Origin: Treponema ruminis
GTDB lineage: Bacteria > Spirochaetota > Spirochaetia > Treponematales > Treponemataceae
Assembly: GCA_017161305.1 (NCBI GenBank)
Contig: CP031518.1
Coordinates: forward strand, 558,001 to 622,000
DNA length: 64,000 nt
Direction: 5' to 3'
In this document: in pieces, positions 1-64,000 of the stretch
Layout: every line of letters begins with the position of its first letter
Numbering within the stretch: the first letter of the stretch is position 1
Position numbers and translations under genes: made by a program
Notes under the pieces: generated by a model
What the model was told of the DNA's origin: nothing
Seen by the model: the letters and a program-made list of their open reading frames with translations, nothing else
The model's database searches: none

Positions 1-1
1 T

Positions 2-1915
2 TACATCCCACTTGCAAAACTTGATGATGATAAAGATGTTGAGCTTTCAGGTATTGTAACTGCTACAAATGGTGAGAAAGCTTACTACGGAGAAAAGAAA
101 CCATCAGCTACAACCCCAGAAGAAACACTCAAAACTGGCTACAAAGTTACAAAAACAACTTACAAGATGGTAGCTTCTAGTCTCTACACACAGAAAGCTT
201 CTATCGCTGGTGGAAAAAACGACGCTACTGTTACAAAAATCAAGCCTACAGACAGTGTAACATTCACATTCGATCAGGATGTAACTGGTGCTACATGGAC
301 AGCTGAGCTTTATGACCAGTACAACGTTGGTCAGAAAGACCTTGAGCAGACATTGTACAAGGTAAATGTTGCTAAGGCAGCAGCTGATGCTACAGCAGAG
401 GCTAAAAAAGTTATCACTGTTTCTTTGGCAGAAGGCAGCAAGGCACTTGTAAACGATGAGAAATATTTACTCTCACTCAAGGCTGTAACAGGTTCAGGTG
501 ATACAGAGATTGTACGCTACGACTCAAATGCATTTGTTACTAAAGAAACTACAGCAGGTGTTGCTGGCGACAAAAACTATGCTTGGGTTGATGGCGGTAC
601 TGAGTATACACTTGGTAACAAAATTGTTAAATCTAATGCTGATACTGGTTATACTTCTATTATTCCTGCCCAAAAGAAATACATTGCTATCGAAACAGAA
701 GCAGCAGATGCTAAGTATGAGAACCTCTATGTTGTAAAAGCTGGAAAGAACTCTGCAACAACAGATTTCGATGAGTTCATGAAGTCTAACACAAGCTCAA
801 TCGTTCTCGAGTTCAACGAGGATGTTACAGGATTTACTGCTGAGCTTGCTACAAGCGATGCAAACTGGGCAACAAAGGATGATGTTGTAAAAGCTAACAC
901 TTATGTTTCTACTGCTGTACCAGCTGGCAAAGTTCTCACAATTAAACCAACATTCGCATTCCCATCTGGAAGCAATGTTTACCCAATCGTATTCAATGCT
1001 GAAGGAAAGAAAGTTGCTTTGAAAGATGTTGCTGGTAAGGCTTTTGGCTATGTTAATGACTCAACAACTAAGCACTATACTTCATTAACTTTCGCGGGAA
1101 CTGGCAATGAAGTTAAACTTGACAAAGTAATTGCTAAAACTGAGGCAGCTACAGCATCTCCACTTGCATTGACATTGATTGATACTGCAGATACAGCTAA
1201 CGGTCAGAATCTTACATTCTCATTTAATGCAAACATCTCAAAAACTTCTGCTGATTACGGAACATATAAATTGTACCGCAAGGTTGTAAGTGCAGTTCCT
1301 GATTCTGATAAGTGGGAACCAGTAAAAAATGGTTCAGGCGATGTTATTGAATTTAAGCTTGCTTCACATAATATTTATTATGTTGACGATGTTCAGAAGA
1401 AAGCTGGTTCAAAATATGCAGAAATTGCAGACTTTGCTATTCGAAAGTTGACTCCATGTATTTCTGTAAATGCTGGTGCGAATGAATTCGACTATGCTAA
1501 AGATTCATACTACAAACTTGTTCAAACAGTTGATAATGTTGACATCTATTCGGATGCGGTCAAGGTTACAGAAAATGCTGTTATCTTCCCGACAATTACA
1601 CTTGGTATTACAACACCAACAGACGAATTTAACGAAACCCCAATTACTACGGATGCAAAAACTGTCAATATTCCAATGACAGCATATTTGAAGTCAGTTT
1701 CTGCAACTGGTGTTAAGGGGTCTGGTAAAGCCACTGATCTTGGCGAAAACAGTGTTCTTAAGGCTGGAAAAGTATCTGCTTCAGTAGGTTCAGATGGTAA
1801 ATCTATTGACCTTAAGATTGTAAAGGATGCAACAGCAGCTAAGGGTAACCAGATTAGAATTACAGTAACAAATGTCAATGGTCTTGAAGTATCAACAACT
1901 ATTGATGTTAAATAA
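2..1915 (+). CDS. Large secreted repeat (Ig-like) protein, 3' part only
   Basis: The frame is open from the window edge to the TAA, so the true start lies upstream; the ATG at 167 is internal and has no special ribosome site. About 637 residues are visible. The protein is rich in Ala, Thr, Lys, Val and Asp, has almost no cysteine, and contains repeated beta-strand motifs of the form VTFTFDQDVTGATW, IVLEFNEDVTGFT and LTFSFNANIS. This suggests tandem Ig-like or S-layer-like modules of a cell-surface protein. It does not share the conserved blocks of the giant lipoproteins further along, so it is a separate family. I do not recognise a named family. The gene is followed by strong hairpins and nothing suggests an operon. 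Export is inferred, because the signal peptide is outside the window. Confidence 0.75.
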   Translation, partial: YIPLAKLDDDKDVELSGIVTATNGEKAYYGEKKPSATTPEETLKTGYKVTKTTYKMVASSLYTQKASIAGGKNDATVTKIKPTDSVTFTFDQDVTGATWTAELYDQYNVGQKDLEQTLYKVNVAKAAADATAEAKKVITVSLAEGSKALVNDEKYLLSLKAVTGSGDTEIVRYDSNAFVTKETTAGVAGDKNYAWVDGGTEYTLGNKIVKSNADTGYTSIIPAQKKYIAIETEAADAKYENLYVVKAGKNSATTDFDEFMKSNTSSIVLEFNEDVTGFTAELATSDANWATKDDVVKANTYVSTAVPAGKVLTIKPTFAFPSGSNVYPIVFNAEGKKVALKDVAGKAFGYVNDSTTKHYTSLTFAGTGNEVKLDKVIAKTEAATASPLALTLIDTADTANGQNLTFSFNANISKTSADYGTYKLYRKVVSAVPDSDKWEPVKNGSGDVIEFKLASHNIYYVDDVQKKAGSKYAEIADFAIRKLTPCISVNAGANEFDYAKDSYYKLVQTVDNVDIYSDAVKVTENAVIFPTITLGITTPTDEFNETPITTDAKTVNIPMTAYLKSVSATGVKGSGKATDLGENSVLKAGKVSASVGSDGKSIDLKIVKDATAAKGNQIRITVTNVNGLEVSTTIDVK

Positions 1916-1945
1916 TTCTAGTTTATCTTTTAGTCAATAAAAACT

Positions 1946-2023
1946 ACACTTCACGGCCAAGCCGTGGGGTGTGTGTAACCCTAAACAAAGGGAGGAAGTT
2001 CAATTATTTGGGCTTCCTCCCTT
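1946..2023 (+). terminator. Double hairpin after the first gene
   Basis: Two stem-loops follow the stop codon at 1915. The first pairs 1946-1957 with 1961-1972 (core CACGGC-CAA-GCCGTG, with two G-U pairs). The second is a perfect 11-bp stem, 1988-1998 with 2013-2023 (AAGGGAGGAAG and its complement), with a 14-nt loop. Neither has a clear T-run, so they may stabilise the 3' end as well as terminate. Confidence 0.55.
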
Positions 2024-2120
2024 ATGTGAAATTAAGTATTAATTAGATATTTAATATCCGTCATCCTATGAAAAAGATTTTATTAAGATTTTTTTCATGG
2101 AGTGGCAGAGCGGAGATTGC

Positions 2121-2147
2121 AGTAGCTTGATAAGCTACTTTTTTTTT
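2121..2147 (+). terminator. Rho-independent terminator
   Basis: AGTAGCTT-GAT-AAGCTACT is a perfect 8-bp stem (2121-2128 with 2132-2139) followed by nine T. It lies only 23 bp before the SIR2-like start at 2170, so any transcript arriving from upstream stops before that gene. No convincing gene lies between 1916 and 2120. Confidence 0.7.
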
Positions 2148-2169
2148 AATATTGAGAAGAGTGATAATA

Positions 2170-2620
2170 ATGAGTAACGATGGCAAAAAGAAAATAGCAT
2201 TTTTATTTGGCGCTGGAGCGGAAGTTGAGTATGGTTTACCTTCTGGCGGTAAATTAGCGTTGGATATTTTTAGAAATGAAAACAATGGTCGCGATGAATT
2301 CAACTTTAGAAAATAAAAGAGAAGTTATTAAGGATTATCTATCAAAATTTGATACAATTGCAGAGAATAAATCAAAGAATAAATTTTTTAAAAATTTTGA
2401 AATCGAAAAAAGTATAGAAAAACTTACAAATAAGAAAGTAAGGGACTATTATCTAAATGAAGCAATTAAAATTCATAGGGCTCTTCATGGAAAAAAGTAT
2501 TATATTGATAAATTCAGACTTGAAAAGGATTATTCTAACTTGTTAGTATTGCCACTAAATAATGGAAGGCAGTCAAATGGGAAATTTTGGTATGAAGCTA
2601 TGATAGAAAAAATTCTATAA
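2170..2620 (+). pseudogene. SIR2-like family protein remnant (internally deleted)
   Basis: An ATG at 2170 starts a 48-residue frame whose N-terminus, IAFLFGAGAEVEYGLPSGGK, is the glycine-rich NAD-binding motif of SIR2-like proteins (GAGAE then GLPSGG). It ends at a TAA about 2316. A second frame (ATG 2276, stop 2620, 114 aa) overlaps it and resembles, from memory, later segments of the same kind of protein (NSTLENKREVIKDYLSKFD and onwards). The simplest reading is one gene that lost its middle by an out-of-frame deletion, removing most of the catalytic domain. SIR2-like proteins are frequent NAD-depleting effectors in phage defence. A perfect terminator sits just upstream. The family call rests mainly on the N-terminal motif; assignment of the second frame is less certain. 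Confidence 0.5.
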
Positions 2621-2673
2621 TAAGATGCCCAGTTGTAAGCAAAGTAACTGCAAACGAAGTCCTTTAAACAAAA

Positions 2674-2719
2674 ACACAGTCCGAAAAGCAGCGTATACTT
2701 TGCTCTAACGGGCTGTGTT
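2674..2719 (-). terminator. Terminator after Rpn gene A
   Basis: The stem ACACAGTCCG / CGGGCTGTGT (one G-U pair) encloses an inner hairpin built around GTATAC. On the minus strand it is followed by a T-rich run. The same hairpin recurs at 4323 and 5806 after the next two Rpn genes. Confidence 0.6.
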
Positions 2720-2746
2720 TGGGAAGCGAATCAGAAGTTAGCGATT

Positions 2747-3751
2747 TTAAGCTTTCAGCTCGTCTTTGAGTGCCAGCACTTGGTCCAAGGGCAGGGAACA
2801 ACATTTTGCAATTTTCTCTGGGGATAAATCGGTTTCAATGAGAAAGTTCTTCGCGTTGGAAATGGCGTTTTGTCGTTCACCTTCACTTCGACCAAGCTTT
2901 TTGCCATAAACTACGCCGTCGTCATAGCCATCTTCGTAGCCTTCGGCACGGCGGTTACGGTCATAGTCTTCCTGATTGAATTCTGTGAGAAGGTTTCCGA
3001 CAATGTTCATCCGCTGCTCCTTAAAATAGCCCTCTAGAAAATTGCCCTTGATGGCAAAGTCCACGGCTTCGTTGATTGCGTCTTCCGGCTCCATTCTCTT
3101 GTCCAGATTCGCCTTTACCCGGTCAACGAAGACACAGTAATGATACAACGACTCGCACTTTTTTTGAAGACTTTCGTTGTGATTTTTGTTGATGTTGATT
3201 ACGGTTGCCGTCCATTCGAACTCACCAGAACTGTCAGTGACTTCGAACAAATCGGAAAGCCTGTATTTTACGATGTCATCCTGTTCCTGCTTTCCGTTGT
3301 AGAAGACAACAAACTTAGGGGAAGGAATCTTGATTCTTGCCCGGCCGAAAATGTCCAGATTCCGTTTGGCGACTTCCTTCTGATAAAGCTGGGAGAAGTA
3401 AATCAGTCCTCTGAGCGGCATGTTTGGATTGACAGTAGACTGCTGCTCAAAGAGGTGCATCTCCGAGTTTATCAGGAAGGACAGGTCATTCTTCATGGTG
3501 ACGTAGATGACGTCATCAATCGTGGTGATTTCAAGCGCGGAAATGTCGGTGTAGTTTTTGTCACTAAGCGCGTTATACAATGACAAAAGCCAGCGTTTGC
3601 TCCGGTCATCCTTGCCGCTGTAAATCGAGCGGAATAGAGTGTCACGAAATGTTCTTTTTGTCGCATCAATGCCTGGCAAGTTTACTGTTTTTGCCGTCCT
3701 AACCTTTACTCTCATTCGATTCTTCTTGATTGCCTTTGTTTTCTTTTTCAT
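2747..3751 (-). CDS. Rpn family nuclease / putative transposase (copy A)
   Basis: 334-residue member of the Rpn (recombination-promoting nuclease) group of PD-(D/E)XK enzymes. The catalytic core is visible as D89 followed by E102-Q-Q104 in LSFLINSEMHLFEQQST, then NPNMPLRGLIYFSQLY, typical of this family. The C-terminal ~85 residues form a charged linker (NRRAEGYEDGYDDG, GRSEGERQ) and a helical tail (LSPEKIAKCCSLPLDQVLAL). I chose the start at 3751 because AAAGGAG lies just before it; a longer frame to 3811 would read through the leader hairpin. Residue 248 is an internal ATG (3010) preceded by AAGGAG-N6, able to make an 87-residue C-terminal protein, as in E. coli Rpn loci where such short products act as antitoxins. 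Role: DNA cleavage, recombination or phage defence; inferred from the family. Confidence 0.88.
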   Translation of the reverse strand: MKKKTKAIKKNRMRVKVRTAKTVNLPGIDATKRTFRDTLFRSIYSGKDDRSKRWLLSLYNALSDKNYTDISALEITTIDDVIYVTMKNDLSFLINSEMHLFEQQSTVNPNMPLRGLIYFSQLYQKEVAKRNLDIFGRARIKIPSPKFVVFYNGKQEQDDIVKYRLSDLFEVTDSSGEFEWTATVININKNHNESLQKKCESLYHYCVFVDRVKANLDKRMEPEDAINEAVDFAIKGNFLEGYFKEQRMNIVGNLLTEFNQEDYDRNRRAEGYEDGYDDGVVYGKKLGRSEGERQNAISNAKNFLIETDLSPEKIAKCCSLPLDQVLALKDELKA

Positions 3752-3773
3752 AAAGACTCCTTTTGAATAAATG

Positions 3774-3832
3774 TGTGTAAGCTCTTTTTCCTTACACATA
3801 TTTATTGCCAAAATTTTTTCGTTTTCGGCAAT
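3774..3832 (-). promoter_or_regulatory. Double-hairpin leader of Rpn gene A
   Basis: TGTGTAAG (3774-3781) pairs with CTTACACA (3791-3798), and ATTGCCAAAA (3804-3813) pairs with TTTTCGGCAAT (3822-3832). The pair sits directly upstream of the Shine-Dalgarno. It recurs before six other Rpn genes, so it is either a shared 5'UTR/operator or a recombination-competent end of the Rpn unit. Confidence 0.6.
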
Positions 3833-3869
3833 GCAAAAGGCAAAAAGTCAGAAAATTACAAAAAAAACT

Positions 3870-3948
3870 GCCACACGGATGTGGCAAAAGAGCAAATAAA
3901 GCCTGCAAGAATTTTGCTTGCAAAATTCTTGTCACGACATGGATGTCG
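3870..3948. repeat. Triple-hairpin repeat module (copy 1)
   Basis: Three perfect inverted repeats in a row: GCCACA-CGGA-TGTGGC (3870-3885), CAAGAATTTTGC-TT-GCAAAATTCTTG (3906-3931, 12-bp arms) and CGACAT-GG-ATGTCG (3935-3948). It is followed by another copy of the ATGTTTTCGG(T/C)AATGCAAA segment seen at the leader edge. Related copies lie at 10029 and 16770, each beside an Rpn leader. Confidence 0.65.
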
Positions 3949-4092
3949 ATGTTTTCGGTAATGCAAATGAAAGAAAGTCAGAAAATTACAAAAAAAATTA
4001 TAAGAAAGGCGATAAATTCCTCAAAACAGTTTTATCCGTCAAACGAAGCCGGGAAAAAGAGCATTCCAGCTCTTAAAATAGAATGCCATTTC

Positions 4093-4308
4093 TTAATTTT
4101 CTGGATTATCCGGGAGCCACTGTCCGCGGGGCTGGTATGGGGTAATTTCGATGTTCCATGGGAGGAGTTTTTCCCAGTCTTCTGATGTCTCGCAGTATGG
4201 AGCGCGCTCAAAGACACACCGCAGGTAATCTTCCGGACTGACTTTGTGAATCTTTGTATCCGTCAAACTAAAGACACTGGAAAATGTAAATGTGAAATTT
4301 GTTTTCCC
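4093..4308 (-). pseudogene. IS66 family transposase C-terminal stub (copy 1)
   Basis: Reading the minus strand from 4308 gives an open frame ending PRGQWLPDNPEN-stop at 4093. It contains SPEDYLRCVFERAPYC and EDWEKLLPWNIE, the pattern of the IS66 transposase C-terminal domain (YL..vfe..p then LLPWN). No start codon or DDE domain remains, so only the last ~70 codons of the transposase survive, probably as debris carried along in the Rpn unit. Other frames across this stretch are shadows. Confidence 0.65.
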
Positions 4309-4322
4309 TTAGTATTCATCAA

Positions 4323-4367
4323 ACACAGCCCGAAAAGCAGCGTATACTTTGCTCTAGCGGGCTGTGT
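4323..4367 (-). terminator. Terminator after Rpn gene B
   Basis: The perfect stem ACACAGCCCG (4323-4332) / CGGGCTGTGT (4358-4367) encloses an inner GTATAC-centred hairpin. It is the same element as at 2674 and 5806. Confidence 0.6.
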
Positions 4368-4386
4368 GTGAAAAGCGAATCAGGTG

Positions 4387-5364
4387 CTAGAGATTTTCAG
4401 CTTTAAGCTCGTCCTTGAGGGCAAGCACCTGTTCAAGTGGCAAGGAACAACATTTTGCAATTTTCTCTGGGGATAAATCGGTTTCAATGAGAAAGTTCTT
4501 CGCGTTGGAAATTGCGTTCTGTCGTTCACCATACTCCACGCCGTCTTCAAATCCTTCGGCACGGCGGTTGCGGTCATAGTCTTCCTGATTGAATTCTGTG
4601 AGAAGGTTTCCGACAATGTTCATCCGCTGCTCCTTGAAATATCCCTCTAGAAAATTACCCTTTATGGCAAAGTCCACGGCTTCGTTGATTGCGTCTTCCG
4701 GCTCCATTCTCTTGTCGAGGTTCGCCTTTACGCGGTCAACGAAGACACAGTAATGATACAACGACTCGCACTTTTTTTGAAGACTTTCGTTGTGATTTTT
4801 GTTGATGTTGATTACGGTTGCCGTCCACTCGAACTCTCCAGAACTGTCAGTGACTTCGAACAAATCGGAAAGCCTGTACTTTACGATGTCATCCTGTTCC
4901 TGCTTTCCGTTGTAAAAGACCACAAACTTTGGCGAAGGAATTTTGATCCGCGCCCGGCCGAAAATGTCCAGATTACGCTTGGCGACTTCCTTCTGGTAAA
5001 GCTGGGAGAAGTAAATCAGTCCTCTGAGCGGCATGTTGGGATTGACCGTGGACTGCTGCTCGAAAAGATGCATCTCCGAGTTTATCAGGAAGGATAAGTC
5101 ATTCTTCATTGTGACGTAGATGACATCATCAATTGTGGTGATTTCCAATGCTGAAATGTCGGTGTAGTTTTTGTCACTAAGGGCGTTGTAAAGCGAGAGA
5201 AGCCAGCGCTTACTCCTGTCATCTTTTCCGCTGTAAATCGAGCGGAAGAGAGTGTCACGAAATGTTCTTTTCGTTGCGTCAATGCCCGGCAAGTTTACTG
5301 TTTTTGCCGTCTTATCCTTTACCCTCATTCGGTTCTTCTTGATTGCCTTTGTTTTCTTTTTCAT
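4387..5364 (-). CDS. Rpn family nuclease / putative transposase (copy B)
   Basis: 325 residues, nearly identical to copy A in the nuclease domain with the same D89 and E102-Q-Q104 motif. The region after residue 270 is shorter (AEGFEDGVEYGERQNAISNAKN), and the tail LSPEKIAKCCSLPLEQVLALKDELKAENL differs by a few residues. The start at 5364 is supported by AAAAGGAG. The internal ATG at 4623, with AAGGAG-N6 before it, would give a 78-residue C-terminal product. It belongs to the tandem duplication with copy A, so one copy is recent. It carries its own leader and terminator and is probably transcribed alone. Confidence 0.88.
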   Translation of the reverse strand: MKKKTKAIKKNRMRVKDKTAKTVNLPGIDATKRTFRDTLFRSIYSGKDDRSKRWLLSLYNALSDKNYTDISALEITTIDDVIYVTMKNDLSFLINSEMHLFEQQSTVNPNMPLRGLIYFSQLYQKEVAKRNLDIFGRARIKIPSPKFVVFYNGKQEQDDIVKYRLSDLFEVTDSSGEFEWTATVININKNHNESLQKKCESLYHYCVFVDRVKANLDKRMEPEDAINEAVDFAIKGNFLEGYFKEQRMNIVGNLLTEFNQEDYDRNRRAEGFEDGVEYGERQNAISNAKNFLIETDLSPEKIAKCCSLPLEQVLALKDELKAENL

Positions 5365-5386
5365 AAAGACTCCTTTTGAATAAATG

Positions 5387-5445
5387 TGTGTAAGCTCTTT
5401 TTCCTTACACATATTAATTGCCAAAATTTTTGCGTTTTCGGCAAT
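5387..5445 (-). promoter_or_regulatory. Double-hairpin leader of Rpn gene B
   Basis: TGTGTAAG (5387-5394) / CTTACACA (5404-5411) and ATTGCCAAAA (5417-5426) / TTTTCGGCAAT (5435-5445), immediately upstream of the ribosome site. Confidence 0.6.
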
Positions 5446-5575
5446 GCAATTGGAAAAAAGTCAGAAAATTACAAAAAAAATTATAAGAAAGGCGACAAAT
5501 TCCTCAAAACAGTTTTATCCGCCAAACGAAGCCGGGAAAAAGAGCATTCCAGCTCTTAAAATAGAATGCCATTTC

Positions 5576-5791
5576 TTAATTTTCTGGATTATCCGGGAGC
5601 CACTGTCCGCGGGGCTGGCATGGGGTAATTTCGATGTTCCATGGGAGGAGTTTTTCCCAGTCTTCTGATGTCTCGCAGTATGGAGCGCGCTCAAAGACAC
5701 ACCGCAGGTAATCTTCCGAACTGACTTTGTGAATCTTTGTATCCGTCAAACTAAAGACACTGGAAAATGTAAATGTGAAATTTGTTTTCCC
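5576..5791 (-). pseudogene. IS66 family transposase C-terminal stub (copy 2)
   Basis: Second, nearly identical copy of the stub at 4093, ending in LLPWNIEITPY...PDNPEN-stop. It has no start and no catalytic domain. Its position between Rpn genes B and C mirrors that of copy 1 between A and B. Confidence 0.63.
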
Positions 5792-5805
5792 TTAGTATTC
5801 ATCAA

Positions 5806-5850
5806 ACACAGCCCGAAAAGCAGCGTATACTTTGCTCTAACGGGCTGTGT
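5806..5850 (-). terminator. Terminator after Rpn gene C
   Basis: ACACAGCCCG (5806-5815) pairs perfectly with CGGGCTGTGT (5841-5850); third copy of this hairpin. Confidence 0.6.
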
Positions 5851-5869
5851 GTGAAAAGCGAATCAGAAG

Positions 5870-6769
5870 TTAGCGATTTTCAGCTTTAAGCTCGTCCTTG
5901 AGTGCCAGTACCTGTTCCAGTGGCAAGGAACAACATTTTGCAATTTTCTCTGGGGATAAATCGGTTTCAATGAGCAAGTTCTTCGCGCTGGCAATGGCGT
6001 TCTTTCGTTCACCTTCTTCCTCTGCGTTCAGAATGGCCGTGTTATAGTCGCAGATTGCCGTATGAATGGAATTCTCTATTGCCCAGTTGATTTCATCCTG
6101 GCTTACGGTCAAAAGTGATGATTTTGCTCGCATAAGGCCTTCCTCGCTTTTTATGATGCTTTCGATGTAGTCTTTCTTATTTTCATCGCTGGCATAAGAA
6201 AGAAAGAGTCCCCATTTTTCAAGTTTTGTAAGTTTTTCTGGTGGCTTTCCAAAAAGCTTGTGGATTTTTATGAGGTCGAAGAAAATGACATTTAACTTTC
6301 CTGCCAGTTCCTTTCCGTCTGACCTCTTCATAGTATACCATTCAAGTGGCGAAAAGTCATCATTATTGAAGTGAAAATTCAGCACGGAAATCTGATAGGC
6401 CGGGGGCGTTTTCCAGTTGTCGCCTTTACGGTTGGATGAACTTAAAAGTCGTGCCGCCTGAATCTCTGCGCGTGCAGAATAATCATAGTCCTGGCTCCTG
6501 GACTGCATCTCAAGATCAATTCTTTCCCCATCATCAAATTTGACGCTGACATCAAAACTCATCTGATTTTGATCCTTCACTTCTGATGCTGGCTCGTTGG
6601 GCATTAGCTCCAGGTCAACGACATTTCTGTTCAGGATTGTGGAGATAAAGTCTTTCAGTGCCTTGTTGGAATCCTCGGTGTCGGCGGCGAACATGGCCTT
6701 AAACGAACTGTCGCATTTTGGATCGAGCAGGGCTGTCGGTGAAGGACGAAGTGTATTTGTGTTTTTCAT
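5870..6769 (-). CDS. Rpn family nuclease / PD-(D/E)XK transposase-like (copy C, second type)
   Basis: 299 residues of a different nuclease type from A and B. It begins with a DPKCDSSFKAMFAADTEDS block and carries D73 and E87-M-Q89 in SFDVSVKFDDGERIDLEMQS, a classic D...ExQ PD-(D/E)XK core. It continues with DYDYSARAEIQAARLLSS and YQISVLNF, familiar from TIGR01784 proteins. The last ~30 residues (LIETDLSPEKIAKCCSLPLEQVLALKDELKAEN) are almost the same as in A and B although the nuclease domain is unrelated at close range, which points to tail exchange. The start at 6769 has AAAAGGAGCC before it. The internal ATG at 6133, preceded by GAGGAAGG, would give an 87-residue C-terminal protein. It has its own leader and terminator. 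Confidence 0.86.
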   Translation of the reverse strand: MKNTNTLRPSPTALLDPKCDSSFKAMFAADTEDSNKALKDFISTILNRNVVDLELMPNEPASEVKDQNQMSFDVSVKFDDGERIDLEMQSRSQDYDYSARAEIQAARLLSSSNRKGDNWKTPPAYQISVLNFHFNNDDFSPLEWYTMKRSDGKELAGKLNVIFFDLIKIHKLFGKPPEKLTKLEKWGLFLSYASDENKKDYIESIIKSEEGLMRAKSSLLTVSQDEINWAIENSIHTAICDYNTAILNAEEEGERKNAIASAKNLLIETDLSPEKIAKCCSLPLEQVLALKDELKAENR

Positions 6770-6791
6770 AATGGCTCCTTTTGGATTAATA

Positions 6792-6867
6792 TGTGTAGCT
6801 TTCACGGCATCTCAGCCTTTTTCTTTCTACACATATTAATTGCCAAAAAAATTCGATTTTCGGCAAT
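6792..6867 (-). promoter_or_regulatory. Double-hairpin leader of Rpn gene C
   Basis: A variant of the shared leader: TGTGTAG (6792-6798) / CTACACA (6827-6833) with a longer loop, then ATTGCC (6839-6844) and ATTTTCGGCAAT ending at 6867. The stem is kept although the sequence between the arms differs. Confidence 0.55.
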
Positions 6868-6934
6868 GCAAAAGGAAAAAAGTCAGAAAAATTCAAAAAA
6901 TAATTATGAAAATGGCGGCAAAGTCATAAAAAAA

Positions 6935-6980
6935 GCACAATCCGCATACACGACAAGCTGTCGTACAAGCGGGTTGTGTG
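6935..6980 (-). terminator. Terminator after the interrupted Rpn tail
   Basis: GCACAATCCGC pairs with GCGGGTTGTG around an inner ACGACA-AGC-TGTCGT hairpin. On the minus strand a run of T follows, fitting termination of the tail that ends at 7016. Confidence 0.55.
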
Positions 6981-7015
6981 TGAAAAGCGAATCAGAAGTT
7001 AGCGATTTTCAGCTT

Positions 7016-7143
7016 TCAACTTTCCGATTTCAATTCATCTTTGAGTGCCAGCACCTGGTCAAGTGGAAGACAAACTGCTTGAGCAATTTGCTCTGGAGTG
7101 CCAAGATTCATCCGAAGCAAGTTCTTCGCGTTAGCAATTGAAT
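7016..7143 (-). pseudogene. 3' end of an Rpn tail, cut off by the IS3 element
   Basis: The frame encodes NSIANAKNLLRMNLGTPEQ and then IAQAVCLPLDQVLALKDELKSES-stop, the standard C-terminal helices of local Rpn proteins. It is closest to the tail of the gene at 51868. The upstream end meets the IS terminal repeat at 7144. Its 5' partner may be the tail at 8697-8927 on the other side of the element. Confidence 0.65.
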
Positions 7144-7200
7144 TGTACCCCTTGTCAAGGACACATAAGAAGAAGGGATTAAAAAATCCGAAGAAAATTT

Positions 7201-8145
7201 TCAAATATCAGTTGGATTTTCTTTCTTTAGAGGATATATACCAGTAGTGAAATATTTGTAGTATTCATCTGGAGAAAGTTTAGCCAACTGCCACTGATAA
7301 CGTTCTGTGTTGTAATAATCAATCCAGTCATCAATTATTTTCTTTACATCATCAAAAGTTTTACAGTCAGAAAGATTTATCTCATCTTTCATGTGACCGA
7401 AAAAACTTTCTTGAGGAGCGTTATCCCAACAGTTACCACGTCTGGACATCGACTGCCGTAGCTTTTTATCAATAAGAAGTTGAATAAAACTGCAGCTGGT
7501 ATAATGGCATCCCTGGTCACTGTGTATCAATGTTTCGGTAGTAAGAGAAATACCATGTCTGTCAACAAGAATATTAATGGTTTCAAGAACAAAGTCTACC
7601 TCAAGTGAACTGCTCAGTACATACGAAAGAACTTGCCTTGTGAAAGCATCAATGACGGTTGAAAGATAGCAGTATATTCCGTTATAGGGAATATATGTAA
7701 TATCCGTCAGAAGTATTTTTCTGGGACCGAATTTCGTAAACTCCCGGTTTACAAGATTCGGGGAAACATTGTTTGTTTTTAATGCTTTAGCCATCCTTCT
7801 ATAAGGATTCGCCTTTCTAATTGGACAATACAGGTTGTATTTGTTCATCAGACGGCGTATTTTCTTCAGGTTCATAACAACAGGTGGATTTTGATGTAGT
7901 AAATACATATGAATTCCTTTTGCCCCCTTGTCATATCCCCGATGATTATAGGCTGAAAGTATAATTTCAAAATCTTTTCGGTCTAGTTCCTCCTTCTTTT
8001 GTCGTTGCTCTTCTGACATTACCCATTTGTAATATCCGGATCTCGATACACCGGCAATTTCACATAACATTTTTACGGACAGTTTATTGTTCTTCTGTGA
8101 TACAACATCATGGATAATCTCAAATTTATTTGAAGATGTCTCCAA
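7201..8145 (-). CDS. IS3-family transposase OrfB (DDE catalytic part)
   Basis: 314 residues from a TTG at 8145, though it is probably made mainly as the OrfAB fusion. An N-terminal HTH_21-type segment (MLCEIAGVSRSGYYKW) precedes the rve integrase core. The catalytic triad is visible: D in LLTDITYIPYN, D in IHSDQGCHYTS, and E in NAPQESFFGHMKDE, followed by YYNTERYQWQLAKLSPDEY, the usual IS3 C-terminal signature. Length and motifs match full-length IS3/IS150-type enzymes, so it appears intact. It cuts and joins the element ends, probably through the IS3 circular intermediate. Confidence 0.92.
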   Translation of the reverse strand: METSSNKFEIIHDVVSQKNNKLSVKMLCEIAGVSRSGYYKWVMSEEQRQKKEELDRKDFEIILSAYNHRGYDKGAKGIHMYLLHQNPPVVMNLKKIRRLMNKYNLYCPIRKANPYRRMAKALKTNNVSPNLVNREFTKFGPRKILLTDITYIPYNGIYCYLSTVIDAFTRQVLSYVLSSSLEVDFVLETINILVDRHGISLTTETLIHSDQGCHYTSCSFIQLLIDKKLRQSMSRRGNCWDNAPQESFFGHMKDEINLSDCKTFDDVKKIIDDWIDYYNTERYQWQLAKLSPDEYYKYFTTGIYPLKKENPTDI

Positions 8146-8147
8146 AA

Positions 8148-8561
8148 TTATTGCTTCTTTTTTGAGTTGTCCGCTGTAATAATTTTTTTTAAAAATTCAA
8201 CTTCCTGACGTAGGTACAACAGTTCAGCTTGCATCTGTGAAATTGTTTGGGGAGAATTATCTGTTTCCGGCTTTTTTATACCAGTACGGTAATTATGGTT
8301 TTCACCTTCTGTAAAACCAGTGCCTGACAATGCCTGATTTTTTATTTTTTGAACAATGCAGTCTATTTGTTTCTGGGTAAATAAATCTAAATCATAACCA
8401 AGGTCTTTTATGATTTTTCTTGGTGCAATTCCGGCCTGATATCGTATCCAGAATTCTTCTTTGAACTTAATTGTAGGATAAAATTTACAATTTGAAACTT
8501 TTAGCGTATATTGATTTGATTCAAGTTTCTTTTTTTCTTCTGCGGTGAATTTCCTTTGCAT
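8148..8561 (-). CDS. IS3-family transposase OrfA (DNA-binding part)
   Basis: 137 residues. The first half looks like an HTH domain that would recognise the element ends (FKEEFWIRYQAGIAPRKIIKDLG). The end (ISQMQAELLYLRQEVEFLKKI) is a leucine-zipper-like heptad region used for multimerisation in IS3 OrfA proteins. The stop is 3 nt upstream of the OrfB TTG. A slippery heptamer A-AAA-AAG at 8157-8163 lies in the correct phase, so a -1 shift would give an OrfAB fusion of about 450 residues. Confidence 0.88.
   Translation of the reverse strand: MQRKFTAEEKKKLESNQYTLKVSNCKFYPTIKFKEEFWIRYQAGIAPRKIIKDLGYDLDLFTQKQIDCIVQKIKNQALSGTGFTEGENHNYRTGIKKPETDNSPQTISQMQAELLYLRQEVEFLKKIITADNSKKKQ
8157..8163 (-). 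other. Programmed -1 frameshift site (A AAA AAG)
   Basis: In the orfA frame the codons read TCA AAA AAG. Slipping back one base continues as AAA AAA GAA GCA ATA ATT TTG GAG, which enters orfB in frame without a stop. A AAA AAG is the commonest slippery heptamer in IS3-family elements. Confidence 0.8.
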
Positions 8562-8696
8562 CGCAGCACCTCCAGTGTAGATACATTATATCTTCTGGAT
8601 TTTCTAAGTGTCTACTATTTGGGATTTTCCCTTTTATTTTAGTGTCTACTTTTATGGATCCCTTCTTCTAAATGTGTCTACCATTTGGGGTATATT

Positions 8697-8927
8697 TTAC
8701 TTCGCGTTAGCAATGGCAGCCTTTCGTTCACCTTCGATTTCACCTTCACTTCGACCAAGCTCTTTGCCATAAACTACGCCGTCGTCATAGCCATCCTCGT
8801 AGCCTTCGGCACGGCGGTTACGGTCATAGTCTTCCTGATTGAATTCTGTGAGAAGGTTTCCGACAATGTTCATCCGCTGCTCCTTGAAATATCCCTCTAG
8901 AAAATTACCCTTGATGGCAAAGTCCAC
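8697..8927 (-). CDS. Orphan Rpn C-terminal tail with its own start (antitoxin-like)
   Basis: This fragment begins right after the stop of Rpn gene D (8932). It reproduces the Rpn region from AVDFAIKGNFLEGYFKEQ through MNIVGNLLTEFNQEDYDRN to AEGYEDGYDDGVVYGKELG and ERKAAIANAK, where a TAA at 8697, next to the IS end, closes it. The nuclease domain is absent. AAGGAGCAGCGG-ATG at 8873 is kept, allowing a 58-residue product starting MNIVGN. It may be an alternative tail cassette for gene D or a free-standing antitoxin-like short Rpn. It could equally be a dead recombination scar; expression is unproven. Confidence 0.5.
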   Translation of the reverse strand: MDFAIKGNFLEGYFKEQRMNIVGNLLTEFNQEDYDRNRRAEGYEDGYDDGVVYGKELGRSEGEIEGERKAAIANAK

Positions 8928-8931
8928 GGCC

Positions 8932-9909
8932 CTATATCCTGACCTTTAGTTTTTCAAGCACCAAATTAAGCGGCGCATTCATTTTTTCAGCGGCAAGCTC
9001 TGGCTCGGCATTAAAGTCGCGGATAAGAATAATTGCATCTTCCACAGCTTTCTGTCGTTCACCTTCACTACGTCCAAGCGCTCTGCCGTCTTCAAAGCCT
9101 TCGGCACGGCGGTTACGGTCATAGTCTTCCTGATTGAATTCTGTGAGAAGGTTTCCGACAATGTTCATCCGCTGCTCCTTGAAATAGCCCTCTAGAAAAT
9201 TGCCTTTAATGGCAAAGTCCACGGCCTCGTTGATTGCGTCTTCCGGCTCCATTCTCTTGTCGAGGTTCGCCTTTACCCGGTCAACAAAGACACAATAATG
9301 ATACAACGACTCGCATTTTTTTTGAAGACTTTCGTTGTGATTTTTGTTGATGTTGATTACAGTTGCCGTCCACTCGAACTCTCTGCTCTCATCCTTAACT
9401 TCAAACAAATCGGAAAGCCTGTACTTTACGATGTCATCCTGTTCCTGAGCGCCGTTGTAAAAGACCACAAACTTTGGGGAAGGAATTTTGATCCGCGCCC
9501 GGCCGAAGATATCCAGATTCCGTTTGGCGACTTCCTTCTGGTAAAGCTGGGAGAAGTAAATCAGTCCCCTGAGCGGCATGTTGGGATTGACCGTGGACTG
9601 CTGCTCGAAGAGGTGCATCTCCGAGTTTATCAGGAAGGATAAGTCATTCTTCATGGTGACGTAGATGACGTCATCAATCGTGGTGATTTCGAGCGCGGAA
9701 ATATCGGTGTAGTTTTTGTCACTAAGCGCGTTATACAATGACAGGAGCCAGCGCTTACTCCGATCATCCTTGCCACTGTAAATCGAGCGGAAGAGAGTGT
9801 CACGAAATGTTCTTTTCGTTGCGTCAATGCCCGGCAAGTTTACTGTTTTTGCCGTCTTATCCTTTACTCTCGTTCGATTTTTCTTGATTGCCTTTGTTTT
9901 CTTTTTCAT
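8932..9909 (-). CDS. Rpn family nuclease / putative transposase (copy D)
   Basis: 325 residues of the A/B type with D89 and E102-Q-Q104 intact. The start at 9909 is preceded by AAAAGGAGTT. Its tail is unlike the others: after AEGFEDGRALGRSEGERQ it reads KAVEDAIILIRDFNAEPELAAEKMN...LNLVLEKLKVRI, lacking the LPLxQVLALK motif. Directly after its TAG lies a partial second tail of the common type (8697-8927), as if a tail had been replaced and the old one left behind. The internal ATG at 9168, with AAGGAG-N6, would make a 78-residue C-terminal product. The leader lies at 9932-9990; no terminator follows because the tail and IS3 element lie there. Confidence 0.87.
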   Translation of the reverse strand: MKKKTKAIKKNRTRVKDKTAKTVNLPGIDATKRTFRDTLFRSIYSGKDDRSKRWLLSLYNALSDKNYTDISALEITTIDDVIYVTMKNDLSFLINSEMHLFEQQSTVNPNMPLRGLIYFSQLYQKEVAKRNLDIFGRARIKIPSPKFVVFYNGAQEQDDIVKYRLSDLFEVKDESREFEWTATVININKNHNESLQKKCESLYHYCVFVDRVKANLDKRMEPEDAINEAVDFAIKGNFLEGYFKEQRMNIVGNLLTEFNQEDYDRNRRAEGFEDGRALGRSEGERQKAVEDAIILIRDFNAEPELAAEKMNAPLNLVLEKLKVRI

Positions 9910-9931
9910 GCGAACTCCTTTTGTATTAATA

Positions 9932-9990
9932 TGTGTAAGCTCTTTTTTCTTACACATATTAATTGCCAAAATTTTTGCGTTTTCGGCAAT
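9932..9990 (-). promoter_or_regulatory. Double-hairpin leader of Rpn gene D
   Basis: TGTGTAAG (9932-9939) / CTTACACA (9949-9956) and ATTGCCAAAA (9962-9971) / TTTTCGGCAAT (9980-9990), upstream of the gene's ribosome site. Confidence 0.6.
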
Positions 9991-10026
9991 GCAAAAGGCA
10001 AAAAGTCAGAAAATTCCAAAAAAAAC

Positions 10027-10184
10027 TGCCACATGGATAGGGAGCGGCACGGTATACCGTGTAAAAACTTGTGAGACAAGTTTTTAGCGAGTCTCCCGGA
10101 GAGCTGTGCTCGTAGGGGGGGCAAAAAGCAAATAAGGCCCGCAAGAATTTTGCTTGCAAAATTCTTGTCACGACATGGATGTCG
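10027..10184. repeat. Hairpin-rich repeat module (copy 2, expanded)
   Basis: The module begins with the GCCACATGG arm, then contains CACGGTATACCGTG (10048-10061, a palindrome), AAAAACTTGT-GAG-ACAAGTTTTT (10063-10085), CAAGAATTTTGC-TT-GCAAAATTCTTG (10142-10167) and CGACAT-GG-ATGTCG (10171-10184). Compared with copies 1 and 3 it has two extra hairpins inserted after the first arm. Confidence 0.6.
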
Positions 10185-10204
10185 ATGTTTTCGGCAATGC
10201 AAAT

Positions 10205-10727
10205 GAAAGAAAGTCAGAAAATTCCAAAAACTTTATGAAAATGTCGGTTATTTATGAAAATTGAATAAAAACTGTGTGAATATATTCAGAAAATAAAATT
10301 AAGATAAACTTGTTTTTAAATTAAAGTTCTCTTGAAAATGTGCCGATAATAAAAAGTGGATAACTCTAAAATCTCTTTATGGGCTTGGAGTTCCTTTATT
10401 TCTCTAAGAAAAAACGTCATTTTTATTGAAATTTTCTGAAAATGCGTTATCTTAGATATATATGTCATATGCGTTTTAACCGGGTGGGACGGGGTTGGAA
10501 CGGCTGAACAATAGCTGGGGATGTCGTCATATCGGGCGTGATTGCTCAATCTGACAGCTTCTCATTGTGTTTATGCTAATTCTTAATCTTTGAAGGGGTT
10601 GATTTGCCATCGGTTGAACGGTTCTTTCTATTATATTGTTCAAAAAGTAAAAATCCGAAGGCAAAGTTAAAAAAAGGGGATCGAATGGCATGACGATAAG
10701 CCGTCTTATCGTCATGCCTGCGAAAAT
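10205..10727 (+). other. Intergenic region with a perfect hairpin before a lipoprotein gene
   Basis: There is no convincing gene; short minus-strand frames here lack ribosome sites and any family signature. The notable element is GGCATGACGATAAG-CCGT-CTTATCGTCATGCC (10687-10718), a perfect 14-bp stem with a 4-nt loop that ends 9 bp before the ATG at 10728. No T-run follows, so it is not an ordinary terminator. It may control translation or mark a mobile-element end. Confidence 0.55.
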
Positions 10728-11237
10728 ATGAAGAAGGCATCTGCTTTTGTTCTCAGTCTCAGCATTCTCGTTCTTGTGTTGTTGTCAGCCTGCAACAACT
10801 CGGTGGAAGACATGCTGGATGATTACAATGGGGGATTTAATAAAGGCTATGTCACGCTTACTGGTGAAAACAAGGCTGAGGAGGTACTTGAGCCGGGAGA
10901 TGAAGGGTTTAGTCAAAGAAATTTGCTGTTTGATTCTTACACAGTCTACGATGTGGGCACCTTGAATCTTGCGGCACCAGAAAGTTGCAAGTCTTTTTCT
11001 TGGGTTTTAACTGATCCTAGCATAAAGCATGGGGATGATGTTGTTGAAGTAATGTTTTTTGACGGAGTTTCTACAACAGAACGCAAGACAAAAGAATATG
11101 TCGTGTATATTCAGGATTCCGGTTTGCAAATCGGACATACATATTATTTGACTTTAAGCGTTATCGGGAAAGATGGCAAAACTTATACCGATCTCGCTCA
11201 AATTTTCACCGTGGAATTCCACATCGAGGTGGACTGA
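10728..11237 (+). CDS. Small lipoprotein, hypothetical
   Basis: 169 residues. The N-terminus MKKASAFVLSLSILVLVLLSAC is a lipoprotein signal peptide with lipobox LSAC (Cys22), so the protein should be lipid-anchored on the outer face of the inner membrane or at the surface. After a short acidic linker, the rest is beta-rich with one Ig/FN3-like look (KSFSWVLTDPSIKHGDDVVE, GLQIGHTYYLTLSVIGKDGK). I do not recognise a family. No Shine-Dalgarno is visible before the ATG; instead a perfect 14-bp hairpin ends just upstream, so initiation may be weak or controlled. It precedes two larger lipoproteins on the same strand, 189 bp away. Confidence 0.78.
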   Translation: MKKASAFVLSLSILVLVLLSACNNSVEDMLDDYNGGFNKGYVTLTGENKAEEVLEPGDEGFSQRNLLFDSYTVYDVGTLNLAAPESCKSFSWVLTDPSIKHGDDVVEVMFFDGVSTTERKTKEYVVYIQDSGLQIGHTYYLTLSVIGKDGKTYTDLAQIFTVEFHIEVD

Positions 11238-11426
11238 TGAGGAGAATGCGTATGGTTTGTCACGATAAGTGTTTTGAATTACACAAAAAATATCTCATAA
11301 AGTGGAAAAGGAGGGAGTGAGCAGAAAAAATTTGTAATTCTGAGGAAGCATAAGCGACCGCAGAAACAGAGTTGAGTTTTTTACAAGTAAATTAATTTTT
11401 GGAACTTTTATCCATAGGAGGAAAAT

Positions 11427-13655
11427 ATGAAAAAGCTTTCAAAACTTTTGGCATTTGTGGCCTCGGTTTCATTTTTGCTTTTCGCGAGTTGTTCAGGAAT
11501 TGGCGGCTCTGTGAGTGAAGGCGTTAACGACACCACAAACAACAAAAAAGACTATACCGTATCGTTCGTTGGTGCAAACGGAGAATCGCTTAACCTTTCT
11601 TCGCTTTGCATCACAGAGTCTTCTGATAGAAGTGCACGAACTATTTATGACACTGGCATTGCTGCACTTGGAGCTGGTTGGGAATTCTATCTTTGGGGAA
11701 CGAATGAAGTTACAGGGGCAACTATCTCTCCTAATAAAGTTACTTTTACAGCCGACAGTACTGATACAACTGGCTCTAAAGGAACTGTTGCACTTGACCT
11801 TGGCGCTGCTAAATATAAACTTGTGCTTGCTGCTATAAAAGGTACTACAACCGAAACCACGGCAAGTGGTATTAAAGGAAAAGCCACTTATGTTGGATAT
11901 GCAAATGTAGATACTCGAACTACATCAAGCATCAAATTTGTCATTTCGTCTGATGGACTTACAGGAGAAAGTGTTCCGACCATTACAGTTAAGTTTGATG
12001 GTTATGATGCAAATGCCACAACACCAGGCACAGGTTCTTGGGCGCAAGACGATGTTGATGCAGTAAAAAATGGAACATATGGTACTTATACTATAACTGC
12101 GGGTATTTATGACCGTTCAGATGATTCTTTGGTTGGTACAACGAATCCTATTACTATAGCGGCAAATGACTTTTTTGGTACTTCTGGCGGTGCCTACTCT
12201 GGAACTGTTCAGGCAGGAACTTATAACTTTGTTGTAAAATTCGAAAATGGAACAACCAATAAAGTATATGAATACAGTGATACAATTATTATCCTTGCTA
12301 ATAATAATTTTACAGCGACTGTCTTAGTTCCTGATGTAATTGAAAAAGCTCCAGAAAAACCGGCATCTTTCAAGGTTGGTTACATTGAGCCTGATTCAGT
12401 AAACGATGGTGAATATAATGCTGTCCTTACATGGGCTGATACACCAAAGAATGAAAAGTATTATCTGGTTGATGTTTGGGATATTCCGACTACAAGCACA
12501 AATGCCACAACAGCAATAGCTGCTATTACTGATAAAGATGGATGGACTACGGCTATAAATGGTCTTGCTACAACAAATCAGACAAAATACGGTGATGAAT
12601 TCTATGGAAAAGTGGATGAAGGCTGGGTTTCAGGTTCTTTGCTTAAAAATAATACAAGTATTGTCCTTAAGTTGTCGCTTGGTCACCGATACATCATGCG
12701 AATCGCAGGTATAAATGATGCTGTTACCGATGAAACTGCAAACTATGCTTACGCTACTTATGATTTGGCCGCTGCCTATACTAGTACTGATGCAGCCTAT
12801 GACACAGGAACTTCTTATACACCAAAACCGTTCTATCTTGCTGATGTAGATTTGACAGATACAAGCAAGACCGGTTACAAAAAAAATACAACAGTAAGTA
12901 ATTGTGCAAACCTCTACAGACTTACATATCATCTGTATGGAGGAACTCTTGCACTTGACTCAACTATAACAGGATTGACCGATGATGTTGTCGCATATCT
13001 TACTCAGGATGCAGCAACGGGTGTTGGAATCCATGCTCCTTTCAAGAATTATGCTGCTTCTACTCCTACATATCCAAGTCTTATTAAAAATGGAAATCGA
13101 TGGACTTCTTGGAGAACAGGACAAGTAGATGGCACATTGTATGCTAATGACGAGAATACATCCAATCCAGTCACAGATACTACTGAAAAAGTTACGTATT
13201 ACGATCCGAACAAATACAAGGGGTGTGCAAACCTCGATTTGTTTGCAAGTTATGCTGTTGCGGCTGCTGATGTTGAACGATATGATGACTCAAAGTATGT
13301 TTTTGTTGATGGTGAAGTTTATTTTACTGAAGTAGATGATAAAGTTACAAAGACAAGTTATCATGCTTACACAATGGCTGCGAATGCAGGAACTGTCACA
13401 CTTAATTATTTCTATGACAAAGCTGCTGCAAATAAGAAGAGTGCTAATGTGGCATATACTTCTTTAAAGGTTTTCATTAAGCGTTCTGGCTCTGGTGAAG
13501 TTGTTGTGTCAAAAGATTTTGAAGCTTCAACAACTACACGAACAGTTTCATTCGATATTACGCCAATTTCAGAGGGTAAATATAATGTCGAAGTTGTTGG
13601 TACGTTCAATGGGCACACTTACAGTTATCCAATTGTAATGACGGTTGAAAGCTAA
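11427..13655 (+). CDS. Lipoprotein with FN3-like and InlB-like repeat domains
   Basis: 742 residues; AGGAGG lies 6 nt before the ATG. Signal peptide with lipobox FASC (Cys22). An N-terminal beta domain (res ~50-300, containing TIYDTGIAALGAGWEFYLWG and ATYVGYANVD) is shared with the next lipoprotein. Then comes an FN3-like segment (EKAPEKPASFKVGYI...NAVLTWADTPKNEKYYLVDV). An InlB/Listeria-Bacteroides-type repeat lies around 490-610 (YRLTYHLYGGTLAL, then WTSWRTGQVDGT and NLDLFASY), a fold used for surface interactions. An extra ~130-residue beta domain at the C-terminus is unique to this copy. A surface-exposed adhesin-like role is inferred; the binding target is unknown. Confidence 0.85.
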   Translation: MKKLSKLLAFVASVSFLLFASCSGIGGSVSEGVNDTTNNKKDYTVSFVGANGESLNLSSLCITESSDRSARTIYDTGIAALGAGWEFYLWGTNEVTGATISPNKVTFTADSTDTTGSKGTVALDLGAAKYKLVLAAIKGTTTETTASGIKGKATYVGYANVDTRTTSSIKFVISSDGLTGESVPTITVKFDGYDANATTPGTGSWAQDDVDAVKNGTYGTYTITAGIYDRSDDSLVGTTNPITIAANDFFGTSGGAYSGTVQAGTYNFVVKFENGTTNKVYEYSDTIIILANNNFTATVLVPDVIEKAPEKPASFKVGYIEPDSVNDGEYNAVLTWADTPKNEKYYLVDVWDIPTTSTNATTAIAAITDKDGWTTAINGLATTNQTKYGDEFYGKVDEGWVSGSLLKNNTSIVLKLSLGHRYIMRIAGINDAVTDETANYAYATYDLAAAYTSTDAAYDTGTSYTPKPFYLADVDLTDTSKTGYKKNTTVSNCANLYRLTYHLYGGTLALDSTITGLTDDVVAYLTQDAATGVGIHAPFKNYAASTPTYPSLIKNGNRWTSWRTGQVDGTLYANDENTSNPVTDTTEKVTYYDPNKYKGCANLDLFASYAVAAADVERYDDSKYVFVDGEVYFTEVDDKVTKTSYHAYTMAANAGTVTLNYFYDKAAANKKSANVAYTSLKVFIKRSGSGEVVVSKDFEASTTTRTVSFDITPISEGKYNVEVVGTFNGHTYSYPIVMTVES

Positions 13656-13660
13656 TTAAT

Positions 13661-13786
13661 TAGGGGCTGTCCAAAAAAAGTACAGGTAGATTGCCGTTTG
13701 CAACACGGTAATCTACAGTATTGCAAGTACATAGATTTTCGGGTTAAGCCTGAAAATGACAATTTTTGACTTATTGGACAGCCCTA
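13661..13786. mobile_element. MITE-like palindromic element (126 bp)
   Basis: The ends are near-perfect inverted repeats, TAGGGGCTGTCCAA (13661-13674) and TTGGACAGCCCTA (13774-13786), with TA at each outer edge as a possible target duplication. Inside are GTAGATTGCCGT / ACGGTAATCTAC (13686-13697 with 13705-13716) and TTTTCGGG / CCTGAAAA (13736-13756). There is no coding capacity. The GGGGCTGTCC end resembles ends of full-size insertion sequences, so it may be mobilised in trans. It separates two paralogous lipoprotein genes. Confidence 0.55.
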
Positions 13787-13803
13787 TTTTATTTAATAGA
13801 AAA

Positions 13804-15588
13804 ATGAAATTTACGTTTGGTATCACTTTATTTTGCAAAAGAACAATTTTTCTCGTTTTGCCTCTGCTCCTTATTTTTTTAGTGGGGTGTGATACTGTCA
13901 GTGAAGATGCTTATGTTTTTGTAAAAAATGCGGATTTCATGTATGTAAATATTGATTTGTCAGAACGAGTTATTATAAAAGGTGATAGAAATCCTGCACG
14001 CACAATTGTAGCTCCTGAAATCGATTTGACAAATCCAACATATCATTACTACATTTGGGGAAAATCTTCAAAATCAACTGTTTCGCCAAAAGAAGTTACT
14101 TTTGAATCAACGACAGCTACATCGGGCACAATTCCGCTTGATTTCCCGATTTCAACATATTATTTTACCCTTGTTGCTACGGAAGGTGTTCCAGAAGACC
14201 TTTCCGACAGCAGTAAAATTCTTAAAAAGGCTATTTTGGTTGCTTATACAGGTGCAGACTTATCATATTCCACCACTGTTTTATTCCATCTTTCCACAAC
14301 AGGTCTGAATTTTTATGGAAATATGGATTTTTCTTTTGTTCTTGACGATACCTGGTCGAATTCCGAGATTGCTGACTTGAACGCCAATTACAATGTAACC
14401 GTAGGACTTTTTGAAGTGGATACAGGCGAAGTTGTATCTAGTTTTCCTTCAGCTATGACGCTGGCAGGTTTGAACAATTCTTCACCTGTCTCTCTTGACA
14501 CTTATTCTGCAATTGCTGGGACTTACAATCTTATGGTCTCTATGAAAAAAGCTGGTGAAAGCAAAACTTACAATTATAGTGACACTGTGATTGTCGCACC
14601 AAACAGAACGATAACTGCAACTGTTGCAATACCGAATGTGATTGAATATGCTCCCGCTCCTCCGACAAATTTTAAAGCGGCTTATTGTATTGATGAAAGA
14701 ATTTATTACGATACGCACACTCTTTATGACGGAGTTGCGTCTACAGAAGCCGCAGATTTAGCCTATGAAAATGAATATGCTCTTTTGCTTTCATGGCAGG
14801 ATAATTCAAACAATGAAAGCAATTTCCAGATAACTCTTGTAGATGTATCAAAAATGTTCCCTATGCCAGAAGTTCCTGCTACAATGACAGATTCCACTTG
14901 GGCAAATCTTACGAGTGGATATTTAGGGAATAAGTCCGTCACAAATGTATATGACAAGAATTGTATTTATGCAGAGAACTATTATTCAGGCTCACTTGAC
15001 AAAAATAGTAGTTCATTGATTCTGTATGTGCCTTTCGATGTCTGCTATATCGCAAAAATCGAAGCTGTCAATGCTGCTGGTATTTCTTCTGCCTGTTATG
15101 CCACTATTGATTCAGATTTCAACATTGAAGTCTATGATACCGGGTATGGAAATAACACAGCAGTTTATTCTGGCAAAGCTTTCTCAACAGCACAAAATCC
15201 ATGTAATATGATAAATCTATACAAAGTTGTCTATCATTTTAATGGCGGAACTTTGGAATATTACAAAGACAACGCATTAAAAACCGTGGAAAAGTCTATT
15301 GTTGAATATGGTGTTTACGGAACCTATTCGTTCTTTTGTCCTATATCAGATCTTGCATCTGCAACGGAATCTTCTCCCGCTTTGCTTTATCTTTATACAG
15401 GTACTGATGCCATGGCTCCGAGCGGCAGTCGCTGGCAACGTTGGAAAACTGGTTCATCAAAAGGCACAGACTTAATTGATACAGCAATTGGCGGTACATC
15501 GGTTGTTGTTGATTCAACTTACACTTACCAAAAGCCCAACGACTACACTGGCTACACTTCACTCTATCTCTTTGCCCGGTATGACTGA
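13804..15588 (+). CDS. Lipoprotein with FN3-like and InlB-like domains (paralogue)
   Basis: The frame is open from 13756, but that ATG lies inside the palindromic element. The ATG at 13804 gives a clean signal peptide (TIFLVLPLLLIFLVGC, lipobox LVGC, Cys29) and ~594 residues. It is a paralogue of the preceding gene: same N-terminal block (ARTIVAPEIDLTNPTYHYYI), FN3-like middle (EYAPAPPTNFKAAYC) and InlB-like C-terminus (LYKVVYHFNGGTLEYYKDN, then WQRWKTG and SLYLFARYD). It lacks the extra C-terminal domain. No good Shine-Dalgarno is visible, perhaps because the inserted element displaced the original 5' region. Likely a surface lipoprotein of unknown partner. Confidence 0.82.
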   Translation: MKFTFGITLFCKRTIFLVLPLLLIFLVGCDTVSEDAYVFVKNADFMYVNIDLSERVIIKGDRNPARTIVAPEIDLTNPTYHYYIWGKSSKSTVSPKEVTFESTTATSGTIPLDFPISTYYFTLVATEGVPEDLSDSSKILKKAILVAYTGADLSYSTTVLFHLSTTGLNFYGNMDFSFVLDDTWSNSEIADLNANYNVTVGLFEVDTGEVVSSFPSAMTLAGLNNSSPVSLDTYSAIAGTYNLMVSMKKAGESKTYNYSDTVIVAPNRTITATVAIPNVIEYAPAPPTNFKAAYCIDERIYYDTHTLYDGVASTEAADLAYENEYALLLSWQDNSNNESNFQITLVDVSKMFPMPEVPATMTDSTWANLTSGYLGNKSVTNVYDKNCIYAENYYSGSLDKNSSSLILYVPFDVCYIAKIEAVNAAGISSACYATIDSDFNIEVYDTGYGNNTAVYSGKAFSTAQNPCNMINLYKVVYHFNGGTLEYYKDNALKTVEKSIVEYGVYGTYSFFCPISDLASATESSPALLYLYTGTDAMAPSGSRWQRWKTGSSKGTDLIDTAIGGTSVVVDSTYTYQKPNDYTGYTSLYLFARYD

Positions 15589-15596
15589 TAAAAAAA

Positions 15597-15622
15597 CAGC
15601 GTGCAGAAAAATCAGCACGCTG
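15597..15622. terminator. Bidirectional terminator
   Basis: CAGCGTGC (15597-15604) pairs with GCACGCTG (15615-15622) between two convergent genes. An A-run precedes it, serving as a T-run for the minus-strand Rpn gene. Confidence 0.6.
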
Positions 15623-15648
15623 AAGGGTAATACATTCTTTTACGAGTG

Positions 15649-16635
15649 CTAGTCCAGTTCTTCCTTAAGGGCTAGCACCTGCTCCAGTGTGAGGGAAGTC
15701 CATTTAGCTACTTGTTCTGAAGGAACATCATCTCTCAGCATATTCTTCGCATTGGAAATTGCAGCCTGTCGTTCACCTTCACTTCGACCAAGCTCTTTGC
15801 CATACTCGACGCCGTCTTCAAATCCTTCGGCACGGCGGTTGCGGTCATAGTCTTCCTGATTGAATTCTGTGAGAAGGTTTCCGACAATGTTCATCCGCTG
15901 CTCCTTGAAATAGCCCTCTAGAAAATTGCCCTTGATGGCAAAGTCCACGGCCTCGTTGATTGCGTCTTCCGGCTCCATTCTTTTGTCCAGATTCGCCTTT
16001 ACGCGGTCAACGAAGACACAGTAATGATACAACGACTCGCACTTTTTTTGAAGACTTTCGTTGTGATTTTTATTGATGTTGATTACGGTTGCCGTCCACT
16101 CGAACTCACCGCTCTCATCCTTAACTTCAAACAAATCAGAAAGCCTGTACTTTACGATGTCATCCTGTTCCTGCTTTCCGTTGTAGAAGACAACAAACTT
16201 AGGGGAAGGAATCTTGATTCTTGCCCGACCGAAGATATCCAGATTCCGTTTGGCGACTTCCTTCTGGTAAAGCTGGGAGAAGTAAATCAGGCCTCTGAGC
16301 GGCATGTTTGGATTGACCGTAGACTGCTGCTCGAAGAGGTGCATTTCCGAATTAATTAAAAACGACAGATCATTCTTCATGGTGACGTAGATGACGTCAT
16401 CAATCGTGGTGATTTCGAGCGCTGAAATGTCGGTGTAATTCTTGTCGCTAAGGGCGTTGTAAAGCGAGAGAAGCCAGCGCTTACTCCGGTCGTTCTTGCC
16501 ACTGTAAATCGAGCGGAAGAGAGTGTCACGAAATGTCCTTTTCGTTGCGTCAATGCCAAGCAAGTTTACTGTTTTTGCCGTCTTATCCTTTACCCTCATT
16601 CGATACTTCTTGATTGCCTTTGTTTTCTTTTTCAT
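15649..16635 (-). CDS. Rpn family nuclease / putative transposase (copy F)
   Basis: 328 residues, A-type nuclease with D89 and E102-Q-Q104. Start at 16635 chosen from AAAGGAG and alignment with the other copies; a longer frame to 16776 runs through the leader. The tail is a distinct variant, NMLRDDVPSEQVAKWTSLTLEQVLALKEELD. The internal ATG at 15894, preceded by AAGGAG-N6, would give an 81-residue C-terminal protein. It stands alone between the small lipoprotein cluster and giant lipoprotein 1, with its own terminator and leader. Confidence 0.87.
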   Translation of the reverse strand: MKKKTKAIKKYRMRVKDKTAKTVNLLGIDATKRTFRDTLFRSIYSGKNDRSKRWLLSLYNALSDKNYTDISALEITTIDDVIYVTMKNDLSFLINSEMHLFEQQSTVNPNMPLRGLIYFSQLYQKEVAKRNLDIFGRARIKIPSPKFVVFYNGKQEQDDIVKYRLSDLFEVKDESGEFEWTATVININKNHNESLQKKCESLYHYCVFVDRVKANLDKRMEPEDAINEAVDFAIKGNFLEGYFKEQRMNIVGNLLTEFNQEDYDRNRRAEGFEDGVEYGKELGRSEGERQAAISNAKNMLRDDVPSEQVAKWTSLTLEQVLALKEELD

Positions 16636-16653
16636 ATGAACTCCTTTGAATAA

Positions 16654-16731
16654 TCTGCGTAGTTTTTCACGGCATCTCAGCCGTTTTCTTTCTACACATA
16701 TTAATTGCCAAAAAAAATCGATTTTCGGCAA
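16654..16731 (-). promoter_or_regulatory. Degenerate double-hairpin leader of Rpn gene F
   Basis: CTGCGTAG near 16655 and CTACACA near 16692 are the decayed first stem; ATTGCC and ATTTTCGGCAAT (ending 16731) are the second. The loop resembles that of gene C (CACGGCATCTCAGCC). Confidence 0.5.
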
Positions 16732-16769
16732 TGCAAAAGGCAAAAAGTCAGAAAATTCCAAAAAAAACT

Positions 16770-16848
16770 GCCACACGGATGTGGCAAAAGAGCAAGTGAG
16801 GCCCGCAAGAATTTTGCTTGCAAAATTCTTGTCACGACATGGATGTCG
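16770..16848. repeat. Triple-hairpin repeat module (copy 3)
   Basis: GCCACA-CGGA-TGTGGC (16770-16785), CAAGAATTTTGC-TT-GCAAAATTCTTG (16806-16831) and CGACAT-GG-ATGTCG (16835-16848), in the same order and spacing as copy 1, again beside an Rpn leader. Confidence 0.65.
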
Positions 16849-17017
16849 ATGTTTTCGGCAATGAGAAACGAAAAAAGTCAGAAAATTACAAAAAATTTTC
16901 CCTGCTTTTTTGGAGATTTCGGACTTTTGTCATAGTAGAGGTGTTTTTTGTTATAACTCTTTTTTAAAAAGCGACCTTATAATTTAAAATCAAATAAAAA
17001 AAGTCATGGGGTAGTCT

Positions 17018-20000
17018 ATGAATTACAGAAAGTTCTGGTTTAAAAATTTTTCTTTTGGTTGCCTTGCTCTTCTGCTTTTTGCTTTTCTTTCCTGCGGCGA
17101 AGATTCTGGTCTGGGCGGTGCGATTGACACTAAGTCTCCGACTCTTTCCATCGATTATCCTCCTTCTGGAGCTGCAATTCGTGATTCTTTTGTCTTATTT
17201 GGAAACGTTTCCGATGATAAATCGATTGATAAAGTCCTGGTTTCAATTCGAAATCTTGAGATGGACGGAATCAGCGACGATTATACTGCCACCGTCTCTG
17301 AAGATTCCAAAAGCTGGTCGATTGAGCTCAACCGGCATGACGACCTGGCTTCTGATTATTTTAACGGCTGGCAATATCCTGACGGCAAGTACGAAGTTTA
17401 TGTCACGGCCTACGACCATGCGGGCAACAATTCCGGTAAAAGTTCGCGCTCTTTTGAAATCGACAACACGGCTCCTGTCTTCATCATTTCAAATCCTGGC
17501 GTTGTAAAGAAAAGCGGTCTTTCTCCTTCGGCTTACGGTTCCATCTTTACAATTGACGGCACGATTTCTGACAATCACGCGATTTCCTTCATGGATGTCA
17601 AAATCTTCAATTCAAACGGCGAGCTTATTTCTTTCGAGTCTTATGAAGGTGAGAATATCGACTTTTACCGTGAGGAAGAAATTGCGACTGCGGGCGGAAC
17701 AAGCGTTCAGATTGCTCAGGCCGGTAATGTCTTGAACAGCCGTTACTCTCAGCTTCATCCTTCTGATTCTGGAACTGAATTTTATTATGCTCAGATTACC
17801 CTTACTGATTCTGCAAAGGTTTATAAAAATCCTCCTGCAGCAAGTTCCAGGTCGGCGGAAAAATTAAAATCAGATGCCCTGGGAAATTCTACTTCAAAAA
17901 TCTACCTTTATGATGATATTTACACGTCAGTCATGAGCGCAAAAAAGGGCATTAACAGCAAAAACGGCGGCTTTAGTGCGGCTAACCTCAAGGACATTCT
18001 TGCCGGTGTGGAGAAGGGGGCCGTCGAGTCTCAGGCTCTGGAAATCCTCAATGAAAAGGCGATTGACACTTCTGCTCCTGCAGATTCTGATTCAATGGCT
18101 AACAAACTCAGCTTCTCCCTCAATCCTGAGGCAAATCCAACTTACAATGTAAACGGTTTTTCTTTCTTCAATGCTGATGATTCAATTCAGTCTGCTTCTT
18201 CGGGAAATACTGTCTCCGTAACGATTTCTGCAGGCCTTGACGGAACAAATATTGCGCCTGAAAAGGTCCGGGTCTGGATGAAGGCCTTTGATGAAAATCC
18301 CGGTGACTCGGAAAAAATCAAAGGCGATCTCCGAAATCTTGAAAAAAAAGTTGAGGCTCTTGAAAAGTCGGATTCGGTCTTCCAGGATGCCATTCACAAA
18401 AGCGAAGATTCTCCGGCTACACTGGTAAAAACTGAGGAAAAGGAAAATGACTGGCTTCTTATTTACGACTACTCGCTCAACAATTCAAAGGGAAGCTCGG
18501 TTGCGACAAAGACTTTCAGCGTTACTCTGCCGGACGGTATCAGTCTTTCAAAATATTATATTCTTGGCGTTACCGGCTGTGATATTGAGGACGTTGAATT
18601 TGCCCAGAACACGGTTTATGGTTTTGTGGGCAATACGGCTGGTGTTCCTCCGACAATCACTTTTGATTCGCCCAAAAATTTTGCGGTTTTCAAAGATTTT
18701 TCTGCTCCGGCCTTTAAGGGAAGTGCGACATTCACATCTTCAATGCTTTACCTCACTGAACTGACCGCCACCCTTTCCATCACTGATGAATCTACTGGCG
18801 AGTCTGTTGGCCATTTCTCTGATAAAATTTCATGCAGGCTTATCGATGACCAAAAAATCTGGTCTCTTTCTGACTTTGGTGCCCTGACTTTTGACAACGC
18901 TACTGATTCATGGTCTCTTGACCTTACGAAAATCCCGGAACTCAGCCGGCTCTATGAGGAAAAGTCTCCTTCCGGCATTTTATGGCTTGCAAGCCTTACG
19001 GTTTCCGGAAAATCTTCTTCGGGGCATGAGGGCGAGTCTACCCGCAGCATTCATATCGATACGGTTGCTCCAAAAGTCACGATTTCTTCTGCTGAGCCCC
19101 GTATTTCTGATTTTGACGGCCAGAATTATGATTACCTCAATGAACTTGTCAGGATTAAGGGCAGCGTCGAGGAAGGGAATCCTGACCAGGTTACTTATGA
19201 CATTCTTGCAAGCACTGATTTGACAAAAACTTTGTCTTCTGAAAGCGATTCAATCCTTGAAAAACTTCGGGAACTTGATTCAAAATATACGGGCTCGCTT
19301 GGAAAGGGCGGCTCAATCGACAGGGAATTTGACACGGGAAAAATCACGGAAATCTTTGCGACCGAAGAAAATCCCGACCCAAAGATTCAGTTTGACATCC
19401 TTATTTGTGCAAAAGATACTGCCGGAAACGCGACTGAATATCATCTTGCAGCTGATAAAAATCTTACTGACGGTAAAAAATTCGTGATTTATCAGGAAAC
19501 TGACCGCCCGAAGATTGTCCTCGGAAACGCTTCTGCTGAAATAGAAAAAGTCACGCTGGAAAACAATTATTTTGGAGTTACAAGCAATAACAGCCTGCAG
19601 ATTTCTTTTTCTGATGACGACTGCATCGCCGAATGTGAAATCTGGCTTTATGACGAAAATGGAAAGACCCTTTTGGATTCTGATTCAGAGGAGGCCGGAC
19701 TTAAAGTAAATGGCAAAAACGGAAGCGGTGACTTAGCCGGAAAGAACCCCTACAAATTCTTCCCGGGAAAAACTTCGGCTTCAATCAACTATCTGCTTCC
19801 TTCGACTGTAGCAAAATATCAGGTGAAAATCCTGGCCCGCGATTATCTCAGCACTGACTTGAACAAGTCTTTTGGCGAAAAAACGCTTGGTCTTTTTCCG
19901 ATTGCGGTTGATTCTGGTGCTCCAAAAATTGAAATTTCATCTCCTGCAAGCGGAAGTTTCCAGGGGGAAAAAGTTTCTGTGAGCGGAAGTCTTTCCAAAA

Positions 20001-23000
20001 AGGCTGAGGTGAGGGGGCTTATTTTTAAGGACGGACTAGAAGTCAAGGATGCAGGATTTGTAGTTGCCGAATCAGAATTGACTCAGGATTCTTCGGGCCT
20101 TTATAAATGGCAGGGAGAGGCAAAAACTTCTGGCGATGGAGAATATTCTGTTAAAATTAGGGCCGTTGATTCTTACGGTCAGGAAGCAAGTGAAGAAAGG
20201 GCTTTCCGCTTTGACAAAACTGCCCCCGAAATCAAAATCACCGAGCAGCCTGAAAGCGGTTATTCGACAGGCACTCTGATTGTGAAGGGAAGTGTCACCG
20301 ATGCAAACCTCAAGACTTCGGCATTTAAAGTCAGCCTGATTCCGTCTGACGAGACCAAGGCGACAAAAATCGGTGTCGTTGAGTTTACGGAGCCGGAAGA
20401 AGGCTCAAACGAGTATAAGTGGGAAGCAACTTTTACAAACCTGCAGGCTGAATACACTTTAAAGGTGGCCGCTTCTGATTTGAACGGAAATTCTTCTGAA
20501 CTTGATGGAAATACTTTCATGGTCGATCTTGAGGGACCGGAAATCTCAGGAGCGATTAAAGCCGGAATTTCTCAAGACTTGCTTGCTGAGGCCGGAAATG
20601 ACGGAACCTTCTTTGTGAACGACAAAAATTCCCTTTACATCTGGGGAAAAGTCAGCGATTATACGAGCGGCATGAAAGAGACTGCCTGGTATTCGCTTTA
20701 CGAAAACATAAGCGTCAAGGAGCAGGAAAAGACTGTAGCGGATGAATCAAAAGTCAACCGGATAGATTTGGGCGCGGACGGCTCATTTACAATCAATATT
20801 GATAAGTCAAAAATTACGAAGTCAGGCGTGATTAAGGCCGTATTCTTTGACAAGGCCGGAAATTACACAAAAGCCGACCTCTTGAACATCACTTATGATC
20901 CGACGGCGCCAAAAATTCAGAGCGCGTTGATTTCGGACAAAAAGGATGGATTTACTGCCTGCGAAAGTGAGAAAATTACGATTGGAAGCGGGGATAGCGC
21001 AAAAAAATACAGAAACTTCTATATAAATAGCAGCAATAAGACCTGGACTGAACCCGATGGGGAAGGAAATATCGTCACACACAGCCAGGCTCCATTTACA
21101 ATCAGCGGCGTTGCGACTGACAATCTTGGACTCAGGGAAGCTAGGCTTGAGCTTGCCGGCGCAAAGATGGAAAACGAAACCGGCGGCACTGTTAAGGACG
21201 TTTTTGTCATTAGGGACGAAGAAAAACTTTCAAACTGGAGCTTTGACGGACTTGATTTGACTGGCCTTACAAGCGGCACTCTGGCAAAAATTACGCTAAC
21301 GGACAAGGCCGGCAACAGCACAAGCGAAGAGATTTACATTCAGATTGATAAGGAAAAACCGGCTGCCCGCCACGAATACGATGCCAAAAAGAAGGACTTG
21401 TATTTCCGCGTGGGAAAATTCGACAATGAACTTTCTGAACTCCATTCATGGAAGTCGGAAATCACTTCTTTGGATGCAAATCTGGACAGGGATGTCGGCG
21501 GAAAGTATCAGACCGGCACCTGGGGAACGGCTTCAACAATTACAATCCGCGGCTACTGGGAAGAAGCCGGTTCAGGAGTCAAAACGATTTACTACAAGAT
21601 TTTCACTTCGACTGCAAGCAACGCAGAAGACTTGAAAAATGAGATCGCTGAAAAAGCCGGAGAATTCGCAAAAAATTATCTAACTGACAATAACGGAAAT
21701 TTTGCCCCTCTCAAAGAAAATGTGACTAAGCGGGTCGCATACAGCAAGGCCCTTGATGAAAACGGAGAGACGAGCGAGCAGGCCTTTAAGGAAATCGAGT
21801 CATCTTACATGGCAGAGATTCCTGGCTTCGATTCTGAAAAGAATTACCTTCTTCTTTTGGCTATTGATAATGTCGGAAACGCGGCAATTGATTCACTCGG
21901 AGCTGCAAAAGTTTCTGATGTTGCAGGAGAACTTGATTCTTCTGACTGGAACAGCGGACTTGCGGCCTTCTCGCTCAACGTTGATACAGTCGCTCCAAGC
22001 CTGATTTCGACTACAAGCGGTTCGGTTTATACGAACGGTCTTGCTCCCGTAAAGGTTTGCTTCGATGAAAGCGGAAATCTTGCGACCGGCGAGGCTTCGG
22101 ACTCTTCTTCCGGGGTAAAGTCTGTAGTCCTGACGATTGAAGACGTAAAAGACGAGAATAACAATCCTCTTGAAGTCACTGTCGCCGCAAATCTTGAAAA
22201 GGTGGCAGGAAGCGCCTCAAAAAAGAAGTGGAGCGCGACAATCTTAAAGGATTCTCTTTCAAAACTTAAGGGCAACAGCAATTACAATGTCAGCGCGACC
22301 GTAAGGGACCTGGCCGGAAACAAGTCTTCAAGCCAGATTTTCACGCTGATGGTTGATAAGGACGCTCCTGTCGTTTCAATGGTTTCTCCGGCTTACAGTG
22401 GAAGCGAGGCGGCCCCAATCAACGGAAAAATTTCCGTAAAGGGAACGACTGAGTACGAGGCAGCTCCTCCGAGCAGGCTTGAGCTTTATTACACGACAAG
22501 TCAGCCCCAGTCAGGTTCAGAAGAGCAGGCGACAAGTCTTTCCTCACTCACTCAGATTGGCTCTGCAATTACGGACGTCAACAAGATTTTCAGCTGGACT
22601 TTCAGCGGCTTCAATTCATATGATGTTTTCACGGAGTCTGAAATCGCCTCAAACAAAGAGACAAAAGACGTTTACATCATTCCTGTGGTCTATGATGTCG
22701 CCGGAAACTGCAGCATTTACACAGAAGATGAAAGCGGCAAGAAAACTTACAGCTATTCTGCTTCTTCTGATGAAGCAGCCGGCACGGTCCAGAATTATTT
22801 TAAATACACAGTGGACAAAAACACGGACCGGCCTCTTATCAAGCTTGGAAACTGCGATGTGAGCGGAAGTGCCCTAAAGAGCACGTCAAAGGCTTACGGA
22901 ACAATCGAGGATGATGACGGTCAGGACGGATTAAATCTCTTCTATATAATGCAGTCTGATTTTGATCCTGCAAAGCTTCCGGCCGTTTCTGGAAATACGG

Positions 23001-26000
23001 TGACCTTAAATGGCTGGACTCAGGCTCAGATAAAATCCGGCAGCTGGGAAATTGATTCCGGGGCAGAAGGAAATTTCAGCTACTATTTGTACGCAATTGA
23101 TGCTGAGGGAGGCCATTTCTGGTCAAAGGCGGCTCATTCCCTCAGTCAGATGTATGTTTACAATGGCGTTAACGAAAAAGATGAAAAAAAATCAGAAAAC
23201 GCGGGCATTTCTTTCAGTGCGGACTTGAACCCGCCGGAAATCGAAAGCCTGGAAATCGCTCACAAGTCTCTCGAGGCGGCTTCAAGTGAAGGCTGGAGTG
23301 CCGTAACTGAAACTTATGGCCCGACCGACAAAGATTTGTATGTCAAACTGGTGGTTTCTGAGGCAATCGGGCTGGCAGAAAAATCTTCGCCTGCCACAGA
23401 AAATCTTATCGACAGACTCTCAATTCCTGCCCTTACGATTGACGGAAAGAATGTAGCCGTAAGTCTTCTTTCTGCAACTTCTGAAAGCGGAAGTAAAAGT
23501 CTGGCTTCAGGAAGCTCTTACAGCACGACTTTCTACACATTCCTTTTCGATCCAATCGACCTTTCTAAATCCTCACTTGCCCTTTCCGGCGCGAAAACCC
23601 TCAAGGTTACGGTAACGGACAAATCAGGATTTACGGCTCAGGGCACAATCGGCGTAACTTACGACAACAATGCTCCGACAATCAAGATTATTTCTCCAAC
23701 GGCGACAATTTCTGATGCGGTAATTGCGGCAACCACAATCAAGGGAACTGCTTTTGATGACTTCTCGGCAATCAAAAAACTGGAATATGCTGTTCCGTTA
23801 AAAGGTCAGTCAGCGGCTTACACAGAAACTTCGGACAACTGGACGACAATCGGAAGCAGCACGGCGACCTGGGAAATTGAATATGACTCTGGTTCTCCGG
23901 AATCCCAGTCCAGCCTGCTTTATTATGCGGCTCACCCGGATTTGTATGAGGGAGTTGAGGAAGTCACCCAGGGTCTTGGAATTTACGCAATTCCTTTCTA
24001 TTTTAGGACAACTGATTCTGTGGGCAATGTTGAAGTTCATAAATCTTACCGGGAAAAAGCCGGCGACAGCTATGTGGATAAGCCTTTCATCGTTTACGCA
24101 AATCCTGACGGCGGAAAACCGAGCGCCTGGATCAACGCCCCTGAAAGCGGAATTACTACAAGCGGAAGCGTCACTGTCTACGGCGGCGCAATGGATAACA
24201 TAAGCGTTAAGACTGTCTGCCTCCAGATTGACGGTGACGGCGACGGCGACATTGACGAAGCTGATTACGCTTACCTTTCAGACCGACTTGCTGATTTCGG
24301 TATTGCGGCCGATTCTCTTGTTGCATCAAGCGAAAAGAACGGCGTAAAGCAAAATGACTGGTACATCAAGGCTGACGGAACAAACAGCTGGAAATGCATC
24401 ATTAAAAGCAGCGGAATCAAAAAATACACGGGAGCTGCCCAGAAAAAAGAGGAAGTTGACTTGATTCCTTCTTCGGACACAAAAGAAACCCGCTATCTTA
24501 TCGCTCAGGTTAGGGCAATTGATAATGATGAGAATACCCGAAAATACACAAAACCGAATGTTGTGGTGATTGATAACACAGCTCCGTGGTTCTCGAATGT
24601 TCGGCTCGTTCAGTTTGGAAAAGGAATTGAGGCTGGTTCTGCAAACGAAGACCAGATTGTGACTGAGCGCGAATACAAATCGGGCATGTTCGTGAGCCAT
24701 GTCACAACGACAGGAACAAATGGAAAGGGCCAGTGGTACCTTCTTGCTGATGTTGAGAGCAATTCGGCTTTTGACACAATTTCAGCAGAAAAACTCGAGT
24801 CTCAGACTTCAACGGTAATTCCTCTCGCGGGAAGTGAAGCTGATTCAGAATATTACTTCCTGAAAAAATCTGACAATACGAAGAATCATCTTGAAGAAGC
24901 TTCAGCGGAGACGGCTGGAAACAGCAAATACAAGCTTTATGTTCCCCTCAAAACAAACGAGTCCGGCGTGATTTATGCCATCCTCAAGGCAAAAAATGAG
25001 GTGGGAACAGGCGAGCAGACAATCAAAATCAACATTGACTCGACAGCCCCGACCCTCTACACGAATGTCGGGGCAGAGACCGAAGACGCGACAACTGGTG
25101 CAAATATGCGGGTTAAGAGCCAGAACAAGATTCTCGGAAAGGATCTTGATAAAAACAGCGTAATTGAAAACTCGGACGGATATTTCGTTCTGGGCGACAC
25201 CGTAAAGGAAGCTGGCTCAGGTCTTTCTTGGGTTGCCTTTTATTTTGAAAACGTCATCAAGGGCAAGGTTTACGACCCGATGATTAAAGTTTCAGAAAGC
25301 ACTTACGGCGGAACTGAATTGCAGGAAACTGCTGAAAACGGAAAAGTTTACGTCAACGAGGATAATCTTGCAGCCCTTTATTTGACAGGCGTCACGAGAA
25401 ATTCTGAAACGACATTGACTTTGCCGGAAGCAAATGACCACGTCAGAAAGGGCGGACTTGTAAAAATCGCAGGAAGTTACCACACGATTAGCGATGTTTC
25501 GGGTTCAGAAGTCACATTCTCTCCGGCCCTTTCGCTTTCATTCAAGACTGTCGAAGTAATCTACGCTCAGGTCGTTGACCACACGGTTACAGAAAACATA
25601 ATCACTGATTACAACGAAGAAGATGTCGGAACCGAGCGGATTGAAAGCGACGACGGCGACGGAATGTGCGAAATCCTTACCCAGCAGGGCTCTTTCTACA
25701 ACTGGACGGCCTATGTTGACTCAAATAATATTCCTGACGGCACGACATATATCCGCGTGGTAGCAATGGATGAGGCGGGAAATCTTTCGCATGGAAAAAT
25801 CGCCTCGATTGTAGCAAATAACCGTCCGCGGCTTACAAAGGTCTTTATCGGAACTGACTTGAACGGAAACGGCAAATTCGACTTTGATGCTGACGAGGGT
25901 GATGCTCCAGTCGTTTCAACAAGCAATAAGCTCAGAACGAAGAGCGGCACAAGCTACGGAGAATTCAACTATTATACGGCATACAATACAAGAAGCGGTG

Positions 26001-26644
26001 CGGCCCAGTCTAAAGTCACTTTGGATTCCACGGCATTCAAAGTAATTGACGGACTTTGTATCGTTCCTGAATTCACCGGCGGAAACGGCAGCCTTAAGTA
26101 CACGCTCACAAACGGCACGGATTTGAACCCATATTCAGGCGGCGAATTGAAGGAAATGATTCCGCGAACTTCTTCCAAAGCAAGCGATAAGACTATGGAA
26201 AAGAAGGGGGAAAGTGATGCAAATTACTACATCAACAAGGTTGGAAATCTCTCTCTCTTTGGAAACACGCCAATTACAGACGGAGACAACAAAAACGCGG
26301 TTACTTACGGAATCACGGATTCTGGCAGCGGGGTAAGCTATAAAGACTTCGGCGGAATCGTGATTGAAAACTCAGACAGCTCTATTTCTGCTGAGAGTGA
26401 CGGTCAGGTCAAAAACGTAAAGGTAACTTTCTTCGATAATACTGACAGCACGGACAGTTCTGCCCACGCAAATGGACAGTGGGCTACGCTCGTAATTCCT
26501 GTAACGATTAAATCAAGCGATTCGACCGTACCACAGCCAAGAATTATGCCTTTCCACTGGAGCGATTCAAGCGACAACAGCCTCTATGTCAAAAAGAACG
26601 GTAACACTTATGAAGCCGCTCTGCAACAGAAAAGAATGGCGTGA
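17018..26644 (+). CDS. Giant Ig-like lipoprotein 1, N-terminal part (frameshifted)
   Basis: 3208 residues to a TGA at 26642. The signal peptide ends in lipobox FLSC (Cys26), followed by the block GEDSGLGGAIDTK...SIDYP and DDKSI shared by all three giants. Then come dozens of bacterial Ig-like modules with repeated APxIxIxSP and DxAGN motifs, and a coiled-coil-like patch near 430-460. Two Ca-binding-type loops are visible, DGDGDGDIDEAD near 2404 and DLNGNGKFDFDAD near 2947. The frame breaks in YEAALQQKRMA; adding one A to the AAAA tract at ~26630 restores QQKKNGVIAGHIELEG and joins the next frame, giving ~4080 residues. Genuine mutation or sequence error are both possible. A TATAAT lies at 16978. 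Presumed surface-anchored filamentous adhesin or stalk; function unknown. Confidence 0.85.
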   Translation: MNYRKFWFKNFSFGCLALLLFAFLSCGEDSGLGGAIDTKSPTLSIDYPPSGAAIRDSFVLFGNVSDDKSIDKVLVSIRNLEMDGISDDYTATVSEDSKSWSIELNRHDDLASDYFNGWQYPDGKYEVYVTAYDHAGNNSGKSSRSFEIDNTAPVFIISNPGVVKKSGLSPSAYGSIFTIDGTISDNHAISFMDVKIFNSNGELISFESYEGENIDFYREEEIATAGGTSVQIAQAGNVLNSRYSQLHPSDSGTEFYYAQITLTDSAKVYKNPPAASSRSAEKLKSDALGNSTSKIYLYDDIYTSVMSAKKGINSKNGGFSAANLKDILAGVEKGAVESQALEILNEKAIDTSAPADSDSMANKLSFSLNPEANPTYNVNGFSFFNADDSIQSASSGNTVSVTISAGLDGTNIAPEKVRVWMKAFDENPGDSEKIKGDLRNLEKKVEALEKSDSVFQDAIHKSEDSPATLVKTEEKENDWLLIYDYSLNNSKGSSVATKTFSVTLPDGISLSKYYILGVTGCDIEDVEFAQNTVYGFVGNTAGVPPTITFDSPKNFAVFKDFSAPAFKGSATFTSSMLYLTELTATLSITDESTGESVGHFSDKISCRLIDDQKIWSLSDFGALTFDNATDSWSLDLTKIPELSRLYEEKSPSGILWLASLTVSGKSSSGHEGESTRSIHIDTVAPKVTISSAEPRISDFDGQNYDYLNELVRIKGSVEEGNPDQVTYDILASTDLTKTLSSESDSILEKLRELDSKYTGSLGKGGSIDREFDTGKITEIFATEENPDPKIQFDILICAKDTAGNATEYHLAADKNLTDGKKFVIYQETDRPKIVLGNASAEIEKVTLENNYFGVTSNNSLQISFSDDDCIAECEIWLYDENGKTLLDSDSEEAGLKVNGKNGSGDLAGKNPYKFFPGKTSASINYLLPSTVAKYQVKILARDYLSTDLNKSFGEKTLGLFPIAVDSGAPKIEISSPASGSFQGEKVSVSGSLSKKAEVRGLIFKDGLEVKDAGFVVAESELTQDSSGLYKWQGEAKTSGDGEYSVKIRAVDSYGQEASEERAFRFDKTAPEIKITEQPESGYSTGTLIVKGSVTDANLKTSAFKVSLIPSDETKATKIGVVEFTEPEEGSNEYKWEATFTNLQAEYTLKVAASDLNGNSSELDGNTFMVDLEGPEISGAIKAGISQDLLAEAGNDGTFFVNDKNSLYIWGKVSDYTSGMKETAWYSLYENISVKEQEKTVADESKVNRIDLGADGSFTINIDKSKITKSGVIKAVFFDKAGNYTKADLLNITYDPTAPKIQSALISDKKDGFTACESEKITIGSGDSAKKYRNFYINSSNKTWTEPDGEGNIVTHSQAPFTISGVATDNLGLREARLELAGAKMENETGGTVKDVFVIRDEEKLSNWSFDGLDLTGLTSGTLAKITLTDKAGNSTSEEIYIQIDKEKPAARHEYDAKKKDLYFRVGKFDNELSELHSWKSEITSLDANLDRDVGGKYQTGTWGTASTITIRGYWEEAGSGVKTIYYKIFTSTASNAEDLKNEIAEKAGEFAKNYLTDNNGNFAPLKENVTKRVAYSKALDENGETSEQAFKEIESSYMAEIPGFDSEKNYLLLLAIDNVGNAAIDSLGAAKVSDVAGELDSSDWNSGLAAFSLNVDTVAPSLISTTSGSVYTNGLAPVKVCFDESGNLATGEASDSSSGVKSVVLTIEDVKDENNNPLEVTVAANLEKVAGSASKKKWSATILKDSLSKLKGNSNYNVSATVRDLAGNKSSSQIFTLMVDKDAPVVSMVSPAYSGSEAAPINGKISVKGTTEYEAAPPSRLELYYTTSQPQSGSEEQATSLSSLTQIGSAITDVNKIFSWTFSGFNSYDVFTESEIASNKETKDVYIIPVVYDVAGNCSIYTEDESGKKTYSYSASSDEAAGTVQNYFKYTVDKNTDRPLIKLGNCDVSGSALKSTSKAYGTIEDDDGQDGLNLFYIMQSDFDPAKLPAVSGNTVTLNGWTQAQIKSGSWEIDSGAEGNFSYYLYAIDAEGGHFWSKAAHSLSQMYVYNGVNEKDEKKSENAGISFSADLNPPEIESLEIAHKSLEAASSEGWSAVTETYGPTDKDLYVKLVVSEAIGLAEKSSPATENLIDRLSIPALTIDGKNVAVSLLSATSESGSKSLASGSSYSTTFYTFLFDPIDLSKSSLALSGAKTLKVTVTDKSGFTAQGTIGVTYDNNAPTIKIISPTATISDAVIAATTIKGTAFDDFSAIKKLEYAVPLKGQSAAYTETSDNWTTIGSSTATWEIEYDSGSPESQSSLLYYAAHPDLYEGVEEVTQGLGIYAIPFYFRTTDSVGNVEVHKSYREKAGDSYVDKPFIVYANPDGGKPSAWINAPESGITTSGSVTVYGGAMDNISVKTVCLQIDGDGDGDIDEADYAYLSDRLADFGIAADSLVASSEKNGVKQNDWYIKADGTNSWKCIIKSSGIKKYTGAAQKKEEVDLIPSSDTKETRYLIAQVRAIDNDENTRKYTKPNVVVIDNTAPWFSNVRLVQFGKGIEAGSANEDQIVTEREYKSGMFVSHVTTTGTNGKGQWYLLADVESNSAFDTISAEKLESQTSTVIPLAGSEADSEYYFLKKSDNTKNHLEEASAETAGNSKYKLYVPLKTNESGVIYAILKAKNEVGTGEQTIKINIDSTAPTLYTNVGAETEDATTGANMRVKSQNKILGKDLDKNSVIENSDGYFVLGDTVKEAGSGLSWVAFYFENVIKGKVYDPMIKVSESTYGGTELQETAENGKVYVNEDNLAALYLTGVTRNSETTLTLPEANDHVRKGGLVKIAGSYHTISDVSGSEVTFSPALSLSFKTVEVIYAQVVDHTVTENIITDYNEEDVGTERIESDDGDGMCEILTQQGSFYNWTAYVDSNNIPDGTTYIRVVAMDEAGNLSHGKIASIVANNRPRLTKVFIGTDLNGNGKFDFDADEGDAPVVSTSNKLRTKSGTSYGEFNYYTAYNTRSGAAQSKVTLDSTAFKVIDGLCIVPEFTGGNGSLKYTLTNGTDLNPYSGGELKEMIPRTSSKASDKTMEKKGESDANYYINKVGNLSLFGNTPITDGDNKNAVTYGITDSGSGVSYKDFGGIVIENSDSSISAESDGQVKNVKVTFFDNTDSTDSSAHANGQWATLVIPVTIKSSDSTVPQPRIMPFHWSDSSDNSLYVKKNGNTYEAALQQKRMA

Positions 26645-29259
26645 TTGCAGGTCACATCGAACTTGAAGGTGCTTTGCCGACTGGTTCAAACTTGACACCT
26701 GATTTGCCAAAAGTTTCTGGTGTAATCAAGATTGAGGGAACTGTTTATGATGATGTAAGGCTTGAAGCATTAAGCATGAGTATTTTCGGTGGAACAAACA
26801 CTAAAGTTGCTTCTTATACAAATGGTGCATGGGTAAACGAAACTTCTTTACCTTCTGGACTTGTTTCATTTACTGCAAAAGATGAAGATATGAGTCAGAA
26901 GGGCCACACGGTTAAGTACACGGCGGTAATCGACACGGAAACCCTTAACGCAAGCGGCTACCCGGTAGGAAAAGCACAGTGGATAACAGTGGGTGCAAGC
27001 GACTGGAAGCATAACTACGTGACATCAGATACTAGTGTCACTGGCGGAAGTGATGCATTTACAGGTGGTACTTCGACTAGTGTGACAAAGGCTCAGACAA
27101 CAAGTACAACAAACACAAACTGCTATCAGATGGACGTTGTGCCTTATGTAACGGAGATTGTAACGCATTTGAGCAGTTTCTATGGAACAGCCCATAGTGT
27201 TTATGCTCGTACAGCAAAAGGACATTATCCGTGTTATGAAGGCGAGGAAATTGAGTTTAAAGGCTATAATCTGGGAAGCGGCAAGGCAAAAGTCGTGATT
27301 CCGGGAATGGCTGAAGATGGAACGACTCTTTCTGCCTCAAACAAAGTTACTCTTACTGCAACAAGTGCAGGTGCAACAGGTGCAACATCGGGTGTTATCA
27401 GTGTCAGTGTGAACGGAATTCCTGCGATGAATAACATCAACTCAAACAATGCATGCGGCTCTTATACAAGCGACAAAGAGGGAAGTTCTTACACTGATGA
27501 CAATTATGCTCACTGTTACAACCGCCAGCCAAACGGCGTGAACAACAATACCCTGACCGACGACCTTGAGCTTGACGTATGGCAGTTCAAGAATGCGGCC
27601 AAGCCAGTGAACGGCGGAGCAGAGCGAGTAACGATGAAGATTCGCCCAACAGACGGAACTCCAGGATTCAGCTATGCGAACTCGGTATTGTATTTCAGTA
27701 TGCCGGGATACAATGCTGACACAAGCGATGGTGATAAAAAAGGGGCTAATAATAAAACTATAAACGGACAATATGCTTCGCATATTCCATTTGCTGAGAA
27801 TTACGGTGGATTCAGTCATAATTCATTCACATTCGATTCCAATGGATTCTCTTATGGTGCAGCAATGTGTACTGATACACAGAACGCAAGTTCTTCTGCA
27901 TTCTTCCAGTTCTTCAGCAAAGAAACTCCAATGCCGTTCCATTGGTACAATCAGAATATGAACTATGCTAATGAAGCAAATGCGAGCCGTCTTGATTCTT
28001 CAACGATGAATGTTGGTACAGCTACTTCACCTAACTGGCAGTGTAATATCAACAGAATTCAGTCAATCAGCATGGACTCATCTATTACTGGTAATCTTAC
28101 TTATGTATATATTGCATATTATGATGCTGTTGCAAAACAAGTACGATTCCGTTGGGGTACGGTTGGGGCAAACTCTGATTCAATTGATGGAAAAAAGAAT
28201 AATTCTGAAAGTTTTGAAACAACAAGGCCGGATAATGCCTATGGATTGAATGATGCTGTTGATGAAAAATATACAGGTTATGCTCAATCAGGAAAAAGTG
28301 ATGGTTCTTGCCGACCGGCTGCTGCTGATTCTTTTGTTAAGTACAGCAACACAAATCACGATGGAATCCCAATCCAGGTAATCGCCGCTAGCGGATTGTC
28401 TTACAGTGGTACTCACAATACTATTTACAATAAAATGACTCACACTGCCGGACAGTATGTTTCTCTTTCAATTCTTGGAAAGGACACTGCAACTCCTACT
28501 GCCTGTGTATTCTGGTATGACGGTTCCAAACTCATGATGGCCTACAACAGCTCACCGACCACAAGCAATTCTTGGACTTACAAAACTGTCGATACAGATG
28601 GCGGCTTGCATGTTAAGTCGGCTGTAGACAGTGACGGCGGAATCCATCTTGCTTACTACACTTCAAACGGCGGTAACTTGAAGTACGCATATTTGAGCGG
28701 TGTTACAGCAAAACCACAGATTGCTACAGTTGATGCGAACGGTGCTGTTGGTACAAAATGTACGATTGATGTCGCAAAAGATGCAGATGGAAATCAGGTT
28801 CCGTATATCACATATCAGATGATTGGCGGCGTTTACACCTACAACGCAAAGATTGCTTATCGTACGAACTTTGATCCAGAACTTAAAACTTTGCCAAACG
28901 GTGCGGATAACAAGGATATGTTCACTGGTGACTGGGAAGTTTCAGTAATTCCAACGGAATCAAGCCGCCTTTTGAACGACGATACAATCAACGTCGGTCT
29001 CTGGCGAGATTCAAACGGTATGGCAAAGGTATTCACATCAAATACTTACTGGAAATCAAGCGACAAATGGTTTACATATACTTCTTCTGCCTATAATTCA
29101 TTTGGTGAAGTTACAGAAGCTGCTGCAAATGGGGTAACAACATACTCTAACACCATGGACGTTGGCAACCCATCGCTGATTTACGGCAACAACACCGCGA
29201 ACCCGATCGTCGGCTACGGCATTGAGTCCGGTGCGATAGAAATAGCCCAGAAGAAATAA
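26641..29259 (+). CDS. Giant Ig-like lipoprotein 1, C-terminal part (-1 frame)
   Basis: 872 residues from a GTG that overlaps the preceding stop; no ribosome site or signal peptide, so this is the displaced C-terminal part of the same gene. It begins VIAGHIELEG, matching LQGHIELE in giant 2, then one Ig-like module (PKVSGVIKIEGTVYDD). Next comes the family's conserved C-terminal region: MDVVPYVTEIVTHLSS, RTAKGHYPCYEGE, YNRQPNGVNNNTLTDD, AYYDAVAKQVRFRWG and repeated blocks such as GGIHLAYYTSNGGNLKYAYLS. These look like blades of a beta-propeller. Codon choice is more T/A-ending just after the junction than before it, suggesting a C-terminal region acquired by exchange. Confidence 0.8.
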   Translation: MIAGHIELEGALPTGSNLTPDLPKVSGVIKIEGTVYDDVRLEALSMSIFGGTNTKVASYTNGAWVNETSLPSGLVSFTAKDEDMSQKGHTVKYTAVIDTETLNASGYPVGKAQWITVGASDWKHNYVTSDTSVTGGSDAFTGGTSTSVTKAQTTSTTNTNCYQMDVVPYVTEIVTHLSSFYGTAHSVYARTAKGHYPCYEGEEIEFKGYNLGSGKAKVVIPGMAEDGTTLSASNKVTLTATSAGATGATSGVISVSVNGIPAMNNINSNNACGSYTSDKEGSSYTDDNYAHCYNRQPNGVNNNTLTDDLELDVWQFKNAAKPVNGGAERVTMKIRPTDGTPGFSYANSVLYFSMPGYNADTSDGDKKGANNKTINGQYASHIPFAENYGGFSHNSFTFDSNGFSYGAAMCTDTQNASSSAFFQFFSKETPMPFHWYNQNMNYANEANASRLDSSTMNVGTATSPNWQCNINRIQSISMDSSITGNLTYVYIAYYDAVAKQVRFRWGTVGANSDSIDGKKNNSESFETTRPDNAYGLNDAVDEKYTGYAQSGKSDGSCRPAAADSFVKYSNTNHDGIPIQVIAASGLSYSGTHNTIYNKMTHTAGQYVSLSILGKDTATPTACVFWYDGSKLMMAYNSSPTTSNSWTYKTVDTDGGLHVKSAVDSDGGIHLAYYTSNGGNLKYAYLSGVTAKPQIATVDANGAVGTKCTIDVAKDADGNQVPYITYQMIGGVYTYNAKIAYRTNFDPELKTLPNGADNKDMFTGDWEVSVIPTESSRLLNDDTINVGLWRDSNGMAKVFTSNTYWKSSDKWFTYTSSAYNSFGEVTEAAANGVTTYSNTMDVGNPSLIYGNNTANPIVGYGIESGAIEIAQKK

Positions 29260-29290
29260 ATTCCAGATTTTAGGAATTACTGACTGTATC

Positions 29291-29338
29291 AAAAAACAGG
29301 CGTCCAGTCGTGAAAACGGCTTCACGTCTGTTTTTTTT
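29291..29338 (+). terminator. Terminator after giant lipoprotein 1
   Basis: AAAAAACAG (29291-29299) pairs with CTGTTTTTT and CGTGAA (29309-29314) with TTCACG (29321-29326), followed by eight T ending at 29338. Confidence 0.75.
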
Positions 29339-29422
29339 GTATCATTCGAAACTGAGAAAAAATCATCCTCTTATCAAATTCTTAAAATAAAATTGAATAA
29401 ATTTCTCCAAAAATATAAATTT

Positions 29423-29497
29423 TATGACAAAATTAACATTTTCTTATTAAAATTTTCACTTTTTGTCATACTATTTCAAGTATATCCATGTTATAAT
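29423..29497 (+). promoter_or_regulatory. Candidate promoter and operator of giant lipoprotein 2
   Basis: A perfect inverted repeat, TATGACAAAA (29423-29432) and TTTTGTCATA (29461-29470), precedes an extended -10 element TGTTATAAT (29489-29497), 54 bp before the ATG. The repeat could bind a dimeric regulator or form a hairpin. No well-spaced -35 is evident. Confidence 0.5.
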
Positions 29498-29551
29498 TTT
29501 AGCAAAATTTTCTAATCATCTAAAAGTGTTGTTGCTTGGCTGGAGGCAATT

Positions 29552-32500
29552 ATGAAAAAAAGTGTTGTTAAGTTGTTACAGAGCTTTCTTTTACTTGGTG
29601 CTTCAATTCTGTCTGGTTTTGCTTTTTATTCTTGTGGTGAAGACGCCGGTTTGGGTGGTGCCATCGATACTAAGGCACCGAGTCTGTCCATCGATTATCC
29701 AAAGGAATCTGGTTCTGCAATCCGTGATCAATTCATTCTTGCGGGTACTGTAACCGACGATAAATCTATCGCCCGCGTTACTGTAAACGTAAAGAGCCTC
29801 GATGACGGCGGCAAAATTTCTGATACTTATTCCGCAAGTTTCGACCCTGTCAAAAACCGATGGTGGGTCGACATCAACCGTTATGATGCTTCTGCTGCCG
29901 GCTATTACAACGGCTGGCAGTACCCGGACGGCAACTATGAGTTCAGCGTTACTGCATTTGATAATGCGGGCAATAATTCGGGAACTTATTCAAAGACATT
30001 CGAAATCGACAACACTGCGCCTGTTTTCATTATTTCAAATCCTGGCGTAATCAAAAAGACCAACCTCAGCGCATCTGCTTATGGTTCACTCTTTACAATT
30101 GACGGTACAATTTCTGACAACCACACAATTTCTTTCATGGACGTAACAATCTATGATGCCAGCGGAAAATGCGTTTCATCAGAATCTTACGAAGGTGAAA
30201 ATCTTCCATATTATCGCGAAGAAGATATTGCAACTGCCGGCGGAACAAGCGTTCAGATTGCTCAGTATTCAAAAGAGCCTTCAACAGCCCTGAACACTCG
30301 CTACAGCCAGCTTCATGAGTCTGAGTCAGGCACGGAATATTACTATGCTGAAATCAAGCTCACTGACTCTACAAAAGTTTACCGCAATCCATGGGGTGAA
30401 GACGCCCGCTCAGCTGATGAGATTTCTGCCGAGCAGCTCGGAAATTCAACTTCAAAAGTCTATCTTTACGATGATGTCTATGCAAGCCTCATGAGTGCCA
30501 AAAAAGGTTTGGGCTTGAGTGCGGCAAATCTCAAGGATATTATTTCTGGCGTTTATTCAGGTTCTGCCAGCAAGGAATCTGTTCTCCAGACCCTCAATGA
30601 AAAAGTTTATGACACTTCTCTTGTTGAAGATGACCCGATGGCCAATAAACTCAGCTTCTCCCTCAACCCGGAGGCAAACCCGACTTACAATGTAAACGGA
30701 TTTGAATTCGGATTCGGTGACGAGGCAGTACTCAGTGCATCATCAGGAAATACCGTTTCAGTAACAATTTCTGCCGGCCTCGACAAGACAAACATTGCTC
30801 CGGAAGTCGTTCGCGTATGGATGAAAACTTACGTCCAGAAACCGACAGACCAGGCTGCCGTCAAGAGTGATTTGATTACCCTTGGAAAAGAAGTTGTAAA
30901 ATTTGAAAAATACAATGATGACTTTGCCGGATTTATGGATAAGCTTCACGAAACTCCTGAAAATCCTGCAACTACAATAACAACCGGCGGTGCAAACTGG
31001 GTTCTTATCTATGATTATTCACTCAACAACTCAAGAAGCAGCTCTGTAAGCACAAAAACATTCAGCGTAACCCTTCCTGACGGAATCGAACTTTCAAAAT
31101 ACTACATCCTCGGCGTAACAGGTTGCGATATCGAAGACCTTGAATTCGCACAGAACACAGTTTACGGATTTGAGGGAAATACAGCCGGCGTTCCTCCGAC
31201 AATCGACATCGAAACTCCAGACAACCTTTCAGTCTGGGCTAACTTTGCCGCTCCTTCATTCTCAGGAACAGCAAGTCTTTCAACAAAATCTCTTTACGTC
31301 TCAGAACTTACAGCAAGCCTCAGCATCATCGAAGACGGCTCAACAAAGAAAAATATCGGAGAATTTACCGATACAATCACATGCAAAATCGAAAATGATG
31401 AAAAGGTCTGGTCTACTTCTGCTGCCCAGGCCCTCACATATGATAAAACAGAAGACAAATGGCATCTTGATGCATCAAAACTTCCGGGGCTGCTTGAAGT
31501 CTACGGGAAGGAAGCTCCTAAAGGCGTCTTGTGGCTTGCAACACTTAAAGTCTCTGGAAAATCTTCTTCCGGCCATACAGGCGAAAAAACTCTGAGCGTC
31601 AAGATTGATACAGTCGCACCTGTAGTCAGCATTTCTTCTGTAACACCGACAGTTCTCGGCTCTGAATACTTCGGTGACAGCGACACGAACACTTACCTCA
31701 ACGGCGAAATTTCAATCAAGGGCAATATTTCTGATACAAACCTTCTTGAAACTGAAGCTGCCGTAACTTATGACGTTCTTGCAAGCATTGGTGACGAGGA
31801 ACCTGTTTCAATTCTCGCTGATTTGATTGCAAACAAAGAAGATGTGGGAGCTGATTTCGACGGCAAACTCGGCAGCGTCTATTCTATAAACGAAAGCTTT
31901 GACACAAGGGCGATTTCAAAATTCTTCCATGATTTTAAAGAAAAAGGCGAAGATGAAAAGATTAAGATTGAAGTCGTTGTAACCGCAACCGACAAGGCCG
32001 GCAACAAGGGCAGCTATTCTTCAAGCCTTCTCAATGGCGGCAAGAATTTCGTAATTTACCAGGAAACTGACCGCCCGAAGATTGAACTGGGTAACGCAGA
32101 ACTGTCAATTACAAAGGCTGAAAATGTAAAAGTCAACCACAACCTCTTCGGCACAACAAGCAACAACAAACTCACGGTAAATTTCTCTGATGATGACAGC
32201 ATCGCTGAATATGAAGTTTATGTTTACGATGAAAAAGGCGAGCTGGTCAAAGAAACAGAAGTTTCTGCCCAGACAGACAACGTAAAGGCAAATCCATACA
32301 AATACTATCCAGGAAAGACAACAGCCGCTTTGAGCTACGTCCTTCCTTCAAAAGAAGCAAAATATCAGGTTGAAATCAAAGCCCGCGATTACCTTACAAC
32401 AGGCCTGAACACAAATCCTTATGGAGAAAAATCAGTCGGCAAATTCTTCGTCGCCGTTGATTCTGGTGCACCGGAGGTAGAGATTTCAAAACCGGATTTG

Positions 32501-35500
32501 AACAGTTTCCAGAGCGGTTCAATTCAAGTCAGCGGAAGTGTTTCAAAAGCAGTTGATTTGAAAGGAACTCTGGTAGAAAACAGCCAGAATGCAGCTGCTC
32601 CAAAGACTTTTGAAATTAAGTCTTCTGAAATGACAAAAGATGGAGACTCATACACTTGGAAATGGGAGAATACGGTCGCAAATGACGGCGCATATTCTAT
32701 TAAAGTAGATGTAACGGATATTTACGGTCAGACAGCCGCAAAAACACGCGCATTCAAAGTTGATACAAAGTCTCCTGAAATTAAAGCGACAACAACATCA
32801 GTTGATAATAATAATAGACTCGTTCCTCTCGATGAAATGGAATACATCACCCTTAAAGCTGATGTTACGGATGGTGCGGATTCTTCAAGCGTTGCAGGCA
32901 TTTCAGTTGTAAAATATCTCCTTACAAAAGATAAATTCTCAGCAGATGCCCTCAAAGATGAAAACATCGCCCAGATAAAATCAGCCTTTGAAGGCAATGA
33001 CTGGACTCAGATGAACCAGGGTGGCACTGTTGAGGCAACAAACGTCACAAGCTTCAATGCCAGCGTGCCAGTCAAAACATTTGCAACAGATAAAAATTAT
33101 TTCGACGGCGAAGCATATGTCTATGTAGCAACAGAAGATAACGTAGGAAACTTCAAGATTTCGGAAGATCCGGTCGTGCTTAATTTTGATGAAAAGGCTC
33201 CAAAAATCGTAGTAGTTGATTTTGACGGTTCAACAGAAATCGAAACAAACGGAATCGGAAAAGCAACAACTCCAGATCAGAAACTCACTGTAAAAGTTGA
33301 AGATACAAACGTAGATAAATTAGAGTCTGGTGATGTCAAACTCGCGGTTGGCGGTGCAACAGAACTTGCAGGCGGCAAGGGCAAGTCATTCGTTGTAACT
33401 CCGGCATGGGAAGGATTCCTGGTCAACGGTGAGACAAAATACGAAGATACAAAGACTGCCACATTCACTGCAACTGACACACATTCTCGAAAATCAACAA
33501 AAACCGTTATTTTGAAGTGTGATACTTATGCACCTCGCGTAGTCCTCACACGAAAAACTGGTGATACATTCTCAAATTCAAGTTCAATTGAATTGACGGG
33601 AACAATCGAAGATAAAAACATTTCCGGCACTTCTGAATACTTTAAGCTTTATCTCGTTCCGCCGGCTTCAACATCATTTGATGTAAAAGAAGGTCTCGTA
33701 ACATTCGTAAAAAATGGTGAAAAATACGAATTTACGGCAAACATCACAGGCCTCAACGACACAGAGTACAACATCGCAATTATTGCCAAGGATTCATTCG
33801 GAAACGAAGCAAAATATTCAACAGATGCTTCAAAAACAACTGCAAAAACAGGCAGCAACACGGATTTGGTCACAAAAATCGACGGCGGTTCAATCTCAAT
33901 CGACTCGCTTGCGCCAAGTTCTAATATTAAGCTTGACACCAATGGAAAACTTCTTGATCGTCAGAAAGCATCTGTTACAAATGCTAATCCTCACGCTCTC
34001 GACTTCGGAAGCACATATTACACAGATAATACATTCATTCTTAAAGGAACAATCACAGAGACGAACCTTATCGAGAATGCGGCACAGGCTGGTGGCTTCC
34101 CAGGAACAAAAGAGCCAACCCTCACAATTTCAAAAGAAGGTGTGTTGGAAGCTGAGTTGACACCTTCAAATGACGGGCCATTTATTCTTGGTGCAAATGA
34201 CGGCAACGGCAAATATGAATGGTCATACACTCCAAACTATGATGAGGACGGCTCAAAAGATGCCCTTTACGAATATACACTCACTGTTTGGGATAAATCA
34301 AAACAGAGTTTCTCAAAATCTGTAACAGTAACTCTTGATACAAAAAAACCGGAACTTGCATTCACAAGCCCAAGTGAAAACGAAAGCTTTGAAAGTAACC
34401 CGGCAGCAAAAGTCGCATATTCTGATGACGGTGTTGGAATCAAGGAATATACTTACAAACTCTTCAGCATTTCGGATGATGGAACAGAAAATGAAAAAAC
34501 AATTGAAACAAATGCAATCACAAACGGAAGCGCAACTGGTTCTGTTAATTTGACAAGTGCTGTAGGCTCTACAGAAGGTTCTTACAAAATTACTGCACAG
34601 GTAGAAGATTATCTTGGTCATAAATCAGAGCTTGTTGAGAGAAACTTCTATCTTGATACCAGCAAGCCAACAGTTGATGAAAAAGCCATTGGATCTAGCG
34701 GTCTTACAACAAACGCAGGAACAATCACTTTGACAGGTGTTGTTTATGATACGAACGCTTTGTATCAGAATGGTGCAACTGGTACTGTAAAAATCTCTGG
34801 CACATGGAACGGTCAGAATCGCAGTGTAAATGTAACTGTAACACCTAAAGCAGAAACTGTTGACGGAAAATCTTATACAGCAAAACAGTACGCTACATGG
34901 ACATATACATTCAACACTGCAAATTACAAAGGTCCAAATAATGAAAGTGCCAATACATCTGTAGAAAACTATCTCCCAGACGGCACGTATAACTTTGCAA
35001 TTATCGCAACCGATACAGCGGGCAAAACAAACCAGATTAGCCGAACTGTAACTGTTGATACTGTTGCACCGAAGTTTGGAACTGGAGTGGCTTCGGATTC
35101 AAACACTACAAATGTTGCGCCATACGTTTCAACTACATCTGTAACATCAGACTCAGAAAAATGGTACAAGACAAACGAACTCAGATTCGCAGGAACTGCA
35201 ACTGATACATTTGACGGTGTAGCAGGTACGGGTATTAAGGAAGTTTATTACGAGACTTCAACAGACGGCTCAAGCTGGACAAGGGGTGATTATTTTGCAG
35301 GAACTTCTTCATGGGCTGGTACTGTTCAGAATCTCGTCCATAATTCAACTCAGGTTCGTGTTGTTGTAGTTGATAACGCAGGAAACAAAACTGAATCTGA
35401 CCCATTAGGAAAATTCAACATTGATATGGTTGCGCCGACTTCAACTATTGTTCTTACACCAGCTTCTGGTGGAAAACTGCTTGATTCTGCAAAGAATACA

Positions 35501-38500
35501 GGGGCAAGCGTTGTTTTTGGAAAGACATATTACACTGACAGTACGTTTACTCTCGGCGGTACAATCACAGAGGAGAATATTGATCCAAACAATCCTCCAA
35601 AACTCACTGTGTCAAAAGACGGAGCTGCGACAACCACTGTAAACTTTACAACTGATGTAACTACAGCTGGTGCATGGACTTACACAATTCCAGACTTTGC
35701 TGCAAATAATGCTGATGACGGACAGTATGTATACACACTCACAGTCAATGATAAAATTGGAAGTGACCATGAATTCAAGGAATCTATAACCGTCATTGTG
35801 GATACAAAGACACCAGATGCGTCTATTACTGCTCCTGGTGATGGTGATCAGTTCTTGGCAACTAATCTTCCTGTAGCAAAAATTGCATATTCTGATGATG
35901 GCGTTGGAATTGATACGTCAAGCTCAACTGCAATCAAATATATTGTAAAAAATATCACTGACTCTTCGAATGTTACTGATGTACCAGGAACAAATTACTC
36001 TGTAAATAACAGAAGTGCGACTGGTCAGGCTACATTTAACAGCTCATTCAATGCAGAGGGTTCGTTCACAGTTTATGCCGAGGTAGAAGATTATCTCGGA
36101 CATAAAGCACAAACAGAAACTCGTACGTTCTATTATGATGTTGCCCCACCGACACTTACAGAAACAAAGGTCGGCTCAAACGGAATCACAACAAACGGTC
36201 TCGAGGCAACTGGCGGAACAGGTACTGAATCTGCTAGAAAGTTCACATTGGAAGGAACTGTTTCTGATTCTAACGCACTTTATGACAACGGAACTTATCA
36301 TTCAACTGGAGATAATGTAATTGTAATCTCTACAAATGAAAAACTGTCTAATGGAACGACACGAACTCGTACATGGAATATTCAACTTGAATCTGGTTCT
36401 ACAAAGAAATCTGGAAACTGGAAAAAAGACTTCATTATCGGTTCTGGAGAAGGTGTCGATACAGATGCAGAGAATTATCTCCCGGATGGAACTTACACGT
36501 TCTCAATCAAGGCAACCGATGTTGCTGGCAAGACTACAATTGAAGCACGTACTGTAAAGGTTGATACAGTTGCACCACAGTTTGGTGAAGAAGAGCCTTC
36601 TGAGACAAATACAACTAACGTCAAACCTCATGTTTCAACAAAGGTTAGTGATGCTGACTGGTATAAGACAAACAGCCTGCGTTTTGAAGGAACCGCTAGT
36701 GATAATGGTGGAACTGGAATTGAAAAAGTTTACTATCAGATAGGTACAAAAAATGATAGTGGTTCTTATACTTGGGGTGATGAAACAGCCTTTGCGGGTA
36801 CAGAAACTTGGGCAGGAACAGTCGATAATCTCAAATCACAGAAGTCAATGATTCGTATTGTTGTAATCGATAATGCCAAAAATAAATCTGTGGTAAAAGA
36901 ACTCGGCCCATGGAAGATTGATATGACAGAGCCAACCCTCACTTCTGGTTCAGTTGAAGTTAACAATGCAAAAGTTTCTGAAGAAAATCCATTCTACTCA
37001 AAGGGTGCAAAAGATGGTGCTTCTGCGGTCAATCCTGTTGTTACATTTAAGGTAAGTGATGAGGAAAATGGCAGTGGCATTGCAAAAGTTGACGTTCATC
37101 TCTACAGCAAGGCAACAGATACAACTGCTGCTGATGTAATTCATATTACAGATGTCGCTGCTGATGGTTCTTGCACGGCAGGAATTCCTGCAACATATAT
37201 TACAAAATCAGGAACTGCATACGCACGAATCTACGACAATGCGGGCAATGCTACTGACGTGAATTTGTTCGCGCTCACTTATGATACTACGGATCCAAAG
37301 ATTATTAGCCCAGTTCTTGAAGAAAAGACTGCAAACTTCAAGGCTTATAAGACTAAGGATAATAACGGAAAAGAATTCTACTATGTAAATAATAGCGATG
37401 GTCACAAATTCACTCTTTCTGGTGTTGCGACTGACAACCTTGGTCTCAATAAAATCACGCTTTCTATTACAGACGGCACAAAAACACTTGATACTGTCGA
37501 AATTGTTGATAATCCTGCAACAGCAAACAAAGATGAGCTTGCCGATTGGGTATTCGACAACATTGATTTGCACACATTGTCTGGTGATAATACAAAGGTA
37601 ACACTCACATTGTACGACAAAGCTGGCAATAAAGCTGAATCAATTATCTCAATCAAGTACGACACAGATGTTCCAGCCGCACTCCATGAACTTGATGGTT
37701 CTGGAAAAGACTACACATTCCGAATTGGTGACGGTATTGGCGGAAAGTATTCTCCGGGAACTTACGGAAACAATACAACAATCATGATTCGCGGATACTT
37801 CACTGAACCTCTCAGTGGTCTTTCAATGCTCTATTACAAAGTTTTGCAGACTCAGCCGACCCAAGATTATGCAGATACATTCCTTGCTAATTACACAGAC
37901 GGTTCAACAGGATTCGCTGCACTTTCTTCTGAGAAGGAAGCAACTGTTTCTAGTAGTGCTTCTGGTGATAAAACTGTTAAATCAAACTTCGAGACAACAG
38001 TCTCTTCATTCCAAGAGGGCAAAAACTACCTTCTCCTCGTGGCTGTAGATAACGTTGGTAACGCTGCTTTGGATACGGTTTCAGTTGGAACTGGTACAGA
38101 TGCTGTTACAGGTTGTTACTCAATCAACGTAGATGTAAAAGCTCCAGAAGCAGAAGCAAGCGATATGAATGCTCACCTCACGAACGGTGAATCAGACATC
38201 GTGATTACAGGAACTGCAAAAGATAATCCTTCTGACGGTGCTTCTGGTATCAAGTCGATTGTGGTTTCTTTGACTATTGATGAACAACACAAATATAAGA
38301 GTTCAGATAAAAATCCGAAAATCACAGTTGAGCCAAATCCAGCTGTTACAACGACAACAGATGCTTCAATTGCTAACTGGAAGGCAACAATCAGTAAAGA
38401 TTTGTTCGCTGATGAAGACCTCACTTCTGGTAACTTCACTGTATATGCAACAGTTACTGATAACGCAGGAGAAGTGAAGAGCAATTCACAGACTTCAAAC

Positions 38501-41500
38501 ATCGGCACAATCACTGTGGATAAGAAGCTTAAGAAAGTTATTCTCAACGCTCCAGCGGATGCTGACAAAACAACATCTGTCCGTGAAATCAATGGAATCA
38601 TTGATTTGACTGGTACGGTCGAAGATGATAACCCATTGTCAAATACAGCAATCGTTGGAATTCAGTATGTTGCGGCTCCGCTTGATGCTCAGAATAAGGC
38701 AAGGGCTTTTGCAGATTTGTCAGATGCTGAAAAATCTGCGCTCGCATGGACAACCCTCACAAATAGTGAGAAAACCGCCGTACATGGCGATATGACAAAT
38801 CTTTCTCTTTCTGGCAACTACACCTTTAGTATCAAGAACTTCGATACAACAAAGATTGAGCCTTTGAACGACGTTGCTTACTACATCCGTGCAAAGGCAC
38901 AGGACAAGGCTGGCAACATCGGATATTCTGAAGCAATTCCTGTGACAATTTCTCAGGATTCAGACCGACCTGTAATCAAGCTCACGAACCTCACTGATCT
39001 GGGAGCTGGTTCAAGTCCAAGATTCGTTCTTAAATATGGAACAAAATCTCAGGTCATCGCCACAGTTGATGATGACGATGGAATTGCTGAAGTCTACTTC
39101 TCTGAGACTAGCTACACTGGGGCTACTGGACAAACAGCTCCAAGCACAGATGTGTCTGACTACTCTGAGACAAACGGTACTGTCACATTCACACCTGTTA
39201 CTGCTAATACGAATGCCATTAGTCCTGATAATAAGAATGGCGATGGACCAAAAGGCTTCTATATATATGTGAAAGATAAGGCTGACAATGTCTTCTACAC
39301 AATGTATGACACACAAAACGGAACGAACTATCTCAAGGTTCCGAAAGTCAAGATTGGTAATTACCATGAAAACTCTGCTGATGCGGAACCGTTCGCATAT
39401 CAGTCAGACTCAACTTCTCCGGCTGTAGATGATATTCGTGGTCTTGCATTCAAAGCTGGAGCAAGTGCAACTACTGCAGGTGATGTTAACGGCGGCCTTA
39501 ACAATACTTCAAAACAGTACACTGAATATGAAGCCGTAAATACAAGTTACATTCTTGGTGGAACAGAACGACAGTGGGCACAGTTCCAGGTTGTCGCAAA
39601 CGATGCCAGCGGAATTGCAGGCATCGCAATGGAAATCACATACACCAAGAAAGATGGTACGAAAGTAACAAAAACTTTCAGTTCTCATAACGACTTCAAG
39701 ATTGATGCAAACACAACAGTTACTGCGGCTGACAACTTTAAAGGTTCTGGTAATAACGCAACTTGGACAACCGATAAAGTCTCATTCGCCGATGCAAAGT
39801 CTGACAGCGTTGCAATTAAAGTCGTTCCGTATGACAAGCTCGGCTTGGTTGGTAACGGAAACGTCACTCTCATGGTGGACAATACTCCACCGACAATCAA
39901 AGTCACCAGCCCTGCAAGCGGCGAAGAAAAAACTGGTTCTGTTTCATTCACTGGTACTGCATTCGACGATGGAAATGCTGGCACGGAGGAAATCTTCTGG
40001 CTTATTCCAAAGCAGAGTGACATTCCTGATGCTACTGTTGCAGAAGCTACAAAACTTGAAACGCTCAAAGCTTTGACATGGAATGGTGGTAGTTCGGCTA
40101 TGCCAATTAAAGCAACCGTCACATCTTGGCAGTTTGACTTTGATGGAAAGTACGATGTCGCTACATCTAATACTACAACTCATGTTTATAAAGCCGGCAA
40201 TCCGATGCTTGATGTCTATGATTCCGATGTTTATGCTAAGACAATTACAGACGGAGTTTATACATTGCCAATTTACTTCCTTGCAATTGATAAGCTCGGA
40301 AACTACGACATTAAGACAGATTATGTGATTCTCCATAACCCGGACGGCGACCGACCAAAAGTTGTGTTCACTTATCCGACAGTTTCTTACTATGATAAGA
40401 AAGCTGGTAGTACAACTGAAACAGAAAAATATGTTACCCTTGGCGGAACAATTCGTGCAACAGGTAGTGCGGAGATTCCTTCAAACACGACTACGGTCAA
40501 GAATGTTTATATTCAGATTGGTGACCTGAATGCAGATGGAACTGGAACTTTTGCGGCTTCTAAGGCTGCTGCACAAGCGACAATGACATCTTATGGTTTC
40601 GCTATTGTTGACGCTTACACTGTAATCAACGCAATAAAGGGAACTGAATATACTTCTTCATCTACATTCTCTGATGGTGACCTTAAGGCACTCGGTTTTG
40701 CTTCTAAAACGGATTTGGATGCTTGGTGGGGTATTCAGACCAACGGAACTGCTTCTTGGAATATTCCTCTAAATGCAGACGGAAAAATGAACCCTCCAGA
40801 GGCAACCGGAACGACTACGGAAACGACAAACAATATCTCTATTCGAGCTTGTGGTATAAATGCCGATGGAAAAATGGGTGCATGGACTCAGCAAGACAAT
40901 GTGATTGGAATTCATATTGATAATGCCGCTCCGTCACTTTCTGCAAATGTAGAGCAGTTTGCACCTGCTATTACAAGTGCGACAACGTCTGAAGCGTTAA
41001 AAGCTTTGACCCCAAGTGTAAGTCAGAACTATGAGTCTGACATGTACTTGCGCGGCCAGTGGTATCTTGTCGTTAAAGCTCTTGATGCTTCTGATATTAA
41101 TACATTGAAGGTAAACGGTCTTGACCCAACATACAAATTTGCTGTGTCTGAATCTGTTAATGGTAAGACTAAAAAAGGATATAAGATTTTTATTCCTATT
41201 GACAAGTCTGGTGATTCTGCTTCTTACAAAGTAACAGCGATAGACTCGGATGCAACAAGCCATACTGCAGAACAGACATTCTCGTTTAAGATTGATAACA
41301 AGGCTCCTTCATTGGAAAGCATCACTGCAAACGGTGCTGAATTCTCTGCTATTAATATCGTTCAGAACTCAAACTACAAGTTTACTGTTGCTGGAAAATC
41401 AACTGACGAAGGTTCTGGAGTTGAGCGTGTTGTATTCTATTACATGCGAAAGCTTGGAACAACGCCAATAAAGAGCACGACAAATGCAAATGATGTTGTT

Positions 41501-44500
41501 ATTAACCCGATGATTCAGCCTTCTGGTGATGATTATAGTGGTGCTAAAGTTTCTATTAATGCTGGTGATATTGAAGTCTTGACTCTTACTCAGCCAAGCG
41601 AAACTGCTGGTGGCACAGCTTCAACTTATGATTTGTACGCACGCAAAGTAAGCGGAACTGCAACTACAACGACATTCAAAGGCACATTTGATGCTCATGT
41701 ACGTGTTGGCGGATTGATTACTTTCGACAAGACTATCTTCCGAAGAATCACAGCTAAAAGCTCAACAGCAGTTACATTCGAGCCTGCTCTTACAAGTGCA
41801 CCAACAGAAACTGAAACTGTTACAGCATACTTCCCGATTGCTCAGGTAATCGACAACTCTGCTACAGAAAAGACATCAAGTGACAGCGAAAATCCGTTCA
41901 CATTCGAAAAGGGTGATGACGGAGACTTGATGCCAGAATCATTCTCAAAGACTTCTTCAACTTGGACTTGGGATGCTTCAATCCATTCTGACAACTTGCC
42001 GGACGGTCCGATTTCTCTTGTAATCCTCGCATTCGATGAGGCTGGCAACGTCAGCGGAACGACAATCAACACAAGCGTATCAAACAACGCTCCACGTGTT
42101 GCAAAACTCTTCCTCGCAACCGACTTGAACAACAACAAAAAATTCGAGGAAGAAGAATTTGAGGAATACAGCATCATTGGTGCAGAGGGCAAAGAGAAGG
42201 ATAACTATGTCCTTGATTTCGATGCTACGGATTCAAAGGGCAAGAAAAAGTTCTCAGCAGGAAAATTCACTGCAAAGAACAAGCTTGCCGTAGTTCCTGA
42301 AATCGTGGGCGGTAACAAGTCAATCATGCTCGTTGCAAAGAAAGAAGCGGACGATGCAAGTACAGCAACTGCTCGCGCAGCAGCTGCCGGCACTCAGATT
42401 AATTCAATCGCAAGCGGCACTTCAGCCGGAACCACGGTAGAAGAGACGACAACATACTCTGCAAGCATCGCAAAAACAGACAAGGATGCCGCTTCAGCTT
42501 ACTCAATCACAGCCCCAAGCTTCGCAGCCTCTGCCGCCGACAACAAGTTCTACGCATACGTGCTTGAGAACAGCGTGCTCACAGGCAAAACCGCCTACGC
42601 AGAAGCTGACGACGGTGATGGAAAGGCACTTTCATTTACGTTCTGGGACGAGACCGAGGAGACTACCCAGGGAACTGACTCACAGAAAGCCGTTGTGCTC
42701 GTCAAGGGATTCAGCTACGACCTCACCGACGGCAAATCACCGACTGTCGTTGTCAATCCGTTCTACTGGAAGGGCTTGAACAGCAACTCAATCTATGGTT
42801 CTGGCGCAAAGACCGGAGATTCTTACTCAGTCTCTTCAATCTCAGAATTGCAGGGACACATCGAGCTTGAATCAGATTGGAAGGAAACTGACGCTTACAA
42901 GAATAACGAGGCAGAGACCGACTCAACCAAGAAAAACTTTGTATACGACGGCGACCCGAAAGTCTCTGGTAAAATCACGTTCACTGGTACTGCTTACGAC
43001 GAGCATTCTTTGAGTAAAATCACCTTCACATTTGGTGATAAATTTACGAACGAAGAACTTGCTCATTATGACACAGCGACAAGTGCTTGGGTAAAATCTG
43101 ATGCAAAAATGGCAGATGATGGCTATGAAGTTACAATTGAAGATGCTGAAAAAGACTCAAAAGGAAACTCTGCAACTTACGGAGTTTACGAAGATACAGC
43201 CTTCTTTGGACAGAAAGGTCACAAGGTTTACTGGACTCTGAGCATAAACACTGCAAAAATCACAAAAATTGCTGATAAGGAGGTCACACTTACAGTAATC
43301 GCAGAAGACCTTGCAGCCAACACGACAAAGACAAGCGGTACAAATACAGCTGGAGAAAATGAAGTTCAAGCACCGGATAAGAGCACTGGCTACATCCCAG
43401 GCCAGGAGCTTTCAACAACCGTCAAGTACAGCGTAACTGACGGAACAACGAACTATCCGATTTACAAGATGGACGTTGTGCCATATATTACGTCGGTTGT
43501 GACAAAACTTGCAGGAAACGATAAAACTAATCCTGAGATTTACTCACGTACTGCAAGAGGTCATTACCCAATTTCAAGTAGCGAAAATTCCGTTACATTG
43601 AAGGGCTTCAATCTTGCCGAAGACAATGCTGACTTTACGTTGAACGAAACGACAATTTCTGGTTTGACAACTCGTGAATACGTACATACTGTCAACAGCA
43701 TCGAAAGCATCAACAACAAGAACAATAACGGTTCTCATGGTGCATATAATGTAAGCGTAGAAGGTCTTGCTGAAAAGACAAAGGTTGCGAACATGTACAA
43801 CCGTCAGCCAAATAACACGACAAACCTTACGCTCACGGATGATGTCTATTTCGATATATGGGAATTCAAGGACGGTGCACAAGGAAATAAAGGTAAGATA
43901 AAAGAGCCTATTATGCGTATAAATCCAAGTAATAATGTTGTAGGTTTCGCATTTGCAAGTGGCCCTGCACATTTCTGTATGCCAAGCCAGACAAATTCAT
44001 TTGAGTTGTGGCAAAAGAACTATGCAGACTACAATGGAATTGCAATGGCTTATGACTATTCTGGATATGCACATACAATTGCTGTAGGTCTGGATACGGA
44101 ACCTAATAGCAATTATGCAGGACGTATGAATTATACGAATAGTGCGTTTGGGCATAAAGGAAGAGGCGGTAACAGAAATGATGCTGATTATAAGGATCAA
44201 TCTTATGGAAACTTCCAAAGAAGAACTCAAGTTGCTTTGGATTCAATAGGTGGTGCTGGTACACTTGATCAGGAACGTTTTTCCGATGTTTCCATTGCTA
44301 CGGCGTCAGCAGAATCAGGTTTCCCAAGAGTCTATATTGCATATTGTGATACTAATAGCGAGCAGATAAGATTCAGGTACGGAGAAATTAATGCACTTAC
44401 TCGATCCACAGGTGATGGAACTGCTAATTTCACTCAATTCGGTCAAATTAATGACTCTAAAAAGAAGGGTAGCAACGATGCAGTTTCTGATGATACAAAT

Positions 44501-45343
44501 AATTCATATAATTTGCACGGAGCTTTTGATGCCCATGCTGATTACTATAGTTTAATTGCTGGTGGAAGTACAGGAAATGTTTCTGGAGAATATGTTTCAA
44601 TTGATGCAATTCCTGGAACTGGCATTAACACTGATATTGTCGTGGTTGTTTGGTATGATGGTACAAACTTGAATTATATGTACCGCTATGGAACAAAAGA
44701 TGATACCGATGCAAATTCTGATGCTGTAGCCAATAAGTGGTCAAAACCGAAGGTTATCTTTGAAGATGCTGGTGCATATTGTAAAATCAAGGCAGACTCA
44801 GTTGGTGGTATTCATATTGCATGTTTTGATGAAATTAATTCAGATTTGAAATATGCTTATATGCCAGGTTATAATTCTGAGACTATTTATAAGGCAACTG
44901 TAGATTCTTATTCACAGATTGGTTCAAATCTTGAACTTGATGTAGGTAGAAAAACAGCTACAGGAAATGTAATTCCATACATCAGTTATTATGCAGAAGG
45001 TATGAGATCAATGCCAAAATTTGCATATCTTCCAGATGGAATTAACAAAACAGCTCCAATTGTTCCAAATGGAGCTGATACTGATACGAACTTGTTTACT
45101 GGTTCATGGGAAGTTTCTTTGTTGCCAACAACATCAAAAGTTCGAAATGACAACATTCAGATTGCAGTATGGAAAAATAGAGCTAATGGGGTTATAAACT
45201 ATACTCCAGCTTCTACCGCAACGGCAGTTGCTCCAACCGCAGACGGAAGTACGATTAAGCCAAATGGCACATCCGAAGTCGTTGTTGGTTATGCAATTAC
45301 AAAAGGTTCAATCGGCTACATTGAAACTGCAATGCGCAAGTAA
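29552..45343 (+). CDS. Giant Ig-like lipoprotein 2 (switchable C-terminus)
   Basis: 5263 residues; CTGGAGG precedes the ATG. Lipobox FYSC (Cys28), then GEDAGLGGAIDTK...LSIDYP. The body is tandem Ig-like modules with TxAPxI and DKAGN motifs. A ~500-residue module is duplicated (residues ~1451-1957 and 1957-2454) and is not seen in the other giants, explaining the extra length. From ~4270 a 136-codon block is repeated almost exactly, inverted, at 47998-48405; beyond it lies the variable C-terminus: Ig-like module (PKVSGKITFTGTAYDEHSL), MDVVPYITSVVTKL, RTARGHYP, YNRQPN, WYDGTNLNYMYR and a final IGYIETAMRK. Likely a very long surface stalk with a C-terminal propeller-like head whose identity can be switched by inversion. 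The ligand is unknown. Confidence 0.9.
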   Translation: MKKSVVKLLQSFLLLGASILSGFAFYSCGEDAGLGGAIDTKAPSLSIDYPKESGSAIRDQFILAGTVTDDKSIARVTVNVKSLDDGGKISDTYSASFDPVKNRWWVDINRYDASAAGYYNGWQYPDGNYEFSVTAFDNAGNNSGTYSKTFEIDNTAPVFIISNPGVIKKTNLSASAYGSLFTIDGTISDNHTISFMDVTIYDASGKCVSSESYEGENLPYYREEDIATAGGTSVQIAQYSKEPSTALNTRYSQLHESESGTEYYYAEIKLTDSTKVYRNPWGEDARSADEISAEQLGNSTSKVYLYDDVYASLMSAKKGLGLSAANLKDIISGVYSGSASKESVLQTLNEKVYDTSLVEDDPMANKLSFSLNPEANPTYNVNGFEFGFGDEAVLSASSGNTVSVTISAGLDKTNIAPEVVRVWMKTYVQKPTDQAAVKSDLITLGKEVVKFEKYNDDFAGFMDKLHETPENPATTITTGGANWVLIYDYSLNNSRSSSVSTKTFSVTLPDGIELSKYYILGVTGCDIEDLEFAQNTVYGFEGNTAGVPPTIDIETPDNLSVWANFAAPSFSGTASLSTKSLYVSELTASLSIIEDGSTKKNIGEFTDTITCKIENDEKVWSTSAAQALTYDKTEDKWHLDASKLPGLLEVYGKEAPKGVLWLATLKVSGKSSSGHTGEKTLSVKIDTVAPVVSISSVTPTVLGSEYFGDSDTNTYLNGEISIKGNISDTNLLETEAAVTYDVLASIGDEEPVSILADLIANKEDVGADFDGKLGSVYSINESFDTRAISKFFHDFKEKGEDEKIKIEVVVTATDKAGNKGSYSSSLLNGGKNFVIYQETDRPKIELGNAELSITKAENVKVNHNLFGTTSNNKLTVNFSDDDSIAEYEVYVYDEKGELVKETEVSAQTDNVKANPYKYYPGKTTAALSYVLPSKEAKYQVEIKARDYLTTGLNTNPYGEKSVGKFFVAVDSGAPEVEISKPDLNSFQSGSIQVSGSVSKAVDLKGTLVENSQNAAAPKTFEIKSSEMTKDGDSYTWKWENTVANDGAYSIKVDVTDIYGQTAAKTRAFKVDTKSPEIKATTTSVDNNNRLVPLDEMEYITLKADVTDGADSSSVAGISVVKYLLTKDKFSADALKDENIAQIKSAFEGNDWTQMNQGGTVEATNVTSFNASVPVKTFATDKNYFDGEAYVYVATEDNVGNFKISEDPVVLNFDEKAPKIVVVDFDGSTEIETNGIGKATTPDQKLTVKVEDTNVDKLESGDVKLAVGGATELAGGKGKSFVVTPAWEGFLVNGETKYEDTKTATFTATDTHSRKSTKTVILKCDTYAPRVVLTRKTGDTFSNSSSIELTGTIEDKNISGTSEYFKLYLVPPASTSFDVKEGLVTFVKNGEKYEFTANITGLNDTEYNIAIIAKDSFGNEAKYSTDASKTTAKTGSNTDLVTKIDGGSISIDSLAPSSNIKLDTNGKLLDRQKASVTNANPHALDFGSTYYTDNTFILKGTITETNLIENAAQAGGFPGTKEPTLTISKEGVLEAELTPSNDGPFILGANDGNGKYEWSYTPNYDEDGSKDALYEYTLTVWDKSKQSFSKSVTVTLDTKKPELAFTSPSENESFESNPAAKVAYSDDGVGIKEYTYKLFSISDDGTENEKTIETNAITNGSATGSVNLTSAVGSTEGSYKITAQVEDYLGHKSELVERNFYLDTSKPTVDEKAIGSSGLTTNAGTITLTGVVYDTNALYQNGATGTVKISGTWNGQNRSVNVTVTPKAETVDGKSYTAKQYATWTYTFNTANYKGPNNESANTSVENYLPDGTYNFAIIATDTAGKTNQISRTVTVDTVAPKFGTGVASDSNTTNVAPYVSTTSVTSDSEKWYKTNELRFAGTATDTFDGVAGTGIKEVYYETSTDGSSWTRGDYFAGTSSWAGTVQNLVHNSTQVRVVVVDNAGNKTESDPLGKFNIDMVAPTSTIVLTPASGGKLLDSAKNTGASVVFGKTYYTDSTFTLGGTITEENIDPNNPPKLTVSKDGAATTTVNFTTDVTTAGAWTYTIPDFAANNADDGQYVYTLTVNDKIGSDHEFKESITVIVDTKTPDASITAPGDGDQFLATNLPVAKIAYSDDGVGIDTSSSTAIKYIVKNITDSSNVTDVPGTNYSVNNRSATGQATFNSSFNAEGSFTVYAEVEDYLGHKAQTETRTFYYDVAPPTLTETKVGSNGITTNGLEATGGTGTESARKFTLEGTVSDSNALYDNGTYHSTGDNVIVISTNEKLSNGTTRTRTWNIQLESGSTKKSGNWKKDFIIGSGEGVDTDAENYLPDGTYTFSIKATDVAGKTTIEARTVKVDTVAPQFGEEEPSETNTTNVKPHVSTKVSDADWYKTNSLRFEGTASDNGGTGIEKVYYQIGTKNDSGSYTWGDETAFAGTETWAGTVDNLKSQKSMIRIVVIDNAKNKSVVKELGPWKIDMTEPTLTSGSVEVNNAKVSEENPFYSKGAKDGASAVNPVVTFKVSDEENGSGIAKVDVHLYSKATDTTAADVIHITDVAADGSCTAGIPATYITKSGTAYARIYDNAGNATDVNLFALTYDTTDPKIISPVLEEKTANFKAYKTKDNNGKEFYYVNNSDGHKFTLSGVATDNLGLNKITLSITDGTKTLDTVEIVDNPATANKDELADWVFDNIDLHTLSGDNTKVTLTLYDKAGNKAESIISIKYDTDVPAALHELDGSGKDYTFRIGDGIGGKYSPGTYGNNTTIMIRGYFTEPLSGLSMLYYKVLQTQPTQDYADTFLANYTDGSTGFAALSSEKEATVSSSASGDKTVKSNFETTVSSFQEGKNYLLLVAVDNVGNAALDTVSVGTGTDAVTGCYSINVDVKAPEAEASDMNAHLTNGESDIVITGTAKDNPSDGASGIKSIVVSLTIDEQHKYKSSDKNPKITVEPNPAVTTTTDASIANWKATISKDLFADEDLTSGNFTVYATVTDNAGEVKSNSQTSNIGTITVDKKLKKVILNAPADADKTTSVREINGIIDLTGTVEDDNPLSNTAIVGIQYVAAPLDAQNKARAFADLSDAEKSALAWTTLTNSEKTAVHGDMTNLSLSGNYTFSIKNFDTTKIEPLNDVAYYIRAKAQDKAGNIGYSEAIPVTISQDSDRPVIKLTNLTDLGAGSSPRFVLKYGTKSQVIATVDDDDGIAEVYFSETSYTGATGQTAPSTDVSDYSETNGTVTFTPVTANTNAISPDNKNGDGPKGFYIYVKDKADNVFYTMYDTQNGTNYLKVPKVKIGNYHENSADAEPFAYQSDSTSPAVDDIRGLAFKAGASATTAGDVNGGLNNTSKQYTEYEAVNTSYILGGTERQWAQFQVVANDASGIAGIAMEITYTKKDGTKVTKTFSSHNDFKIDANTTVTAADNFKGSGNNATWTTDKVSFADAKSDSVAIKVVPYDKLGLVGNGNVTLMVDNTPPTIKVTSPASGEEKTGSVSFTGTAFDDGNAGTEEIFWLIPKQSDIPDATVAEATKLETLKALTWNGGSSAMPIKATVTSWQFDFDGKYDVATSNTTTHVYKAGNPMLDVYDSDVYAKTITDGVYTLPIYFLAIDKLGNYDIKTDYVILHNPDGDRPKVVFTYPTVSYYDKKAGSTTETEKYVTLGGTIRATGSAEIPSNTTTVKNVYIQIGDLNADGTGTFAASKAAAQATMTSYGFAIVDAYTVINAIKGTEYTSSSTFSDGDLKALGFASKTDLDAWWGIQTNGTASWNIPLNADGKMNPPEATGTTTETTNNISIRACGINADGKMGAWTQQDNVIGIHIDNAAPSLSANVEQFAPAITSATTSEALKALTPSVSQNYESDMYLRGQWYLVVKALDASDINTLKVNGLDPTYKFAVSESVNGKTKKGYKIFIPIDKSGDSASYKVTAIDSDATSHTAEQTFSFKIDNKAPSLESITANGAEFSAINIVQNSNYKFTVAGKSTDEGSGVERVVFYYMRKLGTTPIKSTTNANDVVINPMIQPSGDDYSGAKVSINAGDIEVLTLTQPSETAGGTASTYDLYARKVSGTATTTTFKGTFDAHVRVGGLITFDKTIFRRITAKSSTAVTFEPALTSAPTETETVTAYFPIAQVIDNSATEKTSSDSENPFTFEKGDDGDLMPESFSKTSSTWTWDASIHSDNLPDGPISLVILAFDEAGNVSGTTINTSVSNNAPRVAKLFLATDLNNNKKFEEEEFEEYSIIGAEGKEKDNYVLDFDATDSKGKKKFSAGKFTAKNKLAVVPEIVGGNKSIMLVAKKEADDASTATARAAAAGTQINSIASGTSAGTTVEETTTYSASIAKTDKDAASAYSITAPSFAASAADNKFYAYVLENSVLTGKTAYAEADDGDGKALSFTFWDETEETTQGTDSQKAVVLVKGFSYDLTDGKSPTVVVNPFYWKGLNSNSIYGSGAKTGDSYSVSSISELQGHIELESDWKETDAYKNNEAETDSTKKNFVYDGDPKVSGKITFTGTAYDEHSLSKITFTFGDKFTNEELAHYDTATSAWVKSDAKMADDGYEVTIEDAEKDSKGNSATYGVYEDTAFFGQKGHKVYWTLSINTAKITKIADKEVTLTVIAEDLAANTTKTSGTNTAGENEVQAPDKSTGYIPGQELSTTVKYSVTDGTTNYPIYKMDVVPYITSVVTKLAGNDKTNPEIYSRTARGHYPISSSENSVTLKGFNLAEDNADFTLNETTISGLTTREYVHTVNSIESINNKNNNGSHGAYNVSVEGLAEKTKVANMYNRQPNNTTNLTLTDDVYFDIWEFKDGAQGNKGKIKEPIMRINPSNNVVGFAFASGPAHFCMPSQTNSFELWQKNYADYNGIAMAYDYSGYAHTIAVGLDTEPNSNYAGRMNYTNSAFGHKGRGGNRNDADYKDQSYGNFQRRTQVALDSIGGAGTLDQERFSDVSIATASAESGFPRVYIAYCDTNSEQIRFRYGEINALTRSTGDGTANFTQFGQINDSKKKGSNDAVSDDTNNSYNLHGAFDAHADYYSLIAGGSTGNVSGEYVSIDAIPGTGINTDIVVVVWYDGTNLNYMYRYGTKDDTDANSDAVANKWSKPKVIFEDAGAYCKIKADSVGGIHIACFDEINSDLKYAYMPGYNSETIYKATVDSYSQIGSNLELDVGRKTATGNVIPYISYYAEGMRSMPKFAYLPDGINKTAPIVPNGADTDTNLFTGSWEVSLLPTTSKVRNDNIQIAVWKNRANGVINYTPASTATAVAPTADGSTIKPNGTSEVVVGYAITKGSIGYIETAMRK
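33901..36915 (+). repeat. Divergent tandem duplication inside giant 2 (~1.5 kb x 2)
   Basis: Unit 1 (33901-35420) and unit 2 (35421-36915) encode the same order of motifs: GKLLD, TYYTD.TF.L.GTITE.N, YSDDGVGI, EDYLGHK, NALY.NG, ENYLPDGTY, TVDTVAP.FG, WYKTN.LRF.GTA and WAGTV.NL. The DNA has diverged, so this is an old in-frame duplication. Confidence 0.75.
42362..42769 (+). repeat. Left arm of 408-bp inverted repeat (in-gene)
   Basis: Begins ACAGCAACTGCTCGCGC and ends CCGTTCTACTGG. It is identical to the reverse complement of 47998-48405 except for one base I could find (GCGGCACTTC here, GCGGTACTTC there). Codon phase is the same in both arms. Confidence 0.93.
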
Positions 45344-45350
45344 AATCACT

Positions 45351-45420
45351 CATTGAGGGAAAATATTCCCTCAATGACAAGAAATCCCCGAAAAGCATAC
45401 AGCCTTTCGGGGATTTCTTG
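45351..45420. terminator. Two-hairpin bidirectional terminator at the centre of the invertible segment
   Basis: CATTGAGGGAA-AATA-TTCCCTCAATG (45351-45376) is followed by a perfect 16-bp stem, CAAGAAATCCCCGAAA (45378-45393) with its complement (45405-45420). It lies between the convergent stops at 45343 and 45436. The midpoint of 42770-47997 is 45383.5, inside this element, so it can serve either orientation. Confidence 0.85.
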
Positions 45421-45435
45421 TTTTATCTGTTTGCA

Positions 45436-48405
45436 CTATTTCATTTGTGCAGTTTCTATGTAGCTAGAATTACTACTGTTCTTTACTACGTAGCCCAATA
45501 CAGGGTTGTCTGTACCATTTCCATAACAAGTACCATTACCCTTACCTGAATCTTTTGTACCTATGTTGGTATTACCATTTGTTGGAGCAGCTTTATTAGT
45601 CGTTGAATAAGTTCTTGCTCCAGCTGCTGTTTTGAATACACCAACATTGATTCTTTCTTCTGGAACAGATCTTGTTGAAGTGTCAGATGGTAAATATGTA
45701 ATTTCCCATTTACCTGTGAAACAATCTACACTATCTGAACCAGATTGAATACTATCAGAAACAAGGTATGCATATTTAGGAAGGCATTGTGAAGTTGCAT
45801 AATATCCAATGTACGGAATATTTTGACTTCCTGTTTTTGCGACATCGATTGTAAGATTTGTTCCAACAATATCGTAAGAATCTACAGTGCATACGTCTGG
45901 AGTTCCGTCTTTATAATTTGAAAGATATGCATATTTCAAATCACTTTCACTATATGCAGCTATGTGTATTCCATTGTCTGCATCAACTGCAAGATTACAG
46001 TATGTACCGCCGACATCCAAAATATCAGGTCCTTTTGTCCATCCAGCCATACTGACTCCAGTCCTTTCAGTAAGAGGTGTATCATTATATGCAAAGCATA
46101 ATTTACGATGCCACTGGTCATACCAAACCATTACGATAACATCGTCATTGGTGGTCTGTCCATTTTGATTAATTTTCTTTACTACACCAATAGAAACATA
46201 ATTACCGGCACTGCCAAGCAAACCTTGTCCAGATTTATTTGCAACAATCTGAGCTTTGCTTGGATCATAGAAACCATAGTTATAATCCTTTGCACCAGAG
46301 CTTCCAATGTTTAATTCATTGCCAGTGAAGCTGTCTGTAATTGTTCCAATGTTTGTTTTTCCTCTAGTTCCTCCTTCCGTATTTGGGTCTCCAAGTGAGC
46401 CACTTCGGAATCGAAGTTCATCATTAATATTATCATAATACGCCAGATAAATATTCGTTGTGCCAGTACCAGGACGTGATGTAGCAATTGATGGACTTTG
46501 AATTCTGTCTTTATCTACATATAATTCATCAGTACCAGGGTTCTCTTTAACTCCATCACCATCATCATACATCTGACCGATAGATTCTACTCGTAATGAT
46601 TTATCACCACCAGTAGATCCTGTTTTACCAGAACTAGTTCCAACTCCAAATTTAGAAGTCATAAAATTGAACAAATCCGCCTGGTGTGTATTATTATCTC
46701 CACCAGAAGCTACTCCATACGAATATCCAGCAGAATCATATGCAAGACCTACAGAACGATACTGTTCAAAGCTACTCTGCCAGGTTGTATATGAAGTATT
46801 CCAGTTTGGCATACAATACAAGAATTGTCCGTTCGCAAACGCAAATCCAATCATATTGTTTCGAGGATTAATCTTCATAACTGCATCTGTAATATGGAAG
46901 CTTGTAGGTTTTGCTGCCTCATTATCAAATTCCCAAATATCAAACCAAATATCATCAGTGAGCAAATTATTGTTATCTCCGTTTGGCTGGCGGTTGTAGT
47001 AATTTGCATATACAGTTTTATCGCCACTTGGTTTTTCTGCAAGATTAACAGTTTTTGCGTATACACCATGACTGTCGTTTGCATTATGGTTATTGATTGC
47101 TTCGATTTCATTTACCTTTGGATTATAGATACCAGATTTCTGAAGCGTTGAAATCTGCACAGAGGTGTTTGTTCCCAAATTGAATCCATTCAAAGTTACT
47201 GTTTCATTCGAACGAACAGCATAATGACCGCGTGCTGAACGAGTGAAAACACTTGGATTATTTCGTCTAAGTGATGTCAAAGATGTCGTAATACTTTTGA
47301 CGTATGGAACAACATCCATCTTGTAAACAGGATAGTTCGTTGTTCCGTCAGTTACGGTATACTTGACGGTTGTTGTAAGTTCCTGACCTGGTATGTAACC
47401 TCCGCTCGTAGTTGGAGCTTGGATTACATTCTCGCCAGAAATCTCTGTCGTATTGCCAGCAAGGTCTGTCGCAAGGACTGTAAGAGTCATGTCCGTATCA
47501 GCTTTTTTGCTGACTTTTTCGGTGTCGATGCTCAGAGTCCAGTAGATTTTGTGTCCTTTCTGACCGAAGTAGACTTTATCATCAAATACGCCGTAGGTGT
47601 CAACTTTCTCGCCCTTCGCATTTGTCGATACGACTGAGACGCTTGCTTCATAACCGTTAGCCGAGATAGATTTTGTGCTGTTGCCATCATAAAGCTTCCA
47701 AGTAGAGATTCCTTGTTCCTCATCATAGCCATAGGTTGCGATTGTTCCGCTGAGCGTTGTTGTTTCGCCTTTTCCAAACGTAAAGCTGATAGAAGCAAGT
47801 GAGTGCTCGTCATAAGCCGTACCTGTGAATGTAATCTTTCCAGAGACTTTCGGGTCAAGGTCATTTATACCAGTACCAGATGTTGTAAATGTATCCGGCA
47901 AATCATCTTCAAGTTCGATATGACCTTGAAGATCGTTTACAGAAGAAACCGCATCTTGAACATCTGAGCCATAAATTGAGTTCGATGTGAGCGACTGCCA
48001 GTAGAACGGATTGACAACGACAGTCGGTGATTTGCCGTCGGTGAGGTCGTAGCTGAATCCCTTGACGAGCACAACGGCTTTCTGTGAGTCAGTTCCCTGG
48101 GTAGTCTCCTCGGTCTCGTCCCAGAACGTAAATGAAAGTGCCTTTCCATCACCGTCGTCAGCTTCTGCGTAGGCGGTTTTGCCTGTGAGCACGCTGTTCT
48201 CAAGCACGTATGCGTAGAACTTGTTGTCGGCGGCAGAGGCTGCGAAGCTTGGGGCTGTGATTGAGTAAGCTGAAGCGGCATCCTTGTCTGTTTTTGCGAT
48301 GCTTGCAGAGTATGTTGTCGTCTCTTCTACCGTGGTTCCGGCTGAAGTACCGCTTGCGATTGAATTAATCTGAGTGCCGGCAGCTGCTGCGCGAGCAGTT
48401 GCTGT
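45436..48405 (-). pseudogene. Silent C-terminal cassette for giant lipoprotein 2
   Basis: The open frame runs from 48414 to a TAG at 45436, about 990 codons, with no ATG, ribosome site, promoter or signal peptide at its 5' end; the first usable codon is a GTG inside the shared repeat (48207). The first 136 codons equal those of giant 2 at 42362. The rest is a diverged version of the giants' C-terminus: LQGHIELEDDLPDTF, PKVSGKITFTGTAYDEHSL, MDVVPYVKSITTSL, RSARGHYAVRSNE, YNRQPNGDNNNLLTDD and a final YIETAQMK. Since the frame is uninterrupted and in phase, the segment looks maintained rather than decaying. Inversion across the 408-bp repeats would fuse it to giant 2. An automated annotation may call it an independent gene of 923 residues. 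Confidence 0.8.
47998..48405 (-). repeat. Right arm of 408-bp inverted repeat (cassette)
   Basis: Reverse complement of 42362-42769 with one mismatch seen. Homology stops sharply at 48405, where the sequence becomes noncoding (TTGGTAGAATTTAATTG). Confidence 0.93.
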
Positions 48406-48453
48406 TGGTAGAATTTAATTGTTTGAAGAAAATAAATTTTTATATCAATGAAA

Positions 48454-48491
48454 CGCCCCGAAAAGCAAAGCTTTTCGGGGCGATTTTTTTT
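48454..48491 (+). terminator. Rho-independent terminator beside the cassette
   Basis: CGCCCCGAAAAGC-AAA-GCTTTTCGGGGCG is a perfect 13-bp stem (48454-48482) with eight T on the plus side (48484-48491). No plus-strand gene ends here, so it may insulate the silent cassette or serve the minus-strand Rpn tail that ends at 48521. The 48406-48453 spacer shows nothing else. Confidence 0.7.
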
Positions 48492-48520
48492 GTCCAGTGG
48501 AATTTTGGTTCTGCAAAAAT

Positions 48521-48781
48521 CTATTTTGTAACGCCGGCGGCCTCGCGTTCTAGCTCTTCTTTTAGGGCGAGAACTTGCTCTAATGGGAGTGAACAACAGT
48601 CCGCGATTTCTTTTTCAGAAAGTTTATTCAGAGAAAGCAAATTCTTCGCGTTGGCTATGGCAGTTTCTTGTACGCCTCGCTTAATGCCATTTTTTAAGCC
48701 ACGTTTCAAGCCTTCTGCAAGAGCGATTTTTCTAGCTTCGGCCGCTCTTTCTTTTCCATATTCTTCTATAATCCTACACAT
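48521..48781 (-). CDS. Orphan Rpn C-terminal protein (antitoxin-like short Rpn)
   Basis: 86 residues from an ATG at 48781, with GAAGGAG and 8-nt spacing before it. It matches the C-terminal part of the adjacent full-length gene (MCRI.EEYGKER...ETAIANA.N..L) but has its own insert (AAEARKIALAEGLKRGLKNGIKRG) and tail (SLNKLSEKEIADCCSLPLEQVLAL). Homology extends upstream to LAEKVRYHKQETEGVRT, which begins immediately after the neighbour's TAG at 48833. It is thus a second tail abutting a complete gene, like 8697-8927 behind gene D. The retained Shine-Dalgarno and ATG allow translation. By analogy with E. coli short Rpn proteins it could neutralise the nuclease; this is inference. Confidence 0.65.
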   Translation of the reverse strand: MCRIIEEYGKERAAEARKIALAEGLKRGLKNGIKRGVQETAIANAKNLLSLNKLSEKEIADCCSLPLEQVLALKEELEREAAGVTK

Positions 48782-48832
48782 AGTTCTGACTCCTTCTGTT
48801 TCTTGCTTGTGGTAGCGAACTTTTTCGGCTAG

Positions 48833-49699
48833 CTAGTTACTGACAATGGCCGCTTCGCATTCAAGCTCCTCTTTGAGGGCAAGAACTTGCTCCAGGGGGA
48901 GTGTTGTGATTTGTGAAGCCTGTTCGGGAGCAAGTCCGAGTTTTAAGGCATTCCTAGCGTTGGCGATGGCAGTTTCGTGAACTCCACGCTTCAATCCTTC
49001 TGCTCTGCCAAATGCTTCTCTCTCTTTTCCGTATTCCTCAACAATCCTACACATAGTTCTGACTCCTTCTGTTTCTTGCTTGTGGTAGCGAACCTTTTCC
49101 GCTAGTTCGCTGTAATTCATTTCATCGGCATTGGGCGTACAAAAATCGTGCATCAATTTGCCGAGCGCGTCATCACCACGATATCTTCCATTCACGTAAA
49201 TTATATTACACCCGTCGTCAAATGGCAAATACATGGATTCGGTTGAGGTCACTTCAACCGTTCTTTTGATTTTGTAGAACGGTTGCCCTAGTCCGTAATA
49301 ATCATTCTCGGTTATGAAGATGATATACGTTTCTGGAAGCTGTGTGAAGTCTTCTTTCTTTTTGAGACTGTGGCTGTCGAGCATAGCCTGATTGTAACGA
49401 ACCCGCTTGGACGACGCCCCTTCATCCGCCCTTTGAACCTCGACGTTGTACACTTTGCCTTGCGTGTCCTCAGCGAGAATATCCAGCCGGACAGAACGCC
49501 CGAAAAGGTTCCGTTTTTCTTTCTGAGTCGTGACTTTCTTAACGCGAAGATCGTCACGGTTAAGAAGGATCCGCAGAAGAAATTCCGTGATTTCGTTGTC
49601 CCCGTCGAATACTACAGTCATGAAGTCATCGTCCATGAGGCGCATTGCTTGGATTCTTGCGAGCATTGCCGGATCGATTGTGTCCAAAAAACTTGGCAT
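48833..49699 (-). CDS. Rpn family nuclease / PD-(D/E)XK transposase-like (copy G)
   Basis: 288 residues of another Rpn subtype (TIGR01784-like), starting MPSFLDTIDPAMLARIQAMR, with D73 and E87-V-Q89 in VRLDILAEDTQGKVYNVEVQ. It continues RVRYNQAMLDSHSL and PETYIIFITENDYYGLGQP, typical of the family. GGAGG lies 10 nt before the ATG. The internal ATG at 49054 (GAAGGAG, 8-nt spacing) would give a 73-residue C-terminal product, exactly where the neighbouring orphan tail starts. The usual leader is absent except for the TTTTCGGCAATGC half at 49743-49756. It lies between the silent lipoprotein cassette and a second lipoprotein remnant. Region 49760-49899 shows no gene. Confidence 0.88.
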   Translation of the reverse strand: MPSFLDTIDPAMLARIQAMRLMDDDFMTVVFDGDNEITEFLLRILLNRDDLRVKKVTTQKEKRNLFGRSVRLDILAEDTQGKVYNVEVQRADEGASSKRVRYNQAMLDSHSLKKKEDFTQLPETYIIFITENDYYGLGQPFYKIKRTVEVTSTESMYLPFDDGCNIIYVNGRYRGDDALGKLMHDFCTPNADEMNYSELAEKVRYHKQETEGVRTMCRIVEEYGKEREAFGRAEGLKRGVHETAIANARNALKLGLAPEQASQITTLPLEQVLALKEELECEAAIVSN

Positions 49700-49899
49700 G
49701 TTTTCCTTACCTCCATACCTATTTATTTCCTTTAAAAGTGCGTTTTCGGCAATGCAAATTCAAATTTGTCAGAAAAATCCAAAAAAAAATTAAGAAATAA
49801 ACTGAGAAGCTCTTTTTTTTACAGAAAATCCCGCCCAGCCGTGGAACCCCGAAGTTCTGGAGCGAACGAAGAGAGCGGAAGAATGAGCGTGAGCGAAGG

Positions 49900-50520
49900 G
49901 TGGAAGGGCGCAAGGAAGTGGATTTGCGCCAATATCGCAGGCACCTCAAAGAAATCGTAACGCTCACATCTGACAACACAAATAACGGCGTAACAGGTTT
50001 GACAATGCGCGACACCCTGGTTGCAGCATTTGAGCTCGTAAGTGCTGCAATTGATGATCTTTCAACTGGTACAGGAAAAGGATACCCTGTTGTAGCTTAT
50101 TACGATGCAACTAACTCTAGACTTAAGGTTGTGTGTGCTTCTGCACAAAAACCAAATGTAGCTGCAAACTGGACGCGACTTGATACAGGTAAGACTTGTT
50201 CTGGTGAAGTCAGCATGAAGGTTGACGGTGCAAACAGCGTCAAATATGCTTACCGTACAGTTGCTCCTGCCGGTGATACAGTTCACGAAAACCGCTGGGA
50301 TTTCATGATTATCCCGGCACTCGGAACTGGTCACTACGCACTCAAGGAGAATAAGGTTTCTATTGAGTCAAGCAATAACTGGAGTTCAACAACAGCTTCA
50401 GTCCTGCAGAATCAGCTGGATACAACACAGCCAAAAACTGCAACTCCGGCAACTGTTGATTCAGTTCTTGCATATAAGACTTCAAAGGCTTACGAAACAG
50501 CTTACCTGAAGAAAGAGTAG
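49900..50520 (+). pseudogene. 3' remnant of a giant lipoprotein (second C-terminal fragment)
   Basis: Frame of 206 codons with no signal peptide or good ribosome site. The first ~20 codons are unrelated noise; from about 49957 it resembles the last ~190 residues of the giants (GYPVVAYYDATNSRLKVVC, VKYAYRTV, WDFMIIPAL, then VLAYKTSKAYETAYLKKE, compare VGYAITKGSIGYIETAMRK). It is therefore the tail end of another C-terminal cassette. It shares no long identical arm with giant 2, so it is probably not switchable, only a relic. A strong terminator follows. Confidence 0.65.
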
Positions 50521-50542
50521 GCAAGTGAAAGTCTAAACACCA

Positions 50543-50588
50543 CAGCCCGCATGCACGACATCTTTTGTACATGCGGGCTGTTTTTTTG
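50543..50588. terminator. Bidirectional terminator
   Basis: CAGCCCGCATG (50543-50553) pairs perfectly with CATGCGGGCTG (50570-50580), followed by a T-run. It lies between the plus-strand remnant and the convergent Rpn gene, and is nearly the same element as at 51789. Confidence 0.8.
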
Positions 50589-50620
50589 TAAGAAAGTTCA
50601 CTTAAACAATCACCGCCACA

Positions 50621-51640
50621 TTATTTGACGGCAATTTCATCCTTGACTTCCTCTTTGAGTGCCAGCACCTGTTCCAGCGGCAGGGAACAACACTTTGCAA
50701 TTTTCTCTGGGGATAAATCGGTTTCACTGAGCAAGTTCTTCGCGTTAGCAATGGCGTTCTGTCGTTCACCTTCGATTTTACCTTCACTTCGACCAATCGC
50801 TCTGCCGTCGTCATAGCCATCCTCGTAGCCTTCGGCACGGCGGTTACGGTCATAGTCTTCCTGATTGAATTCTGTGAGAAGGTTTCCGACAATATTCATC
50901 CGCTGCTCCTTAAAGTATCCGTCTAGAAAATTGCCTTTAATGGCAAAGTCCACGGCCTCGTTGATTGCGTCTTCCGGCTTCATTCTTTTGTCCAGATTCG
51001 TCTTTACCCGGTCAACGAAGACACAATAATGATACAACGACTCGCACTTTTTTTGAAGACATTCGTTGTGATTTTTGTTGATGTTGATTACGGTTGCCGT
51101 CCATTCGAACTCTCTGCTCTCATCTTTTACTTCGAACAAATCGGAAAGCCTGTATTTTACGATATCGTCTTGTTCCTGCTGACCGTTGTAGAATACAACA
51201 AACTTCGGCGAAGGAATCTTGATTCTCGCCCGGCCGAAAATGTCCAGATTCTGCTTTGCGACTTCCTTCTGATAAAGCTGGGAGAAGTAAATCAGTCCCC
51301 TGAGCGGCATGTTGGGATTGACCGTAGACTGTTGCTCGAAGAGGTGCATCTCCGAGTTTATCAGGAAGGACAGGTCGTTCTTCATGGTGACGTAGATGAC
51401 ATCATCAATCGTGGTGATTTCGAGAGCTGAAATGTCGGTGTAGTTTTTGTCACTAAGCGCGTTGTAAAGCGAGAGAAGCCAGCGTTTGCTCCGATCATCC
51501 TTGCCACTGTAAATCGAGCGGAAGAGCGTATCCCGGAAAGTCCTTTTCGTTGCGTCAATGCCCGGCAAGTTTACTGTTTTTGCCGTCTTATCCTTTACTC
51601 TCGTTCGATTATTCTTAATTGCCTTTGTTTTCTTTTTCAT
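50621..51640 (-). CDS. Rpn family nuclease / putative transposase (copy I)
   Basis: 339 residues, A-type nuclease with D89 and E102-Q-Q104. The ATG at 51640 follows AAAGGAG. The linker is the long form (AEGYEDGYDDGRAIGRSEG), and the tail LSPEKIAKCCSLPLEQVLALKE ends in EVKDEIAVK, an ending shared with the neighbouring gene of another nuclease type. Its downstream terminator block is also shared with that neighbour. The internal ATG at 50899 with AAGGAG-N6 would give a 92-residue C-terminal protein. Confidence 0.88.
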   Translation of the reverse strand: MKKKTKAIKNNRTRVKDKTAKTVNLPGIDATKRTFRDTLFRSIYSGKDDRSKRWLLSLYNALSDKNYTDISALEITTIDDVIYVTMKNDLSFLINSEMHLFEQQSTVNPNMPLRGLIYFSQLYQKEVAKQNLDIFGRARIKIPSPKFVVFYNGQQEQDDIVKYRLSDLFEVKDESREFEWTATVININKNHNECLQKKCESLYHYCVFVDRVKTNLDKRMKPEDAINEAVDFAIKGNFLDGYFKEQRMNIVGNLLTEFNQEDYDRNRRAEGYEDGYDDGRAIGRSEGKIEGERQNAIANAKNLLSETDLSPEKIAKCCSLPLEQVLALKEEVKDEIAVK

Positions 51641-51661
51641 AAAAACTCCTTTGAATTAATA

Positions 51662-51720
51662 TGTGTAAGCTCTTTTTTCTTACACATATTAATTGCCAAA
51701 ATTTTTGCGTTTTCGGCAAT
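51662..51720 (-). promoter_or_regulatory. Double-hairpin leader of Rpn gene I
   Basis: TGTGTAAG (51662-51669) / CTTACACA and ATTGCCAAAA / TTTTCGGCAAT (ending 51720), same spacing as for genes A, B, D and H. Confidence 0.6.
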
Positions 51721-51788
51721 GCAAAATGAAAGAAGTCAGAAAATTCCAAAAAAATTTGAAAATGGCGGCAAATTATTCAAAAACACCA

Positions 51789-51835
51789 CAGCCCGCATGC
51801 ACGACAATCTATCGTACATGCGGGCTGTTTTTTTG
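51789..51835. terminator. Bidirectional terminator after Rpn gene H
   Basis: CAGCCCGCATG (51789-51799) pairs with CATGCGGGCTG (51817-51827), with an A-run to the left and a T-run to the right. The sequence from here into the Rpn C-terminus repeats that at 50543-50640 with few changes. Confidence 0.75.
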
Positions 51836-51867
51836 TAAGAACGTTCACTTAAACAATCACCGCCACA

Positions 51868-52788
51868 TTATTTGACGTCAATTTCATCCTTGACTTCCTC
51901 TTTTAGAGCCAGTACCTGTTTCAGTGGAAGGGCAACAGCTTGAGCAATTTGCTCTGGAGTGCCAAGATTCATCCGAAGCAAATTCTTCGCGTTGGCAATG
52001 GCAGTATTTAGCGCTCCTTCCTTGCGGCCACGTTCCAGACCTTTTTGTTCATGAGCAATATAACCCGAGCGGATGTCGCGTTCACGGCCTTCAATTTGCC
52101 CCTGGATTATCCATCGCCAGCGTTCCTGGCTTAGTTTGCTTAGCGTAGTTTCTGCTGCCATGATGCCCTCCTCACTTTTTACAAGTCGGTTCAACAAATC
52201 CTTCTTTTCCGGATTATCCGCTTCCTTTAAGAATTTACACCACTTTACGATGCTTGGCAAGTTTTCCTCAGCGTTTTCTTCATTTAGAGGCGGAATCTTG
52301 GAAAGCTCGATGAAAATTATGTTCAGCGTGTCTGAAAGTCTTGCTCCATCCTTAATGTCCGTCATCGTGTAGTGATGGATTGCTTCATCTTTGTCTTTAT
52401 CATATTTGAAGTTTAAAACGGAAATCTGATAGGCCTTTGGAACCTTGCTCCAATCATCACCGACTTCAAGCGTTGAACTTACAAGCCGGGAGACGTAATA
52501 TTCCGCCCGCTTTCCGTAGTCATATTCCCTGTCAAAGCCCTGAAGTTCAATCTGTGCGTTTTCGCCGTCATCAAAAGTGCAGTTGATGTCGTAGCTGATG
52601 CCGCGCTGTTCCGCGTATTCTTTCGCCGGTTCGTTTTCAATGACCTTGACCTTTGTAACTTGCCGCCCAATCGCCGCTGTCAGGAAAGATTTTAGAGCCT
52701 TTCGCGAATCTTCGGTCGGCTGAGTAAAAATCGCCTTGAAGTTGGGATCAAGACGAGGATTCAATAGTTTTGTAATTTTCTTTTTCAT
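51868..52788 (-). CDS. Rpn family nuclease / PD-(D/E)XK transposase-like (copy H)
   Basis: 306 residues. The nuclease type is related to copy C: DPNFKAIFTQPTEDSRKALKSF, then D67 and E81-L-Q83 in ISYDINCTFDDGENAQIELQG, DYGKRAEYYVSRLVSS and YQISVLNFKYD. The start at 52788 follows AAAAGGAG; the longer frame to 52848 reads through the leader. The tail LLRMNLGTPEQIAQAVALPLKQVLALKEEVKDE matches the IS-interrupted tail at 7016, and its last residues match copy I. The internal ATG at 52161 has the strongest internal site of the set, AGGAGG with 5-nt spacing, and would give a 97-residue C-terminal protein. Divergent from giant lipoprotein 3. Confidence 0.88.
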   Translation of the reverse strand: MKKKITKLLNPRLDPNFKAIFTQPTEDSRKALKSFLTAAIGRQVTKVKVIENEPAKEYAEQRGISYDINCTFDDGENAQIELQGFDREYDYGKRAEYYVSRLVSSTLEVGDDWSKVPKAYQISVLNFKYDKDKDEAIHHYTMTDIKDGARLSDTLNIIFIELSKIPPLNEENAEENLPSIVKWCKFLKEADNPEKKDLLNRLVKSEEGIMAAETTLSKLSQERWRWIIQGQIEGRERDIRSGYIAHEQKGLERGRKEGALNTAIANAKNLLRMNLGTPEQIAQAVALPLKQVLALKEEVKDEIDVK

Positions 52789-52810
52789 AAAAACTCCTTT
52801 TGAATAAATA

Positions 52811-52869
52811 TGTGTAAGCTCTTTTTCCTTACACATATTAATTGCCAAAATTTTTTCGTTTTCGGCAAT
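52811..52869 (-). promoter_or_regulatory. Double-hairpin leader of Rpn gene H
   Basis: TGTGTAAG (52811-52818) / CTTACACA (52828-52835), then ATTGCCAAAA and TTTTCGGCAAT (ending 52869). It precedes a nuclease type different from A yet is almost identical to the leader of A. Confidence 0.6.
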
Positions 52870-52901
52870 GTAAAAGCAAAAAAGTCAAAAAATTTAACAA
52901 A

Positions 52902-52966
52902 TTTCTTAAAATTTTATGAATTTTTTAAGAAAAAGCTTTAAGATTCGTTAAAGTATTAGATATAAT
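52902..52966 (+). promoter_or_regulatory. Candidate promoter and operator of giant lipoprotein 3
   Basis: TTAAGA (52938-52943), a 17-bp spacer and TATAAT (52961-52966) form a sigma70-like promoter 50 bp before the ATG. Just upstream is a perfect inverted repeat, TTTCTTAAAA (52902-52911) / TTTTAAGAAA (52923-52932), in the same relative place as the repeat before giant 2 though of different sequence. Confidence 0.5.
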
Positions 52967-53016
52967 GTTTCGATAAGGAAATACCCGAAAATGTTTCTTC
53001 TTTGCTGGAGGTTAAT

Positions 53017-56000
53017 ATGAAAAGGAACTTTATATCTTATTTCATCTTTGTTTTCATTATTATTTCTTTGGGGGCACTTCTTTCATCTTGTGGTGAAGAA
53101 TCTGGTCTGGGCAGCGCGATTGATACGAAAGCTCCGGTTCTTTCTATTGATTACCCGAAAGCTTCTGGTTCTGCAATCCGGGACAGCTTTATCCTGGCCG
53201 GTTCTGTTTCTGATGATAAGTCTATTTCTTACATCACTGTTTCCGTAAAAAGTCTTGATGACGGTGGCAAAATTTCTGAAAAATATTTTGCTGATTATGA
53301 CATTTCTAAAAACCGCTGGTGGATTGACGTCAATAAATATGATTCCGGCAATCAATTCTATCACAACGGCTGGCAATATCCTGACGGAAAATACGAATTC
53401 AGTGTCACGGCCTTTGATAATGCCGGCAATAATTCCGGAACTTACTCAAAAACTTTTGAAATCGACAACACTCCGCCTCTTTTCATCATTTCAAATCCGG
53501 GCGTCATAAAAAAGACCGGCCTGAGTCCTTCAGCTTACGGTTCGATTTTTACGATTGACGGCACGATTTCTGACAATCACACGATTACTTACATGGACGT
53601 AAAGATTTTCGATGCTGACGGTGTTTGCGTTTCATCAGAATCCTACGAGGGCTCAAATATTCCTTTCTACCGCGAGGAAGACATTGCGACTGCCGGCGGT
53701 ACCAGCGTTCAGATTGCCCAGTACGGAAATCAGGCTTCAAACAGCCGCTATTCCCAGCTTCATCCCCTTGAAACCGGCACCGAATATTACTATGCCGAAA
53801 TCAAGCTGACTGACTCTACTAAGGTTTACAAAAATCCCTGGGATGACGGTTCGCGAAATGCCGCTACTAAAGAGGCTGACGAGCTTGGAAATTCAACTTC
53901 TTCCCTCTATCTTTACGACGATGTTTATTCTTCCCTGATCAGCAGCAAAAAGGGGCTTGGTCTCAGTGCCTCAAATCTCAAGGATATTATCTCCGGCGTT
54001 TATGACGGTGATTTGGACCGTGATGAAATTCTTGCCATGCTTGAAGAAAAAAGATACGACACTTCTGATTCAAGTGGCACGGAACCCATGGCAAACAAGC
54101 TTGCTTTCTCACTCAACCCGGAGGCAAATCCGACTTACATTGTAAACGGCTTTGAATTCGGTTTTAATCCCGACGATCCCCTTCAGTCTGCCTCAACCGG
54201 AAACACTGTTTCTGTAACAATTTCTGCTGGTCTCGACGGAACAAACATCGCTCCTGAAAACGTGCGTGTATGGATGAAGACTTTGTCTTCCCGCCCTTCA
54301 GATCCCGAGCCGATAAAGGCCGACCTGAATCAGCTTGAAAAGGAAGTTGAAGCCCTTGAGCGGGAAGAAACTGAATTCATGGATGCCATTCACCAGACTG
54401 AAGAAAATCCTGCGACAAAAATCAGCATAAACGGCGACTCATGGAAACTTATCTACGATTATTCACTCAATAACTCAAAGGGAAATTCCGTAGTCACAAA
54501 AACTTTCAGCGTTACCCTGCCGGAAGGAATCGAAATGTCAAAATACTACATTCTTGGCATAAGCGGCTACGATATCGATGACGTTGAATTCTCCCAGAAA
54601 GTTGTCTATGGCTTTGAGGGAAACACGGCGGGCATTCCTCCGATTATATCTTTTGAGAGCCCGCGAAACCTTTCTGTCTGGCCTGACTTTGAAAAGCCGG
54701 AATTCCAGGGTACAGCCGTAATTTCATCATCGGCGCTTTATATCACTGAGCTTTCCGCAGAAGTTAGAATCACTGACGAATCAAGTAACGCCCTCATCGG
54801 GGAATATAGCGACAAAATAAGCTGCATGATTGAAAACGAAGCAAAAATCTGGACGGAGTCTGAAACTAAGGCTTTGACCTGGAACTCTTCGGAAGAAAAA
54901 TGGCATCTTGATGCGGCAAAATTCACCGGCTTAATCGAAAAATTCAATCAGGCTGAGCAGACTGGCCTTCACTGGCTTGCAACCGTTAAAATCACAGGAA
55001 AATCTTCCTCAGCCCATGAAGGCGAAGCAGTTCAGAGCATTCACATCGACACGGTAAAGCCAAAAGTCGTCATTTCTTCGATTAATCCAAGCGTAATCGG
55101 CCAGGACTATTTCGGAGCCGGGGATTCAAACATCTACCTCAACGGCAAAATCACAATCGTGGGCAACGTCGAGGACCTGAATCTTTCTGATGACGAGGAT
55201 GCGGTTTCCTATGATATTCTCGCAAGCATTGGAGATTCTCAGCCCCGCTCAATCCTTTCGGAACTTATTGCAAAAAAAAAGGAACTTGGACTTGATGACA
55301 CTTCTCAGGACGGAAATTTTGACGGAAAACTGGGAAAAGTCTTCTCAATCAACATTCCGATAGATACGAACATAATCACAAAATTTTTCGGCGACAGCGA
55401 CCAGAAGATTCAGACTGAATTTGTCGTGACTGCAAAAGACAAGGCCGGAAACGTGGGAACTTATTCCTCAAAACTGCTGAATTCGACTTCTGAAAATCCA
55501 GAAGGAAAGAATTTCGTGATTCATCAGGAGACTAACCGCCCAAAAATCACGCTTGGAAATGCGGATTGCGACATCACTGAGGAAAGCGGCATCGAGGAAG
55601 GAAAAAACCTCTTCGGAATCACCAACAATAACAGGCTTCAGATTGCCGTTTCTGACGATGATTCTATTGTCGATTACGAGATTTTCATCTGGAAGGCGGG
55701 AAGCCAGCAGCCGGAAAAACCTGCAAAAACTGAAATGCCGGCCAAAACTTCGGACTCAATCAATTATGTCCTGCCGACTGAACCTGGAACTTACAACGTA
55801 AAGATTGTCGCCAGGGACTTCATCCGTTCTGAGACAAACGGCGACGAAAACAATGCGACCGGAATCAATGTCACAGGTCCTTTCGCCATCGGTGTAGATT
55901 CAGGTGCTCCGGTTTTGCGGGTCACGGCCCCTTCAAACAATTCTTGGATTTCTGCTAATACTGACATTGCCCTTGCCGGTACTGTTTCAAAGCTGGTCGG

Positions 56001-59000
56001 ACTGACCGTTTCTGGCTATGTTTATAGCGTGATTGATGGCCAGCGGGTAAAAGCCTGTGAAGTCATGGATATTGCCATCGACGAAAATGAAAACGCCGAC
56101 AAGACTTATTCCTTCACTGGAAAATTCAAGCTTCCAGAAGGTGCCTACGGAAAATATCTTCTTCACATCGAGGCAAAAGACATTTACAAGCAGGAGTCTC
56201 ACGTTGACCTCGATATCGGCGTTGATAAAAGCGCTCCAGCCTGGGTTGAAGATTACGAAAAATCTCCTTTCATGGTAAATAAAAAGCCTTATTCCCACAC
56301 GGAAGGGGAGGGCGGCCACAGCTGGTATAATGCGGAATCCCTTTTGTTCTCAGGCGCCTGGAAAGAGCCTCAGTCTGAGAGTGGAATCGAATCCGTTTAT
56401 TGGAAGGTGGTAAAAGCCGGTGAAGAGGACGTCGCTCCTTCAAAAGTTTCCGACTTCCAGAATTCTTTTGTGACCAAGCGGGATGAAGAAAGCGACTTTG
56501 AAACTTTCGCGCAAAACCTGGGGGAATTCATCGTAAATAATGATGAAGATGGAAATGCCCGGCCAAACATCGTTTACATGATGGCTTCAGATATTGCCGG
56601 AAATCACAGCGAGGTCAAGAAATTCTACATCTATATTGATTCTGAGTCTCCTTCCTTTGAATCAGACAGAACCGGCACCCAGTATTCAAACAAAAAGCTG
56701 CCGATTGAAGTGACTGGAAGTGCAACTGATGATGCGGCTGGTCTTGCTTCGGTCAAGCTTACGATTTTCGAGGACAATACTTCAAAGCCTCTTAAAATTT
56801 CAGAAGACGTAAGTGAAATTTCTGCAACTATTACGTCCGCAAGCGGTGCAAGTGACGTAAACCGAAAAAAATGGACGGCGACAATTCCTCAGGCCTTCCT
56901 TGCAACGCTTCAGGAAAAGCCTTACGCCGTAAAAGCGACGATTCTGGACAAGGCCGGAAACAAATCAGCCTCAACGATTTTCAGAATTGATGTTGATGCG
57001 GTTGATCCGGAAGTAAAAAATATTTCACTTTCCGACGAATCTGAGGTCTACTCTGTCTTTAGGACGACAGAAAACGAGGCTCCGGTCTTCTATGCCCATA
57101 ACGGAGATAATTTCTCATTGACTGGTTCCGTTCAGGATGCAAAGGCCGGAATTGAATCAATCAAAATCTATGCCGACTTAAACCTGAACGATGCAAATCC
57201 TGTCCCGATAAAGACTGTGACGGCCCTTCCGGTTTATAACCTCGACCTTTCTTCTTCAAAATACCCCGGAGATTCAGTCAAGCTGACCTTAGTGGCTACA
57301 GACCATGCGGGCAACGAAAAGAGACATGAACTTTCCGTAAAATTCGACAACATTGCCCCAAAAGGAATTCACGCAATCGATGCAAACCGAAAGGACCTCT
57401 TCTTCAGGATTGGCGAGCTTGCAAACGATGACATTTCTTCTTCAGATGCACTCTGGAATGACGATCTGGACAAGGACGTAGGCGGCAAATATTCTGACGG
57501 AACCTACGGAAACGCAAGCACGGTCAAAATCCGCGGTGCTTTCCGGGAAAACGGCAGCGGTCTTGCAATGATTTACTACAGGCTGATTTCCGGCGAGCGG
57601 GGAAATGCCGCAATCCGCTCAGAAGCTGACTCCTTTATTGCAAATTACAAGGAACTTGCAGACGGATACTTTGCACCACTGGCTAAGGAAAAATATGAGG
57701 AAAAGAGGGTATTCTATACCCCGAAAGCAGACGGAAAACTCACGAACGAGGACGACGATGAAATTGAATTCAACGAGTCAAATACTGATTATGAGAATTT
57801 CGCAAAAGACTTCGCAAGCCTCGGAGCCGGCAAAAAATCTTATGCCACGGTTACAGCCAATTATGACAACGTAATTTCAGGCTTCGCTGTCGGCAAAAAC
57901 TACCTCTTCCTTGTGGCCGTTGACAATGTTGGAAACGCCCTTCTCGACGGAATAAAGCTTAAGGATAATTCGGCTGATGCTCAAAACGGATATCTCATGC
58001 ACCCGGATATTTCAATCAACGTGGACAATCAGGTTCCTCTTGCCAGCCGAACGAAAGCTGAGGGGGAGGCCGACATCTTCTACACCAACAAGGAAGCCGG
58101 CTCAAAAATCACAATCACCGGAATTGCCTCTGACGCAGATGCCGGACTTAGAAGCATAGTCATCAAAAACGGAGAAAAGGAAATCTCTGAAAAAGACGGC
58201 GAATACGGAAAAATCGAGATTACTTCTCCTGCAAATGCAAAATCTGGCGACAAAAACTGGAGCTGGAAGGCTGAAATCAAGGCCGACAAATTCTTTGCAG
58301 ACTCCCCGGACGGCTCGACATCAATTTCGGCAATCGTAACTGATGATGCAGGCGTGGGTAACTCACAGACCGTAAACCTTGCGACCCTCATCATCGATAC
58401 GGATGATCCGACAGTCAGTCTGGACACGCCAAAAGATGCTGAGCCTTCAACAAGCGACATAATTGAAATCAACGGCGAGATGACTCTTTCTGGAAGCGTA
58501 AAGGACGGAAACACCCTGCCCGAAAACGATTCTGACGAAAAGAGCAATACGATTAAGCATCTTCGCTACGCAAAATTTGATGCAAAACCTTCTGCGCCTC
58601 CTGCAAATGACAGCACTTCTTGGCAGGAAAGCTCTGGACTTACAATTAAGGGTAGCTACACATTCACCGCGTCAGGCTTTAACACGACTTCCTATGAGGA
58701 CGAAAAATTCTACTACATTCAGGCTGTGGGCGAGGACAAATCAGGCAACACGGGCTATTCTCCGGCCCTGCTCGTAAAAATTTCCCAGGACACTGACCGG
58801 CCGAAAGTTAAAATCAACAACCTCAATCCAAACGGTTCATCTTACATCCTCAAGTACGGAAGCAATGCCCAGGTAACGGGAACAATCACGGACGATGACT
58901 CAACAAATTCTTCGACAATCAAAAAACTCTTCATCACGGAAAGCGAATACACAGGAAGCGGAAGCGAACCCATAAATCTTGCAAACAGCACCGGAGACTT

Positions 59001-62000
59001 TACTTTCCAGCCTTCAGACACGGAAGACGGAGTAAAATCCTTCTACATTTATATAGAAGATAATGAAGGGGGAAAATTCTACACGACGGCGACAGCGGCA
59101 ACAGGCAGACCGAATGTCGGAAATCCAAAGATTTATGTAAAGGGCTCTGCCGCCAGCGAAAGCGTAAATAAGGAAAAATTTACTTACAGTTCGGACGGAA
59201 CCAACCCTGTCGTTAAGCTGGGCGAAGGACTTCCTTACGCGACAGAAACTTCAGACGTCGCAAAGGACGACAGCGGAAATGAATTTGCCTTAACGACGAG
59301 CGCAAAAGCGACCTCTAATGCAACCTTGAATGCAAGCTTCAATGCGGGCGGAAACTCAAGAAGGTTCGTAAAATTGTATTTCACGGCCTGGGATGCGAGC
59401 GGAATCGCAGGAATGACCGTCGAACTCAAAAAAGAAGACGAGACTTCAATCATCAAGCTGACTACGGCAGCAAAAATCGGTGATTTGGAAATGACTGACT
59501 GCACTTTAAGCGGCACTTTCACGCCATCTTCTTCGGGAGAGAGCGACGCAAGCTGGAGTACGGACTTTATCGACCTTGAAAATGCCGGAACCGGTCAGCT
59601 TTCAGTTTCTGTAACCCCTTATGACAATGCCGCCCTCTCAGGAAACGGAGCATTCCAGATAAATGTTGACAATACGGCTCCGACAATCGAAATCCGCTCT
59701 CCGACTTCCGGCGATGAAGTTTCCGGCTCAGTCTCAATTGCAGGAACGGCAAGCGACACGGGAATTGCCGGCAGCAAGGACATTCAGTGGCTTGTTCCAA
59801 CTGTAGACGAGCTAAACACCTACAATTCAAAAACTACAGACAAGGACAAGCTTGATTACCTCAAGAGTCTCAGCTGGAAGGGCGGAAGCTCAGCCCTTGC
59901 CCATGCATCTTCCGTAACGGCCTGGCAGTTTGACTTCGACGGAAACAAAAATGACAAGTTCGACTCTTATGATTCAGAAACATACGCCGGAGAAAACATT
60001 ACCAGCGACGGAGTTTACACGCTCCCGGTCTTCTTCCTTGCGACTGACGATTTGGACAACTGCTCGGCAAAAACAGACTTTGTCATCAGGCACAACCCGG
60101 ACGCAGACAAACCGAAACTTGAATTCTCTTACCCGAATAAAGAAAATTACGTCTCAGAAACGGAAAGATATGCAGTCCTGGGTGGAACTATTCGCGCTAC
60201 AGGCTCGGCAGAAATTCCTTCCCGAACGACTACGGTCAATTCAATCTACTTCCAGATTGCAGATGAAAATGCCCTCTTCACAGGAAAGGCGGAGGCATCA
60301 GTAGAAGGAACAGATTCTTACAAGGCACAAAATTATTATCATTACACGGTCGTAAGTGCTTATGATGTTCTCAGGGAAGTCACCGGAAATCAGTCGATAA
60401 CTTCTTCAACTGAAATCAGCGAGGACCACTTAAAGGCATACGGCTTCAAGTCAAATGACGATCTCAAGAATTGGTGGGGAATCAAGGCCAGCGGAACCGG
60501 TGCATGGAACATCAAGCTCAACGAAAATGGTGAGCTGAATCCAGATAGCGGAACAAGAAATATTACAATCCGTGCCTGCGGTGTAAACGCTGAGGGCAAA
60601 TTCGGTGCATGGACAAGCGGAGACAACCTGATTGCAATTCACATCGACAATAAGGCTCCTGTAATCTCTGCTGAAATCGACAAATACGGTGACGGAAGCT
60701 CAGCAATTTCGGCCTGTCCTTCAGTCGCCCCTGCATCAAGCAAAGTTTATGAAGCTGACATGTACCTCAAAGGATGCTGGACTCTTGTCGCGAGCCTGCT
60801 CGATGATACTTCGGTTAAGGATTATACAGTCTTCAAAAACGGCACTTCTCTCTCAAAAGGCAGCGACTTCTTTGTTAAAGAAGGTATTTCCAATTCTGAT
60901 AACTCAAAGAAGGGAGTCAGACTTTACATTCCGATTCCAAAAGATTCTGCTAACGTCAAAATCAAAATCAACGCAACTGATGAGGAACACAGCGCCTCAC
61001 AGGAATTCAGCTTCAATATTGATGAAATTGCCCCGACTTTGGACAGTCTTTCTGGAAACGGCACCCTCTTCAAAAAAGCTGACGGCACAAGCGATTTCTC
61101 TTCAATCGAAAATTCCGACTACAGGTTCACGATTGCAGGCTCTTCCATGGATGAAGGTTCCGGCCTGGAAAATGTCGTCTTCTATTACATGCGAAAAAAT
61201 GAAGTGACTAGAACGACTGGAACATTCTCGAAAGAAGTGGTCATGGATCCAATGATTACGAGCGGAACTGATGATTCCAAAGTTGAGATGGAAAATCTTG
61301 AAAAACTTGAATTTACTCAGGGAAGTGAAAAATTCTATCTTTACGCAAAAGAATATACTGGAAGTGCCTCGGCAGAAACCTTTACGGCGGCTTCTCTTGC
61401 AGCTGATTCTTATGTGAGGGTAGGCGGCCTCATTCAGATTGACGGCGTACTCCGAAGAATCACTAAAATCAACTCAAGTACAGTTACCTTTACACCGTCT
61501 CTGGCTGCGGCAAAAGAAAGCATATCTGCATATTTCCCGATTGCCCAGGTAATTGACAACAGCGCAACCGAAAAACTTAGAAGCTATGCAGGCACTTCTT
61601 TTGATTTTGAGAAAGGCGATGACGGCGACGGAATGCCTGAATCATTCTCAAAAATTGGAAAGACCTGGACCTGGGACGCAACAATTCACTCGGACAATAT
61701 GCCGGACGGTCCTATCAGCCTTGTAATCCTCGCTTTCGACAAAGCCGGAAACGTAGCCGGTCAGACTGTCAACACGAATATTACGAATAATGCACCGCGC
61801 CTTGCAAAACTCTTCCTCTCAACCGACTTGAACGACAACAATGACTTTGAGACAAACGAGTTCGAGGAATACAGCGTCATCGGAAAGACAGGACTTGCTC
61901 AGTCAAGCTATACAATTGATTTTGCAAATTTTGGAAATGAATTTGGAGCAGGTCCTTTCACAGCAAAGAACAAACTTGCCGTCGTCCCGGAAATCGTGGG

Positions 62001-64000
62001 CGGAAACAAGACAATCAGGCTGGTCGCAAAGAAGGATGCCTCAAATGAAGATGCAGTAAGTGGAAGCGGCTCGGATCTCCTTGCTTCAATTGCAGGCAAA
62101 AAAGCGACCGGCACTTCCGCAACAAGCCTCACGAATGTGGCCGAAAGCCAGAAATATAAAATCTCGGCCGACAAATTCTGCGCAAGTGCAAAAAACAACA
62201 ATTTCTACGCCTATGTCCTCGAAAACAGCCAGCTCACAGGCATCACGAACTTTGATGAAAACAAAGAAACTGATGACGGCCGGACAGAAAATGAGAAAGG
62301 GGATGGTTCAGACAAGAATTTCTCATTTACATTCTGGGATGAAACCGAAGAAACCAGCCCAGGCTATGATTCTCAGAAAGCCATTGTCCTTGTCAAGGGA
62401 TTTACATTCGACCTCACTGACGGAACAAAGCCGACGGTTGTAGTGAACCCATTCTACTGGCAGAACCTCAATTCAAATTCTATCTATGATTCTTCCGCTG
62501 CAGAAAAAGTGGGTGACCTGAAGGGACACATCGAACTTGAGAATGACATCAAAGGTATTTCCGCAATAACTTCTTCCCTTGGAGATGATCCAAAAGTTTC
62601 GGGAAAAATCACGTTTACAGGAACCGCCTACGACGAACATTCCCTGGCTTCCCTCAAATTCTCATTCGGCAATGGAAGTGTAACGCCTTTCAATAATGAA
62701 GTAATCGCTACTTACAAGAACGAAAATTCCGTCTGGGAGCTTTACGACGGCACTTCTTCTAAATCGATAGATAGTGACGGCTACGAAGCAAAAATTGAAG
62801 TCGTCAAAACTGAAAACGGCAGGACAATTGATACCTACGGAGTATTCGACGACAAAGTCTACTTCGGCCAGAAAGGCCACAAAATTTTCTGGACACTGAG
62901 CATCAACACGGAGAAAGTGAGTACCGTGGCTGCTAAGGACATGGTTCTTACAGTTACAGCAATAGACCGGGCGGGTAACGTCAGTGATGAAACAAAACTT
63001 TCCGCTCCGACAGTCAGTGAAAACTATATTCCGGGGCAGGAACTTTCTAATATTGTTACATATAAAGTAGACGATGGCGAGACAAACAAGCCGATTTACC
63101 AGATGGACGTTGTTCCTTACATCACGAAGGTTTCTACAAAATTAGCTTCTCTAAAAGCCAATAATCCTAGCGTGTATGCCCGGACTGCAAAAGGTCATTA
63201 TCCTGTTAAAAATGATGAGACCATGGAATTTACTGGATTTAACCTGGGAACTAACACAAGCCTTGCGATTTCAAGTCTCGCGACCTCCGGCAAATACAAT
63301 CTTACAGTAAATGAAATTCCGGCCCTCAATAACTTAAACAACAACAATTCTAAGGGTGCTTACGTTTATTCAGAGACAATTGGAATTACAGGAAATACGA
63401 CAGCCTATAACAACTACTACAACCGACAGCCGAACGGGGACAACAACAATTTGCTGACGGATGATGTGGTAATTGACATCTGGCAGTTCAAGGATGCTGG
63501 TATCTCTCAGACTTCTGGTTACATCACTGAGCCAATAATGAAGATTAACCCTAAGAACGGTATGCTGAACTTCGGATTTAACTCAGGCCCTGCAAACTAC
63601 TGTATGGCAAACGGACAGGACACCTCTTACACAACTTGGGTAGGAAACTTTGCCCGCTTCACTAGCTGTGGATTTACCGTTGATGAAAACGGAAATACTC
63701 ATGGCATTACCGTTGGTCTGGATACAAATCCGGGAGATAATGGTAGTGCAGGACGTCTTGCATATATGACAAGTTTATGGGGTAAAGGTGAATTGGCTAC
63801 ATCAGGTAACTATGAGGGATTACATGAATCTCGTATTGATAATATCGGAGCTCCGTCTGGAACATACAACGGTGTAAACTTCTCTGGGTTCGTTTTCTTG
63901 GAAGACAGATTTGCGTCACCTTCACTTACAACGACCGTTCATGGAAGTGATACTTATGTATTCCTTGCATACTATGATGATTTGAATGCTGAAATTCGAT
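53017..64000 (+). CDS. Giant Ig-like lipoprotein 3 (3' end beyond window)
   Basis: Open from the ATG at 53017 (CTGGAGG before it) to the window edge, at least 3661 residues. Signal peptide with lipobox LSSC (Cys25), then GEESGLGSAIDTK...LSIDYP, as in giants 1 and 2. Ig-like modules follow in the same order as in giant 1, without the large duplicated insert of giant 2. A DLNDNNDFETNEFEEY segment lies in the place of the Ca-type loop of giant 1. Near 62457 NPFYWQNLNSNSIY and LKGHIELEND mark the point where giant 2 can switch; after it come TFTGTAYDEHSLASL, QMDVVPYITKVSTKL, RTAKGHYPVK and YNRQPNGDNNNLLTDD. It stays in frame to FLAYYDDLNAEIR at the edge. Codon choice is richer in C-ending codons than in giant 2. 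Confidence 0.9.
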   Translation, partial: MKRNFISYFIFVFIIISLGALLSSCGEESGLGSAIDTKAPVLSIDYPKASGSAIRDSFILAGSVSDDKSISYITVSVKSLDDGGKISEKYFADYDISKNRWWIDVNKYDSGNQFYHNGWQYPDGKYEFSVTAFDNAGNNSGTYSKTFEIDNTPPLFIISNPGVIKKTGLSPSAYGSIFTIDGTISDNHTITYMDVKIFDADGVCVSSESYEGSNIPFYREEDIATAGGTSVQIAQYGNQASNSRYSQLHPLETGTEYYYAEIKLTDSTKVYKNPWDDGSRNAATKEADELGNSTSSLYLYDDVYSSLISSKKGLGLSASNLKDIISGVYDGDLDRDEILAMLEEKRYDTSDSSGTEPMANKLAFSLNPEANPTYIVNGFEFGFNPDDPLQSASTGNTVSVTISAGLDGTNIAPENVRVWMKTLSSRPSDPEPIKADLNQLEKEVEALEREETEFMDAIHQTEENPATKISINGDSWKLIYDYSLNNSKGNSVVTKTFSVTLPEGIEMSKYYILGISGYDIDDVEFSQKVVYGFEGNTAGIPPIISFESPRNLSVWPDFEKPEFQGTAVISSSALYITELSAEVRITDESSNALIGEYSDKISCMIENEAKIWTESETKALTWNSSEEKWHLDAAKFTGLIEKFNQAEQTGLHWLATVKITGKSSSAHEGEAVQSIHIDTVKPKVVISSINPSVIGQDYFGAGDSNIYLNGKITIVGNVEDLNLSDDEDAVSYDILASIGDSQPRSILSELIAKKKELGLDDTSQDGNFDGKLGKVFSINIPIDTNIITKFFGDSDQKIQTEFVVTAKDKAGNVGTYSSKLLNSTSENPEGKNFVIHQETNRPKITLGNADCDITEESGIEEGKNLFGITNNNRLQIAVSDDDSIVDYEIFIWKAGSQQPEKPAKTEMPAKTSDSINYVLPTEPGTYNVKIVARDFIRSETNGDENNATGINVTGPFAIGVDSGAPVLRVTAPSNNSWISANTDIALAGTVSKLVGLTVSGYVYSVIDGQRVKACEVMDIAIDENENADKTYSFTGKFKLPEGAYGKYLLHIEAKDIYKQESHVDLDIGVDKSAPAWVEDYEKSPFMVNKKPYSHTEGEGGHSWYNAESLLFSGAWKEPQSESGIESVYWKVVKAGEEDVAPSKVSDFQNSFVTKRDEESDFETFAQNLGEFIVNNDEDGNARPNIVYMMASDIAGNHSEVKKFYIYIDSESPSFESDRTGTQYSNKKLPIEVTGSATDDAAGLASVKLTIFEDNTSKPLKISEDVSEISATITSASGASDVNRKKWTATIPQAFLATLQEKPYAVKATILDKAGNKSASTIFRIDVDAVDPEVKNISLSDESEVYSVFRTTENEAPVFYAHNGDNFSLTGSVQDAKAGIESIKIYADLNLNDANPVPIKTVTALPVYNLDLSSSKYPGDSVKLTLVATDHAGNEKRHELSVKFDNIAPKGIHAIDANRKDLFFRIGELANDDISSSDALWNDDLDKDVGGKYSDGTYGNASTVKIRGAFRENGSGLAMIYYRLISGERGNAAIRSEADSFIANYKELADGYFAPLAKEKYEEKRVFYTPKADGKLTNEDDDEIEFNESNTDYENFAKDFASLGAGKKSYATVTANYDNVISGFAVGKNYLFLVAVDNVGNALLDGIKLKDNSADAQNGYLMHPDISINVDNQVPLASRTKAEGEADIFYTNKEAGSKITITGIASDADAGLRSIVIKNGEKEISEKDGEYGKIEITSPANAKSGDKNWSWKAEIKADKFFADSPDGSTSISAIVTDDAGVGNSQTVNLATLIIDTDDPTVSLDTPKDAEPSTSDIIEINGEMTLSGSVKDGNTLPENDSDEKSNTIKHLRYAKFDAKPSAPPANDSTSWQESSGLTIKGSYTFTASGFNTTSYEDEKFYYIQAVGEDKSGNTGYSPALLVKISQDTDRPKVKINNLNPNGSSYILKYGSNAQVTGTITDDDSTNSSTIKKLFITESEYTGSGSEPINLANSTGDFTFQPSDTEDGVKSFYIYIEDNEGGKFYTTATAATGRPNVGNPKIYVKGSAASESVNKEKFTYSSDGTNPVVKLGEGLPYATETSDVAKDDSGNEFALTTSAKATSNATLNASFNAGGNSRRFVKLYFTAWDASGIAGMTVELKKEDETSIIKLTTAAKIGDLEMTDCTLSGTFTPSSSGESDASWSTDFIDLENAGTGQLSVSVTPYDNAALSGNGAFQINVDNTAPTIEIRSPTSGDEVSGSVSIAGTASDTGIAGSKDIQWLVPTVDELNTYNSKTTDKDKLDYLKSLSWKGGSSALAHASSVTAWQFDFDGNKNDKFDSYDSETYAGENITSDGVYTLPVFFLATDDLDNCSAKTDFVIRHNPDADKPKLEFSYPNKENYVSETERYAVLGGTIRATGSAEIPSRTTTVNSIYFQIADENALFTGKAEASVEGTDSYKAQNYYHYTVVSAYDVLREVTGNQSITSSTEISEDHLKAYGFKSNDDLKNWWGIKASGTGAWNIKLNENGELNPDSGTRNITIRACGVNAEGKFGAWTSGDNLIAIHIDNKAPVISAEIDKYGDGSSAISACPSVAPASSKVYEADMYLKGCWTLVASLLDDTSVKDYTVFKNGTSLSKGSDFFVKEGISNSDNSKKGVRLYIPIPKDSANVKIKINATDEEHSASQEFSFNIDEIAPTLDSLSGNGTLFKKADGTSDFSSIENSDYRFTIAGSSMDEGSGLENVVFYYMRKNEVTRTTGTFSKEVVMDPMITSGTDDSKVEMENLEKLEFTQGSEKFYLYAKEYTGSASAETFTAASLAADSYVRVGGLIQIDGVLRRITKINSSTVTFTPSLAAAKESISAYFPIAQVIDNSATEKLRSYAGTSFDFEKGDDGDGMPESFSKIGKTWTWDATIHSDNMPDGPISLVILAFDKAGNVAGQTVNTNITNNAPRLAKLFLSTDLNDNNDFETNEFEEYSVIGKTGLAQSSYTIDFANFGNEFGAGPFTAKNKLAVVPEIVGGNKTIRLVAKKDASNEDAVSGSGSDLLASIAGKKATGTSATSLTNVAESQKYKISADKFCASAKNNNFYAYVLENSQLTGITNFDENKETDDGRTENEKGDGSDKNFSFTFWDETEETSPGYDSQKAIVLVKGFTFDLTDGTKPTVVVNPFYWQNLNSNSIYDSSAAEKVGDLKGHIELENDIKGISAITSSLGDDPKVSGKITFTGTAYDEHSLASLKFSFGNGSVTPFNNEVIATYKNENSVWELYDGTSSKSIDSDGYEAKIEVVKTENGRTIDTYGVFDDKVYFGQKGHKIFWTLSINTEKVSTVAAKDMVLTVTAIDRAGNVSDETKLSAPTVSENYIPGQELSNIVTYKVDDGETNKPIYQMDVVPYITKVSTKLASLKANNPSVYARTAKGHYPVKNDETMEFTGFNLGTNTSLAISSLATSGKYNLTVNEIPALNNLNNNNSKGAYVYSETIGITGNTTAYNNYYNRQPNGDNNNLLTDDVVIDIWQFKDAGISQTSGYITEPIMKINPKNGMLNFGFNSGPANYCMANGQDTSYTTWVGNFARFTSCGFTVDENGNTHGITVGLDTNPGDNGSAGRLAYMTSLWGKGELATSGNYEGLHESRIDNIGAPSGTYNGVNFSGFVFLEDRFASPSLTTTVHGSDTYVFLAYYDDLNAEIR

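Follow-up and report, generated by a model that had tools for sequence, protein, structure and literature searches.

A near-identical inverted repeat joins a giant lipoprotein gene of Treponema ruminis to a silent alternative tip: a candidate reversible head switch

Introduction

In the tail-fibre genes of phages Mu and P1 and in the pilV shufflon of R64, a surface protein has its adhesive C-terminal portion exchanged by reversible inversion, for which a dedicated invertase (Gin, Cin or Rci) cuts short sites. The sap system of Campylobacter fetus uses long repeats and homologous recombination, and acts on an S-layer surface protein with silent cassettes. Among spirochaetes, the vls and tprK systems operate by conversion.

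Inversion has also been described in pneumococci, where the Spn556II/SpnIII locus of a type I restriction system carries 15-, 85- and 298-bp inverted repeats within hsdS and an oppositely oriented partner (PMC4948785, PMC6620402). The 15-bp repeat is described as exchanging the 3' part of the coding sequence, and the local tyrosine recombinase is dispensable for inversion at the 85- and 298-bp repeats (PMC4948785, PMC6620402). For the 298-bp repeat, deletion of recA or of the local tyrosine recombinase gene had no detectable effect on inversion (PMC4948785). In Ureaplasma, mba and UU172 undergo inversion at repeats in or beside surface-protein genes, and one variant carries an N-terminal part fused in frame to the C-terminal part of another gene; the repeats (21 nt for mba, a 51-nt region for UU172) are regarded by the authors as site-specific (PMC3047005).

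Here we describe a locus of Treponema ruminis (GCA_017161305.1, contig CP031518.1, positions 558,001-622,000 of the forward strand), hereafter the window, a stretch of 64,000 nt from whose first base all coordinates are counted. The assembly is a single 2.9-Mb contig with 81% completeness. The architecture resembles long-repeat inversion within coding sequence, like that of pneumococcal hsdS, placed on a giant adhesin-like protein. Among the literature matches listed, there was no report of inversion in rumen Treponema.

Inverted repeat and silent cassette

Gene 2 of the window (29552..45343, plus strand) encodes a lipoprotein of 5263 aa with a signal peptide, an Ig-like stalk and a C-terminal tip. 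Its signal peptide contains a lipobox-like FYSC by inspection, and a Pfam profile search placed Big_13 and Big_3_2 matches above cut-off within the first 1149 aa. Giant lipoprotein gene 3 (53002..64000, plus strand; 3994 aa, continuing beyond the window end) has a tip of the same family.

In-frame inverted repeats inside coding sequence connect the expressed gene 2 to a backwards partial gene. Arm 1 (42362..42769, plus strand) spans codons 4271-4406 of gene 2, and arm 2 (47998..48405, minus strand) forms the 5' start of the silent cassette. As the initial annotation had reported, the repeat is near-perfect over 408 bp: the arms are exact reverse complements at all but one base (42418, C/T, a third codon position), and identity drops sharply at both edges, although a repeat search stretches the pair to 411 nt. 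A 408-bp arm with one mismatch is evidently no chance match. A second, weaker inverted repeat (a 136-nt pair at 82% identity) lies within the two tips, and these two pairs are the sole inverted repeats of at least 40 nt reported in the window (exact seeds of 20). Across the whole genome the arm matches its own two sites and two pieces of gene 3 at 78% and 83% identity, where arm-like sequence lies at 62195-62242 and 62323-62460, and nothing else; no exact 36-mer of the arm was matched in viral contigs.

Past the arms, DNA identity between the two tips varies from 34% to 80% in windows of 40 codons, against 407 of 408 bases in the arms themselves. Arm DNA is matched in 18 of 200 genus genomes, the own genome counted, and the nearest relative on this measure is genome G186. 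Since the orthologous arm there is merely 74% identical, DNA-level selection alone is unlikely to have caused the near-identity of the arms. Recent copying or recombination between the arms appears the likelier source, with homogenisation incomplete, as one mismatch is left.

Position 42362 is codon position 1 of gene 2, and on the minus strand the cassette frame is open from 48405 to a stop at 45436 (989 residues), which bears out the claim that both arms share one codon phase. Beyond the 136 codons of the arm lie the expressed tip (42770..45343, plus strand; 857 codons and a stop) and the silent alternative tip (45436..47997, minus strand; 853 codons and a stop), each with a predicted beta-propeller in its distal part. 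Inverting 42770-47997 would trade the 857 codons for the 853, just as first proposed. Between the convergent stop codons, a hairpin region (45350..45425) would serve whichever tip is attached; its hairpin at 45350-45377 was scored on the minus strand and its second was recognised by inspection.

The cassette had been described as promoterless, start-less and fully open on the opposite strand, and this description stands. Codons 1-200 contain no ATG, and the GTG codons at 67, 72 and 112 and the TTG at 169 have no evident ribosome-binding site by inspection. A scan of 45200-49000 found no promoter-like site upstream of the cassette on the minus strand, all three minus-strand sites falling within the cassette. 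By these sequence criteria the cassette is silent. The open frame alone tells little, because the divergence of the arms predicts only some 0.3 nonsense changes even in the absence of selection. The own genome holds one silent tip, not several: of the other five own-genome matches, all but one lie in large open frames, and the exception, at 586441, is in a frame of 881 aa that follows gene 1. Among the matches listed, the two others that the silent tip has in its own genome show 44% and 48% identity.

For each tip, modelling predicts a terminal beta-propeller, with the Photorhabdus PLL/PHL lectins as the closest fold; the two models were built on the same 48 sequences. PLL-type lectins are seven-bladed propellers with sugar-binding sites between the blades. 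A PDB sequence-profile search with the tips gave no match at E 1 or better; the tips match no Pfam family and, in NCBIfam, merely a sub-threshold repeat.

Flanking DNA and Rpn-type genes

Beyond the cassette, a hairpin with a T tract (48454..48482), with a terminator score on both strands, is the counterpart of the G186 hairpin 3' of gene 2. It is followed on the minus strand by a frame holding the Rpn C-terminal tail alone (48524..48832), which shares 95% identity with the corresponding tail in the Rpn after G186 gene 2; this frame has an ATG at 48781 preceded by AGAAGGAG as ribosome-binding site (by inspection) and matches no Pfam family. Next comes an Rpn-family (PDDEXK_2) nuclease gene (48833..49699, minus strand), an open frame 80% identical to the Rpn adjoining G186 gene 2. 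Two more Rpn-type genes (50621..52848, minus strand) lie between the cassette and gene 3: 51868-52848 is a clear family member, and 50621-51640 has mainly the Rpn tail in common, with a score under the NCBIfam cut-off and no Pfam family. Both 48833-49699 and 51868-52848 exceed the curated cut-offs of the PDDEXK_2/TIGR01784 profiles. The presence of Rpn-family nuclease genes in the window had been overlooked in the initial annotation.

Rpn nucleases have a proposed role in gene transfer (PMC5350276) and one in phage defence (PMC10327210). Downstream of giant genes, Rpn-type genes occur more often than expected, at 10 of 79 flanks against 0.6-1.4, an enrichment that is approximate because the expectation rests on PF12784 and the flank scan on a home-made profile; upstream flanks gave 2 of 32. 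The flanks derive from 92 tip ORFs, minus 13 whose downstream sequence was shorter than 1 kb, some of these having an Rpn frame where the contig ends; the stretches overlap, at least one gene (in G001) being counted twice. The lower expectation (0.63) takes 5.46 PF12784 matches per genome as the mean of 79 genomes, with average genome size set at 2.65 Mb, and the higher (1.38) the density of the own genome, whose giant-cluster bounds were chosen once Rpn positions were known.

Tip exchange across the genus

In G186 the cassette is absent and the hairpin and Rpn lie directly 3' of gene 2; the same DNA here sits beyond the cassette, and is collinear with G186. Between gene 2 and its G186 ortholog, identity falls from mostly 65-100% to mostly 30-70% across 50 residues from the inner end of the arm. 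The gene 2 body clusters with that of G186 (SH-aLRT 100), and a clade of the gene 2 tip and the G186 tip was rejected (AU p 5e-5, for a hypothesis set after the tip tree had been seen, as all AU tests were run). Trees comprised the window's own sequences and the 40 best phmmer-scoring ORFs above 2000 aa of 93 tip ORFs, one duplicate omitted, so that sampling leans toward the silent tip. Orthology of the silent tip with the G186 tip, prompted by 49% versus 42% identity, was also considered and rejected (no tree support; AU p 0.0056).

Identity in the body predicts identity in the body (rho 0.79) but not in the distal tip (rho 0.00-0.05), so that body and distal tip are independent across 861 pairs of giants; proximal and distal tip are only loosely linked (rho 0.28). 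The tip is thus an exchangeable module in the genus, with stalks and heads inherited independently. This holds even without inversion, and suggests diversifying pressure from host immunity, glycans or phages. In other giant pairs high identity continues well beyond the arm into the proximal tip, so the inner end of the arm is not the sole place of exchange.

A comparable cassette or long inverted repeat was sought at 157 related loci and turned up at none of them; these comprise 80 loci from 73 of 129 matching genus genomes (with places among the matches listed) and 77 GTDB loci, largely from the same genomes. Likewise, two contigs that start near a tip start (G032:C13 and G025:C4) contain no second copy of the tip end.

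A probable head switch and its rivals

The locus is probably a reversible head switch, in which the 408-bp arms recombine and swap the tip of gene 2. Recombination between the arms would invert the 5228 bp between them, so that the gene 2 body, from the promoter and signal peptide through the Ig-like stalk to the arm codons, would be read into the other tip. The old tip would be parked backwards without promoter or start, and each tip would supply its own stop codon to the same central hairpin region. As the exchanged unit holds the predicted beta-propeller head, the switch would alter what the tip binds, or how it looks to the immune system or to phage. The analysis covered one genome of the species, with one orientation; the inverted state of the segment, the occurrence and frequency of inversion, surface exposure and a ligand are inferences. 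The initial annotation had already proposed such a switch, and the geometry (in-phase arms, silent end, convergent stops, shared hairpin region) and the genus-wide exchangeability of tips speak for it, as do the near-identity of the arms, the drop in identity to the G186 ortholog from the inner end of the arm, the layout in G186 and the common predicted fold of the tips. Against it speak the single orientation seen, the finding of the cassette at 0 of 157 related loci, the one mismatch left between the arms, the rejected orthology of the silent tip with the G186 tip and the exchange beyond the arm in other giants.

The driver would be homologous recombination or a nuclease-stimulated variant of it. 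Homologous recombination is plausible, and RecA is present in the genome. That the window lacks a site-specific invertase, as claimed earlier, holds for the two Pfam families searched genome-wide: PF00239 had no match, and PF00589 had 12, of which 11 were over the cut-off and none lay in the window, the nearest being about 160 kb away. It is a rather doubtful proposition that Rpn 'recombination-promoting nucleases' 3' of giant stalk genes cut near the 3' ends in rumen and gut Treponema, whereby heads would be exchanged between genes, between species and between both faces of a stored invertible cassette. Such a link would make the question of a role in gene transfer and in phage defence testable in a natural setting.

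The backwards tip may serve as a reservoir copied patchwise into gene 2 or other giants, in which case non-crossover conversion would keep the arms similar and the orientation would seldom change. Spirochaetes offer the precedent of vls and tprK, and the tips are patchily alike: at silent-tip residues 193-232 their DNA is 80% identical, above the best match of each tip there (68% and 70%) among 13 other sequences compared, and at residues 112-172 the silent tip is 86-88% identical to a Treponema sp. (L170). The loose linkage of proximal and distal tip fits as well. Outside the patch, however, the tips are no nearer each other than other tips, there is a single donor, and an in-phase arm and a complete 3' end with its own stop by the shared hairpin region would be superfluous; we consider this reading unlikely. 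Nor do we think it probable that a recent one-off rearrangement separated gene 2 from its terminator by inserting a tip, either imported or a partial copy in inverted orientation, which would now be decaying. The lack of the cassette at every other locus examined, G186 included, would follow, and youth by itself would account for both the alike arms and the open frame. Against this, the inner edge of the arm lies near the point where gene 2 and its G186 ortholog diverge, phase is kept, and both stops share one hairpin region, none of which a random insertion need produce.

An assembly artefact or strain chimera is very improbable. The 81% completeness of the single 2.9-Mb contig may hint at long-read indel errors, but an artefact would not create a tip found nowhere else in the genome (44% and 48% for the matches listed), the arms are not fully identical, with one base between them, and past the cassette the sequence is collinear with G186.

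If the head switch is real, inversion-based protein switching would extend to the tip of a very large bacterial lipoprotein, in a clade, the rumen and gut Treponema, that is widespread and largely uncultured.

Comparison with known systems

Several described systems share features with the locus. With the Mu/P1 tail fibres and R64 pilV it would share the swapping of a C-terminal adhesive part by inversion; unlike them, it has 408-bp homology and no invertase found nearby. More generally, invertase-driven invertons and shufflons use sites of tens of bp; the arms here are 408 bp long, but may contain a short site. The archives of vls, tprK and pilS hold several silent donors, whereas one silent tip is present here. 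For the Photorhabdus PLL/PHL lectins, the likeness of the tip is a match of predicted fold.

Like Campylobacter fetus sap, the locus combines long repeats, a putative surface protein, a silent cassette and plausibly homologous recombination, but in sap the promoter and a conserved 5' end are common, whole genes are chosen and there are several cassettes. Ureaplasma mba and UU172 offer DNA inversion and, in one variant, in-frame fusion of N- and C-terminal parts; their repeats are short, and inversion usually makes two genes alternate in expression. Finally, pneumococcal hsdS, the best precedent, has the same layout of inverted repeats in coding sequence, with one hsdS gene and an oppositely oriented partner. 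There, experimentally proven inversion swaps the DNA-recognition domains of a restriction enzyme, whereas the unit here would be the head of a 5263-aa lipoprotein, and neither of the two recombinase families searched has a gene next to it.

A silent alternative tip beside a giant lipoprotein gene

The host genome, from which bases 558001-622000 are taken, is a single 2.9-Mb contig. Gene 2 (29552-45343) encodes 5263 residues, with what reads as a lipoprotein-type signal and with Ig-like domains found within the first 1149 residues. Here, "body" denotes its stalk and "tip" the C-terminal part beyond arm 1 (42362-42769), which covers codons 4271-4406. Arm 2 (47998-48405) lies on the opposite strand, where it opens a 989-residue open frame that continues into a silent alternative tip (45436-47997, minus strand); arm 2 and this tip form the cassette. 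The initial annotation described the arms as a near-perfect 408-bp inverted repeat, and arm-to-arm comparison confirmed this: only one of 408 bases differs, at a third codon position, and identity is lost abruptly at both edges. Its description of the cassette as lacking promoter and start also held, with no ATG in codons 1-200 of a frame that begins at the arm edge, and no upstream promoter-like site on the minus strand in the scanned 45200-49000. As the frame begins mid-protein, the cassette also has no signal peptide. Upstream, a hairpin (48454-48482) would halt transcription coming from the neighbouring genes of the Rpn ("recombination-promoting nuclease") family.

GC content at codon positions 1, 2 and 3 is similar in the silent (0.45, 0.44, 0.28) and expressed (0.45, 0.43, 0.32) tips. 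The intact cassette frame is weak evidence for recent use, since divergence at the level of the arms predicts only ~0.3 nonsense changes. At 10% divergence ~13 are expected, which suggests that the silent tip was probably translated through most of its divergence, though not necessarily within gene 2.

In giant gene 1 (17018-26644) the reading frame shifts near 26640, through either a genuine break or an assembly indel, and continues as another open frame (26641-29259); this second frame holds the family's tip (region 26400-29259).

The cassette among relatives

The tip family is present in 129 of 200 genus genomes, and the relatives found in a GTDB scan, among them T. saccharophilum, T. zioleckii, T. 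bryantii and T. berlinense, are Treponema of the rumen and gut. Surroundings were compared at 80 places in 73 of the 129 genomes, together with 77 loci from the scan (many from the same genomes). Apart from the window, none of these loci carried tips on opposite strands or inverted repeats of at least 60 bp at 80% identity. Many of the assemblies appear, from their contig numbers, to be short-read and could break at such a repeat; those of one to six contigs (G067, G070, G060, G095 and G001) likewise lack a cassette-type inverted repeat. Of the genomes examined, therefore, only this one carries the cassette.

In the closest relative by arm DNA, G186, the gene 2 ortholog is a 5456-residue frame (59% identity over an alignment of 5145), and its stop is soon followed by a T-tract hairpin and then an Rpn gene. 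This DNA matches the window from 48454 onward, beyond the cassette (92% over 386 bp), indicating that the cassette sits between gene 2 and its ancestral terminator. Loss in G186 is less likely than gain in the present genome, because the cassette is absent elsewhere.

Exchange of tips across the genus

From residue 4000, gene 2 and its G186 ortholog are mostly 65-100% identical as far as the inner end of the arm (4406); identity then drops within 50 residues and is mostly 30-70% thereafter. The body tree groups the two with full support. AU tests, on groupings chosen after the tip tree had been viewed, rejected a tip-tree group of the G186 tip with either the gene 2 tip (p 5e-5) or the silent tip (p 0.0056).

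When gene 3 of G186 is compared with a giant lipoprotein gene of another genome, G028, identity is 90% in the body, 91% in the arm region and 48% in the tip, and many of the most-similar-tip pairs have bodies 25-44% but tips 66-71% identical. Across 861 pairs, the identity of one body block predicts that of the other (rho 0.79), whereas body identity is a poorer predictor for the proximal tip (rho 0.41 and 0.48) and has no predictive value for the distal tip (0.00 and 0.05); the two tip halves are only loosely linked (rho 0.28). Two near-identical species pairs have retained both body and tip. These comparisons indicate that exchange of modules beyond the stalk is a genus habit, and a spare tip seems to be kept in the present genome. 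In some pairs high identity extends well beyond the arm, so exchange edges are scattered across the arm and proximal tip. Residues 112-172 of the silent tip (within 45436-47994) share an 86-88% DNA-identical patch with the tip of another species (L170) whose sequence is otherwise distant, which suggests recent mosaic exchange between species.

The identical arms could be accounted for by young age, but the matched phase, complete 3' end, common hairpin region and position of the arm edge, near where the gene 2 tip departs from that of G186, count instead for a switch, as do the heads swapped across the genus. Against it, the inverted state was not observed and there is no sister example. On this evidence, gene 2 and the cassette are reasonably likely to form a working tip switch.

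Rpn genes around the giants

The giants proved, unexpectedly, to have Rpn-type genes around them. Eight frames in the window match a home-made Rpn profile, several sharing mainly the tail. PF12784 has 13 matches in the genome, four of them within two giant clusters, against 0.36 expected for bounds drawn by the analyst after match positions were known. Among relatives, 10 of 79 downstream 3-kb flanks of giants carry an Rpn-type gene (eight convergent; seven at 108-274 bp from the giant's stop), where 0.63 (genus mean) or 1.38 (own-genome density) would be expected; upstream, 2 of 32 flanks do. A second giant pair with the same tip family (G000:C1:1085000-1115000) has two Rpn genes between its members, and neither fetched stretch (L159, L160) contains an inverted repeat of at least 60 bp.

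This association may mean that Rpn proteins drive tip exchange, or may merely reflect a common location in a variable region. In E. coli, Rpn overproduction is reported to increase RecA-independent recombination, and RpnA to cleave DNA with little sequence preference (PMC5350276). The E. coli proteins belong to Pfam PF04754, whereas those of the window match PF12784, as well as an NCBIfam model that bears the Rpn family name. Another study (PMC10327210, preprint) reports that Rpn proteins serve as toxin-antitoxin and phage-defence proteins, with a variable tail produced separately.

At 48524-49699, a tail-only Rpn frame lies beside a full-length Rpn gene; this frame has an ATG of its own and what reads as a plausible ribosome-binding site, and it resembles the separately made RpnS antitoxin. 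It is nearer the G186 Rpn tail (95% identity) than the full frame is to its G186 counterpart (80%). Four Rpn-type-tail frames in the window without a Pfam family (2747-5424, 15649-16776, 50621-51640), mutually 88-95% identical, point to recent local amplification.

Possible drivers and known systems

The earlier claim that no site-specific invertase lies in the window stands for the two Pfam families searched: serine recombinases (PF00239) have no match in the genome, and the nearest of its 11 tyrosine recombinases above cut-off is ~160 kb or more away. A transposase upstream of the giant cluster (7201-8145), with integrase-core (rve) and HTH_21 domains, is IS3-like in its domain content. RecA is encoded in the genome. 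At the pneumococcal hsdS locus, however, recA deletion reportedly had no detectable effect on inversion at a 298-bp repeat (PMC4948785; also PMC6620402), so a role for RecA here should not be assumed. That repeat is also reported to invert after deletion of the tyrosine recombinase gene (PMC4948785), so that, among precedents for repeats of comparable size acting without a known recombinase, hsdS is the best.
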